Assembly: GCA_018812925.1 (NCBI GenBank)
Contig: JAHJCU010000004.1
Location: forward strand, 432,289-496,288
Reading direction: 5' to 3'
Length of the DNA stretch: 64,000 nt
From: Candidatus Omnitrophota bacterium
GTDB lineage: Bacteria; CAIJMQ01
Of this stretch, positions 1 to 64,000 are shown one piece after another (the first letter of the stretch is position 1; each line of letters opens with the position of its first letter). The position numbers and the translations under genes were made by a program. The notes under the pieces are model-generated. The model made no database searches. It worked only from the letters and a program-made list of their open reading frames with translations, and had not been told where the DNA came from.

Positions 1-392
1 CCCAAAAACGGGAAGTCGAAAAACCCGACAGCCACTTTATATGTCCCTATTACCCCCTCCCCCGTGATGACAGCTTCTTTTAGACCTGTCTTTTCTTGCG
101 CTTCTTTAATTCTCTGTGGATATTTTTTGCTGTCTTCAAACTTTAGGGGGTCAACCGATTCAAGATTGGCATCCATTTCCTCAAAGGTGTCGTCTTCTAA
201 TAATTGAGATAATCTTTCTTTTGCAGATAATCGAAAATGGTAGCCGCATTTTGGACAAACCTTAAAGTTTTTTATCAATTGCTCCGTATAAAGAATTCTT
301 GAGCAAGCAAGACATTTTGACCAAAGCCCTTCAGGTATGCCTTTTCTCTTTTTAGGTTTTAATATATATTCTACGCTTCTCTTCCATGCCAT
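1..392 (-). CDS. accD: Acetyl-CoA carboxylase carboxyltransferase subunit beta (N-terminal part, runs off window start)
   Basis: Reverse-strand translation MAWKRSVEYILKPKKRKGIPEGLWSKCLACSRILYTEQLIKNFKVCPKCGYHFRLSAKERL... has the AccD zinc ribbon; open at the window edge, not in the ORF track. Confidence 0.9.
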   Translation of the reverse strand, partial: MAWKRSVEYILKPKKRKGIPEGLWSKCLACSRILYTEQLIKNFKVCPKCGYHFRLSAKERLSQLLEDDTFEEMDANLESVDPLKFEDSKKYPQRIKEAQEKTGLKEAVITGEGVIGTYKVAVGFFDFPFL

Positions 393-647
393 ATTATTCC
401 CTCGCTTACGCCCGATAGCAACGAGTAGCAAGAGAGTAGAGAAAAGATTTCCCTATACCTGCCTGTCCCGTTGTGAACAAAAGAACCTTATATGACCACT
501 TTCTATTCTCTGCTTATTTGACAAAGCAGTTTACTAAAGGACGAAAGCTATTGTCAAATACCTTGAGCTAACATCCGCACACGGCAACCATTTATTTTCT
601 TTTTCAAAAATATTAAATACCGACGATTTTATTCTAAAATTTTAGCG

Positions 648-974
648 TTAAAAGCCCACTGCTTCTTTTATTATCTTTTTTACCGTATTTTTCGCGAAAT
701 TGCTTCTTGTTTTGTGTTGAGGTAAAACTAAAATAGCAAGCGGGAAGCTTTTAATAATTTTTAAGAACAACTTCTGATTTGTCTGGGCTATATTTTCGGC
801 AATAATAACCATCTCATAGCCTTGGGCACTTAAATTTTTAATTAAATCCTCAGCTTCTTCCAAGTTTTTGCAGTCAAAGAGCCTAAATCCAAGTGATATT
901 AACGGCAAAAGTTCTTTTTTATTCCCCAAAGCCGCTAGTTTTTTGTCTTCCATATCGATTTTAGCCATTTTCAT
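648..974 (-). CDS. V-type ATP synthase subunit F
   Basis: 108 aa, subunit F-like, in V-ATPase gene order next to C and E. Confidence 0.75.
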   Translation of the reverse strand: MKMAKIDMEDKKLAALGNKKELLPLISLGFRLFDCKNLEEAEDLIKNLSAQGYEMVIIAENIAQTNQKLFLKIIKSFPLAILVLPQHKTRSNFAKNTVKKIIKEAVGF

Positions 975-1975
975 GCGTCAAATGGTCCTATCCTCGCCTT
1001 AATTTCTTCTGAGGAAAGATTATGCAGCTTACCAACAAAGATTGTTCTAAGATTTCTAATCTCATTGTTTTTTGAGAAAACATATCTCAAAATAGGCTCA
1101 TATCCAAAAGCAGTGTATTTTGCACATGACAGATATTTCAAAAGCACAAGACAACACCTCTTTTCTATCTCGTAATCAAAGCTCTTAGAATCCTCTGTTC
1201 CTATGCCAGCTAAGATATCATAAGGTGTAAATTTTAAGCGCTGTGACAATTTATCTATTTGCTCTTTATTATAAGTTTCAATGAAAAATGTCTTATCCAG
1301 GAACCCCCCATCTATAAATAATTGACTGAATAAATCGGCTTGGGCATTATTGTTTCTGCACCTTATAAGAGTTTTAATATTAATTAAATCGATTTCTGTT
1401 TTAAAAAACCTGTTTGCAAACGAAACTTCTTTTGTAACATTCAATATCTGCTCATATAATTTCTTATCCAGAAACGTATCGAAAATCTGCCAATTGTCAG
1501 TTTTCTCATACATATTCCATATCTGACTTATAAAATCCCGATATATCTTGGGAAGAGAAGTCAAATCCTGTTCGGCAATTACCTTAATTGCAATCTCTTT
1601 TGAGATAAAACCTTCTTTTAACCAGTCTGCTTCTACATTTGTATATTTTGATTTTGCAATTAGTTTCAAATTATGGAAATCTCTTTTATAGAAAAAAGGC
1701 ATAATAAATTTATAATCTTTAAGAAAGCTTTTAAGTTCTTTCAATGTAGCAAACTCTTCTGAGTCTATCGAATCATCGAAATCGGGCAATGCTATCTTGC
1801 TGGCATATGCCGTAGGATTTAATATAGACTGCAATTGCGGCAAATCTTTGGAATCTGCCAATTGATAAAACATTGAGGTTGTGAGAAGTTTTGATTCCCA
1901 GAACCTTATTTTTGCCACAGCAAATGTAAACCCGGGGCTTTTTTTAATGCTTACTTTAGGAGATATCATTTCCAA
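971..1975 (-). CDS. V-type ATP synthase subunit C (AC39-like)
   Basis: 334 aa, subunit C-like; overlaps E and F genes. Confidence 0.8.
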   Translation of the reverse strand: MEMISPKVSIKKSPGFTFAVAKIRFWESKLLTTSMFYQLADSKDLPQLQSILNPTAYASKIALPDFDDSIDSEEFATLKELKSFLKDYKFIMPFFYKRDFHNLKLIAKSKYTNVEADWLKEGFISKEIAIKVIAEQDLTSLPKIYRDFISQIWNMYEKTDNWQIFDTFLDKKLYEQILNVTKEVSFANRFFKTEIDLINIKTLIRCRNNNAQADLFSQLFIDGGFLDKTFFIETYNKEQIDKLSQRLKFTPYDILAGIGTEDSKSFDYEIEKRCCLVLLKYLSCAKYTAFGYEPILRYVFSKNNEIRNLRTIFVGKLHNLSSEEIKARIGPFDA

Positions 1976-2558
1976 ATAATATTCGGCTTATTTTAACCTT
2001 TAAGTCATTCCTTTTTTCTTCAATGAGGGATTTAAATGAACAGTTTATTTCTTTTTTGGGCTTTTTTAATATGAAGCCGCCTGTTATTTCCTCTTTGTCT
2101 TCGGCAATTTTAATACTACTTTTGTCTTGGAGCTTTTCATTTATTTGCTTTAAAAACTCTTCCAAGGCTACCACTTTACAAAATTGTTTAGGCAATACAA
2201 TTTTGTTTTCACCCGGCTCTATCACCTGCAAAACCATTCTCTCTATCCACTTCATATATTCTTTAGTCGGGAAATTCTCAAGTTTTTTAAGCGCTTCGTT
2301 AAAAACAGCATCAAGTATATCGCTTTTAGTTTTTAGTATATCCTTTGCTTTCTTAACTCTTGCCTCCTGTAGCATATATTCTGTTAACTTTTTGGTGCTT
2401 ACTTTTACCTCTTGTATATTCTTTGCCTTAAGCTCTGCGACCTCTTTCATTATTTCTTGCTCTATGGTTTTGCATTGCTCTCTTGCCTTTTTTTTAATAT
2501 GCCAAATGTCTTTTTGGTTCTTCTCTTTTATTTTCTTTAAAATATCTTCTAATGCCAT
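1956..2558 (-). CDS. V-type ATP synthase subunit E
   Basis: 200 aa, N-terminal coiled coil and subunit E-like C-terminus; operon context. Confidence 0.8.
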   Translation of the reverse strand: MALEDILKKIKEKNQKDIWHIKKKAREQCKTIEQEIMKEVAELKAKNIQEVKVSTKKLTEYMLQEARVKKAKDILKTKSDILDAVFNEALKKLENFPTKEYMKWIERMVLQVIEPGENKIVLPKQFCKVVALEEFLKQINEKLQDKSSIKIAEDKEEITGGFILKKPKKEINCSFKSLIEEKRNDLKVKISRILFGNDIS

Positions 2559-2636
2559 AGTGAAATAACCTTTAAACTCTTTATTAAAACGTAATGTTAA
2601 CTATAAATCCAAATTCCGGTAGTAATGTCGCAATTC

Positions 2637-3113
<477 letters not shown>

Positions 3114-5126
3114 CTACCTCCCTTCGGCCCTACGACCCGTAGAGGCCGCAGACCTTTTAACTTTTGATATTATGTATTTACTTTCTTGGGCAAGCGGTTG
3201 AAAAGCTTCCCCTCCGCCCTGAAAAAAGTATGAAAAAAACTCTACAAACTGCAATCTTGTAGTATGAACAAAAGCCCCCAACGTATTAATAGCAATATTA
3301 AATAGATGCCCTACAATAATAATCAATAAAGCAGCAAGAATTCCCAAATAAGGAATCTGTTCTAAGGCAATTCCTGCAAGAATGTTTATGACAAGTGCAA
3401 TAATGCTGGTTGCCAATCCCAAGGCCATAAGACGGGAATAGGAGAGGATATTACCCACAAAATCTTTGGATTTCCATATAAATCCTCCAAGGCTAATCAA
3501 TACATTTAAAAGAGGGTTTCTGCCCTTCTTGAATAATGAGGAAACTATCATTATTCCAGCTCCCGCAATCATTATAAAAAGAGCTGCCTGACTAAATTTC
3601 GGGGATAGGAAACCCTGTTTTGAAATAATCCAAAGAATAGCCCCGGGCAAGATAATAAGATAAGACAACTGGTCAGCAAACGCATCGGCGAAATTTCTGC
3701 TTCTTAATTGTTCGTACATTTCGATGCCTATCCCAAGAAGTATATGAACAACACCAAAAGATAGGGCGAGAATAAAAAATTTCATAAGGTTCTCCAAAGG
3801 ATTGATTATAATTAATGCCTTAAGAACTTGAGGAAGTTCTGCAATCTCTATACCAAACCAGCCTCCGGTAACTATCCCCCAAAAAATTGTTGCAATTCCC
3901 CCAAGTAAAAAGAGGCGCAGGAATTGTTTGCCTTGGCTCCCAACCTTTATTTTCTTCATAGCAAGAAGGGTAAGAGTAATAAGAACAATCCCATAACCGG
4001 CATCCGTAAGGCATAATCCAAAGAACATAAAGAAAAAAGGCGCTACAAAGCCACTAGGGTCAACTTCGCCAAAATGGGGAAGACCAAAAAGCTTAGTTAT
4101 TGGCTGAAAAGGTCTAACTAAAACGGGATTTTTAATTTCAATAGGCGGAAATTCCCCCTCGTCAGGGTCAATATTTTCAATGTAAGTGGGATGGGTTTTG
4201 TTTTGTAATGTTTCTTTTATTTTGTTCATATCATCTTTTCTTACCCATCCCTGCAATACGAAAGTGGTTTCCGATTCACATAAATGTTCTTTTGCTTTTT
4301 CTCTTTGTAATCCAAACAAATACCAGTCGTGAACCATCATCAGTTTGTCTTTACACTTAAGCATTTGTTTTATTTTTTTGAAAAGCTTTTCTTTTTCCTT
4401 GAGCAAAGATTCTATTTGCTTTTCATAGGAATCTATCGCGTTAGAAGGTAACTTGTCACATAAAGAAAGATTTAGCGTTTCAAAACCTTCCTCCTTCAAC
4501 GCCGAGGAGATGTCACCTTCATTCTCTTTCCAATATATCAACATTAGATATGCAAAATCGACATCTGCGGATATGTTTTCCACATAAGTTGCACTTTTTT
4601 CACTTAATTTTTCGGTTAGCGAAATATATTTTACCTTTGGACCTTTTAAGAAAAGAGAATTTGTATTTTGGGTTTCTTTTGCCTGGCAGGGAGACCAAGA
4701 TAGATTTTTAAAAGGGGTAAGAAGAGCAATATCATTATGCATAGACGATATTTTGTCATCAATTTTAAAAATTTTATCTTTTATATCGTTAGTGTTTTTT
4801 ATTATTTCTTCATAATTAAAATTGCGTGCTGTTTTCTCAAATTCTTGTTTGTCTATTTCCACTCTTGCCGGGAAAAAATTCTCAACAAGCGTCTTGTTCT
4901 CGTTAAATTGTTCCAGAAAGGAAATGGTAGATTCTATATGAGTGATTTTTTCCGAGATATGCCTTGCTTCATTTTCAGGGTCATGACCTGAAAAATAATC
5001 ATCCAACGCGCCTTCTTCGAAGCTTTTTAAATGGATAAATTCGGCTTTTTGCAGTTGCCTAATAAGCGCTCCCTTGTCTTCTTTTAGCCCAATTATCCTA
5101 ATTTTCTGCATCTTTACTACAGACAT
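3114..5126 (-). CDS. V-type ATP synthase subunit I
   Basis: 670 aa with N-terminal coiled coil and 7+ TM C-terminal half (GLCLTDAGYG, SYSRLMALGLA, GHLFNIAINTLGAFVHTTRLQFVEFF). Confidence 0.95.
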   Translation of the reverse strand: MSVVKMQKIRIIGLKEDKGALIRQLQKAEFIHLKSFEEGALDDYFSGHDPENEARHISEKITHIESTISFLEQFNENKTLVENFFPARVEIDKQEFEKTARNFNYEEIIKNTNDIKDKIFKIDDKISSMHNDIALLTPFKNLSWSPCQAKETQNTNSLFLKGPKVKYISLTEKLSEKSATYVENISADVDFAYLMLIYWKENEGDISSALKEEGFETLNLSLCDKLPSNAIDSYEKQIESLLKEKEKLFKKIKQMLKCKDKLMMVHDWYLFGLQREKAKEHLCESETTFVLQGWVRKDDMNKIKETLQNKTHPTYIENIDPDEGEFPPIEIKNPVLVRPFQPITKLFGLPHFGEVDPSGFVAPFFFMFFGLCLTDAGYGIVLITLTLLAMKKIKVGSQGKQFLRLFLLGGIATIFWGIVTGGWFGIEIAELPQVLKALIIINPLENLMKFFILALSFGVVHILLGIGIEMYEQLRSRNFADAFADQLSYLIILPGAILWIISKQGFLSPKFSQAALFIMIAGAGIMIVSSLFKKGRNPLLNVLISLGGFIWKSKDFVGNILSYSRLMALGLATSIIALVINILAGIALEQIPYLGILAALLIIIVGHLFNIAINTLGAFVHTTRLQFVEFFSYFFQGGGEAFQPLAQESKYIISKVKRSAASTGRRAEGR

Positions 5127-5173
5127 CGTTTTATATCCTTCTCATTTTGCATTTTTAATTTTAAATTTTGAAT

Positions 5174-5485
5174 TTATTTAACTATCTCTTTAATAACAAT
5201 ATCTGTTGCTTTTTCTTTGTTTTTTGACGCCAATTGCTCAATTTTTTGTTTTTCTGCTTCCGCTTGTTTTATTATTTGGTCTGTCTCTTTTTTTGTTTCC
5301 TTTTTGACCTGCCCCTGCAACTGTTTTGTAAACTTTTGTTTTTCTGTTTCAACGCCTATGATAAGTTGTTCTCTTTGCTTTTTGGCTTCGGCTATCATCT
5401 TTTCCGTATCTTCGCGCGCCTTTATCAAGTCTTTTTCGGCTTTTTTTTCAGCTTTTTTTATCGCTTCTAAAGGTGAATTATTCAA
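5174..5485 (-). CDS. V-type ATPase peripheral stalk subunit G/H-like coiled coil
   Basis: 103 aa, Lys/Glu-rich coiled coil directly upstream of subunit I. Confidence 0.65.
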   Translation of the reverse strand: MNNSPLEAIKKAEKKAEKDLIKAREDTEKMIAEAKKQREQLIIGVETEKQKFTKQLQGQVKKETKKETDQIIKQAEAEKQKIEQLASKNKEKATDIVIKEIVK

Positions 5486-5568
5486 TGTTTTCCTCTCCGC
5501 ATTTAAAATAGTATTGTTTCTAGTTTTTAAGACGCCAATTGATTCTGCGTTAACTATAAACCTCTGGT

Positions 5569-6426
5569 TTAAATTTTAACTCCTATCATTTTCAGTATCC
5601 TACTTAAATCGTCATTAGAATAGTACTCTATAACGATAGAACCTCTCTTCCTGCCTGTTTTTAAAATGACTTTTGTTCCCAACGCTTTCTGAAGTTGGTC
5701 TTCTATGTATTGAATTTGCGCATCTTTCTTTTCAGTTTTTTTCTTTCCCTGCCCGCTTCGCAGCAGGCGGGTATGCGCAATTCTTTCCGTTTCTCTAACC
5801 GAAAACGAGCGTCCTTCCAATAGCTGTTTGTATAATTTTTCCCTTTCTTCCGGCGGCAAGGAAAGAAGAACTCTCCCATGCCCCTCGCTAATCGTCCCTT
5901 TCTTGATTTCGTTTTGAATGTTCTGGGGTAACTTCAATAACCTTAATGTATTTGCAACTGACGAACGATTTTTGCTTACGATTTTTGCAACATCTTCTTG
6001 AGATAAATTAAATTCCTCAATCAATGCTTTATAGCCTCCGGCCATTTCAATAGCGTTAAGCTCCGCCCTTTGAAGGTTTTCGACCAAAGCTAATTTTAAC
6101 TGGCTTTTGTTGTCCGCATCCCTAATAATTATGGGAATAGTTTTAAGACCCGCCGCTTTCGCCGCCCTCCAACGTCTTTCTCCGAAAATAATTTCGTAAT
6201 TATCACCCAAGGGCTTAACTGCGACCGGTTGAAGAACTCCGTCTTCCTTTATTGATTCTATTAGTCCCGTCATCTGGTCGGCATCAAAGTTTTTGCGCGG
6301 CTGAAACTTATTGGGAACGACCTTGTCTATTTCAATAAATTTAACAGTTTCCTTTAAAGAAGGAATTAAGGCCTCAAGCCCTCTTCCCAGCGCTCTTTTC
6401 TGCATTTCTTTTAACCTCCTTTGCAA
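5569..6426 (-). CDS. parB: Chromosome partitioning protein ParB
   Basis: ALGRGLEALIP start, GERRWRAAKAAG, HTH region; follows parA. Confidence 0.97.
   Translation of the reverse strand: MQRRLKEMQKRALGRGLEALIPSLKETVKFIEIDKVVPNKFQPRKNFDADQMTGLIESIKEDGVLQPVAVKPLGDNYEIIFGERRWRAAKAAGLKTIPIIIRDADNKSQLKLALVENLQRAELNAIEMAGGYKALIEEFNLSQEDVAKIVSKNRSSVANTLRLLKLPQNIQNEIKKGTISEGHGRVLLSLPPEEREKLYKQLLEGRSFSVRETERIAHTRLLRSGQGKKKTEKKDAQIQYIEDQLQKALGTKVILKTGRKRGSIVIEYYSNDDLSRILKMIGVKI
5748..5774. repeat. Family B element inside parB
   Basis: CCTGCCCGCTTCGCAGCAGGCGGGTAT, reverse complement of the pgk element. Confidence 0.85.
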
Positions 6427-7159
6427 GATTCAGATAACTTCTTGCTCCCTTAGAAAAAGAAGCATATAAAATCGCCGGCTTACCAAAACTTGGAGCTTCC
6501 GACAATCTGATGTTGCGAGGAATCAATGTTTTAAAAACTTTATCCTGAAAATAGTTTTTTACCTCTCTTATAACTTCTCTGGTCAAATTTGTTCTTAAAT
6601 CTACCATAACAAGAGCTATTCCGGCTATTTCTAACGAAGAATTAAACGAGTTTTTAATTTGATTTATAATACCAACGATTCGTCCCAACCCTTCCAAAGC
6701 ATAATATTCGCATTGAATGGGAATAATTACCGACTTTGCCGCAACAAGCGCATTTACGGTCAATAAACCCAATGAAGGAGGGCAATCTATAAAAATAAAG
6801 TCAAAATCGTCTTTTACCTGCTCAAGTTTCTTTTTTAGTATAAATTCCCGCGAAGGCATGTCAACCAATTCCACTTCGGCCCCGATTAAGCGCTCATTCG
6901 ATGGTAAAACATAAAGAGTTTTCATCTCAGTAGGAATCACCAAGTCCTTAATTCCCACATCCGATATAAAAAGCTCATACACAGTGTGAGTTATAATTTT
7001 ACCATTTATGCCAAAGCCTGCCGTAGCGTTAGCCTGCGGGTCAAGGTCTATAAGCAACACCCTATTCCTACTTATTGCCAAAGAAGCGGCAAGATTAACG
7101 GCGGTAGTCGTCTTCCCCACTCCGCCTTTTTGATTAACTATAGCTATTATTTCACCCAT
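6374..7159 (-). CDS. parA: Chromosome partitioning ATPase ParA/Soj
   Basis: NQKGGVGKTTTAVNLAASLA deviant Walker A, IDCPPSLGLLTVNAL. Confidence 0.97.
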   Translation of the reverse strand: MGEIIAIVNQKGGVGKTTTAVNLAASLAISRNRVLLIDLDPQANATAGFGINGKIITHTVYELFISDVGIKDLVIPTEMKTLYVLPSNERLIGAEVELVDMPSREFILKKKLEQVKDDFDFIFIDCPPSLGLLTVNALVAAKSVIIPIQCEYYALEGLGRIVGIINQIKNSFNSSLEIAGIALVMVDLRTNLTREVIREVKNYFQDKVFKTLIPRNIRLSEAPSFGKPAILYASFSKGARSYLNLAKEVKRNAEKSAGKRA

Positions 7160-7169
7160 CGTATCTAAT

Positions 7170-7258
7170 CAGAGGACAGAAAACAGAAGCCAGACGACAG
7201 ATATTACAAGAAATTACTAATTCTGCCATCTGTATCCTGTTAGCTGTCTTCTGTTATT
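7170..7258. repeat. CAGAAGACAGA-type intergenic hairpin repeat
   Basis: AGAGGACAGAAAACAGAAGCCAGACGACAG ... CTGCCATCTGTATCCTGTTAGCTGTCTTCTGTTATT; related stretches at 13145-13213, 13298-13376 and 15003-15073. Confidence 0.65.
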
Positions 7259-7263
7259 AATAA

Positions 7264-7279
7264 TGTTTCACGTGAAACA
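7264..7279. promoter_or_regulatory. parS centromere site
   Basis: TGTTTCACGTGAAACA, perfect 16-bp palindrome matching the parS consensus, just upstream of parA. Confidence 0.95.
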
Positions 7280-7300
7280 AATTGTTTTTCAAACATTAAT

Positions 7301-8548
7301 TTATTTTACAACTTCTTTCTGCCGACCGCCACCAAAAGACCGTTTCAATCCGTCGACAATCGTTTCCCCTATCCCTAAAGGCATAATTGTAAAAGAAGGA
7401 TTGTCTATAGTGCCCGTCAATCTGACCTTTCTTAAAACATTTCCAAAGCCGTCTATTATCGTTCCTAAAGTTTTGGTAATTGAAGTCCCTTTTAAAAGCT
7501 CGGACGAAGTATACAGCCCCAATACAAAATTTAATTTCTTGTTCCACCCAATATCACCCTTTGCCGTGATTCTTATCTCTGGGCCCTTGAGAACAGCATT
7601 CTCCGTATAAGCGTATCCTTCTGAAATGTCAAAATCCCCGTCAAATGTTGTTAGGGCAAAATCTTTAGACATAGCAGCAAGAGGCGAAAATGTAATCATA
7701 CGGCCAATCAAACCGACTTTACCAAGCTCGCCCTTTTCAATGTTAATTTTAGCTTTACCAAAAAGACTGGTTGGCTTGCCTAATTCTCCTGAGAAACTTG
7801 CATCTGAGAATAATATCCCAGATATAGCCCGCGAAGCACTCCACTGTTGTGAAAGAATACCAATGTCTACACTCTTAGTGTCCATTTTAAGATTAAAAAC
7901 CGCGGGGGTTTTCCCAAAATCTATATTCCCGCTTACGTATACGGTTCCGCCTGCAATCTGAATTTCACCATTTTTGATAACAAGATTTTTTTCATGTAAA
8001 CTACAATCAGCTTTCAAGTCCCGAGCAGATAATTTGCCCCATTGAACCATAGAACGCTTTATTTTGGCATCTATTGTAGGCAACCCTCCTTTTACATTTA
8101 CTATGAATTCGCCGGCTAATTGAGAAAACTCAATTGGGAAAAGAAAATTGTCTGCAAAGAAAGAGACCTTATCCGAAGAAAAAGTTCCGCTTGAAACAGT
8201 TTCAACTCCTTTTTCAATTGTTACGTCAGCCGATAAAGATATTTGCCCGTCATACTTTATTCCCGGAGAATGTTTTTCTAATAAGGATTCTAAATTTAAA
8301 AGATTTAGGTCTTTTGCATTTATATGGAAACTGCCCATTTCAGCGCAAAAACCCTTTATATGCGTGGAAAAAGTAATAAACAAAGATATGAGAAAAATAA
8401 CTGCAAAAGTTCCAACTCTTCGCATTGCCTGCCTCGCCAAAGACCATTGGGATCCCTCTGGTTGAACAAGAGACAAGCACTGAGAGGTAGGTAGCGAGTC
8501 AAGTCCAGCCTTAATTACACTTTTTTCAACTCTGGACGATTTATCCAT
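7301..8548 (-). CDS. AsmA-like C-terminal domain protein
   Basis: 415 aa, repetitive beta-rich AsmA/TamB-like sequence (KNGEIQIAGGTVYVSGNIDFG..., C-terminal GTIDNPSFTIMP). Confidence 0.65.
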   Translation of the reverse strand: MDKSSRVEKSVIKAGLDSLPTSQCLSLVQPEGSQWSLARQAMRRVGTFAVIFLISLFITFSTHIKGFCAEMGSFHINAKDLNLLNLESLLEKHSPGIKYDGQISLSADVTIEKGVETVSSGTFSSDKVSFFADNFLFPIEFSQLAGEFIVNVKGGLPTIDAKIKRSMVQWGKLSARDLKADCSLHEKNLVIKNGEIQIAGGTVYVSGNIDFGKTPAVFNLKMDTKSVDIGILSQQWSASRAISGILFSDASFSGELGKPTSLFGKAKINIEKGELGKVGLIGRMITFSPLAAMSKDFALTTFDGDFDISEGYAYTENAVLKGPEIRITAKGDIGWNKKLNFVLGLYTSSELLKGTSITKTLGTIIDGFGNVLRKVRLTGTIDNPSFTIMPLGIGETIVDGLKRSFGGGRQKEVVK

Positions 8549-10263
8549 GTTTGCGCCAATATATTGATTACATTACCACATAAGAAATATAATACCAATC
8601 CCGATGGGAAATTATAAAAGATAAATAGCATAAAAATAGGAAACATCAACATCATCGGCTGAGATGTCCCCGTGCTTCCGGAAACCTTCTGCTGTACAAA
8701 CGTTACCCCAGTCATTATTATCGGCAGAATATTGATGGCTGATCCAATATAGGGAAGACTGAAGGGCAAAGAAAGGGCATCCGGTAGCGAAAGGTCTTTT
8801 ATCCAGAAGATGAAAGGGGCACCTCTTAATTCAATAACAGAACGCAAGGTCATGAACAACCCTATAAAAATAGGGAATTGAAGCAGCATTGGCAAGCACC
8901 CTCCTGCAGGATTTACTTTATGCCGCCGATATAACTCCATAACCTCTTTGTTCATTCTTTGAGCATCGTCCTTAAATTCCTTCCTTAGCTTTTCCATTTC
9001 GGGTTGTAATTTGCGCATTTCTTTCATAGATTTGAAACTTTTTAAGGAGAGAGGAAGAAGAACAAGATTAATAAGAACAGTCAAGAGAATTATTGCAACT
9101 CCGTAATTCTTGGTAAGCCTATGGAAGAATTTAAGAATATGGACTATCTGGAAGAAATTGCCAAACTTCCCGTAATCTACTATTTTCGATGTTTCTCGTC
9201 CAATCTGATGTAAATTCTCCAGTTTTTTGGGGCCTAAATACATCTGGAAAGAAAATTCGTTTGTTTGCGAAGGGCTAAGAGAAGGTATTGCTACTTTTAA
9301 TCCTATTGTCTTTTCTTCACTCTCATTCTTGTGTATGTAAGCGCTTTTGACATCTTCATTGGGTATTAAAATTTTCGCAAAATACTTATTCTGCAAAGCC
9401 ACCCAACCAATTTGTCCATATACTGTTTTTTCCACAATTTTGTTTTGAGAGCCTCTGCCAAATTTCTCTCGTTTTAATTGGTTGTCGACAAAAACTGCAG
9501 GTTCAAATTTGGTATAAGCGCGAATGCCATCGTCAATACCCACATCCGGACCACAAGTTATGAGGAAATTATTGTTTTCAAAAACACTGGAGCCAATATT
9601 CTCCACTATAATTTTTACGCCTATCAAATATGAATCCGGCTCGAAAACAAATTCCTTTTTAACCGCGATAACACCCGGTATTTCCTGAATTAGTTGGACT
9701 TTATCTGATCCCGTCCTTACCAATTTGTAATTGTTTTTCTCCGACCATATTAATGTGTTGTTTTTGTCTATGATTTTCAAGAAAGGGGGTAGGGAATCAT
9801 GGTAAAGCTCGCTAAAAGATATTAATTCAACACCTTTGTCTTTGGCAGATTCTTTTAGCTGCGAAACCTCATATCTTAATTTTTCTATCGAATATAAAAC
9901 GGGTGAATTTATATCTGCATCCCGAGACATTGACTGTTGACGAAATTGTTGCTGTGCCTTTTGCAATTGCTGCTCTAATTGTCCAACTCCGACGTCCCTT
10001 GTTTCATATTCATTTAATCTATAGCTTCTAATTCCGCCCTTTTCTGAGAGCAAAGCAGTATATAGAGGCAATTTGATTGCAATTTCTTCAGATTGAGCAA
10101 TTTCGAGCACCGCTTCATTTAATAACCGTTCTGTTTTTTCTTCGCTTTTTTCTTGGCTTTCTTCTAATTGCCCTTGCTTTTTAGGTTGGGGAGCATTAAT
10201 AAACGAAAAAGCGAAAAGAACAATGATTATTAGAAAAACAGCCAATATTAATCTTTTTTCCAT
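8515..10263 (-). CDS. yidC: Membrane protein insertase YidC
   Basis: 582 aa; periplasmic domain plus YidC/Oxa1 core (YRRHKVNPAGGCLPMLLQFPIFIGLF). Confidence 0.97.
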   Translation of the reverse strand: MEKRLILAVFLIIIVLFAFSFINAPQPKKQGQLEESQEKSEEKTERLLNEAVLEIAQSEEIAIKLPLYTALLSEKGGIRSYRLNEYETRDVGVGQLEQQLQKAQQQFRQQSMSRDADINSPVLYSIEKLRYEVSQLKESAKDKGVELISFSELYHDSLPPFLKIIDKNNTLIWSEKNNYKLVRTGSDKVQLIQEIPGVIAVKKEFVFEPDSYLIGVKIIVENIGSSVFENNNFLITCGPDVGIDDGIRAYTKFEPAVFVDNQLKREKFGRGSQNKIVEKTVYGQIGWVALQNKYFAKILIPNEDVKSAYIHKNESEEKTIGLKVAIPSLSPSQTNEFSFQMYLGPKKLENLHQIGRETSKIVDYGKFGNFFQIVHILKFFHRLTKNYGVAIILLTVLINLVLLPLSLKSFKSMKEMRKLQPEMEKLRKEFKDDAQRMNKEVMELYRRHKVNPAGGCLPMLLQFPIFIGLFMTLRSVIELRGAPFIFWIKDLSLPDALSLPFSLPYIGSAINILPIIMTGVTFVQQKVSGSTGTSQPMMLMFPIFMLFIFYNFPSGLVLYFLCGNVINILAQTWINRPELKKV

Positions 10264-10413
10264 AAAATAAACCTCACTTTGCTTGACCCGTAAAGAAATT
10301 TATTTCTAACGGGTCTTTTAACCACGATTACACTCTAATATCATGTCGAAAGAAGATTAGAGCGATTAAAATAATAAGGAATATATAATCTGTTGAAACC
10401 TTATATTCCAAAG

Positions 10414-10629
10414 TCACTTCACTGGATCATAACCCCCGGGGTGAAACGGGTGACACTTAAAAATTCTAACCAATGCGTAAAAAATGCCTTTCAGTGAACC
10501 TTTTTTTTCTATAGCTTCATAAGCGTACTGGGAACAACTAGGATAGAAACGGCAACATTTTAATGATAATGGGGAAATACAACGTTTATAAAAAATCAAC
10601 AACTTTAATAAGACTACCCGCATATCCAT
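10414..10629 (-). CDS. yidD: Membrane protein insertion efficiency factor YidD
   Basis: [39 protein letters not shown]. Confidence 0.95.
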
Positions 10630-10723
10630 ATTTAGTATATAGTGACAAAATTTACGGAAACTTCTCTTAATCTTAAAATTTTTAGCTATAAGAGACGATT
10701 GCTGGCAACAGAATCTCCGCCTT

Positions 10724-10864
10724 TTAGTCTACAGAAATTCTTTTTCTACCTTTTTTCCTGCGTCTGGTTAAAATCTTTCTGCCGTCTTTACTTTTCGATC
10801 TTTTTAAGAAGCCGTGTGTCCTGCTTCTCTTCCTTTTAGATGGTTGGTAAGTTCTTTTAGGCAT
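10724..10864 (-). CDS. rpmH: 50S ribosomal protein L34
   Basis: Read from sequence, not in ORF track: [46 protein letters not shown]. Confidence 0.96.
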
Positions 10865-11050
10865 CGTTTTTCTCCTTTTGAATTAACGGGGCATTATAAG
10901 ATAACCCTTCCTAATCGTCAAATTTGATATGATATCAAACAAAAAGAACATAAGAGCTACTTGTGCTTGGGATAAATTCTCTACGCAAGGCATGCAGGAA
11001 TAAGTTTTTTAGCAGAAGATATTATTCTATTTATAAAAAACAATTTATGC

Positions 11051-11701
11051 CTAAACTTTAAATTTATTGATATCGACTTCTTTGCCAATAACCATCAAAA
11101 CGCTATCCGGTTTTATTTTGACATCAGCTTCCGGTATCAAATGCAGTGTGTCCTGAAGCACATCTTTTACGGCAATGACTTCGACATTATATTTGCTGCG
11201 CAATCGAAGCTCCTTCAACGATTTCCCAACGAAATTATCAGGAACAGCAATTTCCACTATACTGTATTCGGAAGCAAGCGGAATATGCTCAATAAGATTA
11301 GGTACTGTTAACCTGCGAGCTAATCTTACCGCCTCTTCTTTTTCCGGATAAATAATCTCCATTGCTCCTATTAACTTTAATATTTGCCCATGGTCATCAT
11401 TTATTGCTTTAACTATAATCTTTTTAACTCCCAATTCTTTTAAATAAAGCGTGGTCAAGATGCTTGCTTCTATTTTATCCCCCAAACTTACAATAGCCGC
11501 GTCAATATCATTACTTATAAATTCTGATAACGCTTCTTTCTCCTTAACATTTACAACAACTGCCTGAGTTACCTTATCTTTAATTTGTTCAATTTTTTTA
11601 CTGTTTGCATCTATGGCTAGCACCTGATTTCTCTGTTCAAACAAAGAAATTGCCACATTGTGTCCGAAATTACCTAAACCTATTACCACAAATTGTCCCA
11701 T
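11051..11701 (-). CDS. TrkA/KtrA-family potassium uptake regulatory subunit
   Basis: 216 aa, Rossmann GLGNFG motif and TrkA-C domain; next to TrkH-like gene. Confidence 0.92.
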   Translation of the reverse strand: MGQFVVIGLGNFGHNVAISLFEQRNQVLAIDANSKKIEQIKDKVTQAVVVNVKEKEALSEFISNDIDAAIVSLGDKIEASILTTLYLKELGVKKIIVKAINDDHGQILKLIGAMEIIYPEKEEAVRLARRLTVPNLIEHIPLASEYSIVEIAVPDNFVGKSLKELRLRSKYNVEVIAVKDVLQDTLHLIPEADVKIKPDSVLMVIGKEVDINKFKV

Positions 11702-11785
11702 TGTAAACCCTCCTAAGTCTCATAACTGGTAAATCGTAATTTTAAATTGCCATTTACCGATTACCAATTACTAATTACGAAAAAA

Positions 11786-13135
11786 TTATCCTACCAATAC
11801 ATCCGCTTCAGAATATTTAAACCTTGCTGGCTTTGGTTTACCCACAAGCGAAAAACCAATAGCCAATGGCCCCATTCTTCCCACCAACATTGTAATAGAT
11901 AAAACAATTTTGCCAACATCGCTAAGAGACGAAGTTATCCCCATAGACAAACCCACATTACCTAAAGCTGATACTACCTCAAATAAAACATTAAGAAAAG
12001 CGGCTTTTTCTGTAAAAACCAATATTCCCGTAGCAAGAACGACCCACAAAACAGCAATAGCACTTATTGCGAAAACTTTATTTACTACTTGCGAGGAAAT
12101 TCTTCTCTTAAAAAGATTAATGTTTTCCTTACCTGTTAAAAGTGAAAAAAGAAAAATTAGTATTATTCCAAAAGATACTGTTTTAATTCCTGCTCCCGTA
12201 CCTCCGGGAGAAGCTCCCACAAACATTAACAAAATTATCGCAAATAGACTTGAAGACTTCATAGCTCCAATATCAACCGTATTAAAACCCGTAGTAGTGG
12301 AGGCGGATATTGATTGGAAAACAGAATTAAGCAACACTTCGCCTGCCGGGGATGGATTAACTTTTGTTTGTGAAACAAAAATAATCACAGCGCCCAAAAA
12401 CATAAGCATTACCGACATCAATAGAACAAATTTACTATGGACGGTCAGGATAGGCATCCTTTTTGTTACAATCGCCTTCTTGCCTGAGGCATAGATATCA
12501 TACAATACAAAAAAACCGATAGCGCCTGCGATACAAACAATATTGACAATTAAATTTATAGCGATATTTGTCCTATAAGCGCTAAAACTTGTCGAAAAAA
12601 GACTAAATCCCGCAGTGCAAAAAGCTGAAATTGAATGAAAAATTCCATAATATATCGCCTCTTTCAAGGGGAAAATATTAGTCCAATGAAAAGCCAATAG
12701 TGCCGCCCCAATAAGTTCAATAATAAAAGTAAAAACAATCACTACTTTCACAAATTTGAGCATATCTATTGAACTGGGACGCGCTAGGGATTCATTTAAA
12801 AGCATTCTGCTGTTAAAAGATATCCTCCCGCCTACACCCAAAATAATTAAAGCAATAAAAATCATATATCCCAGGCCACAAATCTGAATAAGAACAAGGA
12901 TAACTGTTTGACCAAAAAGCGAATAAAATTTACCCGTATCGGCAACTATTAAACCGGTAGTCGTAACGGCGGAAGTAGAAGTAAATAAAACATCGACAAA
13001 AGATTGCGTAACGTTTCCAGATGTTGCAATAGGCAAAGAAAGCAAGAACGTTCCCGTTACAATCATCAAAATAAATCCCATTAATAAAGTTTGGGCAGGC
13101 GTAATCCTTTTCCAGAACTTTTGCGAATTTATCAT
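11786..13135 (-). CDS. TrkH/KtrB-family potassium transporter
   Basis: 449 aa, pore motifs TSTSAVTTTGL, SISASTTTGFNT, GGTGAGIKT. Confidence 0.93.
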   Translation of the reverse strand: MINSQKFWKRITPAQTLLMGFILMIVTGTFLLSLPIATSGNVTQSFVDVLFTSTSAVTTTGLIVADTGKFYSLFGQTVILVLIQICGLGYMIFIALIILGVGGRISFNSRMLLNESLARPSSIDMLKFVKVVIVFTFIIELIGAALLAFHWTNIFPLKEAIYYGIFHSISAFCTAGFSLFSTSFSAYRTNIAINLIVNIVCIAGAIGFFVLYDIYASGKKAIVTKRMPILTVHSKFVLLMSVMLMFLGAVIIFVSQTKVNPSPAGEVLLNSVFQSISASTTTGFNTVDIGAMKSSSLFAIILLMFVGASPGGTGAGIKTVSFGIILIFLFSLLTGKENINLFKRRISSQVVNKVFAISAIAVLWVVLATGILVFTEKAAFLNVLFEVVSALGNVGLSMGITSSLSDVGKIVLSITMLVGRMGPLAIGFSLVGKPKPARFKYSEADVLVG

Positions 13136-13214
13136 CGTATTAATTCAGAAGACAGAAAACAGATGTTGGAAATTAGATTTTTCTGTCCCCTGTATTCTGT
13201 CATCTGTCTTTTGC

Positions 13215-13292
13215 TGGTCGGGGCGACTGGATTCGAACCAGCGACCTCTTGAACCCCATTCAAGCGCGCTAACCAAACTGCGCCACACCCCG
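13215..13292 (-). tRNA. tRNA-Pro(GGG)
   Basis: Cloverleaf CGGGGTG...CTTGA-ATGGGGT-TCAAG...GGTTCGAATCC...CGCCCCG-A-CCA; anticodon GGG; CCA encoded. Confidence 0.95.
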
Positions 13293-13372
13293 TCACTTCA
13301 GAAAACAGAAATCAGAAGACAGATATCAGATTTTATTCTGTTTTTCTGTCCCCTGTATTCTGTCATCTGTTT

Positions 13373-13693
13373 TTACCTATTCACTATTTCCAATATCGAT
13401 TCAAGCTCTTTTTTCATAAGATTAATTATATCTTTTGTGTTTCCTGAAATTTCTCCTCTTTGAGCTTCCTTTATTTTCTTTTTTACGCCCCCTGCCTTGT
13501 ATTTTTTATCATATATTAACTCTTTTATCTTTTTTATCAACTCTAAGTCCGTATTTTTATATCTTCTTTTCCCACGGGAATCTCTTTCAGGGCGGAGGAG
13601 ATTATACTTTTTTTCCCAATAACGAATTGTATGTGGAGCAACTCCTGTATGTTCGCTTGCTTCTTGAATAGAATAAAATAATTTTGAATTCAT
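13373..13693 (-). CDS. MerR-family transcriptional regulator
   Basis: HTGVAPHTIRYWEKKYNLLRPERDSRGKRRYKNTDLELI. Confidence 0.85.
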   Translation of the reverse strand: MNSKLFYSIQEASEHTGVAPHTIRYWEKKYNLLRPERDSRGKRRYKNTDLELIKKIKELIYDKKYKAGGVKKKIKEAQRGEISGNTKDIINLMKKELESILEIVNR

Positions 13694-14985
13694 AATCTTC
13701 CAATAGGAATATATGAAAAGCCCATTCGTTTCATTTTTTGGGGGTCATAAATATTTCGTCCATCGGCTATTATCGGTTTTTTTAAAGATGCCTTGATTTT
13801 TAATAAATCCGGGTGTGAAAAATCTTTCCACTCAGTAAGAATAAGCAATGCGTCGGCCCCCTTTATTGCTTCATAAGGACATTTACTGTAGATAATATTG
13901 GGGAATATTTTCTTCATATTGTCCATCGTTTTGGGATCAAACGCGCGAATATTTTTAACTTTTCTCTTTATAAGTTCCTTAATAATATAGGTAGCTGGAG
14001 CCTCTCTTGTGTCATCTGTTTCAGGCTTAAATGATAATCCCCAGATTGCAATTGTTTTGCCTTTAAATTTTCCGATAACTTTTTCTAGTCGTTTTATAAA
14101 ATGCATCCTGCGTTCTTCATTTATGTTGCGGACTTCTTCAATTAATTTAAAATTACAACCGCTTTTTTTACCTATGTGTATAAAAGCCGATACGTCTTTG
14201 GGGAAACATGAACCGCCATAGCCGATACCCGCTTTTAAAAAGTCTTCTCCGATACGTTTATCAAGCCCTATACCTTTTGCAACCTTTACGACATCTGCGC
14301 CTGTTTTTTCGCATAGATTTGCCAACATATTCGCAAATGATATCTTCATTGCAAGAAAAGAATTGGATGCGTGTTTTATAAGTTCTGCCGATTTAATATC
14401 CGTCATAAGAATCGGCGCATTTAACGGCGAATAAAGTTGGACAAGATAAGATGCCGCTTTTTGCGAAGATACGCCAATGATAACCCTATCTGGGTGCATA
14501 AAATCATGAATAGCAGCACCTTCTCTCAAAAATTCAGGGTTTGATGCAACATCAAATTCTACTCCTTTTGGAGCTTGTTTTTTCAAAGTTTTTAAAATCC
14601 ATTCGCCCGTTTCTACCGGAACAGTGGATTTCTCCACCACAAGTTTATAACCGTTAAGCGCCTGCGCAATTTGCGAAGCGGTTTTTTTGATTGCCGACAT
14701 ATCGACTTCACCTGTTTTTCGCGATGGAGTCCCGACGCATATAAATATTATTTCAGAAGCCAAAACTGCGCTAATAGTGTCTCCCGAAAACGAAAGCCGC
14801 CCTTCGATATAGTTAGCGTGCACCAACTTGTCCAATCCGGGTTCATAGAAAGGGATTTTGCCGTCTTTAAGTGTCTGTAACTTTTTTTTGTCGTGGTCAA
14901 CACATATTACGTCATGCCCAAGCTCTGCAAAACAAGCTCCTGTAACTAGCCCTACATGACCTGAGCCAATAACCGTTATTTTCAT
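13690..14985 (-). CDS. ugd: UDP-glucose 6-dehydrogenase family
   Basis: GSGHVGLVTGACFAELGH; GYGGSCFPKDVSAF; WGLSFKPETDDTREAP. Confidence 0.95.
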   Translation of the reverse strand: MKITVIGSGHVGLVTGACFAELGHDVICVDHDKKKLQTLKDGKIPFYEPGLDKLVHANYIEGRLSFSGDTISAVLASEIIFICVGTPSRKTGEVDMSAIKKTASQIAQALNGYKLVVEKSTVPVETGEWILKTLKKQAPKGVEFDVASNPEFLREGAAIHDFMHPDRVIIGVSSQKAASYLVQLYSPLNAPILMTDIKSAELIKHASNSFLAMKISFANMLANLCEKTGADVVKVAKGIGLDKRIGEDFLKAGIGYGGSCFPKDVSAFIHIGKKSGCNFKLIEEVRNINEERRMHFIKRLEKVIGKFKGKTIAIWGLSFKPETDDTREAPATYIIKELIKRKVKNIRAFDPKTMDNMKKIFPNIIYSKCPYEAIKGADALLILTEWKDFSHPDLLKIKASLKKPIIADGRNIYDPQKMKRMGFSYIPIGRL

Positions 14986-15074
14986 TTATTTACCCCTTTC
15001 GTCTCCAGATGTCAGAATACAGAAAAATGCATTTCCATATACTTTATCTGTTATCTACCTTCTGTCCTCTGTCT

Positions 15075-16418
15075 TTATAAAATATAACGCGAAAGATTTT
15101 TGTCTTTCACTATATCTTTTAATTTATCCCTGACGTATTTTCTGTTGATGTTAATTTTTTTACCTTTTAGTTCCGGACCCTGGAAAGAAATGTCTTCCAC
15201 CACCTTTTCCATTATCGTATGAAGTCTTCTTGCCCCTATATTTTCGGTTTGCTCGTTTACGGTTTGTGCAATAGAAGATAATTCATCAACAGCATCGGTC
15301 GCAAATTTTACATTTATTCCTTCGGTTTTAAGAAGCGCCGTGTATTGTTTAATTAAAGAATTATCCGGCTCTATCAATATTCTCTTAAGGTCTTGCTTAT
15401 TTAGACTTTTCAGTTCAACCCTTATGGGAAACCTTCCCTGAAGCTCCGGGATTAAATCGGAAGGCTTCTTTGCATGAAATGCGCCTGCAGCAATAAATAA
15501 AATGTGGTCGGTCTTCGCCATCCCATATTTTGTGGTAACCGTCGTGCCCTCTATGATAGGCAAAAGGTCTCTTTGAACGCCTTCCCTGGAAATATCTGGG
15601 CCGTGAGCCGATTCTCTGCCTGCCACCTTATCAATTTCATCAATAAATATAATGCCTGAATTTTCCGTTCTTGATATGCCTTCTTTTATAACCGCATCCA
15701 TGTCAAGCAGTTTATCCACTTCTTCCTGAATAAGAATTTTGCGCGCCTGTGATATTGCCGCTTTTCTGTTTTTTTTCTGCGGCGACATTGCCTTGCCAAA
15801 CATCTCTTGGAAATTTATTCCAAACTCTTCTATACCAGAAGAAGAAAAGATTTCAACCAGCGGCATAGCGCTTTTTTTAACTTCAAGCTCAATTATTCTC
15901 TCGTCTAATTTTCCGGCTAAAAGTTGCGCCCTCATTTTTTCACGCACTCGTTTTCCCTGTTCCTGCGTTTGCTTGTCATTATCTTGAGTTGTTTTTCGTT
16001 GTGGCGGAAGAAGTAAATCTAAGATTCTTTCTTCGGCCAATTCATTGGCTTTAGCTTCGACTTCTTTTCTTTTTTCAGCTTTTACCATGTTGATAGATAT
16101 ATCCACCAAATCGCGCACCATTGATTCCACATCTCTGCCGACATATCCGACCTCGGTATATTTTGATGCCTCTACTTTCAAGAACGGCGCTTGAGCCAAA
16201 CGCGCCAATCTGCGGGCAATCTCGGTTTTTCCAATACCGGTCGACCCAATCATAATAATATTTTTCGGGGCGACTTCATCGCGTAAATCCTGCGGCAGTT
16301 TTTGCCTCCTCCAACGGTTACGCAAAGCAATAGCCACACATTTCTTCGCTTCGTTTTGTCCGATTATATATTTGTTTAACGATGCGACAACTTCTCTTGG
16401 AGTAAGAACTTCGCTCAT
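15075..16418 (-). CDS. hslU: ATP-dependent protease ATPase subunit HslU
   Basis: [21 protein letters not shown], Walker [16 protein letters not shown], sits with hslV. Confidence 0.97.
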
Positions 16419-16939
16419 AATTCTGCCACCTCAATCTCTTTATTGGTATAAATACAAACGGTAGAAGCTGTAAGAATAGCTTCCCTTACAATATCTTTTG
16501 CATTGAGATTAGAATGTTTAATTAAGACTCTTGCTGCCGCTAAAGCATAAGGTCCTCCGGAACCAATGGCAATGATTCCGTCATCCGGCTCCATTACGTC
16601 TCCGTTACCCGAAAGCAAAAAACTTTTTTCCTTATCCGCTACTACAAGTAGCGCTTCAAGTTTTCTTAAGACTCTATCCGTTCTCCAGTCTTTTGCCAAT
16701 TCCAAAGCAGCTCTTTGTAAATTTCCGCTGAATGCCTCTAATTTTGCCTCAAATCTCTCGAATAATGTGAAAGCGTCTGCTGTTGAACCTGCAAAGCCCG
16801 CAAGTATCTTATTCCCATACATTTTTCGTATCTTTTTGGCTTTATGCTTCAAAATTGTATGTTGCAAGGTAACCTGACCGTCTCCACCAATAGCCACCTC
16901 ACCCTTATGTCTTACTACTACAATCGTTGTAGCGTGCAT
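16415..16939 (-). CDS. hslV: ATP-dependent protease subunit HslV
   Basis: [23 protein letters not shown]; overlaps hslU. Confidence 0.97.
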
Positions 16940-17072
16940 TTTTTGCCCTCCACCTTTGCCAATTATATCATAAGGAAGAGTTTTTGAGATTGGTTAATGG
17001 TTGATGGTATATGGTTTATAGTTTCAACTGCGAATAGTTCTTTAGAAATCGAATAATGACTACGATTTTTAG

Positions 17073-17180
17073 ATTCCCGCGTAGGCGGGAATGACGATAG
17101 AAGAAATAGTGAACTAATTATAGCATCCCGCTCTTACCTATCACCACTTCTTCCTCTGTCATTCCTGTGTAAACAGGAAT
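17073..17180. repeat. Paired ATTCCC/GGGAAT-type palindromes
   Basis: ATTCCCGCGTAGGCGGGAAT (17073-17092) and ATTCCTGTGTAAACAGGAAT (17161-17180), flanked by inverted AATGACG/TGTCATT. Confidence 0.7.
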
Positions 17181-17318
17181 CCAATAATAAAATTGTAATC
17201 TTTTAATATAAGATGTGGGGCTATGACCCCGTCTTAATGAAAAGATAAAGCGTGTTTATGATTTAATCAAGGACTATAGTTTATAATAAATGGGATGCGT
17301 CCCTAATTTTTAAAATTT

Positions 17319-17954
17319 TTATTTTTGTCCAGAAAGATTGCTATTATTCCCTCCTTCACCTTTTCTTCTAAACTTACGAATATTTTCGCCAATTTTAGTT
17401 ATCTTTTTTACTGTATGAGTTGTTCCATTTTTTATATTTTTACCAACTACTTTGATTCCTTTGACTGATTTTTGGCTTGCTAATTTTGCTCCTTTTCCTA
17501 TGTTTCCCCCTGCAATTTTTGCTACTTTCCCAGTATTTTTAATTACTTTAGTTGATACTTTTTTTATTCCTATAACTGTATCTTTTGCCAGTTCGCCGGC
17601 ACCTTTTCTTTCCATAATCCAACTGATAATAATGAACAATACTGCAAAAATTATAATCCCAAATAGGGAAATAAGCATTGCTACTAAATATTTAACTGGC
17701 TGTTGGGAAATAGCGGCGCTGTCTAAGTAAGAAATATACTTGGCATACAGCATAATCGCTAGGAGTCCTGCCGGAACAAGAACAAGAATAATTTTCATAA
17801 TCCATTGAATTGGCTTATTGAGTTTGCGAAACCTATTTTTTAAAATGGTGAATATGCCGAACCCTGCAATTATTTTCCATTTATTGAGAAGCCAGTTACC
17901 TACTACTATTAATAATGCTAATGGCCCTAATGGTGGCATTTTCCCCTCTTTCAT
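17319..17954 (-). CDS. Hypothetical membrane protein
   Basis: 211 aa, several TM segments and a basic C-terminal tail; no family recognised. Confidence 0.5.
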   Translation of the reverse strand: MKEGKMPPLGPLALLIVVGNWLLNKWKIIAGFGIFTILKNRFRKLNKPIQWIMKIILVLVPAGLLAIMLYAKYISYLDSAAISQQPVKYLVAMLISLFGIIIFAVLFIIISWIMERKGAGELAKDTVIGIKKVSTKVIKNTGKVAKIAGGNIGKGAKLASQKSVKGIKVVGKNIKNGTTHTVKKITKIGENIRKFRRKGEGGNNSNLSGQK

Positions 17955-18187
17955 TTAATTTTTTCTATTTTTGTGTTGTGTCTTGCTTTTGCACCAAGGA
18001 AGACCAAAAAACGATACAGTATATATGCTACAGTTATGGGAGTGCCAATAACTATCACATAAGGAAAAAGGCCTGCGAAAACTGACACTAACACAATTAC
18101 AATTGCTATTGGAAAGAGAAATTTCAGGAATATAAAAGAACCGCGAAGGAAGTCCGTGAAATTGCTACCACTCTGTTTCTTTTGCAT
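17951..18187 (-). CDS. Hypothetical membrane protein
   Basis: 78 aa, TM segments; overlaps the gene above. Confidence 0.45.
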   Translation of the reverse strand: MQKKQSGSNFTDFLRGSFIFLKFLFPIAIVIVLVSVFAGLFPYVIVIGTPITVAYILYRFLVFLGAKARHNTKIEKIK

Positions 18188-18257
18188 TTATATTTATCCT
18201 TAGCTCATTCTATCATACCAAAAGAATTACCTAATTAGTGAGCATAAACAACTATTT

Positions 18258-18965
18258 TTATATAGCTATTTTTTCGCCTATTTCGAAAGCTTTTTTTAGA
18301 CAATTGGGTTTTTTGTTTATAGCACCCTTACTGTCAATACCGCAGCATAAGAGTTCTGATTTATAGTCGGTATCAATGGTTACAAAGAAATTTTTTACTA
18401 TCGCTTTTGCGTTTTCGAAAAAGTCTTTCCTATCGGATGCTTCAACACATATAAAAGCGCCAATTTTTCTCTTCTTTGCCTTATAGGTTTGAAAAACATT
18501 CTTCGCAAGCCAAAGACACTGGAATCGGTCTATGAACATTTTTGTCTGCGCAGAAACGCTTCCGAAAAATATAGGGGAAGCAAGTATTAGCCCATCCGCT
18601 TTTTTGATTTCTGAGACGATTTTTTGCCAGTCGTCTTTTATAGTACAAACCCCGTCTTTTCTTATGTTTTCGCATTCTTGACAGGGGGAAAACCTAAGCT
18701 CATTCAGTATAATTTTTTTAGTTTTAGCTCCTTTTCTTCTGGCGGCTTCTAAAGCTTTATCCAAAAGGATTTTCGTATTCCCCCCTCTTCTGGGGCTACC
18801 AAGTATTCCGATTATTCTTTTGGCTTTTTGTTTTCTCATTTTCCCTCTGGAATCTTGTAAAGATTCCGAGGACTTAGTCCCTGAAATTCTACGAATGTCT
18901 AGAGGTAATTTTCTATCTTTCATTTTTGATATTTTATATTTGATTTTTAATTTTATATTATCCAT
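18258..18965 (-). CDS. Flavodoxin family / NADPH-dependent FMN reductase
   Basis: GILGSPRRGGNTKILLDKALEAA...CxxC ferredoxin-like cysteines; the first ~45 aa are probably not native. Confidence 0.85.
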   Translation of the reverse strand: MDNIKLKIKYKISKMKDRKLPLDIRRISGTKSSESLQDSRGKMRKQKAKRIIGILGSPRRGGNTKILLDKALEAARRKGAKTKKIILNELRFSPCQECENIRKDGVCTIKDDWQKIVSEIKKADGLILASPIFFGSVSAQTKMFIDRFQCLWLAKNVFQTYKAKKRKIGAFICVEASDRKDFFENAKAIVKNFFVTIDTDYKSELLCCGIDSKGAINKKPNCLKKAFEIGEKIAI

Positions 18966-20014
18966 CCTCCACCGACAACTTTACTTTTATCATAAAAAAC
19001 AACAGCCTGCCCCGAAGTAATGGCTCTTTGAGGTTTATTGAATTTCACTTTTACCAAATCTTTATCCATAGAAGAAATTACCGCCTCGCTTTCTTTGCTT
19101 CCGTATCTTATCCTGGCTTTTACTTTTAACGGTTTTGTTAATTTTTCTATATCTATCCAATTTAGGTTTTTTGCTGTCAGAGTGTCTTGATATAGTTCTT
19201 TCTCTTCACCGATTACTATAACATTTTTCTGCTGAACAATATGAATAACATACATTGGTTTTTTATGAGGTCCTAAACCTTTTCTTTGTCCGACAGTATA
19301 AAACGGTATGCCTTGATGTTTACCCAATATCTCGCTATTGCTATTTACAATCAAACCTGATTTATATGTGTCACCAATGTGATTGATTAAAAACTTATGA
19401 TAGTCACAGCCTGCGATAAAGCATATATCTTGACTTGCCGGTTTATCGTGGACTTTTAATCCTAATTTTTTTGCGAGTTGCCTGACTTCATCTTTCGTAT
19501 AATCGCCAAGCGGAAAAAGGGTATGCTCTAATTGTTTTTGGGATAGAGGAAAAAGAAAATATGACTGGTCTTTTTTTTTGTCTTTGCCTTTTTTTAGAAG
19601 ATATCTTTCGTTTTTCCTATCATATCCAACTTTAGCGTAGTGCCCTGTCGCCATATAATCCGCGCCTAAAGTTTTTGCTTTTTGCAGAAGATCTCCGAAT
19701 TTTATTTCCTCATTACAGACTACGCAAGGGTTTGGGGTTCTCCCTCTTTCGTATTCCAAGCAAAAATATTTTATGACTTTTTCTTCAAATTTTTGCCTAT
19801 AATCAAACGAATAAAACGGAATTCCAAGTTTTTGACAGACAGTTCGAGCATCTTCTGCGCCTTGACTCCCGCAACATTTTCCGGGCTCCTCGGTGTCAAA
19901 AAGTTTCAAGTTTATCCCTATAACTTCATAGTTCGCTTTTACCAATAAACCCGCAGCTACAGAAGAATCCACTCCGCCGCTCATGGCTATAACAACTTTT
20001 TTTTTGCTCAACAT
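18953..20014 (-). CDS. mnmA: tRNA-specific 2-thiouridylase MnmA
   Basis: AMSGGVDSSVAAGLL, TPNPCVVCNEEIKFG, DICFIAG. Confidence 0.97.
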   Translation of the reverse strand: MLSKKKVVIAMSGGVDSSVAAGLLVKANYEVIGINLKLFDTEEPGKCCGSQGAEDARTVCQKLGIPFYSFDYRQKFEEKVIKYFCLEYERGRTPNPCVVCNEEIKFGDLLQKAKTLGADYMATGHYAKVGYDRKNERYLLKKGKDKKKDQSYFLFPLSQKQLEHTLFPLGDYTKDEVRQLAKKLGLKVHDKPASQDICFIAGCDYHKFLINHIGDTYKSGLIVNSNSEILGKHQGIPFYTVGQRKGLGPHKKPMYVIHIVQQKNVIVIGEEKELYQDTLTAKNLNWIDIEKLTKPLKVKARIRYGSKESEAVISSMDKDLVKVKFNKPQRAITSGQAVVFYDKSKVVGGGWII

Positions 20015-20086
20015 TTATCTAAATCCGGTAGTTTTTGTAAATCTACAGTTCTCTTGTTTCCCATTTGCAGGGTGGTAGGTGAGAAG

Positions 20087-22282
20087 TTAGACAATAAGCA
20101 TCATTATCAAGAATGCGGTAAGGATAAAGAACAGAATAGACATTAGAAGTTTTATTAGAGCGATATTCCCACCTAAAATATCGCTTAAACGAACGGCGGT
20201 TGTGCCCCAATATGCCAATATAAAAATTACAATAAGCGGCGCGATAAACATAAGGTTATATATTAGAAGATACGTATAGGCGACGAATCTGTATTCGCTA
20301 ATACCTGTTGCGTAAACAATCGTTGGCAAATATACCTGCCCTGTACATGACAATTCTAATATTGAAACTATAAAGCCGGTAATAAACGCTGCCAAGACAT
20401 ATCTTCTCAAGCCTGCCTGCTCTTTGATGGTAGAGTGTATCCTCCTCTTTAAGAAATCCGGAAGTTGCAGCCACATTTCCTTGGCTTTTCCTCTCTTGCA
20501 CTTAAAATAATCTAATAGGCTCAATATCCCAAGTATTAATGTAAATACTCCCACAATCCCGTATATAAACTTGGTGAAAGTTTTAAGGAAAGACAAATAA
20601 TTTAAAAATTCAAATATTCCTATGCCGATCAAAAAATATGTGATAAATAATGCTGATGTAAAAGCAATACCTACGATGATGATTTCTCTTCCCTTTCTCT
20701 TCAAAATTGCGAGGTAAGAAATGAAAAATATTATTGTTGCAAAGGCACAGGGGTTTATCCCATCCATTAATCCTGCTCCTATTATGGCGAGGACACCAAA
20801 TGAACGCAGTCTATCTACCACATTACCCTCCACCACATCTTTCACTTGCGCTGCTCTCTCTAAAGGCAAGGATGTCCCGTCTTTATATTTATTGATTAAT
20901 TCGGTTAGTTTTTCTTTGGTTATTGACTCTCCCGCCAGAAAATCCTTGCCGATGAAAATCGCTGGGGTCACCATTCTTTTTTCTTCAGGCACACCGTACA
21001 TTTCGCATAAGGTCTCGTTTAGCTGCATATTTTCCCTGGTACTTATGTCATATTCCTTAACTACAACGGCTGGAAATTCCTCTTTGATAGGTCCCAAAAT
21101 ACTATGCACGCGCTCACAATCTAAGCATCCTTTTTCAAAAAAATAACCGATTTCTATTGCTTTTTCTGTTGTTTTTTCTACTACCCGGCCAAAGATATGG
21201 ACTGTTAATTCAGTTTCGCCAGGGCAATTCGTGTATATCTTCACATTTCCTCTGATTGGGCCAGGAGGAACTTCCGGCGCTACACTAAAATCAATCATAT
21301 ATTTTTTAAATTTCTCCAGAGTAATTACTTCTGCGGAAAGATATTTTATGTTGTTTTCTACTCTTAAGACCTCAAAGTTATCGCCTTTTGTAGATATAAC
21401 AACGGATGATGCTTTTTTTGTGCCGGCTGGGACATTGAAGTCTATACGCTCACGAGATAATTTTATATCTCCCAAAATCCTTCCCTGCACTCCTACCAAA
21501 ATAGTCTTCCGTCTTTCCAGATTTGTGCTAACATCAATCCTCCCCTGTAAATATCCCGCGGGAGCATTGCTATCCAGCGTAACTTTTACTGAATAAACGT
21601 TTTTACCCCATTGTTCTCTTTTCTCAACACTGTCTATTTTTAGGTACTCTTTATCAGTTGTCACTTTATCGATTATAAGTTTTTGTTCTCCCCTCTGGAT
21701 TATTTCAAATTGCTTAGTGACTTGTTCGTGTTTGGAAACGTTTTCAAATGAAAGAGTTAGAGGCTTAACCTCAACCTCAATCTTGACTTCTCCCTTCAGT
21801 TGAAGGTCTATGGTAGGATTGATGGGGTCATTGGAATTGACGTGAATAATCTTGGTTTGTTGCCCTATAAAACCTCCTGTTCGGAAAGTAACTCCTATCT
21901 GGCCAAATGCTCCAGGAGCAATTTCCGTATCAGAGGCTTCTGCCTTTGAACATCCACAAGAGGCTTGAACTCTACTAATCTTTAAGGTACTCTCGCCGAC
22001 ATTCTGGAATTTGAAAGCATGAGTTACGTCTTCTCCTTGATATACAAAGCCGAAATCGAATATTGGTTCAGGGAAAGACATGCATGCCTTTGTCGCAGTA
22101 ACTGTGGCATCTGTTTTAGGTTCTGCTCCTAGAGGAATCGAAATGACTAAAATACAAAGCAAAAACAACATAATGGAGGCAAACACTAAGAGCCCCTTCA
22201 TTTTTAATCCTCCTTCAATCATATTTAAAATAATTTTATCATTAGTTGAAAAATCTTTCAGCAGATATTTCTCCCAAAACAA
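20087..22282 (-). CDS. DUF1573 repeats + thioredoxin-like domain + CcdA/DsbD-like membrane domain
   Basis: 731 aa: FDFGFVYQGEDVTHAFKFQNVG..SCGC (DUF1573), FFEKGCLDCERVHSIL (thiol-redox), DGINPCAFATIIFFISYL...ELSCTGQVYLPTIVY (CcdA-like TM). Confidence 0.8.
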   Translation of the reverse strand: MFWEKYLLKDFSTNDKIILNMIEGGLKMKGLLVFASIMLFLLCILVISIPLGAEPKTDATVTATKACMSFPEPIFDFGFVYQGEDVTHAFKFQNVGESTLKISRVQASCGCSKAEASDTEIAPGAFGQIGVTFRTGGFIGQQTKIIHVNSNDPINPTIDLQLKGEVKIEVEVKPLTLSFENVSKHEQVTKQFEIIQRGEQKLIIDKVTTDKEYLKIDSVEKREQWGKNVYSVKVTLDSNAPAGYLQGRIDVSTNLERRKTILVGVQGRILGDIKLSRERIDFNVPAGTKKASSVVISTKGDNFEVLRVENNIKYLSAEVITLEKFKKYMIDFSVAPEVPPGPIRGNVKIYTNCPGETELTVHIFGRVVEKTTEKAIEIGYFFEKGCLDCERVHSILGPIKEEFPAVVVKEYDISTRENMQLNETLCEMYGVPEEKRMVTPAIFIGKDFLAGESITKEKLTELINKYKDGTSLPLERAAQVKDVVEGNVVDRLRSFGVLAIIGAGLMDGINPCAFATIIFFISYLAILKRKGREIIIVGIAFTSALFITYFLIGIGIFEFLNYLSFLKTFTKFIYGIVGVFTLILGILSLLDYFKCKRGKAKEMWLQLPDFLKRRIHSTIKEQAGLRRYVLAAFITGFIVSILELSCTGQVYLPTIVYATGISEYRFVAYTYLLIYNLMFIAPLIVIFILAYWGTTAVRLSDILGGNIALIKLLMSILFFILTAFLIMMLIV

Positions 22283-22317
22283 GGATTAAGTTTTCTCTTA
22301 ATCCTGAATCCTTAATT

Positions 22318-22539
22318 CTATATTGCTTCTACGCTTTTTATCTCTGGGACTTCTTCTTTTAATACTCTTTCGATGCCGGTTTTCAAGGTCATCTGAGCCA
22401 TAGGACATCCTCCGCAGGCACCCGTAAGTTTCACCTTTACAACGCCGTCTTCGCTAACATCCACCAATTGCACATCTCCTCCGTCTGCTTGTAAAAACGG
22501 ACGGATTTTCTTAAGAGCTTTTTCCACTTTTTCTTTCAT
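22318..22539 (-). CDS. NifU C-terminal domain (Nfu-like) Fe-S carrier
   Basis: IRPFLQADGGDVQLVDV...GACGGCPMAQMTLK. Confidence 0.93.
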   Translation of the reverse strand: MKEKVEKALKKIRPFLQADGGDVQLVDVSEDGVVKVKLTGACGGCPMAQMTLKTGIERVLKEEVPEIKSVEAI

Positions 22540-22955
22540 TTTTTTCTCCTCGCCTCGCCGATTTTGGCGGGCTTTTTCTTTAAATAATCATCAATAGCAG
22601 ATTTTAATGCTTCTTCAGCTAACATAGAACAATGCATTTTTATTTGCGGCAATCCGCCAAGCGCTTCCGCAACTGCTTTGTTTGATAAGGTCAATGCCTC
22701 ATCTACGGTTTTGCCTTTCACAAGTTCAGTAACCATAGAACTTGTGGCTACAGCAGCTCCACAGCCAAAAGTTTTGAATTTTGCGTCAACGATTACATTA
22801 TCTTTTACTTTAATGTAAAGCTCCATTATATCGCCACAGACAGGGTTGCCCACATGCCCAATACCATCAGCATCTTTTATTTCACCTACATTCCTTGGAT
22901 TTTTAAAGTGTTCCATCACTTTTTCACTGTATCGCATGCATGTTTTTCCTTTCAA
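22536..22955 (-). CDS. Fe-S cluster scaffold NifU/IscU
   Basis: FKNPRNVGEIKDADGIGHVGNPVCGD..FKTFGCGAAVATSSM..HCSMLAEEAL. Confidence 0.95.
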   Translation of the reverse strand: MKGKTCMRYSEKVMEHFKNPRNVGEIKDADGIGHVGNPVCGDIMELYIKVKDNVIVDAKFKTFGCGAAVATSSMVTELVKGKTVDEALTLSNKAVAEALGGLPQIKMHCSMLAEEALKSAIDDYLKKKPAKIGEARRKK

Positions 22956-23929
22956 TCTACTCTACTATATTCCAACATCCTATCAATTGTTTTTCTCGCT
23001 TTCTGTCTTATCATTTCTTCTACCTTAATTTCGTGTTTCATTTCTTCAAGGGACCAAAGCACCTTCTCCAAACTGTTTTTCTTCATATTTTCGCATATTG
23101 CACGTCCGGAAGCCGGAAAGAATTTTTTATCCGGGTTTTCCTTATCTAACCTGTAAATGATTCCCTCTTCGGTTCCGATGATTATTTCTTTGCTTTTTGT
23201 CTCCTTCGCATAATTAAGCATACCGGTTGTAGAGAATACTTTATCCGCCAGAGCAATTACATCAGGAGTGCATTCGGGATGGACGAGCACTTCGGCAAAA
23301 GGATGCTCTCTCTTGGCTCTTAAGATCTCATCTGCCAAAATTCTAGCATGAATTGGGCAATATCCTTCCCAGAAAATTATTTTTTTGCTTGTCCCGTTAG
23401 AAATCCTTGCCTTTGGTAAAGCGGTCGTTTCTGGCGCTTTATTTCTAACGGGATGAATTTGACTTGCAACATATTGCCCTAAATATTTATCAGGGATGAA
23501 GATGATTTTTTGTGCAGATAAAGAATTCACTATCTTAACAGCATTTGCCGACGTACAGCATACGTCGCTTTCGGCTTTCACTTCTGCCGTTGTGTTCACG
23601 TATGCCACAACAACCGCATCCGGATGTTTTTTCTTTAAATCACGCAGTCCTTCAACATTAATCATGTCTGCCATTGGACAACCGGCGTTTATGTCCGGTA
23701 TAAGCACAACTTTTTCAGGACAAAGAATTGAAGCGGTCTCCGCCATAAAATGAACACCACAGAATACGATTACTTCGGCCTCCGTTTCAGCTGCTTTCTG
23801 ACTCAATCCCAATGAATCTCCCAAGAAATCAGCTATGTTCTGGACTTCAGGCAGTTGATAGTTGTGAACTAATATGACCGCCTTTCTCTTTTTCTTAAGG
23901 TCCTTTATTTTTTGAATAATAGCATTCAT
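22952..23929 (-). CDS. nadA: Quinolinate synthase NadA
   Basis: LVHNYQLPEVQNIADFLGDSLGLSQ, ADVCCTSANA region, GYCPIHARI; carries a ~20-24 aa insertion. Confidence 0.95.
   Translation of the reverse strand: MNAIIQKIKDLKKKRKAVILVHNYQLPEVQNIADFLGDSLGLSQKAAETEAEVIVFCGVHFMAETASILCPEKVVLIPDINAGCPMADMINVEGLRDLKKKHPDAVVVAYVNTTAEVKAESDVCCTSANAVKIVNSLSAQKIIFIPDKYLGQYVASQIHPVRNKAPETTALPKARISNGTSKKIIFWEGYCPIHARILADEILRAKREHPFAEVLVHPECTPDVIALADKVFSTTGMLNYAKETKSKEIIIGTEEGIIYRLDKENPDKKFFPASGRAICENMKKNSLEKVLWSLEEMKHEIKVEEMIRQKARKTIDRMLEYSRVD
23393..23452. repeat. Palindromic element family A inside nadA
   Basis: CCCGTTAGAAAT...ATTTCTAACGGG, 12-bp perfect inverted repeat, 60 bp total (20 codons). Confidence 0.85.
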
Positions 23930-23931
23930 TT

Positions 23932-24912
23932 TTATACCCTATATTTCAAAATTTCTTCCCCGCTTATTTTCTCAGCATTAATTATTTCCTCTTTATCCTC
24001 TGGGAAAATTTTCACGTTTATATTGACCGGTCCGTTTTTGCAATAATAAGCAACTATCTTGGATGCAATTTCTAAGTCCGCATTTTCTCTCTTACCACGG
24101 CCGATTGCAACCGGACCTTTTGACTCCGGCTCAAAAATGATGTCCCCTTCTTTGGCAAATTGTAGCAATTTTAAGTTTTCTTTATGGTCTCTACCAACTA
24201 CTAATTTGAAAGAATCACTTAGACTAAAATATCTGCCGGTTTTCATCAAATTTATGAAATCAGTATCAAGCATATTAGACTTCATAAGATTTTTAACTTT
24301 CAAACTAAACCCCGAGTCTGTTAAAAGACATCCGCCTGCCGGGGCACCGTAACCTGAAATATTATATTTCTCTACCAGTTTATATTGTTTTTTACGGGAA
24401 CGCCCTTCTATGTCTAGAAGTTCTTCCCTGTTTATCCAACCCTCTTTTTCGGGAATACTGGGAGAGAGAAGCTTAGCGCAGAGAGCGCGAACAATTAACC
24501 CTTCCATTCCACTTTCTCTTTCTATAAGCTCTATTGATTGTCTGTTTTGACTCATAGGACGTTGCCCCAAGACTTCCCCGGTAACAACAAAACTTGCTCC
24601 TAACTCTTTCATTAATTGGTGTGCTTGTCTTAGTTCTAATATTCTACAATCTATGCACGGATTAAGGTTTTTACCATAACCATATTTGGGGAACTTTAAC
24701 ATCTTAAAAAATTCTGCCGATATATCCAACAATCTTAAATCAATGTTCAATATTTTCGCCAATAATTTTACTCTCTGGCTAGTGCCATCTCCGCTAAAAG
24801 GGGTTATAAAGGTAACTCCGATAACCTCTATGCCCTGTTCCGATATAACTTTCGCAGCTAAAACACTGTCTAACCCACCCGAAATAAGAGCTATTGCTTT
24901 TGTTTTTTTCAT
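23932..24912 (-). CDS. ThiI-like / tRNA sulfurtransferase-related PP-loop ATPase
   Basis: ALISGGLDSVLAAKVI PP-loop, NPCIDCRI, GAPAGGCLLTD. Confidence 0.8.
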   Translation of the reverse strand: MKKTKAIALISGGLDSVLAAKVISEQGIEVIGVTFITPFSGDGTSQRVKLLAKILNIDLRLLDISAEFFKMLKFPKYGYGKNLNPCIDCRILELRQAHQLMKELGASFVVTGEVLGQRPMSQNRQSIELIERESGMEGLIVRALCAKLLSPSIPEKEGWINREELLDIEGRSRKKQYKLVEKYNISGYGAPAGGCLLTDSGFSLKVKNLMKSNMLDTDFINLMKTGRYFSLSDSFKLVVGRDHKENLKLLQFAKEGDIIFEPESKGPVAIGRGKRENADLEIASKIVAYYCKNGPVNINVKIFPEDKEEIINAEKISGEEILKYRV

Positions 24913-26108
24913 CAGTTTTTCCTATACAACGGCGACATTTCCCTTAAGCGCGAAACAATATCCGGCAAAACTTGCAACACATAATCAATGTCTTCCTCCG
25001 TATTGTCTCTCCCTAAACTGAATCTTACCGAACCCTGAGCAGTCGCCGGGTCTACGCCCATTGCTTTCAAAACATGAGAAGATTCTAGCAACCCCGACGT
25101 ACAGGCGGAACCACTTGATACGGCAACTCCCTGCAAGTCTAAGTTTAGAATTATTGATTCACCTTCTATAAACTTGAAAGATACATTTAAAGTATTTGGA
25201 GTTCTCTTCTCAGGATGCCCATTCAACTGAATAGAATCTATTTTTTGTCTTAAACCATTCCACAATTTATCCCTCAGGTTTACGATTTTTTTATTTTCCT
25301 TCTGCATATCTTGCGAAGCAATCTCTATTGCTCTGCCGAACCCAACTATGCCGGGCACATTTTCCGTCCCGGCTCTTTTGTTTCTTTCGTGATGACCTCC
25401 AAGAATTAAAGGTTCTATCTTGGTGCCTTTACGGATATATAATGCGCCAATCCCTTTTGGGCCATAGATTTTATGACCTGACAAAGAAAGAAGGTCAACA
25501 TTCAATTCGCCTGCATTAACTTTAAGCTTACCCACTGATTGAACCGCATCCGTATGGAAGATAATTCCTTTTTCTTTTGCCATCTTGCCGATTTCTTCAA
25601 TTGGTTCAATCGTCCCGACTTCATTATTTGCATGCATAATAGTAATGAGTATTGTTTCGCTTATTATTGCTTTATTGATATCAGCGAGGTTTACTACTCC
25701 ATATTCATTAACCGGAAGATAGGTTACTTTGAACCCTTTTTCTTCAAGATACTTGCAGGGATTTAAAACAGCGTGATGTTCAATGGACGAAGTTATTATA
25801 TGCCCTGAACCAGAGCAAGCTCGATTCAGGGGATCTCTGCCCTTTTTTTCATTTTTATAAGCCACTCCCTTTATGGCAAAATTGTCCGCTTCTGTCCCAC
25901 CACTGGTAAAAACTATCTCTTCTGGCTTTGCACCGATAAAACTAGCAACTTTCTCTCTGGCTTCATCAACCGCTTTTCGCGCTTCTTGACCAAACTGATG
26001 GATACTTGAAGCATTCCCGTAAATTTTTTCATAATAAGGCAACATAGCCTTAACTACTTCCGGATGAGTTGGGGTAGTTGCGTTATGGTCTAAATATATT
26101 CTTGTCAT
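24912..26108 (-). CDS. Cysteine desulfurase NifS/IscS family
   Basis: YLDHNATTPTHPEV, HTDAVQSVGK, SGHKIYGPKGIGALY, SGSACTSG. Confidence 0.96.
   Translation of the reverse strand: MTRIYLDHNATTPTHPEVVKAMLPYYEKIYGNASSIHQFGQEARKAVDEAREKVASFIGAKPEEIVFTSGGTEADNFAIKGVAYKNEKKGRDPLNRACSGSGHIITSSIEHHAVLNPCKYLEEKGFKVTYLPVNEYGVVNLADINKAIISETILITIMHANNEVGTIEPIEEIGKMAKEKGIIFHTDAVQSVGKLKVNAGELNVDLLSLSGHKIYGPKGIGALYIRKGTKIEPLILGGHHERNKRAGTENVPGIVGFGRAIEIASQDMQKENKKIVNLRDKLWNGLRQKIDSIQLNGHPEKRTPNTLNVSFKFIEGESIILNLDLQGVAVSSGSACTSGLLESSHVLKAMGVDPATAQGSVRFSLGRDNTEEDIDYVLQVLPDIVSRLREMSPLYRKN
25803..25831. repeat. Palindromic element (family C) inside nifS-like gene
   Basis: CCCTGAACCAGAGCAAGCTCGATTCAGGG, encodes DPLNRACSGSG on the coding strand. 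Confidence 0.65.
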
Positions 26109-27163
26109 TTTTTCTCTCCTAACGCCTTATAAAAAGCTGCCCAAAAGGGGTCAACTCGGGGATGAATTAATTCTTTTTCTTCCCCATTTTCGCTTACCTT
26201 GATACCTTCTTTCTCTTCCACCACAACACCCACAATAGAAGAATTAATTCCTTCTTTTTTAAGAAGATTTATTACTTCGTTTGATTTATTAGGACAACAA
26301 GTCAGAAGCAAGGTGCCTTCACTAATAGAAGCATAGGGATCAATTCCAAAATAATTACAGATTTTGATTGCTTCTTCCTTAACAACAATTTTATCTTTTT
26401 CTATTTTCATCCCAACCTTACTTGCCTGGGCAATCTCATATAGCCCGCCCCATATGCCGCACTCGGTAGCATCATGCATTGCCGTGACTCCGTCTTCCCT
26501 AACGCCGACTTTTACCGCCGTCAAAGCATCTTTCACAACAGACATATCCCAGAATATATCTTGGGCTTTCTTCAGAAAATCACTTCCAAATTCTTTTTCC
26601 AAAACTTGAGGAAAAGCCGTGGCGAAGATACCCGTGGCTTCAATAGCGGGACCTTTAGTCACAATAATATGGTCTCCAACTTTTGCCATAGTAGGAGTTA
26701 TATATTTATCCTTATCTCCCACACTTATCACAGTAGCCCCACCAACCATAGGATAATGACAGCCTTCGTATCTGGCAGTATGTCCGCTTATAACGGATAT
26801 TCCTAAATTTTCGCATTCTTTATGCATCTCGTCCCACATTAACTCCAGTTGGCTCTTTGTAATCTCCATCGGTAGATTTAAATCAATAGCCATAAAAGTG
26901 GGTTTGAGTCCGGAACAGGCCGCATCAGAAGCCAATATATTTATTGCAAACCAAGCAGCGCGTTCCCACCCATACTCCGGGACAATAAAAACCGGGTCAC
27001 AGGTTATAGCTGCAACTTTATCCCCTATTTCTACAATGCCAACATCTACGCCGTTTTGAGGTCCCACTAAAATATTCTTATTTTTTGCTCCTAATCGAGG
27101 GTATATAAACTCTTGAAAAATTTCCGGTGAAATCTTTCCTATATCAGGTAATTCTTCTGGCAT
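26105..27163 (-). CDS. AIR synthase-related protein (HypE/ThiL-like)
   Basis: AIR synthase-like folds: GVDVGIVEIGDKVAAITCDPVF, ISGHTARYEG, MHDATECGIWGGLYEIA. Confidence 0.85.
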   Translation of the reverse strand: MPEELPDIGKISPEIFQEFIYPRLGAKNKNILVGPQNGVDVGIVEIGDKVAAITCDPVFIVPEYGWERAAWFAINILASDAACSGLKPTFMAIDLNLPMEITKSQLELMWDEMHKECENLGISVISGHTARYEGCHYPMVGGATVISVGDKDKYITPTMAKVGDHIIVTKGPAIEATGIFATAFPQVLEKEFGSDFLKKAQDIFWDMSVVKDALTAVKVGVREDGVTAMHDATECGIWGGLYEIAQASKVGMKIEKDKIVVKEEAIKICNYFGIDPYASISEGTLLLTCCPNKSNEVINLLKKEGINSSIVGVVVEEKEGIKVSENGEEKELIHPRVDPFWAAFYKALGEKK

Positions 27164-27175
27164 ATTTACTCCTTT

Positions 27176-27628
27176 TTAAAAATGCACTTCCATTGCTTTA
27201 ACCGGACAGGCCGGAATACAGAGTTCACAGGCTATACATTTTTTATCATCAAAATGAACTTTTCTTGTAATAGGGTCCATTACTAAAGCGCCTGTCGGGC
27301 AACTTGTCACACAAACTCCGCAATGAGTGCATCTTGCCTCGTTAAAAATTATATCCTGGCTAAGCGGTTGAACCTTAACCCCCATTTTATTTAAATAATC
27401 TATCCCACCCTTACAGTCTTCGTCTTTACCTTTTAACTCCAAAATCAAAAGCCCCTCTTCTTTAGGAGTTACATAAGCTTTCAGAATATTAAATTCTAAG
27501 TTGTATTCTTTAACCAGTTTGCAGATAATCGGTTTTTCTATTAATCTATGGGGAAACTTCAATACGATTCTTTTAGAAACCATTATCTTCTCCTTCCCAG
27601 AAGCATATGAGGAGGAAATTCGGTTCAT
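27176..27628 (-). CDS. NIL domain + 2x[4Fe-4S] ferredoxin
   Basis: N-terminal NIL-like domain then CTHCGVCVTSCPTGAL..CIACELCIPACPVKAM. Confidence 0.9.
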   Translation of the reverse strand: MNRISSSYASGKEKIMVSKRIVLKFPHRLIEKPIICKLVKEYNLEFNILKAYVTPKEEGLLILELKGKDEDCKGGIDYLNKMGVKVQPLSQDIIFNEARCTHCGVCVTSCPTGALVMDPITRKVHFDDKKCIACELCIPACPVKAMEVHF

Positions 27629-27649
27629 CCTCTATGCTTTTGGTACGCC

Positions 27650-28855
27650 TTAAGTAATCGGCCTTTCTTTTAGTGATTGAAAAGTTATACCAGATTTTGG
27701 TCCCGGGATAGACCCAACTGGTTCGGATAAAAGGAATTTACCGCTCTTTATCCAATTTTTCAAGGTTAAAGCGATTTCTCGCGCTTTGGAATAACTTGAA
27801 AGAGACGCAGTCGGTATTTCTTTACCCTGAACAATAATTTTTCCACTTTTTAGTTGAGCATAATTTACTTCTCCCAAGCTTCCGGGTATAACTTTAGGAT
27901 ATGCTTCGCTATAGTCAACGACTTGGGCAAAAAGATCCTTATCCTTTACCGCCGTATATTGGACAATCTCTTCATTAAGGATAGGAATCGGAATGCCTAT
28001 TCCCACCGCCAGAGTAACTCCATAGCCAGTCATAGTTATCCCTCTTAACCACTCCTGCTTCATCTGTTTTAAATCGCCTATTATTGCCAGCGTTCCCGCA
28101 GGAACACAAGGAACATTATTATCTTTGCGTTTAGCAGTAGGATTATGTTGGGTACCTTGCCATGCAACATAACCAACTCCTCCACCCACAAATATCTTAG
28201 TTCCAATACCGACGGTCTTATACAACGGGTCGTTTAAGAGCGGCGATAGTTGTCCTGCACTGCAGAAATTAGCATTCCCTAATTTTTCTTTCAAAATACC
28301 CATATAAGTATATATGGTTTTATCCGAAAGATTTACTGCCACATTATAGTTTTGATACACATTTCTCGGATTAAACAATACCGCTTCATTTACATCTTTA
28401 ATATTTATCCATGTCTCAAGTTTTTTTCTCGGATAGCAGTCCGTTCCGTAGCCGGTTGCAACAAGTTTTATATCCTTACCTGCAACGAATTCTTCAATCA
28501 CATGACCGCCTCCATACTTAAACGCTCCAGGATAAATTTTATTTTTCGGATCATCATCGGGTAAAGCCGTAGCACCAAGATAAACATCAACGGCAGCGAA
28601 ACCCCCATAAGCAGGGACATCGTTTAAATAACAAGTCCCTCCGCCGATTTTTATCCTTGGTTTAGAATGCCCGATATTGAAATAGATACCACTTGAACAC
28701 ATCGGTCCAAAGGTCCCCGTAGTTACTACGTCTACTTGTTGGGCAGCTTTCTTGGTTCCTTTTTCTTCAACAATATCAATTATTTCCTCAGCAGTAGCAA
28801 TTACTGCCTCGCCCTTTTTTATTTTCTCATTTATTTCACGTATTGTTTTAGGCAT
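27650..28855 (-). CDS. DUF39 / homocysteine biosynthesis protein (COG1900-like)
   Basis: 401 aa; MCSSGIYFNIGHSKPRIKIGGGTCYLNDVPAYGGFAAVDVYLGAT matches the DUF39 family as I recall it; next to NIL-ferredoxin. Confidence 0.85.
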   Translation of the reverse strand: MPKTIREINEKIKKGEAVIATAEEIIDIVEEKGTKKAAQQVDVVTTGTFGPMCSSGIYFNIGHSKPRIKIGGGTCYLNDVPAYGGFAAVDVYLGATALPDDDPKNKIYPGAFKYGGGHVIEEFVAGKDIKLVATGYGTDCYPRKKLETWINIKDVNEAVLFNPRNVYQNYNVAVNLSDKTIYTYMGILKEKLGNANFCSAGQLSPLLNDPLYKTVGIGTKIFVGGGVGYVAWQGTQHNPTAKRKDNNVPCVPAGTLAIIGDLKQMKQEWLRGITMTGYGVTLAVGIGIPIPILNEEIVQYTAVKDKDLFAQVVDYSEAYPKVIPGSLGEVNYAQLKSGKIIVQGKEIPTASLSSYSKAREIALTLKNWIKSGKFLLSEPVGSIPGPKSGITFQSLKERPIT

Positions 28856-28982
28856 TGTTTACCTCCTATTGTTATATTATGAATAAAAATAAATCTTCCT
28901 TTTTGTCCCAACATTATGCAGGGACAAAGACATGATCCATAACATAACATTCACCTCTCTAATTTTCATTTCTTTCATAAAA

Positions 28983-29909
28983 CTATCCTTGATAAAGTTC
29001 CGTTGATAAATATCTATCTCCTAAATCCGGCAAAATAACAACAATTAATTTGCCTTTATTTTCTTCTCTTTCGCCAATTTTCAATGCCGCATAAACAGCT
29101 GCGCCTGATGAAATTCCTGCAAAGATTCCTTCTTCTTTGGCAAGTCGTCTGGCAATTGTCATAGCTTCCTCATTAGCTACCTTTACCACTTCGTCAATAA
29201 TGTTTTTATTCAAAACCTGGGGGATAAAACCTGCTCCAATCCCCTGAATTTTATGGGGTCCGGGATTACCTCCCGATAAAACAGCAGAGTCAATAGGTTC
29301 AACTGCAATAGCTTTAAATGATGGTTTTTTCTTTTTTAATACTTCGGCAATTCCTGTAATCGTGCCCCCGGTCCCAACTCCGGCAACAAGAATGTCAACT
29401 TTGCCGTCCGTATCATTCCAGATTTCTAATGCCGTGGCTTTGCGATGGATTTCGGGATTAGCAGGATTTTTAAATTGTTGAGGCATAAACGCTTTTGAAT
29501 TTTTCTTAACAACGTCCTCTGCCCTTTTAATCGCACCGCTCATACCCTCGTTTCCGAGAGTAAGAACAATTTCAGCTCCTAATGCTTTAAGCATATTTCT
29601 CCGCTCAATACTCATCGTGTCAGGCATAGTCAGAATAAGCTTATACCCTTTGACAGCACAAACAAACGCCAATGCTATGCCGGTATTACCCGACGTGGGT
29701 TCTACAATAACAGCGTCCTTTTTCAACAACCCTTGCTTCTCTGCTGCTTCAATCATGCTTACTCCAATGCGGTCTTTTATACTTCCACATGGATTAAAAA
29801 ATTCCAACTTAGCAACAATCTTTGCGTTGATGTTTTTTGCTATCTTACTTAGTCGTACTAATGGTGTATTCCCAACCAGTTCGGTTATATTATTAAAAAT
29901 CTTTGCCAT
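28983..29909 (-). CDS. cysK: Cysteine synthase A
   Basis: [42 protein letters not shown]. Confidence 0.96.
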
Positions 29910-29924
29910 TTTATTACTCTCCTA

Positions 29925-30371
29925 TTAAATATGATACATCTCTATTTTAGTTTCTTTTAATTTCTCTTTTTGTGTCTTTACCATATCTGCTAATGTTACA
30001 GAATCAAGAACATCAACTATTGCTTTTTTCAGTTTCACCCAGATATCTCGAGTAATGCAAATCGTTGTCCTTTTACATAATTTTGGATTATCTACACAAG
30101 AGACAGGCGACATTGAACCTTCAACCGCCTGAATTATCTCGCTCATTTTTATGTCACTTGGTTTTTTTGCCAAACTAAAACCGCCGTTTCTTCCTTGAAC
30201 GCTCATTACTAAACCGCTTGACACAAGGACTCTCATAATATTTTCCAGATACCTTTCAGAAATCTCCTGCCTTTTAGCTATGTCTTTTAAAAGGACGGGC
30301 TGCTCCCCATTATGCATTGCTAAATCCAACATAGCCCTTGTTCCATAACGCCCCCTGGTAGAAAGTTTCAT
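29925..30371 (-). CDS. Rrf2-family transcriptional regulator (IscR/CymR-like)
   Basis: KLSTRGRYGTRAMLDLA; three Cys in CVDNPKLCKRTTIC. Confidence 0.93.
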   Translation of the reverse strand: MKLSTRGRYGTRAMLDLAMHNGEQPVLLKDIAKRQEISERYLENIMRVLVSSGLVMSVQGRNGGFSLAKKPSDIKMSEIIQAVEGSMSPVSCVDNPKLCKRTTICITRDIWVKLKKAIVDVLDSVTLADMVKTQKEKLKETKIEMYHI

Positions 30372-30395
30372 GGTTTTTATCCCTTTAACAACATT

Positions 30396-30444
30396 ATTAT
30401 CATCGTTTTAGTGATAATTATACTATGCTATGAATTTTTGTCAA
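30396..30444 (-). promoter_or_regulatory. Rrf2/cysK operon promoter with overlapping palindrome
   Basis: Minus strand TTGACA (30439-30444), 16 bp spacer, TATAAT (30417-30422); inverted repeat ATTATCA-N9-TGATAAT at 30396-30418. Confidence 0.7.
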
Positions 30445-30529
30445 CCATAATCAAACGGTTTTCCCTATAACCCCTTGCCAAAACTTATCATAAGAAGTAT
30501 ATTTACTTTCATATTTCCGTTTAGATATT

Positions 30530-31639
30530 ATGATAATACCAAGAAAACATTTGTTAGTATTTATAGTTTTAGCAATAATATTTACAATTATTATTCTGTT
30601 AATTTCCATAAACAAACCGGTCAAAAAACTGCTTTTGACAAAAATGACCGAACCAACACTAAAAGAATCCGATATAAAGTTTGATGAATATGTTTATGAT
30701 TTTGGGCTAGCTAAGGTTGGAGAAAAAGTAGACCATACATTTAAATTCCGAAATGATGGGAATGAAGAGTTTATTATCGATAAAGCGTCTGGATCTTGCG
30801 GCTGTACCGCTATTGCCAAACTGACCGAAAAACATATCCCTCCCAACGGAGAGGGAGAAATAAAAGTATCGTTTAATACTGCAGGATATGCGGGGTTTGT
30901 CAGCCAGAAGATATATGTCCATTCCAATGTTCCTGCAATCCAACTTAAAATCCAAGGGATTGTTAAAACGGGACTTTCTGTCTATCCTGAAAATATTAAT
31001 TTCGGTAGTATAGGCCAAGAAAATCAGGAAAGCAGAAGAATTAACATTGCTAAAATAGGCGATGAAAATTTAGAGATTACAGAAGTAACCTCTTCTTCAG
31101 ATTATATTTCTACTCAAATCACTGAAATACCCCAATACACGCCTGAGAAGACGTTAGATGAATATAATAAAAGATTTGAAGTTCAGGTCGTTATTGCACC
31201 TGATATTCCTATTGAAAGATTTAATGAAACAATCACTATCTATACTAACGACGAAACCCTTTCAGAGATAAAGGTGCCTGTTGTCGGCAAGGTCATAAAT
31301 AGCACAGAGATAGGTGTTTCGGAATTCAATATGCCAATACTTGTCTTCCCACCTTTATTTTTATTTGATTCGCTAAAGCAAGGCGAGATTGCCTCACGGC
31401 AAATAAGCATTAAAACAACGAGTGATAACCCCTGGAAGATAGAAAAAATAGAAAATCCTCTTGAAGAATTTCTTTCAATAGCCATAACTACTAAAGTCGA
31501 AGGCAAAGAATATGAAATTATTGCTTCTCTAAAAGAGAATGCTCCTGCAGGGAACATCAAAGACAGCATTGTTATTCATACCAATAGTTTAGACCAACCA
31601 TATATAGAAATTCCTATAAATGTTTCAATAAAGGAATAG
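30530..31639 (+). CDS. DUF1573 domain protein, membrane-anchored
   Basis: N-terminal TM; DFGLAKVGEKVDHTFKFRNDGNEEFIIDKASGSCGCTAI. Confidence 0.8.
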   Translation: MIIPRKHLLVFIVLAIIFTIIILLISINKPVKKLLLTKMTEPTLKESDIKFDEYVYDFGLAKVGEKVDHTFKFRNDGNEEFIIDKASGSCGCTAIAKLTEKHIPPNGEGEIKVSFNTAGYAGFVSQKIYVHSNVPAIQLKIQGIVKTGLSVYPENINFGSIGQENQESRRINIAKIGDENLEITEVTSSSDYISTQITEIPQYTPEKTLDEYNKRFEVQVVIAPDIPIERFNETITIYTNDETLSEIKVPVVGKVINSTEIGVSEFNMPILVFPPLFLFDSLKQGEIASRQISIKTTSDNPWKIEKIENPLEEFLSIAITTKVEGKEYEIIASLKENAPAGNIKDSIVIHTNSLDQPYIEIPINVSIKE

Positions 31640-31657
31640 CTTCTTAATCCCCTAAGA

Positions 31658-31779
31658 GTTGACCCCGGTTAGAGATAGGGACCATTGTATCTATGGCAAC
31701 CGTAAATACTGTGTTTTATTTTTTACAAACCCTTGATATAAATTCATAACCTTTCGTTCTCATCTCTAACGGAGTTGAC
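31658..31779. repeat. Family A-like element between DUF1573 gene and gap
   Basis: GTTGACCCCGGTTAGAGAT ... ATCTCTAACGGAGTTGAC. Confidence 0.65.
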
Positions 31780-31814
31780 ATATGCCCACCTGATTTTTAT
31801 AATACGCTTTCATT

Positions 31815-31847
31815 CCCGCCTGCTTGCTTATGCAAGAAGCGGGCAGG
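31815..31847. repeat. Family B element upstream of gap
   Basis: CCCGCCTGCTTGCTTATGCAAGAAGCGGGCAGG. Confidence 0.75.
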
Positions 31848-31883
31848 TATTCAAAAATTTATTAAAATTACAGGAGGTTAGAA

Positions 31884-32885
31884 ATGGCTATACGAATAGC
31901 GATTAACGGTTTTGGAAGAATCGGGAGAAATGTTTTAAGGTCCGGTTATAACAACTCAAACATAGAGTTTGTAGCAATCAACGACTTAACGGACGCAAAA
32001 ACGCTTGCCCATCTTCTCAAATACGATTCGACTTTTGGAACTATGCCTGCAGATGTTAAAGTAGACGGCAATGCTATCATGGTTGACGGAAAGAAAATAC
32101 AAATTTTATCCGAGAGAGACCCAGCAGCATTACCTTGGAAAGATTTAAATATAGACTTAGTTATTGAATCAACCGGTAAATTCACAAATAAAGAAGGCGC
32201 ATCTAAACACATTGCAGCTGGAGCCAAAAAAGTTTTGATTTCAGCTCCCGCAAAAGACGCCATTGACGCAACAATAGTTATGGGAGTCAACCAGAAGATA
32301 TATGACAAGAATAAACATAATATTGTTTCAAATGCTTCCTGCACAACTAATTGTCTTGCACCTGTTGCTAAAGTCTTAAATGATAATTTCGGAATAAAAA
32401 GAGGCCTTATGACAACGGTTCATTCATACACAAATGACCAGGTTATTTTGGACTTTCCACATAAAGACTTAAGACGCACAAGAGCAGCTGCTTTGAATAT
32501 CATACCTACCTCAACCGGTGCCGCCAAAGCAGTAGGTCTGGTTATACCGGAACTAAACGGCAAATTAAACGGTCTATCTCTAAGAGTTCCTACGCCTAAT
32601 GTTTCTATAGTAGATTTGGTATGTGATATAGAAAAAGAAGCAACAGTTGAAACAATAAATGCCGCGTTCAAAGAAGCCGCTAACGGCGCATTAAAAGGCA
32701 TACTTCAATATTGTGATGAACCGTTGGTTTCACGAGATTTCTACGCAAATCCACATTCTGCCATATTGGACGCTGGTTCAACTTATGTAGTTGACAAAAC
32801 AATGGTTAAGGTGCTTGCCTGGTACGACAATGAATGGGCATATTCGGTAAGAATGCTTGATTTGGCAAAATATATGCTTCAATAA
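31884..32885 (+). CDS. gap: Glyceraldehyde-3-phosphate dehydrogenase
   Basis: [33 protein letters not shown]. Confidence 0.98.
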
Positions 32886-32908
32886 AAATCAAAAGAGATA
32901 AACAAGCG

Positions 32909-34120
32909 ATGAGAAAAGTAACAATAGAAGATTTTGACCTTAAAGGCAAAAGAGTCTTTATGCGTGTTGATTTCAATGTCCCGCTTAAAGAAGGTAAGGT
33001 TCAGGACGACACAAGAATACGCGCAGCGTTACCAAGCATAAAGTATGCTCTTGAGAAAGGAGCAAAGCTTATCCTTGCCTCCCATCTTGGTAGACCAAAA
33101 GGTAAGGTTTCCGAAAAACTCCGCATGGCACCTGTTGCCCAAAGGTTGTCTTCTTTACTCAATAAAGAGGTAAAAACGACATCGGATTGTATAGGCGAAG
33201 AAGTAAAAACAGTTGTCAACAACTTAAAAGAAGGCGAAGTCGTCTTGCTTGAAAACGTGCGTTTCCATCCAGAAGAAGAAGCTGATGACGCAGACTTCTC
33301 TAAACAATTAGCATCTTTAGCTGATATTTACATAAACGACGCTTTCGGAACTTCTCATCGCGCTCACGCATCAACTTGTGGAATAGCTTCACTTCTTCCT
33401 TCGGGTGTAGGGTTTCTTATGAAAAAAGAAGTTGAATACTTTTCAAAAGCGCTTGAGGCGCCTGAAAGACCGTTTTTAACTATCTTGGGTGGCGCTAAAG
33501 TCTCAGATAAAATAGGCGTCATAACGAATCTATTAGACAAAGTTGATTCCTTGATTATCGGCGGTGCGATGGCGTATACTTTCTTGAAAGTGCAGGGCAT
33601 TAATGTAGGCAATTCTTTAGTTGAAGAAGAAAAGAAGGTGGAAGCAGAAAAAATATTGAAAAAAATTACAGAAAAGCAAATTAAACTTGTTCTTCCCATT
33701 GATCATATAATCGTCCAGGAAATACCCGCCTGCTGCGAAGCGGGCAGGAAAGAAGGTGCTGAAACAAAACAAACTCAGGACGCTATAATACCTGACGGTT
33801 GGAAAGGCGTGGATATCGGAGAAAAAACCATAGCTGCTGCTAAGATTTTAATCAAAGAAGCAAAAACAATCGTCTGGAATGGTCCAATGGGAATATTCGA
33901 GATGGAAAACTCTTCAAAAGGCACCAAAGAAATCGCCCAAGCCATTGCTGAATCTAGTGCCGTATCCATTGTCGGCGGCGGAGATTCTGTAAGTGCTGTA
34001 GAGAAATTTAATCTCAAAGGAAAATTTTCACACATATCAACCGGCGGGGGCGCATCCCTGGAATTTTTAGAAGGAAGAGAACTTCCAGGCGTAACCGCCA
34101 TACCTATTCGTCCAAGGTAA
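32909..34120 (+). CDS. pgk: Phosphoglycerate kinase
   Basis: [33 protein letters not shown]; includes a small insertion PACCEAGR. Confidence 0.97.
33722..33748. repeat. Family B element inside pgk
   Basis: ATACCCGCCTGCTGCGAAGCGGGCAGG; identical 27 bp in parB. Confidence 0.85.
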
Positions 34121-34132
34121 AGGAATAAAATT

Positions 34133-34468
34133 ATGATAACGTTTATAACTATAATTCATATTATTGTGTCTTTGGGGCTAATAGCCGTCGTTTTACTGCA
34201 AGCCGGCAAGGGTGCTGGTCTTGCAAATATCTTTGGAGGTGGAAGCAGCGGTATGTTTGCGCCTTCTTCGGGGGGACCAATTGCAAAAATTACCGCAGGA
34301 CTTGCCATTTTATTTTTAGCCACTTCGCTTTATCTGTCTTTGTCTACAAAAACAGTAAGGCGGTCAGCCATTCTTGATAAAGTTATGACTCAAGAAGAGA
34401 CTACTGTTCCAGCTACTAACTCAACAAGTGCTCCAACAAGCGGCGAGGAAATTCCATTACAGGAATAA
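34133..34468 (+). CDS. secG: Preprotein translocase subunit SecG
   Basis: GLIAVVLLQAGKGAGLANIFGGGSSGMFAPSSGG. Confidence 0.92.
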   Translation: MITFITIIHIIVSLGLIAVVLLQAGKGAGLANIFGGGSSGMFAPSSGGPIAKITAGLAILFLATSLYLSLSTKTVRRSAILDKVMTQEETTVPATNSTSAPTSGEEIPLQE

Positions 34469-34517
34469 ACGGGAACAGCAACGATTAGGCAGGAAGCAAA
34501 ATAAAGTTTTTCTTTAG

Positions 34518-35213
34518 TTGCCTGCCCCCCCAAACAACCTGCTTTGCCTAGCGCGAAGCGAAGCGAGGAATATCTTGGTCTATCTTTCCTTGGGTTCAAA
34601 TATAGGCAACCGCTTAAAAAACATTCAAACCGCAATAAAACTGCTTAAAGAAATTGGTTTTGATATTATAAAAGCCTCTTCCTTATATGAAACCTCGCCT
34701 TGGCCCGTTAGAAGAGATAAACCTGCCCGCCAAATGGGTTCGTTGACAGGCGGGTCTCTAAACGGGCTAAAGATAAAAACAGAGCAACCTGATTTTCTAA
34801 ATCTCGTATTAAAAGGCAAAACAAAATTCTCTCCCGAAGAACTACTTCAAGAAATTAAACAAATAGAAAAAACAATGGGGCGGGAAAAAACAGAAAAATG
34901 GGGACCAAGGATAATCGATATAGATATTTTGTTTTATGAAAAAAAGTTTGTTAACACACGGTTGCTTCAGCCCAGTAGAAGTCCACACCAAAGGCGTAGG
35001 CGACTTACTTCTAACGGGCTACAAATCCCTCACCCTCAACTTCATAAAAGGGCTTTTGTTCTTATACCCTTAAAAGAAATAGCCCCAAATCTTGTACATC
35101 CTGTCCTTAAAAAAACCGTTTCGCAAATGCTAAATGATTTGCCTGCCCGACAAGCAGGCGGGGATGATAAAGGAAGTGTAGTGTTATATAATAAGTTAAA
35201 AGAAATATGTTAA
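34518..35213 (+). CDS. folK: 2-amino-4-hydroxy-6-hydroxymethyldihydropteridine diphosphokinase
   Basis: VYLSLGSNIGNRLKNIQ, QPDFLN, WGPRIIDIDILFY, IPHPQLHKRAFVL; three in-frame insertions; true start may be TTG near 34573. Confidence 0.9.
   Translation: MPAPPNNLLCLARSEARNILVYLSLGSNIGNRLKNIQTAIKLLKEIGFDIIKASSLYETSPWPVRRDKPARQMGSLTGGSLNGLKIKTEQPDFLNLVLKGKTKFSPEELLQEIKQIEKTMGREKTEKWGPRIIDIDILFYEKKFVNTRLLQPSRSPHQRRRRLTSNGLQIPHPQLHKRAFVLIPLKEIAPNLVHPVLKKTVSQMLNDLPARQAGGDDKGSVVLYNKLKEIC
34704..34766. repeat. Family A element inside folK (copy 1), with nested family B-like palindrome
   Basis: CCCGTTAGAAGAGA...TCTCTAAACGGG, 63 bp; nested CCTGCCCGCC...ACAGGCGGG. Confidence 0.8.
34971..35018. repeat. 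Family A element inside folK (copy 2)
   Basis: CCCAGTAGAAGT...ACTTCTAACGGG, 48 bp. Confidence 0.75.
35142..35162. repeat. Family B element inside folK
   Basis: CCTGCCCGACAAGCAGGCGGG, 21 bp, encodes PARQAGG. Confidence 0.75.
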
Positions 35214-35971
35214 CAATACGAAAACCGATAACCGGACACCGTCTTTTATTCTTCATGTTCTTGTCCGTCCTTTTTCTTTCCGGCTGCGCAACTGTCTATA
35301 ACCCTGTTACCAATAAAGATGAATCCACATTAATAAGCGAAAAAGGCGAAATACAGATAGGACAGGAAGCTGCGATATCTTTAGAAAAACAATATGGGCT
35401 CGTTAAAGATACAAAACTTAATAAACATCTAAGCAGCATAGGCAATAAAGTTGCAAAAAAATGCGGGAGACCAAACCTTCCTTATACTTTTAAAATTTTA
35501 AAAACAGATGATGTAAACGCGCTCACTTTTCCCGGAGGAGCAATATATGTTACAGAGGGATTGCTCAAAGAATACGAAAACGATTCCCAACTTGCTAGTG
35601 TTTTGGGGCACGAAATAGGACACGTATGCGCCAGACATATTATTAAAAAAATGGAAGCTCAAATCGGGTATTCGGTTCTTTATGGCATACTGCTCTCTAA
35701 CAGCAAAAAAGACATACAAAATCTTTCAAATACGGCTTTTAGTCTTTTATCTCTTGGGTATTCCAGACAGGATGAATTCCAAGCCGATGAGTTAGGAATA
35801 AAATACGCATACAAAGCTGGTTACGATCCCAACGGAATGGCGGGATTCTTAAAAGTCCTCAAGAAAAACCACAAAAGCAATGCATCTCATATAGATGTCT
35901 TTTTCTCAACCCATCCGCATATAGACGATAGAATAGAACGGTCAGAAGAAATAGCGGGGGAATACAAATAA
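35207..35971 (+). CDS. M48-family metalloprotease, lipoprotein
   Basis: LFLSGCA lipobox; LGHEIGHVCARH (HExxH); DEFQADELGIKYAYKAGYDP. Confidence 0.92.
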   Translation: MLTIRKPITGHRLLFFMFLSVLFLSGCATVYNPVTNKDESTLISEKGEIQIGQEAAISLEKQYGLVKDTKLNKHLSSIGNKVAKKCGRPNLPYTFKILKTDDVNALTFPGGAIYVTEGLLKEYENDSQLASVLGHEIGHVCARHIIKKMEAQIGYSVLYGILLSNSKKDIQNLSNTAFSLLSLGYSRQDEFQADELGIKYAYKAGYDPNGMAGFLKVLKKNHKSNASHIDVFFSTHPHIDDRIERSEEIAGEYK

Positions 35972-35992
35972 GACAGCATAAATGGTAAAGCG

Positions 35993-36063
35993 CCCCGTGG
36001 AATCTACAAGATTCCCGGGACCAAAGTCCTTGAGATTGCTCAGCAATCTCTAAGGGTAAAGCG
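35993..36063. repeat. Three-hairpin intergenic repeat (family D), copy 1
   Basis: CCCCGTGGAATCTACAAGATTCCCGGGACCAAAGTCCTTGAGATTGCTCAGCAATCTCTAAGGGTAAAGCG. Confidence 0.9.
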
Positions 36064-36161
36064 TAATTTTTCTATTGTGAGTTATTTGTTTATTACTATT
36101 TACGAATTACTGATTACTGTTTACGGTTCTTGAATTACCATTTACCAATTACGAAAAGCAC

Positions 36162-37004
36162 ATGAAAATAATTAAAAAACCTTACAAACTTACGGCGAGA
36201 ATAAAAGCCATCAAAAAAAACGGGAAGACCGTCGGTTTCGTCCCAACGATGGGCTCGCTCCACGAAGGACACATTTCGCTTATTAAAAAAGCGCGAAAAG
36301 AAAACGAAATTGTGGTGTTAAGTATCTTCGTCAACCCAACCCAGTTTGGCCCGAAAGAGGACTACAAAAAATACCCGCGGAATTTTTCTCGTGACAAAGC
36401 CATCGCTAAAAAAGCAGGGGTTGATATTGTTTTTGCGCCGTCTGCAGAAAACATGTACCCTGAAGGAGTTTCAACTTGCGTAGAAGAAACAAATCTATCT
36501 AAAATTCTTGAAGGTGCAATCCGCCCGGGTCATTTTAAAGGTGTTACAACAGTTGTGTTGAAATTATTCAACATCGTCCAGCCGGATATAAGTTATTTCG
36601 GTCAGAAGGATTATCAGCAGGCAGTCATAATAAAGAAAATGGTAAAAGACCTGAATTTAGACACCAACATAAAAGTCCTGCCGACAGTTCGGGAAAAAGA
36701 CAGTCTTGCGCTAAGCTCAAGAAATATATATCTCAACCAGGAAGAAAGAAAATCTGCAACAATTCTTTGTCATTCATTAACCTCCGCCAAGAAATTAATA
36801 GAAAACGGTTTGACTAATACCGAAGAAGTTAAGAAAAAAATACGGACAATGATAAAAAAAGAAAAAATCAGCGGCATTGACTATATCGAAATAAGAGAGC
36901 TCGAAACACTGCAACCCGTTAAAAAAATAACTGGGAAAGTGGTAATATTACTTGCCGTTAGAATAGGAAAAGTGCGATTGCTCGACAATATGATAATTAA
37001 ATAG
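36162..37004 (+). CDS. panC: Pantoate--beta-alanine ligase
   Basis: GFVPTMGSLHEGHISLI, FVNPTQFGPKEDY, FGQKDYQQ. Confidence 0.97.
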   Translation: MKIIKKPYKLTARIKAIKKNGKTVGFVPTMGSLHEGHISLIKKARKENEIVVLSIFVNPTQFGPKEDYKKYPRNFSRDKAIAKKAGVDIVFAPSAENMYPEGVSTCVEETNLSKILEGAIRPGHFKGVTTVVLKLFNIVQPDISYFGQKDYQQAVIIKKMVKDLNLDTNIKVLPTVREKDSLALSSRNIYLNQEERKSATILCHSLTSAKKLIENGLTNTEEVKKKIRTMIKKEKISGIDYIEIRELETLQPVKKITGKVVILLAVRIGKVRLLDNMIIK

Positions 37005-37015
37005 TAGAGACGGAC

Positions 37016-37513
37016 ATGAAAGTAGCATTAGATACAAATTGCTTTATCGATGTAAATAATCCAAACTCATCTACATATTCTTCGCTTTCAAAAATCTTTG
37101 AGTTAGCCAACAAAGGGAAAATAGAGCTATATATAAGTCGACATACATTAGACGAGTTATCTAAAAAACCTGATAGGGCATATGCACTTGCAAAAACAAT
37201 AACTATTTTGTCATATTGGCCTGTTGGTTCATGGGACGATCTCGTGGGAACATGGAAAGATTTAACCGGCACTTGGGATGATATCGGTCGCAATAATTTA
37301 ATTAAAGAAGAAATAAAAAATCTTGCAAAATCTGGTACAAGTATCCGCGATCAAGGTGCATATATTGATTCATTACATTCGAAAATTGAGTTTTTTATAA
37401 CTTCTGATAAAAAGATGGCAAAATCAAATCCTGCTAAAAGACTTTATGAAAGATTTGGGTTGAAAGTAATAACGCCAAAAGAGGTTTGCGATAAATTTTT
37501 TAATTATGTTTAA
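37016..37513 (+). CDS. PIN-domain protein
   Basis: MKVALDTNCFIDV start, conserved acidic positions, FITSDKKMAK; internal GSWDDL/GTWKDL/GTWDDI repeat. Confidence 0.75.
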   Translation: MKVALDTNCFIDVNNPNSSTYSSLSKIFELANKGKIELYISRHTLDELSKKPDRAYALAKTITILSYWPVGSWDDLVGTWKDLTGTWDDIGRNNLIKEEIKNLAKSGTSIRDQGAYIDSLHSKIEFFITSDKKMAKSNPAKRLYERFGLKVITPKEVCDKFFNYV

Positions 37514-37561
37514 CGAAGAACAAAAGAAAAAATTATTGAGAATTGCTCGGCAAACGATAGA
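37506..37561 (+). pseudogene. Fragment of AMMECR1 gene 5' end
   Basis: MFNEEQKKKLLRIARQTIEI matches MLNEEQKKKLLNIARQTIET of the AMMECR1 gene at 40660; start codon overlaps the upstream stop in both copies. Confidence 0.85.
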
Positions 37562-37627
37562 GATTAGTTTCAAAAGTGTGGCTGATTGATAAACTTATAA
37601 TATGATACTTAAGAAACAGGCGTTCCT

Positions 37628-38404
37628 ATGAATAAAAACCTTCAAACTCTTCTAAAAAATGAACTCTCTCCAATCAGGACTTCGATAATATTTATAATGC
37701 TGTTTTCTATTGTCTTTGGTGTTATGTCTTTTATCTTTAGACAAACCAATCAATGGGCATCTGGGTTTTTAGTAAATTTATCAAGTGGGTTAGCTGTAAT
37801 AGTTATTGTTGTTGTTTCCATTGATAAATTATTACAATCGCAAGAGAACAAAAGAAGACAAAAGGTTGAAAGATGTGCGTTGAGAATCATTAGAGAAGTG
37901 CTAGGTAGGTATTTCGAGTTTATTCTCTCTCTAAAGAACGACACGGGAAAAGATATTTACTATGATATTAGATCATCTTTTGACGAGAATTATTATAAAA
38001 TGATTTCGGAATTTGATTTTTCTACTAAAAGCCAACACATATCGGGTTACAATTGGTATTACTTTGTGCATTATAATAAGAACAATTTATGTAATGGGTT
38101 AAATAGTGTTTTGGACAGGTATGTCTCGTTTTTAGATGAGAAATTTATTACTTTAATAGAAGACCTGAAAAAATCTTCGCAATATTTACTCCCCGTTGCA
38201 ATATTTGATTTCGCGATAAAATCTAGAGAATGGGGAGACCAGGCTAAATATATTTTTAAACAAGAAGGAATGCTGGAACTCTATAAAAATCATATTAACA
38301 AGTTGATATCAACCTTAGATTACTATAATTCAAGGGTGGCTGATAATGAAAAGATAATTAAATCGCAAGTAACTTCATATAAAGCAAAAGTATTAAAAAA
38401 CTAA
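37628..38404 (+). CDS. Hypothetical two-TM membrane protein with cytoplasmic domain
   Basis: 258 aa; two N-terminal TM helices then soluble alpha-helical region; no family recognised. Confidence 0.6.
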   Translation: MNKNLQTLLKNELSPIRTSIIFIMLFSIVFGVMSFIFRQTNQWASGFLVNLSSGLAVIVIVVVSIDKLLQSQENKRRQKVERCALRIIREVLGRYFEFILSLKNDTGKDIYYDIRSSFDENYYKMISEFDFSTKSQHISGYNWYYFVHYNKNNLCNGLNSVLDRYVSFLDEKFITLIEDLKKSSQYLLPVAIFDFAIKSREWGDQAKYIFKQEGMLELYKNHINKLISTLDYYNSRVADNEKIIKSQVTSYKAKVLKN

Positions 38405-38408
38405 AATT

Positions 38409-40667
38409 ATGAATCTAAAAGAAGAATTGTTTGGGAAATTGGATTTTAAGAAAATTGGCATAAATCCTGATTTCAAGGAAGATAGCGTCAGGGAAGTAAT
38501 AATACTGCCCATACTTCGTAAATTAGGATATACGCAAGATAACATCGTCCGCAGTAAGACATTGGAACATCCCTTCTTGAAAATCGGAAGCAATAAAAAA
38601 ATCCCAATAAAATTAGTGCCTGATTATTCGCTTAAGGTCGCTAATAGTTTTGCATGGGTTCTTGACGCAAAATCACCCGACGAAAACCTTAATGACGATG
38701 ACAACATCCAGCAGGTTTACTGCTACGCTTCTCACCCTGAAATACGAAGCACATATTTTGCTTTATGTAACGGATTGGATTTTGTTTTATACCGCACACA
38801 ACAAACAAACGAGCCGATATTCAGATTCCCGATTGACGAGGCAGACCATTACTGGGAAAAACTTAAAATGTTTTTGTCGCCCGATAGTTTTCAAGTCGGG
38901 AAAAATGTAGTTTATGAAAGAACTGCCGATTATGTAAGAGCAAAAGGTGGATTTGATTATGCTACTCGACCTTTACTTGAAGAAATCCCCGCGAAAAAAC
39001 AGCAAGCTAAAAGACATTTTGGAGTTCACGGATATTTTACAAAACAAGCATGGAATGTGGTTGCTGATTATATTAAAAATCTCAGTAAACCTGGGGACTT
39101 AGTTCTTGACCCTTTCGGAGGAAGTGGAGTTACTGCGGTAGAAGCAATGATGAATAATAGAAAAGCGATAAGCATTGACATTAACCCGATGGCTGTTTTT
39201 ATTGTTCAGTCACTTATCGCCCCCGTAAAACAGAGCGAGATATCCGATGCTTTTCAAAGAGTTAAGAAAGAATACTTGCAAAAAGAGCCCAAAACAAAAG
39301 AAGAAATACAGAAAGCGTTAAAAAAATATCGTTACCCAAAAGGTTATCAATTGCCAAAAGGTTCCGATGTCGGAACAGTGGAACAACTCTTTAGCAAAAA
39401 ACAATTGGCACAGTTAGGACTATTAAAATCAATAATTCTTAAAGAAAAAGAAGAAAATATTAAAAATTCTTTATTGTTAGCATTCTCAAGCAGTGTAAAT
39501 AAGTTCAATTTAACTTTTCACTATACTCGAAGCGAAGGTGGTGGCGACAGTGGAGCATTTAGATATTATCGATATAGAATGGCACCTGAACCCGGCGATT
39601 TAGATTTGGTGAAAATTTTTGAAACTAAATATAAGCGAGTAGTGAGTGCCAAAAAAGAAATGGAGTATTTCATCAATAAAAACACCATAAAGGATATCCA
39701 AATTAAAAAAGGAACTGCAACGGACTTAAAGAATATTCCAAAAGAAAGCGTTGATTATATTTACACTGACCCGCCTTATGGTAAGAAAATACCATATTTG
39801 GATTTATCCGTAATGTGGAATGCTTGGCTGGATTTACCGGTTACAAGACAGGATTATGAGCAGGAAGCGATAGAAGGCGGAGAGAGGGAGAAAAGTAAAA
39901 AAGAATACAACGAGTTAATCGCTCAAAGCATAAAAGAAATGTATCGCGTATTAAAGCTTGACCGCTGGATGTCGTTTGTATTCGCCCACAAAGACCCTGA
40001 ATTTTGGCATTTGATAATTAACACTGCAGAAGCTTGCGGGTTTGAATATGAAGGAGCAGTTCCTCAAAAGAATGGACAAACAAGTTTCAAAAAACGCCAG
40101 CATCCGTTTACGGTACTTTCTGGACAGTTAATAATAAATTTCCGTAAAGTCCGCAATCCAAAAGCGATAATGAAAGCGAATCTTGGAATGAATATCGCTG
40201 AAATAATTATGCAAACGATTGAGGGGATAATCGCTAAAAACAGCGGCGCAACACTTGAGCAGATAAACGATGAGTTGATAATTAAAGGGCTTGAATTGGG
40301 CTTTCTTGACTTGCTTAAAAAAGAATACTCTGACCTTACGCCGATTTTAATGGAGACGTTTGATTACGATGAGAAGAAAGAAGTATTTACGATTAAACAC
40401 AAATTCAAGACGGGGGTTGATGTAAGATTGCGGATTAGGTATTACTTGTTGAGTTATTTAACAAGAATGGAAAGAGAAAGGCATAACCCTACTTTTGATG
40501 AGATTGTTCTTTATATTTTACCTTTACTTAAAAACGGAACAACACCGGAAAATCAAACGATATCAAGCGTTTTGGAAGATATCGCACAACATGTCGGGAA
40601 TGATTGCTGGAAGTTAAAAAGTGGCGGTGGTTATTTAGAATTAGGATTAGATGCTAAATATGCTTAA
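38409..40667 (+). CDS. HsdR_N-like nuclease domain + adenine/cytosine-N DNA methyltransferase fusion
   Basis: N-term REVIILPILRKLGYT...PDYSLKVANSFAWVLDAKSP (PD-(D/E)xK-like), then VLDPFGGSGVTAVEA and YTDPPYGK methylase motifs. Confidence 0.8.
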   Translation: MNLKEELFGKLDFKKIGINPDFKEDSVREVIILPILRKLGYTQDNIVRSKTLEHPFLKIGSNKKIPIKLVPDYSLKVANSFAWVLDAKSPDENLNDDDNIQQVYCYASHPEIRSTYFALCNGLDFVLYRTQQTNEPIFRFPIDEADHYWEKLKMFLSPDSFQVGKNVVYERTADYVRAKGGFDYATRPLLEEIPAKKQQAKRHFGVHGYFTKQAWNVVADYIKNLSKPGDLVLDPFGGSGVTAVEAMMNNRKAISIDINPMAVFIVQSLIAPVKQSEISDAFQRVKKEYLQKEPKTKEEIQKALKKYRYPKGYQLPKGSDVGTVEQLFSKKQLAQLGLLKSIILKEKEENIKNSLLLAFSSSVNKFNLTFHYTRSEGGGDSGAFRYYRYRMAPEPGDLDLVKIFETKYKRVVSAKKEMEYFINKNTIKDIQIKKGTATDLKNIPKESVDYIYTDPPYGKKIPYLDLSVMWNAWLDLPVTRQDYEQEAIEGGEREKSKKEYNELIAQSIKEMYRVLKLDRWMSFVFAHKDPEFWHLIINTAEACGFEYEGAVPQKNGQTSFKKRQHPFTVLSGQLIINFRKVRNPKAIMKANLGMNIAEIIMQTIEGIIAKNSGATLEQINDELIIKGLELGFLDLLKKEYSDLTPILMETFDYDEKKEVFTIKHKFKTGVDVRLRIRYYLLSYLTRMERERHNPTFDEIVLYILPLLKNGTTPENQTISSVLEDIAQHVGNDCWKLKSGGGYLELGLDAKYA

Positions 40668-41232
40668 CGAAGAACAGAAGAAAAAATTATTAAATATTGC
40701 TCGCCAGACTATAGAAACATACATCAAAGAAAGAAAAATTGCTAAATTTAGTGAGGATGACCCCGAACTTTTAAAATCTTATGGCACTTTTGTAACCTTA
40801 AGAAAAACCGGACGAAACAAAATCATAGACGACGAAGAATCTCTTAGGGGTTGTATAGGGCATATTATAAGCAAGGAGCCACTTTATAAGGTTGTGAGGG
40901 ATATGGCTATTGCCTCAAGCACCCAAGACCCCAGATTCCCTCCTGTTACCACGGATGAACTCAAAGACATAAAAATAGAAATATCTGTTCTTTCTATTCC
41001 TAAATTAATAAAAGATATTAAGGAATTTGAACTTGGTAAGCACGGCGTGATTGTTCAGAAAGGTTTTAATCAAGGCGTGTTTCTGCCGCAGGTTGCCACG
41101 GAAACCGGCTGGAGCAAGGAAGAATTCCTATCAAATCTCTGTTCTCACAAAGCCGGACTTTCATCTGATGCGTGGAAAGATAAAGATACAAATATCCATA
41201 TATTCGATGCGCAGGTGTTTGGGGAAGAATAA
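40660..41232 (+). CDS. AMMECR1 domain protein
   Basis: SLRGCIGHIISKEPLYKVVRDMAIASSTQDPRFPPVT; ORF track start 40651, ATG at 40660 preferred. Confidence 0.92.
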   Translation: MLNEEQKKKLLNIARQTIETYIKERKIAKFSEDDPELLKSYGTFVTLRKTGRNKIIDDEESLRGCIGHIISKEPLYKVVRDMAIASSTQDPRFPPVTTDELKDIKIEISVLSIPKLIKDIKEFELGKHGVIVQKGFNQGVFLPQVATETGWSKEEFLSNLCSHKAGLSSDAWKDKDTNIHIFDAQVFGEE

Positions 41233-41382
41233 TTAACAAATCCGCAACAAATAAAGACGGTTTTCGGTTGTCGGTGTTCGCAAAAATTTATTTTTTACGA
41301 AAACCGCTAACCGTTTTTTCTGTTACGATAACCTTTTCGTTGCCAGTTGACCTTCTCTCTCTCCTTTAGTTAAAATCCCAAT

Positions 41383-41832
41383 ATGGTGGCAAGAATTATC
41401 CAAAACAAGCGGGCTTTCTTTGAATATCATATTACAGATAAATTTGAAGCCGGACTTGTCTTAAAAGGAACTGAGGTTAAATCTCTGCGGGAAGGCAATG
41501 TAAGTATAGTTGATTCTTTCGCACGAGTTGAAGCCGGGGAGATTTTTCTCTACAATATGCATATTACACCCTACGAAGAGGGTGGGATATTTAATACATC
41601 TCCGACTAGAAAAAGAAAACTTCTTTTAAATAAAAACGAGATAAAGAAACTTTCGGGAAAACTGTCTCTTAAAGGATTGACGTTAATACCTCTTAAACTT
41701 TATTTTAGTAGTCGGGGTTGGGCGAAGATAGAGCTTGGGCTTGCAAAAGCTAAAAAGCTTTTTGATAAACGCGCTGATTTTAAAAAACGCGACGTAGAAA
41801 AAGAAATAAGAAAAGCGGTTAAAAGAAATTGA
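41383..41832 (+). CDS. smpB: SsrA-binding protein SmpB
   Basis: FFEYHITDKFEAGLVLKGTEVKSLREG..RKRKLLLNKNEI. Confidence 0.97.
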   Translation: MVARIIQNKRAFFEYHITDKFEAGLVLKGTEVKSLREGNVSIVDSFARVEAGEIFLYNMHITPYEEGGIFNTSPTRKRKLLLNKNEIKKLSGKLSLKGLTLIPLKLYFSSRGWAKIELGLAKAKKLFDKRADFKKRDVEKEIRKAVKRN

Positions 41833-41944
41833 TGAATTTGTAAACGGTAATTCGTAAATCGTAATCCGTAATTTTTTAATTACCATTTACCGATTACTAA
41901 TTACTAACTACGAATAATTGTGTTATGGAACACAATTATTACAT

Positions 41945-42300
41945 GGGGGTGCCAAGGCATCGACATGGAGCAAGTAGCCAAGGGGAGCATGCCGAGGTTG
42001 TCGGGAGGCCTCGTAAAAATACCCGACAAAACACAAAAGCTGAAGAAGTTGTAGCTTTAGCTGCTTAATGCGGCTAACATCCTTATACGTCTTTCGCCTG
42101 TTGGGAAATAAGGATGCAAGAAAATGGGCTTACCTTTCGTTCTATGTCTGAAGGACAAGAGGGAAAATCAAGCAGACTCGTTTTTTTCTTATCTTGTCCT
42201 TAAGAGAAGAAAGAAATTAAACTAAAATAAGGAACAAGCATGTAGCCGCCTTTTAGGAGCTTCTTTATGGACACGGGTTCGATTCCCGTCACCTCCACCA
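41945..42300 (+). ncRNA. ssrA: tmRNA
   Basis: GGGGGTG 5' end pairs with CACCTCC-A-CCA 3' end; GGTTCGATTCCCGTC T-arm; tag ORF ends AEEVVALAA* (42039-42068). Confidence 0.96.
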
Positions 42301-42372
42301 AAATTATTTCTTCGTGTTACATAACGCGAAAAATTTTGACATAAGCACCAGTTTTACAAAATAATTATAGAT

Positions 42373-43209
42373 ATGAAAACAACGCCTCTAATCCGCAATT
42401 CAAACAGCCCCATAGGTATGTTTGATTCCGGCGTTGGTGGTCTAACTCTTTTAAAAAGTATAAAGCGTATTCTTCCAAACGAGCAATTAATATATTTTGG
42501 TGATACTGCGCGTCTTCCTTATGGAACTAAGTCCCCGAAAGTTGTCCAAAATTTTTCCCTGCAAATAGCAAAATTTTTAGTAGGTTTTAAGATAAAATCT
42601 TTAGTTATAGCTTGTCATACCGCTTCTTCGGCCGCCCTTTCTAATTTAAAGATAAAATTGGACATACCCGTGATCGGCGTTATAGAACCCTCAGCGCAAA
42701 AAGCCGTAACAACGACAAAAAATCAGAAGATTGGAGTTATCGGCACAAAAACAACTATTGAAAGCGGAAGCTACCAATCTTTTATACAAAAGATAAATCC
42801 TAAAATATCTATAACTACAGTTGCCGCCCCTCTTTTGGTTCCACTTGTCGAAGAAGGTTGGGTTAACAAAGGGGCTACGCGAATTATTCTTAAAGAATAT
42901 GTTGCGCCTTTTAAAAAAGCACAAATAGATACGCTCATACTTGGTTGCACACATTATCCTCTTATAAAACAGCTTTTTCGCCGAGAGCTCGGGCCAAAAG
43001 TATTTCTTATAGACGCTTCCATAGAAACAGCTCTTTACTTAAAAAAGCTTCTTAACAAAAAATCGCTAATTAATAATGGTATTTCTACGCCCGATTATCG
43101 TTTTTATGTAAGCGATGACCCAGATAAGTTTTCTAGATTAGCTCAGATATTTCTCGGTGAAAAAATCGAAGCAGTAAAACCTGTCGACTTAGAGAATTGG
43201 GGCTATTAA
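42373..43209 (+). CDS. murI: Glutamate racemase
   Basis: IGMFDSGVGGLTLLKSI, YFGDTARLPYG, LILGCTHYPLI. Confidence 0.97.
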   Translation: MKTTPLIRNSNSPIGMFDSGVGGLTLLKSIKRILPNEQLIYFGDTARLPYGTKSPKVVQNFSLQIAKFLVGFKIKSLVIACHTASSAALSNLKIKLDIPVIGVIEPSAQKAVTTTKNQKIGVIGTKTTIESGSYQSFIQKINPKISITTVAAPLLVPLVEEGWVNKGATRIILKEYVAPFKKAQIDTLILGCTHYPLIKQLFRRELGPKVFLIDASIETALYLKKLLNKKSLINNGISTPDYRFYVSDDPDKFSRLAQIFLGEKIEAVKPVDLENWGY

Positions 43210-43546
43210 ATTGGGTGTTTTTTATCCGCTTACTACGCTTATCGCTTTTTAAAAACCGCTAGGTGTAGAGCAGATGATTAATCTTCCCCCACTTGAAAAC
43301 TTATTGTCATTAGAGTAAAATAGCGAAAAGAGGCTTTACCAGCTGCCTATTAAAAGTATTATTTTTTAAAAAGTCAGACAAAACGATGTGCCTAAAAAGG
43401 AAAGAAATTATTGTGGACAAGTTGTTGGTATTAAATCGCTTTTTAGGGTTTTTCCCTACCAAGAGAAAAACAAAACCAGCCCGCCGAAGGCTTTCTTGTT
43501 TTGCGTATACGCTTACACCGCCGCCTCTTAACAAGTCGTTCTTTTG

Positions 43547-43556
43547 TGTGGATAAC
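43547..43556. promoter_or_regulatory. DnaA box upstream of dnaA
   Basis: TGTGGATAA (reverse of TTATCCACA); further near matches TTGTGGACAA (~43410) and GTGTGGATAT / TTTTCCACAC in the dnaA-dnaN gap. Confidence 0.6.
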
Positions 43557-43578
43557 CTGTGAATAAAAAAGGGTTGAA

Positions 43579-44925
43579 ATGAGTTTATCTAAAGAAATCA
43601 GCGTCTGGGATAGGGCTTTATTGGCAATAAAAGACCAAGTTGACGAAAAAAGTTTTAATATGTGGTTTAAACCGCTTAAATTTATTTCGTCTGACAAAAA
43701 TATTCTTAACATCGAGGCTCCTTCCCAATTATTCGCCGACTGGATTAATAAAAATTATAAGGAAATAATAGATAAAGGGTTGTCTTCTATTACAGATCAG
43801 AAAATAAAAATAGATTTTTCTATACGCCGCGAAGTTAAAGGAAGCCAAAAGATAAAAAAACAAGGTCCATCGCTTTTTGATAGACCTAATGCGGGTTTTT
43901 CGCCCCGATTAAACCCTAACTACACTTTTGATAAATTCGTTGTCGGGGGTGGAAACCAGTTTGCTCATGCCGCCGCAATAGCCGTGGCCCATTCTCCCGG
44001 CAAAGCATATAACCCCTTCTTTATCTATGGCGGCGTAGGTTTAGGGAAAACGCATCTAATGCAGGCAATAGGTAATGAGCTTACCCTGAAACTCGGAGAT
44101 AAAAATGTTCAATATATTTCCAGCGAGAAATTTACCAATCAGCTGATAAATGCAATACAAAACAGAACAACAGAAAAGTTTCGAAAGAATTATCGCTCTT
44201 TGAGCGTGCTTCTCATTGATGACATCCATTTCATTGCCGGAAAAGAAAGCACCGAAGCGGAATTTTTCCACACATTCAACGAACTTTATGATGCCCATAA
44301 ACAAATTGTGGTTTCCAGCGATCGCCCCCCCCAAGAGATACCCACATTAGAAAAGCGACTTATGTCCCGATTTCGTTGGGGTTTGGTTGCAGACATCCAA
44401 CCCGCAGATTTTGAAACGAGAATGGCAATTTTACAGAAAAAAGCGTTGTTTTACGGGTATAACGTGCCGGAGGATGTGCTTTCTTATATATGCTCCGGAA
44501 TTACGGCAAACATAAGGGAGTTAGAGGGTGCGCTAATACGAGTAGTTGCATATTTTTCCTTAAACGGGAAAAGCCTGAACCTTGAAGTCGTGAAAGAACT
44601 TCTAAAAGATTTAATAACGGTTAACGATACCAAGAAAACAATAACAATTGATTTAATTAAAGAAGAGGTTAGTAAGGTGTTTAATATAAAGGTTTCCGAG
44701 ATGAACTCCAAAAAACGGGACAGGCTGATTGTTTATCCGCGCCAAGTTGCAATGTATTTAGTAAGAGAATTAACCGATTTTTCTCTACCCGGGATAGGTT
44801 ATAATTTCGGCGGAAGAGACCATACGACCGTAATGCATGCGTGCAATGTGATTAAAACAAGGAAAAAAGCGGATAAAAATCTTGACCAGATGATTAATCA
44901 GATAATACAAAATCTAAAATGTTAA
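43579..44925 (+). CDS. dnaA: Chromosomal replication initiator DnaA
   Basis: YNPFFIYGGVGLGKTHLMQAIG, LLIDDIHFIAGKE, GGRDHTTVMHA. Confidence 0.99.
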   Translation: MSLSKEISVWDRALLAIKDQVDEKSFNMWFKPLKFISSDKNILNIEAPSQLFADWINKNYKEIIDKGLSSITDQKIKIDFSIRREVKGSQKIKKQGPSLFDRPNAGFSPRLNPNYTFDKFVVGGGNQFAHAAAIAVAHSPGKAYNPFFIYGGVGLGKTHLMQAIGNELTLKLGDKNVQYISSEKFTNQLINAIQNRTTEKFRKNYRSLSVLLIDDIHFIAGKESTEAEFFHTFNELYDAHKQIVVSSDRPPQEIPTLEKRLMSRFRWGLVADIQPADFETRMAILQKKALFYGYNVPEDVLSYICSGITANIRELEGALIRVVAYFSLNGKSLNLEVVKELLKDLITVNDTKKTITIDLIKEEVSKVFNIKVSEMNSKKRDRLIVYPRQVAMYLVRELTDFSLPGIGYNFGGRDHTTVMHACNVIKTRKKADKNLDQMINQIIQNLKC

Positions 44926-45140
44926 GCCGATTAAAGATAAGGTCATTTATATTGTTGATAGTGTGGATATTTAAAAATTTTTTCCACACAAAATTTAAAG
45001 GTCTAACAATGGTGGAAATAAAGCATTACAACGTTTTCCTTATTACTAACAACACTTACTACTAAGACTGTGTTTTTAATATATTAATATATTAAGAGTA
45101 ATAATAAGGTTTTATTAAAAATTTAGAATAAGGAGGAAAA

Positions 45141-46232
45141 ATGAGAATAAAAACAACACAAAACGAATTATTTAAAAGCTTACAAATTACTCAAGGCGTT
45201 ATATCTACAAGAACAACCTTACCAATACTTTCATATTTTCTTTTAACGGCTAAAAACGGGAAAACATCTCTTTTTAGTACAGACTTAGAGGTGGGAGTTA
45301 AGTGTAGCGTTTTAGGGGAAGCAGTAGAAGAAGGAACGATAGCCTTACCCGGAAAAAGGACACTAGAGCTAATAAGAGAATTCCCTAAAGGTGATATTGA
45401 AATTTCCACAGAAAAAAACAGCACGACGATAAAATGCGCAAAAACACGCGTACAAATAAATACGCTTCCCCCTGACGATTTCCCTGATTTTCCGGAAATT
45501 GTTGGACAAAAGGTTAGCCTAAAGGGAGACATATTAAAATCAATGGTTCAAAAAACTATTCTCGCCGTCTCTAGGGAAGAAAGTAGGTACACCCTAACGG
45601 GTTTACATTTATCAATAAAAGGCGACAATATAGAAATGGTGGGAACAGACGGACGACGGCTATCTTTAATTGAAGAAACCATTACAGCTGAAGCTGTGAA
45701 ACAAAAAAAGAGCTGTATACTGCCGGTAAAAACGTGTAATGAAATTGCAAGGATAATGACAGACGAGGAAATCGTTTTAACCTTAGGCGAGAAACAAGTG
45801 AATTTTGTCCAAAAAAACATTTCTCTTACCTCGCGGCTAATAGAAGGCGAGTTCCCGGACTATACCAAGGTTATCCCCAATAATTTCCAACAAAAACTAA
45901 TAATTAATCGGCAGGAATTAATAGAAGCGGTTACAAGGGCATATGTTTTAACTAAAGAGAAAGGCGGTTCCGTAAAGTTTGACATTCAAAAGGATTCTAT
46001 GATCATCAGCTCTAAGGTTTCAGAGGTCGGAGAATCATCCGAACAGATAATGATTAAAAACGCGGAAAAAGAAATGAAAATAGCGTTTGATCCGGAATAT
46101 ATGCTGGACGCTTTGAAGGTTATAGGAGGTAAAGAGGTTTTTGTGGGGCTAAACTCTACAAAAGAAGCAGCGCTCTTTAGACCCATGGATAACGAAAAAT
46201 TTGCTTATGTCTTAATGCCAATGGAGATATAG
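45141..46232 (+). CDS. dnaN: DNA polymerase III subunit beta
   Basis: Sliding clamp pattern with GTDGRRLS and terminal YVLMPMEI. Confidence 0.97.
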   Translation: MRIKTTQNELFKSLQITQGVISTRTTLPILSYFLLTAKNGKTSLFSTDLEVGVKCSVLGEAVEEGTIALPGKRTLELIREFPKGDIEISTEKNSTTIKCAKTRVQINTLPPDDFPDFPEIVGQKVSLKGDILKSMVQKTILAVSREESRYTLTGLHLSIKGDNIEMVGTDGRRLSLIEETITAEAVKQKKSCILPVKTCNEIARIMTDEEIVLTLGEKQVNFVQKNISLTSRLIEGEFPDYTKVIPNNFQQKLIINRQELIEAVTRAYVLTKEKGGSVKFDIQKDSMIISSKVSEVGESSEQIMIKNAEKEMKIAFDPEYMLDALKVIGGKEVFVGLNSTKEAALFRPMDNEKFAYVLMPMEI

Positions 46233-46233
46233 G

Positions 46234-46545
46234 ATGACCCCAAAAGGACCGGAGCCTCTTAGTAAAATTTTAGAGAAAATATGGAAGAAGATAGAAAAAC
46301 AAAAAGAAGAAAAAACGGAAATTGCACAAGTTTTAGACAAACTCAACTTGGTTTTGGGGAAGAACATAAGTTCCCACGCGAAACCGTACAAAATTTACAA
46401 AAAAAAACTTATTATTGTGGTTAATTCTCCCGTGTATTTACAAGAACTTCTTTTTAAAAAAGAAAAAATAATAGAGGCAGTAAATCAAACTTTTGGTAAA
46501 GAAAAAATAAAGGAAGTTAATTTTAGGGTAGGAGTGCCTCGTTAG
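46234..46545 (+). CDS. DUF721/DciA-like protein
   Basis: 103 aa between dnaN and gyrB, DUF721-like IYKKKLIIVVNSPVYLQELLFKKEKII. Confidence 0.75.
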   Translation: MTPKGPEPLSKILEKIWKKIEKQKEEKTEIAQVLDKLNLVLGKNISSHAKPYKIYKKKLIIVVNSPVYLQELLFKKEKIIEAVNQTFGKEKIKEVNFRVGVPR

Positions 46546-46613
46546 AGATGTATGATAATTTATATCCCAAAGCGTTGACGGGATTATTTCTAATGTAGCT
46601 AACGGGCAGATAG

Positions 46614-49202
<2,589 letters not shown>

Positions 49203-49235
49203 GACAAAAAAAAAGATTTTAAGAATAATTGTTTT

Positions 49236-49321
49236 GCCGGAATGGCGGAATTGGCAGACGCGCTGGATTCAAAATCCAGTGGACCTTAAAGTCCGTGTGG
49301 GTTCAACTCCCACCTCCGGCA
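49236..49321 (+). tRNA. tRNA-Leu(CAA)
   Basis: GCCGGAATGGCGGAATTGGCAGACGC, anticodon arm CTGGATTCAAAATCCAG, variable arm, GGTTCAACTCC, 3' CTCCGGC; CCA not encoded. Confidence 0.95.
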
Positions 49322-49393
49322 CTCTTTTTTATTGGCAATCGGCATCCTACAGTTAAAAATCGGCTTGGGTTTATTCCTGAACGAGTATTTAAA

Positions 49394-50422
49394 TTAAGAT
49401 CTTTTTGAAGAACGGGAGCGGTCGCCTCCAGTCCCTTTTTGTTGTTGTCCGAAAATCATTCGGCCGGCGGAAGTTTGCAAAACAGAAGTTACTTCTACTG
49501 TCACTTCTTCGCCCATTAGCCCGCGCGCATTTTCCACCACAACCATCGTTCCATCGTCCAGATAAGCTATCCCTTGGTTGGGTTCTTTACCTTCTTTGAC
49601 TATTCTTATCTTTAATTCTTCGCTTGGCAGAATTACCGGTTTTAATGCGTTAGCCAATTCGTTTATATTAAAGACGGCTACTCCCTGCAATTTTGCTATT
49701 TTATTTAAATTATAATCATTGGTAACAATTATTCCGTTTACGGTTCTTGCTAATTGGACAAGTTTCGAATCCACTTCTTTTATATCCGGAAAATCCTTTT
49801 CTTCAATCACGACCTCCAGAGAACCGCTTTTTTGCATTCTATTAAGAATATCCAAGCCGCGCCTTCCCCTTTTTCTTCTTAAAGGAATAGTTGAATCGGC
49901 TATTTTTTGAAGTTCGTTTAATATAAATTTGGGGATTACTATTAATCCTTCCAGAAAACCTGTTTCCGCAATATCCGCAATGCGTCCGTCTATTATCACG
50001 GAGGTGTCTAATATTTTACATTTTTTATCTTCATCTCTGGAAAGTTGTGGAACAAGGAACTTGAATTCGTCTCTTTTTCTCCAAGAGACAGTCATCCCTA
50101 AATATCCTAAAGCTAAAGCAATTCCCACTCTTAAAATAAGCGATACTTCGGGAGTAAACGGAAAATTTAAAACAGTGCCCGTGATTAAGTTAGCCAATAT
50201 AAGCCCTATTAACAGCCCTATTGAGCCGGCAACCAGTCCTTTGGGCGGAGTTCTTCTTAATGCCCACTCAAGAAACAAAATAGCTGTTGCCCACGCTGCT
50301 CCCCAAAGCACGCCCCAAACATTAGGCTGAAAAATATTGCCTAATCCCTCTAAAAAATATACCCCCGTTACTATGCAAAACATTGCAAAAAGAACACGAA
50401 CTACAATTGCAAACATAATCAA
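49394..50422 (-). CDS. PIN/TRAM domain membrane protein (YacL-like)
   Basis: TM N-terminus, [28 protein letters not shown]-terminal TRAM. Confidence 0.92.
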
Positions 50423-50493
50423 CCCCCTTTATAAAAAAGTTGATGGTTAATAGTTTATAGCAAAAACAGAAAAACTAGAAACCATAAACTATT

Positions 50494-51882
50494 CTAATTA
50501 GGAAAAAATTTATTAAGCGCAGATACAATATCTCCTACGCCTATACGTTCAATCTTATCCGCCTTTGTTTGTGTTGCGGGCGCGGATGAAGATAAATTCA
50601 CCTCAGGTAGTATACACTTTTTAAACCCCAATTTCTCTGCTTCTTTTACTCTGGCTTTAATATGGGAAACACCTCTTACTTCGCCGGATAAGCCTACCTC
50701 GCCGACAAATAAAATCCCGGGCGGCAGAGGCTTGTTTTTTAAAGAAGAAATAATTGCGAAAATCACCGGTAAATCTATCCCCGTTTCTTCTATTTTAATA
50801 CCTCCTACTACATTAATAAATAAATCGTATTTATGAAGCGGTGCTCCGAATATTTTCTCCAGGACGGCTAATAAAAGAAGCACCCTGTTATAATCCACGC
50901 CGGCTATTACTCTTCTAGGGAAATTCATTGATGTGGCAGTAGTTACAAGCGCCTGGATTTCTACCAAAAGAGGCCTTGTTCCTTCAATAGAAGAGGCGAT
51001 AACTGTCCCCGGTGCAGGCGAAGGATTGCGCGACATAAAAATTTCGGAAGGATTGGTAATTTCTTTTAAACCCTTCTCTGTCATTTCAAAAACACCTATT
51101 TCCTGCGTAGAGCCGAACCTATTTTTAAAAGTTTTTAAAATGCGGAAAGGACCCGTTTTTTCTCCTTCAAAATAAAGGACGGCATCAACCATATGCTCCA
51201 ATACCCTGGGACCGGCAATTAAACCTTCTTTGGTAACATGGCCTATAAGAAAGAGGACTTTCGAGTTCTTTTTTGCCAGCTGAATCAAATCGGAGGCGCA
51301 TTCTCTTATTTGGGAGACGGAACCCGGGGAAGAATTAACACCTGACTTATATGCTGTTTGTATGGAATCTAAAATAATCCAATCGGGCGACGTTTCCTCT
51401 ATGAATTTTTTTATTCTTTCTAAACTAACCTCGCAGAGAATGCTTAAATCCGCCTTTTTGCCAGATTGTGGTGAAAATATTTTTAATCTTTCGGCTCGTA
51501 GTTTAATTTGAGAGAGTGATTCCTCGCCGGAAATATAAAGAACCTTTTTGCCTTTTTGTGAAGCCATTGCCGCCGCTTGTAATAAAAGCGTTGACTTACC
51601 TATGCCCGGCTCGCCGCCTATTAGAACAACATCGCCTTCTACTGTGCCGCCGCCTAAAACCCTATCGAATTCAGATATACCCGTAGAAAATCTTTTTTGT
51701 TCTTGCCCTTTTATTTGGGAAAGGATAACAGGTTTATTTCCCCACACATATTTATCTTGAGGTTGACTTGGAGTTTCTTCAAGGAGTGTGTTCCAACTGT
51801 CACAGGAAGGACATTTACCTAACCACTTTATAGATGTATAGCCACAGTTTTGACATACAAAAGTCGCTTTTGGGTTTCCCAT
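50494..51882 (-). CDS. radA: DNA repair protein RadA
   Basis: FVCQNCGYTSIKWLGKCPSCDSWNT, GEPGIGKSTLLLQ, RFGSTQEIGVFEM. Confidence 0.97.
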   Translation of the reverse strand: MGNPKATFVCQNCGYTSIKWLGKCPSCDSWNTLLEETPSQPQDKYVWGNKPVILSQIKGQEQKRFSTGISEFDRVLGGGTVEGDVVLIGGEPGIGKSTLLLQAAAMASQKGKKVLYISGEESLSQIKLRAERLKIFSPQSGKKADLSILCEVSLERIKKFIEETSPDWIILDSIQTAYKSGVNSSPGSVSQIRECASDLIQLAKKNSKVLFLIGHVTKEGLIAGPRVLEHMVDAVLYFEGEKTGPFRILKTFKNRFGSTQEIGVFEMTEKGLKEITNPSEIFMSRNPSPAPGTVIASSIEGTRPLLVEIQALVTTATSMNFPRRVIAGVDYNRVLLLLAVLEKIFGAPLHKYDLFINVVGGIKIEETGIDLPVIFAIISSLKNKPLPPGILFVGEVGLSGEVRGVSHIKARVKEAEKLGFKKCILPEVNLSSSAPATQTKADKIERIGVGDIVSALNKFFPN

Positions 51883-51888
51883 ATCTAC

Positions 51889-53226
51889 TCATTCTTCACT
51901 TGAAAAAGATAGGTCCTCAAATTTCGTGTATTGCTTAATGAAAGCTAGTTTTATAGTTCCGGTTGGACCGTTTCTCTGTTTGGCTATATTTAGTTCTGCT
52001 ATTCCCTCTAACTCCTTATCGTCGGGCTTATAATACTCTTCCCTTAATAACAGCATCACTACGTCGGCGTCTTGTTCTAACGCCCCGGATTCTCTTAGGT
52101 CTGAAAGTATCGGACGGCGGTCATCTCCACGTGTTTCGACCCGACGGGAAAGTTGAGAGACCGCAATAACCGGGATGTGCAATTCTCTGGCTAAACCTTT
52201 TAAAGCTCGAGATATTTCAGCTATTTCCTGCTGGCGATTTTCGAAGGCGGTTCCCGAACTCATAAGTTGTATATAGTCTACAATAACAAGAGAAATATCT
52301 TGTTTTGCTTTTAACCTTCTTGCTTTAGCTCTTAGTTCTAAAGCATTAAGAGTGGATGAATCGTCTATAAATATCGGAGCATCAAAAAGAACCCCCGCAC
52401 CTATTGATAATTTGGGCCCGTCTTCCTCCGCCAAATATCCCGTTCTCAATTTATGTGAATCAACCCTCGCCTCCATACAGAGAAATCGCTCTGCCACTTG
52501 CTCCTTCGACATTTCCAAAGAAAACATTGCGACAGGCTTTTTTTCTTCCACAGCAACATTTCTTGCAATAGTTAATGCTAAACTCGTCTTTCCCATAGAG
52601 GGTCTGCCTGCAATGATTATAAGTTCGGGAGAATGAAGCCCTGAAGTCTTTTCGTCCAATTTTTTGAATCCGGTGGGCAATCCCGCAATATGAAGCTTAT
52701 TTCTAACAAGTTCGTCTATCATTTCCCCAGAAATGAGGTCTTTTATAGATACAAAGCCGGAGGAAATTTTCTGTTGAGCAATATTAAAGATGTTCTGCTC
52801 TGCTTTATCGAGGAGCTTGGAGCCATCTTCTTTGCCGGCATAGCATTTGCCTATGATATCCGAAGAGACCTCAATAAGCTCTCTTAAAACAGCTTTTTCT
52901 CTAACGATTGTCGCATAATGTTCTATATTTGCAGGAGTTGGGATTGAGGATAAAAGAGTGCTTAAAAAGGAAGCCCCGCCTATTTTTTCCAACTCGCCTT
53001 TCTTTTTTAGTCGGTCGGTAAGAGATATTATGTCTACAGGCTTATCGTCACTATAGAGGTCTAGTATTGCTCTAAAAATCAACTGGTGCTCTTTACTATA
53101 AAAATGCTCCGGTTTTAATTTTTCACCTGCAACATCTATTAGATTTTTATCCAGCAGAATAGAACCCAAAACAGCAATTTCCGCTTCTATATTTTGAGGT
53201 GGAACTCTATCAACAGAATTTTTCAT
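51889..53226 (-). CDS. dnaB: Replicative DNA helicase
   Basis: PPQNIEAEIAVLGSIL, IIAGRPSMGKTSLALTIA, SDLRESGALEQDADVVMLL. Confidence 0.98.
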   Translation of the reverse strand: MKNSVDRVPPQNIEAEIAVLGSILLDKNLIDVAGEKLKPEHFYSKEHQLIFRAILDLYSDDKPVDIISLTDRLKKKGELEKIGGASFLSTLLSSIPTPANIEHYATIVREKAVLRELIEVSSDIIGKCYAGKEDGSKLLDKAEQNIFNIAQQKISSGFVSIKDLISGEMIDELVRNKLHIAGLPTGFKKLDEKTSGLHSPELIIIAGRPSMGKTSLALTIARNVAVEEKKPVAMFSLEMSKEQVAERFLCMEARVDSHKLRTGYLAEEDGPKLSIGAGVLFDAPIFIDDSSTLNALELRAKARRLKAKQDISLVIVDYIQLMSSGTAFENRQQEIAEISRALKGLARELHIPVIAVSQLSRRVETRGDDRRPILSDLRESGALEQDADVVMLLLREEYYKPDDKELEGIAELNIAKQRNGPTGTIKLAFIKQYTKFEDLSFSSEE

Positions 53227-53288
53227 AATACCTTTCGCTTATTTTATTAGTAACAAAATTTCATCTTAAGAGGATCTCGGTGTTCCAA

Positions 53289-53843
53289 TTAAACTGTTCC
53301 AATTTCCTTTTCTTTCTCTTCTAAACTCTTGTTGATTTTTTCTATATAATTGGAAGTCAGGTGTTCAAGTTCTTTTAGTCCTCTTTTTGCGTCATCTTCA
53401 GAAATATGCTCTTCTTTTTCCGTCTTTTCGATGTCTTCTTTTGCTTCTCGTCTTTTGTTGCGAATGGACACTCTTGCTTCCTCGGTTATTCTATGGACTA
53501 TTTTGATAAGTTCCTGCCTTCTTTCACTGGAAAGAGGAGGAATCGGGATTTTAATTACTTCCGCTTCCATTGAAGGCACTAATCCCAAGTCAGCCTTGAG
53601 AACTGCGTCTTTAATTTCGCTCATTGCGGCTTTGTCCCAGGGTTTTATAATAATTAATCCTGGGTCTGCGGTTACGGTTGCCAAATGACTGATGGGGGTT
53701 GGCGTTCCGTAATAAGCAACTCTAATATTATCAAGAAGCGCAGGCGTTGCCTTACCTGTTCTTATAACACTAAATTCATGGTTGAGATTATCAAGGCAGT
53801 GTTTCATCTTTTCTTCTATTTTTTTAAGAATATCTTTAATCAT
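53289..53843 (-). CDS. frr: Ribosome recycling factor
   Basis: FSVIRTGKATPALLDNIRVAYYGTPTPISHLATV. Confidence 0.97.
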   Translation of the reverse strand: MIKDILKKIEEKMKHCLDNLNHEFSVIRTGKATPALLDNIRVAYYGTPTPISHLATVTADPGLIIIKPWDKAAMSEIKDAVLKADLGLVPSMEAEVIKIPIPPLSSERRQELIKIVHRITEEARVSIRNKRREAKEDIEKTEKEEHISEDDAKRGLKELEHLTSNYIEKINKSLEEKEKEIGTV

Positions 53844-53929
53844 TGTTTAGCGCCCTCCTTTATAATAAAATCAAAAATTAAACATCAAATATTAAAAATA
53901 CAAAGCAAAAATAAAATATTCTTAATTTT

Positions 53930-54319
53930 TTACGATTTTTTCTCGGTTTCTCTAATTTCTTTTTGTTTCTTATTTTGATACAGCGCAAGCATTGCTATCA
54001 TTATAATAATGGGCAACCAAAAAACTTCATAAAGCCGAGAGAGATAGAAACTGCATATAACGAGAAATATAAGAATAATCCATATGATCATATTAATCTT
54101 AATCAAAAAAACTCTTTCTTTTGAGACCCTCGTATTTTTTATACTTACAAAAGTTAATACTCCCAACCAAATTACAACTACTCCCCAGTAAATAGTCTTA
54201 ATCGTTATTTCTGGAAGCGTGATATTAGGAAACAAGTTTAAGTTTATTGTAACCAATAATATAAACAGAAAAATCAATGGGCCTAGTATTTTATTTAATT
54301 TTGAATTTTTATTTGTCAT
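53930..54319 (-). CDS. Hypothetical four-TM membrane protein
   Basis: 129 aa, ~4 TM segments. Confidence 0.5.
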   Translation of the reverse strand: MTNKNSKLNKILGPLIFLFILLVTINLNLFPNITLPEITIKTIYWGVVVIWLGVLTFVSIKNTRVSKERVFLIKINMIIWIILIFLVICSFYLSRLYEVFWLPIIIMIAMLALYQNKKQKEIRETEKKS

Positions 54320-54327
54320 TTTACATT

Positions 54328-55143
54328 TTAACTTTTAATTTTTGAATTTGTTATTAATGTCCCGACTTTTTCGCCTTTTAATATTTTTTTGATGCTGTGA
54401 GGGTTCTTTATATCACAAACTATAATAGGAATATTATTTTCTTTACATAAGGATATAGCAGTTAAATCCATTACTTTTAAGTTTTTTTCGAGGACTTGTT
54501 GATAAGTTAATTGTTTGAATTTTTTAGCTTTCGGGTTAATCATAGGGTCGCAATCGTAAACCCCGTCAACTTTTGTGGCTTTCAATAATATGTCGACATT
54601 TAATTCTACGGCTCTTAAAGCGGCGGCGGTGTCAGTGGAGAAATAAGGGTTGCCCGTGCCGCCCGCTAAAATTACTACATCTCCTCTTTCTAAAAATTTT
54701 AAAGCCCGCTCTTTATAAAACAAGGGGCATATGTTTTTTATTTCCAATGCACTCATGATAGAACTTTTGATGCTGTTTTGACGCAGAATATTTTTTAAGT
54801 GGAGAGCATTTATTAATGTCCCGATCATTCCCATATAATCCGAAGTATATCTGTCTAACCCCAACTTTTGCGCGTTAAGCCCGCGAACAATATTTCCGGC
54901 GCCGATTACTACTGCTATTTCTAATTGGGTATTCTTTTTTATGTCTTTTATTTGGGAGATGAAAAAATTTAAAGGATTATTCGCGGAAATCTTATCTTTA
55001 GGATTACCTAAAAATTCACCTGACAGTTTCACCAATATGCGACTGGTTTGCCTTTGCTTGTCTCGTTTTGTCAGCTTCGGCAAGCCGAGGGCGGGACGAG
55101 CCGCGGGTCTTGTTGAAGTGGTTCTGCGTAAAAGTTTTGGCAT
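54328..55143 (-). CDS. pyrH: Uridylate kinase
   Basis: RILVKLSGEFLG, VIGAGNIVRG, DYMGMIGTLINALHL; N-terminal ~35 aa extension looks non-native. Confidence 0.95.
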   Translation of the reverse strand: MPKLLRRTTSTRPAARPALGLPKLTKRDKQRQTSRILVKLSGEFLGNPKDKISANNPLNFFISQIKDIKKNTQLEIAVVIGAGNIVRGLNAQKLGLDRYTSDYMGMIGTLINALHLKNILRQNSIKSSIMSALEIKNICPLFYKERALKFLERGDVVILAGGTGNPYFSTDTAAALRAVELNVDILLKATKVDGVYDCDPMINPKAKKFKQLTYQQVLEKNLKVMDLTAISLCKENNIPIIVCDIKNPHSIKKILKGEKVGTLITNSKIKS

Positions 55144-55206
55144 GAGATAATTCTCGCTGATTTAGAAATATTAAAAAGTAAAAAATCTAGTTCACTTACT
55201 CCGATG

Positions 55207-55803
55207 TTACTGCTCGCCAAGATGATAACGAATAAACCGCTTCACTTGGATATTTTCTTTGATCTTACCTATGTGTTCATCTATAATTCCCCCTATCGTC
55301 TTGCTGGGGTCTTTGACGAATGGCTGGTTAAGCAGGCACACTTCAGAATAGAATTTTTTGAGTTTGCCTTGAGCTATTTTCTCTATTACTGCCGCGGGTT
55401 TATCCGAAGATTGAGAATTATATAAATCAGTTTCCTTTTTAATAACCTCTTCGGGGACATCTTTCTGTGCAATATATTTCGGATTGCTTGCAGCGATGTG
55501 CATAGTAATGTCTTTTACCAAATTTTTAAATTCATCTGTTCTTGCCACAAAGTCCGTTTCACAGTTAATTTCTACCAAAACGCCGATCTTGCCGCCAAAA
55601 TGTATATACGAAGCAATCCTTCCTTCCGAAGTTACTCTTTCCTTTTTTTCCTGTCCTTTAGTAATGCCTTTTTTTCTCAAAATTTCCACAGCTTGCGTTA
55701 AGTCACCATTGGCTTCTTCTAACGAGTTTTTGCAATCAACAATAGGAGCATCAGTTTTCGCTCTTAATTTCTTGATAAGTATTAAGTCTATTTTCTTACT
55801 CAT
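55207..55803 (-). CDS. tsf: Elongation factor Ts
   Basis: IKKLRAKTDAPIVDCKNSLEEANGDLTQAVEILRKKG; VEINCETDFVART. Confidence 0.97.
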   Translation of the reverse strand: MSKKIDLILIKKLRAKTDAPIVDCKNSLEEANGDLTQAVEILRKKGITKGQEKKERVTSEGRIASYIHFGGKIGVLVEINCETDFVARTDEFKNLVKDITMHIAASNPKYIAQKDVPEEVIKKETDLYNSQSSDKPAAVIEKIAQGKLKKFYSEVCLLNQPFVKDPSKTIGGIIDEHIGKIKENIQVKRFIRYHLGEQ

Positions 55804-56693
55804 TTTGCACCTTTACCTTGATCGTCTGCCTTTGTTGATGCAGGTTTCTTGACTTCTTTTGCTTTCTCACTTGTCTTTTGTTGCGCATCCGCCTGTTTTT
55901 CTTCGGTTGGAGTGGGCGCAGGGGCATCTGTTTTTTTCTGTTCGGCGCCTTCGGCTAAAACTTCTACGTGAGCTTCTTTTTCATCTTTTTTGAGCTGCTT
56001 AATTGCTGCTTTTCTGCCTTCCAAAATAGCGTCAACTATTCGTGTGGTGATTAGCTTTACAGCTCTGATAGTGTCATCGTTTGCGGGGATAGGATAATCA
56101 ACTTCTCTGGGGTCGCAGTTTGTATCTATCAAACCCACAATAGTTATTCCTAATTTTCTTGCTTCGGCAACGGCTATTTTTTCTCTGTGGGTATCAACGA
56201 TAAACATACAATCCGGAAATTTTTCCATGTTTTTTATGCCCGCAAAGTTCTTTTCCAGTTTTGCCTTCTCTTTTTTTAGCTTGGATGCTTCTTTTTTGAT
56301 TAGTGTATCTATTTTCCCGCTTTCTTCCATTTTTTCAAGCTCTTTAAGACGATTCGTGGATTTTTTAAGTGTCTCAAAATTTGTCAGCGTTCCGCCAAGC
56401 CATCGGTCAACTACATAAAAAACGTCTGCTCGTTTAGCTTCGGCAAGTATCGTTTCTTGTGCCTGTTTTTTTGTCCCAACCAGTAAAAAAGTTTTACCTT
56501 CGGCTGCCAGTTTTTTTACGAAGTCATACGCTTCCTGAAACTTCTTAACTGTTTTGGTGAGGTCGATAATATGTATTCCTTCTTTTTTGCCGTAGATATA
56601 CTGCGCCATCTTTGGGTTCCATTTGTTTGTCGGATGACCAAAATGTAACGCCACTTCCAATGCTTCAGAAATAGAAATAACCTCTTTCGTCAA
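55800..56693 (-). CDS. rpsB: 30S ribosomal protein S2
   Basis: ALEVALHFGHPTNKWNPKMAQYIYGKKEGIHIIDL. Confidence 0.98.
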   Translation of the reverse strand: MTKEVISISEALEVALHFGHPTNKWNPKMAQYIYGKKEGIHIIDLTKTVKKFQEAYDFVKKLAAEGKTFLLVGTKKQAQETILAEAKRADVFYVVDRWLGGTLTNFETLKKSTNRLKELEKMEESGKIDTLIKKEASKLKKEKAKLEKNFAGIKNMEKFPDCMFIVDTHREKIAVAEARKLGITIVGLIDTNCDPREVDYPIPANDDTIRAVKLITTRIVDAILEGRKAAIKQLKKDEKEAHVEVLAEGAEQKKTDAPAPTPTEEKQADAQQKTSEKAKEVKKPASTKADDQGKGAK

Positions 56694-56950
56694 GATATAT
56701 CCTCCCTACCTTTCACTCGCCGCTTGGCGATATAGGCTTATACTTTTTTATTACCAACCTTATCACAATCCACTCAAACGCAATGTCAGAGTTTATAAAC
56801 GGATTTTGCTTGTTAGAAACCGTAAAGTCCACGATTATATCACAGCTTAAAATTTGATTGCAATTGCCGCAAGAGAAGCGCCGGTCTTTTAGCTTACAAA
56901 AAACAGGCAACAAATTTTGGACAGAGAGGCAATTTACGCCTCGAGCCACC

Positions 56951-57565
56951 CTATTTATCTAAGGCTGTAACTATTATCAATATTATCGAATAACCGATTA
57001 TGCTTGATACAAGAGCAAGCGGGAACGACCATGTATTTGTATAATGCAAAATCAAAGTAACTACCATAGTTGCAATCACAGGCTTTTCGCAGGTTTTATA
57101 AAAAGGAATTTTTATTCCAACTCTTGTAAGATAAAACACGGCAAACCCAAACATGACAGCTAAACTGATAAGTGTGGCAAGACCGATGCCTGCCAACCCA
57201 TAAACTGGAATAAGGCAAAGGTTTAAAATGCTGGCGTAAAAAATCAATATACCCAAACTTACGACAACCATTCCTTGTCGGTTTATAAATAAAGCTATTT
57301 TTAGCAATAAAGAATTGAAATAAATAAAAATTAGACTCCAGACAATAATTTGGAAAGGCAAAACAAATACATTAGACGCTTCAGTGAAGAAAAAAAAGAA
57401 AATATCTTGAGCGCGGAAAGCAAGAAACGCAACCAGGGGAAATAAGAAGATAGATATCATCCTCATATTTTCGAATTGTTTGTCTAAAAATGCTTGCCCT
57501 GAATCGTCCGCCATTGTATCAGTGGTGGACTGGTTTAGGGATTGTTTTTCATTAACCTCTGCCAT
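56951..57565 (-). CDS. C-terminal fragment of a polysaccharide/lipid flippase (MOP superfamily-like)
   Basis: 204 aa, ~6 TM; IPVYGLAGIGLATLISL motif typical of flippase C-terminal half; no N-terminal half. Confidence 0.6.
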   Translation of the reverse strand: MAEVNEKQSLNQSTTDTMADDSGQAFLDKQFENMRMISIFLFPLVAFLAFRAQDIFFFFFTEASNVFVLPFQIIVWSLIFIYFNSLLLKIALFINRQGMVVVSLGILIFYASILNLCLIPVYGLAGIGLATLISLAVMFGFAVFYLTRVGIKIPFYKTCEKPVIATMVVTLILHYTNTWSFPLALVSSIIGYSIILIIVTALDK

Positions 57566-57579
57566 AAATATTCCTCCAA

Positions 57580-58581
57580 TTATAAAGGAGATTCTTCTTT
57601 GGGGGAGCGCCCCATTAACTCTCCTACTGCCTCAAAAGGTTTTTCCCCTTCCCATAAGACTTCATATACCACGCGTGTTATGGGCATTTCAACTCCCAAT
57701 TTTTCCGCCAGTTTAAGTGCGGATTTTGTAGCCCACACTCCTTCAGCAACCATATCCATTCCTTTCAACACTTCGTCCAAACTTTGTCCTTTACCTATTT
57801 TTTCGCCTACACCTCTATTTCTTGAATGTTTTGATGTGCAGGTAACAATCATATCGCCCATTCCCGCAAGACCGGCAAATGTTAAAGGGTCCGCGCCCAT
57901 CTTAATGCCAAGCCGCGACATTTCAACCAACCCCCTTGTAATAAGTGCCGATTTAGTATTATCTCCGTAACCCAGCCCGTCAGATATGCCGCAGGCAAGC
58001 GCTATAATATTTTTCAACGCTCCGCCGAGCTCCACGCCGACTATGTCCGTATTCGTATATACCCTCAAATTCATCCCCATAAAAATATCTTGAACTTTTT
58101 TAGTGTTTTCATGGCTTCCCGCGCAGACTATCGTCGTGGGGATACCATTTGCAACCTCTACCGCAATAGAAGGACCGGACAGAGCCGTTATGTTGACGGG
58201 ATTAATCTTACCCAAAACATCTTTTGCAACTTCGGACATTCTAAAAAAAGTATTCTCCTCAATACCCTTTACAAGAGATACAAAAATAGTTTTCGCGTCA
58301 AAATTTTTTATCTGTTCCAGAGATTTTCTTAAATATTGTGACGGGATGGCAATGACAACTATGTCTTTATCTTTTACGGCTGAATTAATATCAGATGTTA
58401 GAATTATTTCATCAGGGAATTTTATTCCGGGCAGGAACTTAATATTTTCTCTTTTTGCCTGCAGAACCTTCAAATAATCCGGAAATTTTTCCCAAAGAGT
58501 TACTTCGTGTTTCTTCTTGGCAAGATGAAGCGCGATTGCCGTTCCCCAACTGCCAGCGCCTATAACGGAAATTTTAGTCAT
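57580..58581 (-). CDS. gpsA: NAD(P)-dependent glycerol-3-phosphate dehydrogenase
   Basis: ISVIGAGSWGTAIALHLA, GGALKNIIALACGISDGLGYGDNTKSALITRG. Confidence 0.98.
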   Translation of the reverse strand: MTKISVIGAGSWGTAIALHLAKKKHEVTLWEKFPDYLKVLQAKRENIKFLPGIKFPDEIILTSDINSAVKDKDIVVIAIPSQYLRKSLEQIKNFDAKTIFVSLVKGIEENTFFRMSEVAKDVLGKINPVNITALSGPSIAVEVANGIPTTIVCAGSHENTKKVQDIFMGMNLRVYTNTDIVGVELGGALKNIIALACGISDGLGYGDNTKSALITRGLVEMSRLGIKMGADPLTFAGLAGMGDMIVTCTSKHSRNRGVGEKIGKGQSLDEVLKGMDMVAEGVWATKSALKLAEKLGVEMPITRVVYEVLWEGEKPFEAVGELMGRSPKEESPL

Positions 58582-58639
58582 GATATTTAATTTCGTAAAT
58601 CGTAAATGGTAATCGGTAATTAGTAATTTTTTAAAATTA

Positions 58640-58710
58640 CGCTTTACCCTTAGAGATTGTTGAGCAATCTCAAGGACTTTGGTCCCGGGAATCTTTTAGA
58701 TTCCACGGGG
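58640..58710. repeat. Three-hairpin intergenic repeat (family D), copy 2 (opposite orientation)
   Basis: Reverse complement differs from copy 1 at only two positions over 71 bp, both in hairpin loops. Confidence 0.9.
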
Positions 58711-58757
58711 CTATTTACGGATTACCGGTTACAAAAAATAAGCATCAGTTTGTTTTT

Positions 58758-59378
58758 TTATCTTCTTCTCCCAAATTTATTTTCTCTGCCTTGAATCAAC
58801 CGCTTTATATTCAAACGGTGACGAATAATTATAAGCACAGTAACTATACAGGAAAATATGATTATAGGTAAAGCAACCTTTCCGCCAATCCCCGCTAACA
58901 TCAAAATAGGCAGAGATATCGCTGCAACAAGGGACGCCAGCGAAACATATCCGAACGGAATAAACACCGCAACCCATATTCCCAATACGATAAGCAAAGT
59001 AATAGGTGCAAGCCCTACAAATACTCCCGCAGAAGTAGCAACACCTTTTCCGCCCTTAAACTTTACCCATATGCTCCAATTATGTCCGAGAATACTTATT
59101 ATCCCGCCTGTTATTTTTAACATCGGCACAGACATTATATTGTCCGTGAAAAAAGTGGAAATATAACCCGCTAAGAATACAGCCAAAAATCCTTTGCCCC
59201 CGTCAAGAATGAAAGCAAGAAACCCCCATCTTGCGTCTAGCACTCTTGCAAGATTGGTAGCGCCGATATTACCGCTTCCTACCCTTCTTAAATCTATCCC
59301 TCTGGCTTTCCCTAACCAGAAACTAAAAGGCAGAGAGCCGAGCAGGTAGCCAACAATTATTACCAGTATTAGACTCAT
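58758..59378 (-). CDS. plsY: Glycerol-3-phosphate acyltransferase PlsY
   Basis: GYLLGSLPFSFWLGKARGIDLRRVGSGNIGATN, FKGGKGVATSAG. Confidence 0.97.
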   Translation of the reverse strand: MSLILVIIVGYLLGSLPFSFWLGKARGIDLRRVGSGNIGATNLARVLDARWGFLAFILDGGKGFLAVFLAGYISTFFTDNIMSVPMLKITGGIISILGHNWSIWVKFKGGKGVATSAGVFVGLAPITLLIVLGIWVAVFIPFGYVSLASLVAAISLPILMLAGIGGKVALPIIIFSCIVTVLIIIRHRLNIKRLIQGRENKFGRRR

Positions 59379-59500
59379 ATATTCGCTCCGCTTTAACGAT
59401 GGATGATGGATGAGCGTCCCGACATATCGGGACTAGGACGAAGGACAACTTTATTCTGTTTCGTCCCTCATCCTTCGTCACTCGTCTCTCGTTTTTTTTA

Positions 59501-59824
59501 CTAAAACAATTGCATATCACCCTGAAAAATAATATCGTAATATTCTTTTATGGACTTTAATGAATTACTTGCCAAAATGGTTAAATAATAAGTTGCGACA
59601 ATAACTATTATAGTTACGATTATTTTTGTTTTCCAGTTAAAGCGGGGATTAAACCAAACCATCGGAAGAGCCAGTGGCCCGACACACAAAAAAGCAACAA
59701 TTATCCAGGTAGTTCTAAAATACCACGGGCTCTGTTTGGGCTTTTCTGCCAGCATCTCACCGCAGAACCTGCATTTAATCGCTTCGTCCTGAATTTCTTC
59801 CGCGCAATAAGGGCATTTTTTCAT
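59501..59824 (-). CDS. Zinc-ribbon membrane protein
   Basis: [25 protein letters not shown] then TM segments. Confidence 0.8.
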
Positions 59825-59877
59825 AAGATTCCCTGAAAGGTGTTAATAAAAATGTACGCCTACCCTTCTTTTTTAAT

Positions 59878-60750
59878 TCACTTGTTGACCACTTTGTTTT
59901 TATAAGTTTCCTCTTCTATGTAGAAATTTATGTTTGGATTTTTAGAACTATAAGCTATCTGAATTTTATCTTTATCCGCTATTAGATTGAAGGCATCTTG
60001 TCCAATTTTAGCAGTCCTTTTGTACCCTTTTTTATTTACATAAAATTCATATCCTACTGAACATTTTCTTTTTTTATCAACAGACGATTTATACATTTTA
60101 CTGCGGTCTAATTTGTAACTAATGTCAGCATTTGTAATAACACCGCCAGTATCAAAAAAATCTTCAACTTCGTTTTTATATCTTACATTATCAAGCAGGG
60201 CTATCATTAAAATAAACATCACAACAAATAAATGTATATAAACCTTGTTCCTTAGTAGTGCCCATATTTTTTCTACTTTAAATTCTTCTCTCACTTTATC
60301 TATTCTAAGAAACCATATAGAGAAAACACAAACTAACATATTAATAATGGGCATAATCCTTGCGGTAAACGTATTTCCTGCCATCCAATTAAACGAGGAT
60401 TCCGGATGGCTAGTAAGCAATATCAATAAACTAAGTGCATAAACAATTACGAATATCCAGTACATAACTAAAATTATTTTTCTTGCCCTCTCCTTAAAAT
60501 TAAATAATCCAATTCCAACTAATATAAAAATGTAAGTAAGAATTAGAGTAAATAAAGTTTGGGACGGATATCTACTACTATGAGGAATCATATTTGCAAA
60601 CCCTCGAAAGGTTCCAATCAACATGGGAATCAACCAAAAACAAGCAATGAGTTTAACAATTATTCGCTTTTTTATAATCAAATAGTTATATAAAAGTTGC
60701 CACATTTTCGCCTCCTTTTTCATAAAAATTCTTTGGCTTGGACACCTCAT
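59878..60750 (-). CDS. Hypothetical multi-TM protein with C-terminal soluble domain
   Basis: 290 aa, ~5 TM and a C-terminal domain with YKLDRSKMYKSSVDKKRKCSVGYEFYVNKKGYKRTAKI. Confidence 0.5.
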   Translation of the reverse strand: MRCPSQRIFMKKEAKMWQLLYNYLIIKKRIIVKLIACFWLIPMLIGTFRGFANMIPHSSRYPSQTLFTLILTYIFILVGIGLFNFKERARKIILVMYWIFVIVYALSLLILLTSHPESSFNWMAGNTFTARIMPIINMLVCVFSIWFLRIDKVREEFKVEKIWALLRNKVYIHLFVVMFILMIALLDNVRYKNEVEDFFDTGGVITNADISYKLDRSKMYKSSVDKKRKCSVGYEFYVNKKGYKRTAKIGQDAFNLIADKDKIQIAYSSKNPNINFYIEEETYKNKVVNK

Positions 60751-60872
60751 CCTTTAGGATGGGGAGGAAAGCCGAATATCTCCTTATACTATAACAAAGG
60801 TGTATATATAATGGTCAGTCTATTCTAATATAAATGCCTCGCCCTTTAGGGCGGGGTAATTTACTCCCCTCT
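60735..60872. mobile_element. Candidate IS200/IS605-type non-autonomous remnant (paired hairpins)
   Basis: Two hairpins of the same design in the same orientation: CCTCATCC-TTTA-GGATGGGG (60745-60764) and CCTCGCCC-TTTA-GGGCGGGG (60837-60856); no transposase. Confidence 0.4.
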
Positions 60873-60873
60873 T

Positions 60874-60945
60874 CTAATCCTTCCCTGTCCGCCTGAATTT
60901 TTTGCGGGTGTTTCTTATTTTTATTATTAACGGGATTCCTTCCAA
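60874..60945 (-). pseudogene. Duplicated der 3' end
   Basis: Reads LEGIPLIIKIRNTRKKFRRTGKD*; 30 bp (60916-60945) identical to der positions 62204-62233. Confidence 0.85.
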
Positions 60946-60948
60946 TTA

Positions 60949-61389
60949 TTATAAATACTCAGGAAATTCTGCTTTAATTTTATCTCTAATAAATTCTACA
61001 AAGGACTCTGTTTCTTTGAAAAGTTCTTCCGCTTCTTTATCGGATACTACGCCTGCCCTGTCATAGTCGGCGATGTTTCTCTTTTTTCTGGAACGGTCAA
61101 GATAATCTATAACGCTAATATGTTCCTTCCCCAAGATATCTCTTAAAGCTGTCCATGTTGTATAGTGGTGGCTTTCTGTTGCAGGCTTGTAGCCACAGCA
61201 ATAAAGTAGCGCAAGTCCTGCCTGAAAAGCGGCGTTGTAGGTTATGTTGAATTTTCTGTCTGCCGAAAGGTTTTCGAGCGAAGCGTCTTGAATATCCCTG
61301 TTAATCAGATTAAAAATATCTCTTATTTCTTGTTTGCTGGTTTGATGTTTTTTGAGCTTCCCCACGCTATACCAATTCTCTAAGGTCAT
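60949..61389 (-). CDS. HEPN-domain protein
   Basis: 146 aa helical, AFQAGLALLYCCGYKPATESHHYTTW, RKKRNIADYDRAG; partner of MNT gene. Confidence 0.75.
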   Translation of the reverse strand: MTLENWYSVGKLKKHQTSKQEIRDIFNLINRDIQDASLENLSADRKFNITYNAAFQAGLALLYCCGYKPATESHHYTTWTALRDILGKEHISVIDYLDRSRKKRNIADYDRAGVVSDKEAEELFKETESFVEFIRDKIKAEFPEYL

Positions 61390-61948
61390 TTTTCGTTCCT
61401 TTCAGGAAAATTTTCGGTTCTTTTAAAACTGTTGTTATAAAATGGTTGTGAACTTTTCTTTTTTGCTTGAACTCTTCAGGCGGGAAAATGGTGCAGTTGA
61501 TTTCTCTTCTTAATTCTTTTTCCGACTGTATGATTACTTTCTGTAAATCTTTTAGAGTGGCATCGCCGATTATGAATAAATCGATATCGCTGGATAGGTT
61601 CTCGCTGTTTTTGGCATAGGAGCCGTAAATAAAAGCGATTTGGATATTTTCGTAGCCCTTAACTAAGGATTTTAATTTGTCGCCGATGCCTGCGGTTTTG
61701 AGAATAATACTTTTCAGTTCGGAAAATAACGGGAAATCTTTGTTAACTGAATAATATTTTCTATTAGCTTCTGTTTCTATGTTTAGCAGTCCCATTTTCT
61801 CAAGGTTTTGGAGTTCTCTTCTGATGCTGGTATAAGGCGTTTTTAAAAGTGATTCAATCTGCCGAGGATAATAGCTGTTGTTCGCGTTTATTAAGAAAAG
61901 CTTAAGCAAGTCTATTCGGGTTTTGGAAGAAAGTAGAGAAGTTAACAT
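61367..61948 (-). CDS. wHTH + minimal nucleotidyltransferase (MNT)
   Basis: N-terminal winged helix; AFIYGSYAKNSENLSSDIDLFIIGDA nucleotidyltransferase motif. Confidence 0.85.
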   Translation of the reverse strand: MLTSLLSSKTRIDLLKLFLINANNSYYPRQIESLLKTPYTSIRRELQNLEKMGLLNIETEANRKYYSVNKDFPLFSELKSIILKTAGIGDKLKSLVKGYENIQIAFIYGSYAKNSENLSSDIDLFIIGDATLKDLQKVIIQSEKELRREINCTIFPPEEFKQKRKVHNHFITTVLKEPKIFLKGTKNDLRELV

Positions 61949-62058
61949 GTTTTATTCTTTTACCTTAAAGCAAATTTGGGTTCAAGGATTGAGCCTAATT
62001 TGTGTTAATATTAACCTAATATAGGCTCATTATATCTATGCGAGCGTGATTTGTCAAC

Positions 62059-62162
62059 CCCGTTAGAGATTTAATAAGTTGCTCATTATCTATCATACAA
62101 TATGATAGTTGCTTATCCCGTTAATAAAATATTTAGTGTTTTTTTAAATCTCTAACGGGGTC
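62059..62162. repeat. Family A element at der 3' end
   Basis: CCCCGTTAGAGATTTAA ... TTAAATCTCTAACGGGG, 17-bp perfect inverted repeat; supplies the last der codons. Confidence 0.85.
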
Positions 62163-63569
62163 AATTTTCCCTATCCGCCCGTGTTTTTGTCGTGTGTTTC
62201 GTATTTTTATTATTAACGGGATTCCTTCCAACCCAAATTTTTTGTGTAGATGGTGTGTGACAAACCTAAGAAAAGTTTTATCTATACCTGAGGGATTGTT
62301 TGTTCTTAGGATAATGTTGTTTGGGCGAGCGTGGTTTTGTGTTAAATCGTAAATTCTTGTTCCCGCCCTTGGCATACGTTTCGCCTTAATCTCGGCCAGT
62401 GCATCTGCCAGCTGGGTTCTTGTAATCGGCTTTTTATAGGCAAGGATTATTTCTTTTGCTTTGGTAAGCGCTACCTCAAGGTTTTTGCCTGTTACGCCGG
62501 AAGTAAATATGAAAGGGGCGAAGTCAAGAAAGTTAAATTGGCTCTTTACGGCATTAAGATACTCTTCTTTTTCGTCCAAACTTTTTTCGGGCTGGAGGAG
62601 TTTACCTTTATTGTAAATATTTTTGGTCTTGCTTTTAGTTTGCTCAGGCGAAGATAGTGGACGCAGGGACGCAGGGATTAAGTCGCTTTTGTTTAACAGG
62701 ATTATTACGGCTTTTGCGTGTTCCTCCAAAAATGAACCGATTGATAAATCTTCTCGTATAATGCCCATACTCATATCAAGAAGGAAGAAGACCATATCTG
62801 AATCGGCTATGGCTTTTTTTGTTTTCTTTACCGCTACCTTTTCTAAGCCTTCTCTGATTCTTCCCTCTCGTCTTATACCGCTTGTATCAAGCAGCATAAA
62901 TTTATCTTCTCCAAGAGAAAAAGGAATTTCAACGATATCTCTTGTTGTTCCGGGGACATCGTGGACTATTACTCTCTGGCTCCCAAATAGTTTGTTTATT
63001 AAAGTGGATTTGCCGACATTGGGATGTCCCACAATCATTACGCTAAAAGGTTTTTGTCCTTTTTTGATTTCCCCTTTTGGGATTTTTGCTGAAATTTTTT
63101 CCATCAACTCGTTTATATTGAGTCCGTGTATTGCGGAAATAGATATCGTGTCGGAGAAACCCATTTTATAAAATTCGCCGGAAAGAGCCTCTCTTTTATT
63201 ACCTTCTATTTTGTTTACGACCAGAATTATCGGCTTACCGGTTTTTCTCAATAATTGGCAAATTTCTTCGTCCCAGTTATGAAGCCCTTCTTCGCCGTCA
63301 ACAAGAAAGAGCATAAGGTCTGCTTCTTTTATGCTGTAGGCGACCTGCTTTTTTATTTCTTGGGTTAGCGTTTGCGTGTCGTCGGGAATAATTCCGCCGG
63401 TGTCTATTAACTCAAAGATTGTTTTGCCCCAGTACACTTCGCCGTAGAGACGGTCTCTTGTTACGCCGGGTTTGGCGTCAACAATTGAAGCCCGGCTTTT
63501 TGTTAGACGGTTAAATAATGTGGATTTACCCACATTGGGACGACCGACAATAGCAACTTTTGGTAGCAT
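62133..63569 (-). CDS. der: GTPase Der
   Basis: Two GTPase domains: VGRPNVGKSTLFNRLTKS and VGHPNVGKSTLINKLFG; KH-like C-terminus. Confidence 0.97.
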   Translation of the reverse strand: MLPKVAIVGRPNVGKSTLFNRLTKSRASIVDAKPGVTRDRLYGEVYWGKTIFELIDTGGIIPDDTQTLTQEIKKQVAYSIKEADLMLFLVDGEEGLHNWDEEICQLLRKTGKPIILVVNKIEGNKREALSGEFYKMGFSDTISISAIHGLNINELMEKISAKIPKGEIKKGQKPFSVMIVGHPNVGKSTLINKLFGSQRVIVHDVPGTTRDIVEIPFSLGEDKFMLLDTSGIRREGRIREGLEKVAVKKTKKAIADSDMVFFLLDMSMGIIREDLSIGSFLEEHAKAVIILLNKSDLIPASLRPLSSPEQTKSKTKNIYNKGKLLQPEKSLDEKEEYLNAVKSQFNFLDFAPFIFTSGVTGKNLEVALTKAKEIILAYKKPITRTQLADALAEIKAKRMPRAGTRIYDLTQNHARPNNIILRTNNPSGIDKTFLRFVTHHLHKKFGLEGIPLIIKIRNTRQKHGRIGKIDPVRDLKKH

Positions 63570-63607
63570 TTTAAAGAATGTTTTGGGAGTTATGGTTACA
63601 ACACTCG

Positions 63608-63730
63608 TTTTTTCGTAATCAGTAATTAGTAATCGGTAAATGGTAATTAAAGAACCATAAACAGTAATTAACTAATCCAAAAAATTTTTAAAGTTACAGT
63701 TTACGCTTTACGAGTTACCAGTTACGAAAC
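63608..63730. repeat. GTAATTNGTAAATNG-type intergenic repeat
   Basis: TCAGTAATTAGTAATCGGTAAATGGTAATT ... ACGCTTTACGAGTTACCAGTTACG; related stretches at 11720-11780, 36065-36155, 41836-41915, 58588-58735. Confidence 0.6.
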
Positions 63731-63737
63731 TTAACAA

Positions 63738-64000
63738 TTATTTAACTACATCCCCATATTTAAAGCCCGAACCTTCTAAAATTTTGGCTTTGGAGAATTT
63801 CTCTTCGACTGATGTTACTTCTATTCTGCCTATTCTTGATTCTTCCTTACCCAAAGAAAGTCCGGTTGCGGGGTCAATTAGTTCTTCACCCACACCATAA
63901 ACAGTATATGTAGTTCCTACAGACATATTCACATCTTGCCCGCCGGAAATATAAACGACATTATTGTTATCAACTTTTACAATGCTTGACTGCCAGGAGA
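63738..64000 (-). CDS. C-terminus of FlgT/CsgG-like outer surface protein (runs off window)
   Basis: Open to window end: ...VVYISGGQDVNMSVGTTYTVYGVGEELIDPATGLSLGKEESRIGRIEVTSV... Confidence 0.5.
   Translation of the reverse strand, partial: SWQSSIVKVDNNNVVYISGGQDVNMSVGTTYTVYGVGEELIDPATGLSLGKEESRIGRIEVTSVEEKFSKAKILEGSGFKYGDVVK

Follow-up and report, generated by a model that had tools for sequence, protein, structure and literature searches.

The locus lies in the 1.47-Mb genome of a Candidatus Omnitrophota bacterium (14 contigs; referred to as G000), within a window of 64,000 nucleotides. It was compared with two genomes of the same genus (G001 and G002) and one of the same family (G003). 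The gene order was panC, a solitary PIN-domain gene, a fragment of AMMECR1, a gene for a protein with two transmembrane helices (2-TM), a nuclease-methylase gene, AMMECR1 and smpB. These features, together with a similar arrangement at der, are given below by window position.

36162-37004, + strand: panC, pantoate-beta-alanine ligase (Pfam PF02569, E = 2e-109), the left border of the hotspot; it adjoins AMMECR1 in G002.
37016-37513, + strand: solitary PIN-domain protein whose stop lies over the fragment ATG (PIN_3, E = 1.2e-5, and PIN_12, E = 6.7e-5, both below the curated cut-offs).
37501-37561, + strand: direct-repeat copy 1, the AMMECR1 5' end fragment or scar (85% identity to 40655-40715).
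37562-37627, + strand: spacer 5' of the 2-TM gene, with no promoter-like site above the scan threshold.
37628-38404, + strand: 258-aa 2-TM orphan, GC 30%, with N-terminal hydrophobic helices at about residues 17-37 and 46-66 (hydropathy).
38409-40667, + strand: predicted one-chain nuclease-methylase (N6_N4_Mtase, E = 3e-19; PD-(D/E)XK model; motifs).
40655-40715, + strand: direct-repeat copy 2, the start of the complete AMMECR1 (repeat search).
40660-41232, + strand: AMMECR1 (PF01871, E = 5e-56), a mosaic with 40660-40895 nearer G003 and 40896-41232 nearer G001 (max-chi2 breakpoint).
34920-40895, no strand: tract strongly unlike G001, comprising the second half of folK, M48, panC, the cargo and the AMMECR1 5' part, bordered on both sides by collinear sequence that is 90-97% identical.
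60881-60945, - strand: parallel scar, a der 3' end fragment (88% identity to 62167-62231).
60949-61948, - strand: HEPN and MNT pair between der and the der 3' fragment (Pfam HEPN/Polbeta; PADLOC candidate PDC-M05B/M05A, E = 4e-46 / 8e-55).

No integrase or transposase was found in the cassette, and the interval between panC and AMMECR1 contained the PIN, 2-TM and nuclease-methylase genes only. Promoter and terminator scans returned sites no more numerous than in shuffled sequences. The comparison of codon usage suggested in a preliminary description of this DNA did not separate the cassette, and GC content set apart PIN (32%) and the 2-TM gene (30%) alone against 37%.

The preliminary description had matched the sequence at 37506 to the start of the genuine AMMECR1 gene at 40660, and this proved correct to the exact coordinate. 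A repeat search of the window returned a 61-nt ungapped direct repeat (37501-37561 and 40655-40715; 85% identity, spacing 3154), and self-BLAST of a 14-kb window gave E = 2.7e-13 for the pair. A translated search of the whole genome found AMMECR1-like sequence only in the full gene and in this one fragment (76% over 25 aa). Homology between the two copies extends from about 5 nt 5' of the ATG to 37561, and the frame of the fragment (37506-37589) reads MFNEEQKKKLLRIARQTIEISFKSVAD and then stops. Each copy is overlapped at its ATG by the stop of the upstream gene, as had also been described: the PIN gene ends in TAT GTT TAA and the methylase gene in TAT GCT TAA. The longest AMMECR1 frame could begin at 40651; the start at 40660 is favoured by the relatives. 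Because homologues of the nuclease-methylase mostly end a few residues sooner, the stop of the cassette has probably shifted onto the AMMECR1 start. The fragment was slightly closer to G001 (49/56) than to G003 (46/56), and nt 1-56 of the complete gene had no special likeness to G003 (48/56, and 49/56 to G001). An assembly error as the source of the repeat was rejected in view of the 15% difference between the copies.

The first 160 residues of the nuclease-methylase have a PD-(D/E)XK fold (PDY at 71-73 and DAK at 86-88), and the methylase motifs DPFGGSG (234-240) and TDPPYG (453-458) follow. PDY and (D/E)AK were kept in 5/5 aligned sequences. The model of residues 1-178 had a pLDDT of 84, with the first 160 residues forming a block at 83-94, and its best PDB matches were DrdV, HsdR, BsaXI and BpuSI (for DrdV, E = 7e-4, probability 1.00, TM-score 0.53); the whole-enzyme model was poor (pLDDT 48), and the N-terminal domain alone was usable. 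Judged from this model and the motifs, the protein is most likely a one-chain restriction-modification enzyme of type IIG build, which would methylate its own DNA and cut unmethylated DNA. Full-length relatives with 50-71% identity were found at four places, with neighbouring genes named from their translations: in the ruvA-ruvB interval (G062), in the aceE-aceF interval (G161), in the interval from terminase to portal gene of a phage contig (L103), and within comM next to a serine recombinase (L104). Around the relatives in G062, G161 and G336 no gene-end repeats were found, indicating that the cassette has no fixed habit of duplication. The nuclease-methylase gene looks like a self-sufficient single-gene unit.

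The 2-TM protein had no relative in 145 genomes, IMG/VR or PLSDB, and we can only guess that it is a membrane partner or an unrelated passenger. The PIN protein had no orthologue in the 145 relatives, apart from a weak match in G125 (E = 2.6e-4), and none of them had a PIN-AMMECR1 junction. The one feature that would suggest that PIN and AMMECR1 were adjacent before the cassette arrived, as had been proposed, is the junction in G000 itself.

The site between panC and AMMECR1 differed among the relatives. It is empty in G002, where about 15 bp separate the panC stop from the AMMECR1 ATG and the AMMECR1 5' end is single-copy. In G003 it holds genes for a membrane protein (165 aa) and a hydrolase-like protein (290 aa), and G001 has a type III mod/res pair immediately 5' of AMMECR1. 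The site lies on single contigs in G000, G002 and G003 and on two in G001, where an unrelated ORF stands behind panC on a different contig from AMMECR1 and where we infer the physical linkage. Given this unrelated cargo between the same core genes, the panC-AMMECR1 junction is a cargo hotspot that lacks an integrase.

The hydrolase gene of G003 starts with ATGCTTAACGAA, identical to AMMECR1 nt 1-12, and is overlapped likewise by the stop of the membrane-protein gene; this start is possibly a very short form of the same scar. G007, which shares only the domain with G000, has a 402-aa glycosyltransferase-like gene (labelled from its translation, with no family search) between AMMECR1 and a 96-nt copy of the AMMECR1 3' end (89%).

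The complete AMMECR1 of G000 is a mosaic, in which nt 1-236 resemble G003 and the rest is G001-like. Over nt 57-240 the identity of G000 was 76% to G001 and 89% to G003, and over nt 241-570 it was 96% and 87%, respectively (Fisher 1e-11). The max-chi2 breakpoint lay at nt 234-237 and was reached in 0 of 20,000 permutations (p < 1/20,000). In topology tests of the two parts the best tree switched in the agreeing direction, without significance. Pairs without G000 scaled normally between the two parts, at a nearly constant ratio (77/86, 72/80, 70/79), and G000 is therefore the likely recipient rather than G001.

The divergence was not confined to AMMECR1. Identity between G000 and G001 was 90-95% in the left flank (gap, pgk, secG), 79% in folK, 69% in M48, 80% in panC and 78% in the AMMECR1 5' part, and then 96% in the AMMECR1 3' part and 93-97% from smpB to gyrB; the lasting fall in folK starts near 34,920. 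Inside this tract G000 was nearer to G003 than G001 was by 2-8 points, as against 0-1.5 outside it (gap to gyrB). The divergence of the tract and its closeness to G003, compared with the collinear flanks, indicate that homologous recombination exchanged a cargo-bearing block of about 6 kb that reaches from mid-folK to AMMECR1 nt 236; the recipient was probably G000. Since the exchanged tract exceeds AMMECR1, the scar may be older than the swap, formed in the donor lineage or by a separate event. The mosaic gene as proof of one-sided joining in G000 was dropped, because panC, M48 and folK compared with G001 reveal the larger tract.

These results modify the earlier proposal that a unit of about 3.15 kb had entered with its own AMMECR1 front end. 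The cassette is absent from G002, but M48, panC and half of folK also belong to the exchanged stretch, so that what entered may be the whole block with the scar already inside. The complete gene does differ in history between its 5' end and its 3' part.

A self-scan of 400 kb of the G000 contig showed six places with duplicated gene ends around co-oriented cargo.

RND-type transporter, 3' end: 76 nt, 80%.
HAD-like hydrolase, 3' end: 86 nt, 85%.
115-aa protein, 3' end: 90 nt, 90%.
der, 3' end: 65 nt, 88%.
AMMECR1, 5' end: 61 nt, 85%.
77-aa membrane protein, 5' end: 57 nt, 96%.

The RND and HAD labels come from translations, with no family search. By an automatic scar rule there were 7 direct cases and 0 inverted ones; five were clear, two were probably intergenic repeats, and the 77-aa case was missed. 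Gene-end scars numbered 0 in 600 kb of controls, which were few (200 kb each from G016, G018 and E. coli MG1655). In the scars that were read, homology ends within the gene, exactly at its end or no more than a few bases past it. The cargo comprised a beta-lactamase-fold protein, DUF4019, DUF1573, HEPN-MNT-like pairs twice (PDC-M05-like at der) and the nuclease-methylase, and 3/6 scars had no recognisable defence gene. The parallel drawn earlier with der and its HEPN-MNT pair thus holds for the build (88% over 65 nt) but is not general, as defence-like cargo occurs at some scars only. At the transporter scar the fragment is common to G000 and G001 and G001 holds 11 kb of different cargo, indicating that scars can be old while cargo turns over inside them.

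The repeat, the empty site, the varied cargo, the mosaic gene, the borders of the tract and the repeated occurrence of the scar type were all observed, and we read them as the outcome of homology-anchored one-sided integration combined with block exchange at the panC-AMMECR1 hotspot, with a probability of about 0.58. Foreign DNA would enter through homologous recombination, with the conserved genes on either side as anchors. DNA carrying the 2-TM gene, the nuclease-methylase gene and the AMMECR1 5' part would have integrated with its anchor inside AMMECR1, and we infer that the opposite end was joined, with no extended homology, to the resident AMMECR1 about 56 nt from its start. One complete AMMECR1 would result, with the resident 5' end stranded behind PIN, as in homology-facilitated illegitimate recombination (HFIR). 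The stretch from mid-folK to AMMECR1 nt 236 would have been exchanged between lineages, presumably into G000, by crossovers in folK and AMMECR1, in the same event or, in whichever order, a separate one. ComEC and DprA are present in the G000 genome; E. coli is among the bacteria that also have them.

The divergent tract extends into folK, so that a plain double crossover bringing in the whole block with an old scar could replace the one-sided joining in G000. No resident copy of AMMECR1 nt 57-236 is left in G000, and whole-block exchange confounds reading this as a loss. We therefore give high weight to exchange at the flanking core genes and, since the exchanged block is larger, only moderate weight to HFIR as the origin of the scar.

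In the main rival account, which we hold somewhat unlikely, the restriction-type cassette inserted itself and duplicated about 61 bp of its target, the mosaic AMMECR1 being a later independent exchange; since only duplicated gene ends would leave the gene whole, these are what survivors would show. This would explain the repeat. The nuclease-methylase cargo and the empty allele in G002 agree with it, and restriction-modification systems are reported to insert with target duplications that are long and variable, on the order of 100 bp (PMC3874152, PMC1643837). However, the copies, which such a duplication would make identical at first, are 15% apart, whereas 3-10% separates neighbouring genes of G000 from those of G001; the limits of homology at gene ends look as if the copies came from two genomes; the exchange border falls inside the same gene, AMMECR1; and other scars are without restriction genes. 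A Campbell-type single crossover of a circularised fragment with a short AMMECR1 5' end, giving a homologous segment on either side of the cargo, is very unlikely, although lacZ end duplications of 109-950 bp arose in this way in E. coli (PMC3240628). Its left copy should reach the crossover point or beyond, but it stops at nt 56, with donor-like sequence in the right copy as far as nt 236, a pattern that HFIR fits and the single crossover of a circle does not.

Two copies of AMMECR1 do occur in some distant genomes, but that the fragment is a remnant of an ancient tandem duplication, with cargo added later by chance, is scarcely credible given one copy each in G001, G002 and G003 and the same architecture at der and four more genes of unrelated functions. 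We also consider it quite unlikely that a so-far-unrecognised insertion route, dedicated or unusually active in this lineage, places one to three genes at conserved gene ends between 57-90-bp direct repeats without an integrase of its own; the scar type is unusually frequent in the G000 genome, yet it is compatible with recognised forms of DNA exchange.

In the literature that we found, HFIR and gene-end duplications come mainly from selection experiments or a handful of pathogens. Six scars in 400 kb of a small environmental genome, one of them with mapped borders, make integrase-free entry of cargo readable from sequence, with the caution that not every cargo at such a site is a mobile defence element. 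HFIR has been measured in E. coli (PMC3240628) and proposed for the T6SS immunity arrays of Vibrio cholerae (PMC5361080). The present locus resembles it in a homologous anchor beside foreign genes, presumably another end without extended homology, and displaced gene-end remnants. In an HFIR product that other end would show 3-10 bp of microhomology; no donor sequence 5' of the 2-TM gene was found. The exchange border expected inside the anchor gene was found at AMMECR1 nt 234-237, where it may also be the border of the larger block. The locus differs in that the anchor gene is complete, only 56 nt of the old end are left and the event is known from the recipient side alone.

Exchange hotspots (PMC5635113) likewise have varied cargo between the same core genes, no integrase and excess exchange in the flanking genes, but here the borders can be mapped in folK and AMMECR1, and the locus encloses a piece of a gene end. 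The insertion of restriction-modification genes accompanied by a long duplication of the target (Nobusato et al. 2000, as cited in PMC1643837 and PMC3874152), proposed for such genes in Helicobacter pylori, resembles the present case in a nuclease-methylase within a direct repeat of its neighbour and an empty allele elsewhere; here the copies are 15% apart and the complete gene is a mosaic. The predicted enzyme shares with the type IIG enzymes DrdV, BsaXI and BpuSI a single chain in which a PD-(D/E)XK nuclease precedes a DNA methylase, but it is shorter (752 aa, as against about 1012 residues in DrdV, PDB 7lo5), and its relatives sit singly in operons and phages.

A duplicated 5' end was also found at the gene for a 77-aa membrane protein, and a second HEPN-MNT-like pair of the source genome (G000) lies between its two copies. 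Here again, the final gene of the cargo takes its stop from the start region of the next gene. At three further loci, the duplicated 3' ends belong to genes for a transporter, a HAD-like hydrolase and a 115-aa protein, and the enclosed cargo encodes beta-lactamase-fold, DUF4019 and DUF1573 proteins.

Gene-end duplications and repeats
G000:C11:570255-570311 and 571344-571400 (L101), 5' end of the 77-aa protein gene, 57 nt, 96%
G000:C11:198569-201941, 212514-214530 and 222981-225372 (L086, L087), 3'-end duplications
L038 9831-9926 and 11262-11357, 3' end of the MEMO-AMMECR1 fusion in G007, 96 nt, 89%
Window 60881-62231, duplicated der 3' end enclosing the HEPN-MNT pair, 65 nt, 88%
Window 11740, 36086-36158, 41837-41917, 58592-58634 and 63612-63731, AT-rich intergenic repeat family (units of TTTAC/ATTAC steps)
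Window 35985-36070 and 58633-58718, inverted repeat pair, 86 nt, 95%

In G007, a distant genome of the same domain, the fusion and the copy of its 3' end flank a 402-aa glycosyltransferase-like gene. The first 12 nt of AMMECR1 (ATGCTTAACGAA) form the start of the hydrolase gene upstream of AMMECR1 in the family member G003 (L036 10401-10420).

Against the congener G001, further stretches of 79-86% identity (window 18325-23914, 29006-30444 and 51891-53899) alternate with flanks of 92-97%, a pattern that suggests many block exchanges.

Close relatives of the nuclease-methylase (70-71%) are carried by phage or prophage contigs (L103, L104). In G001 the position of the der HEPN-MNT pair is taken by a gene for a 510-aa protein, and all that G003 encodes there is a zinc-ribbon-like protein; the pair itself closely resembles the PADLOC candidate PDC-M05.
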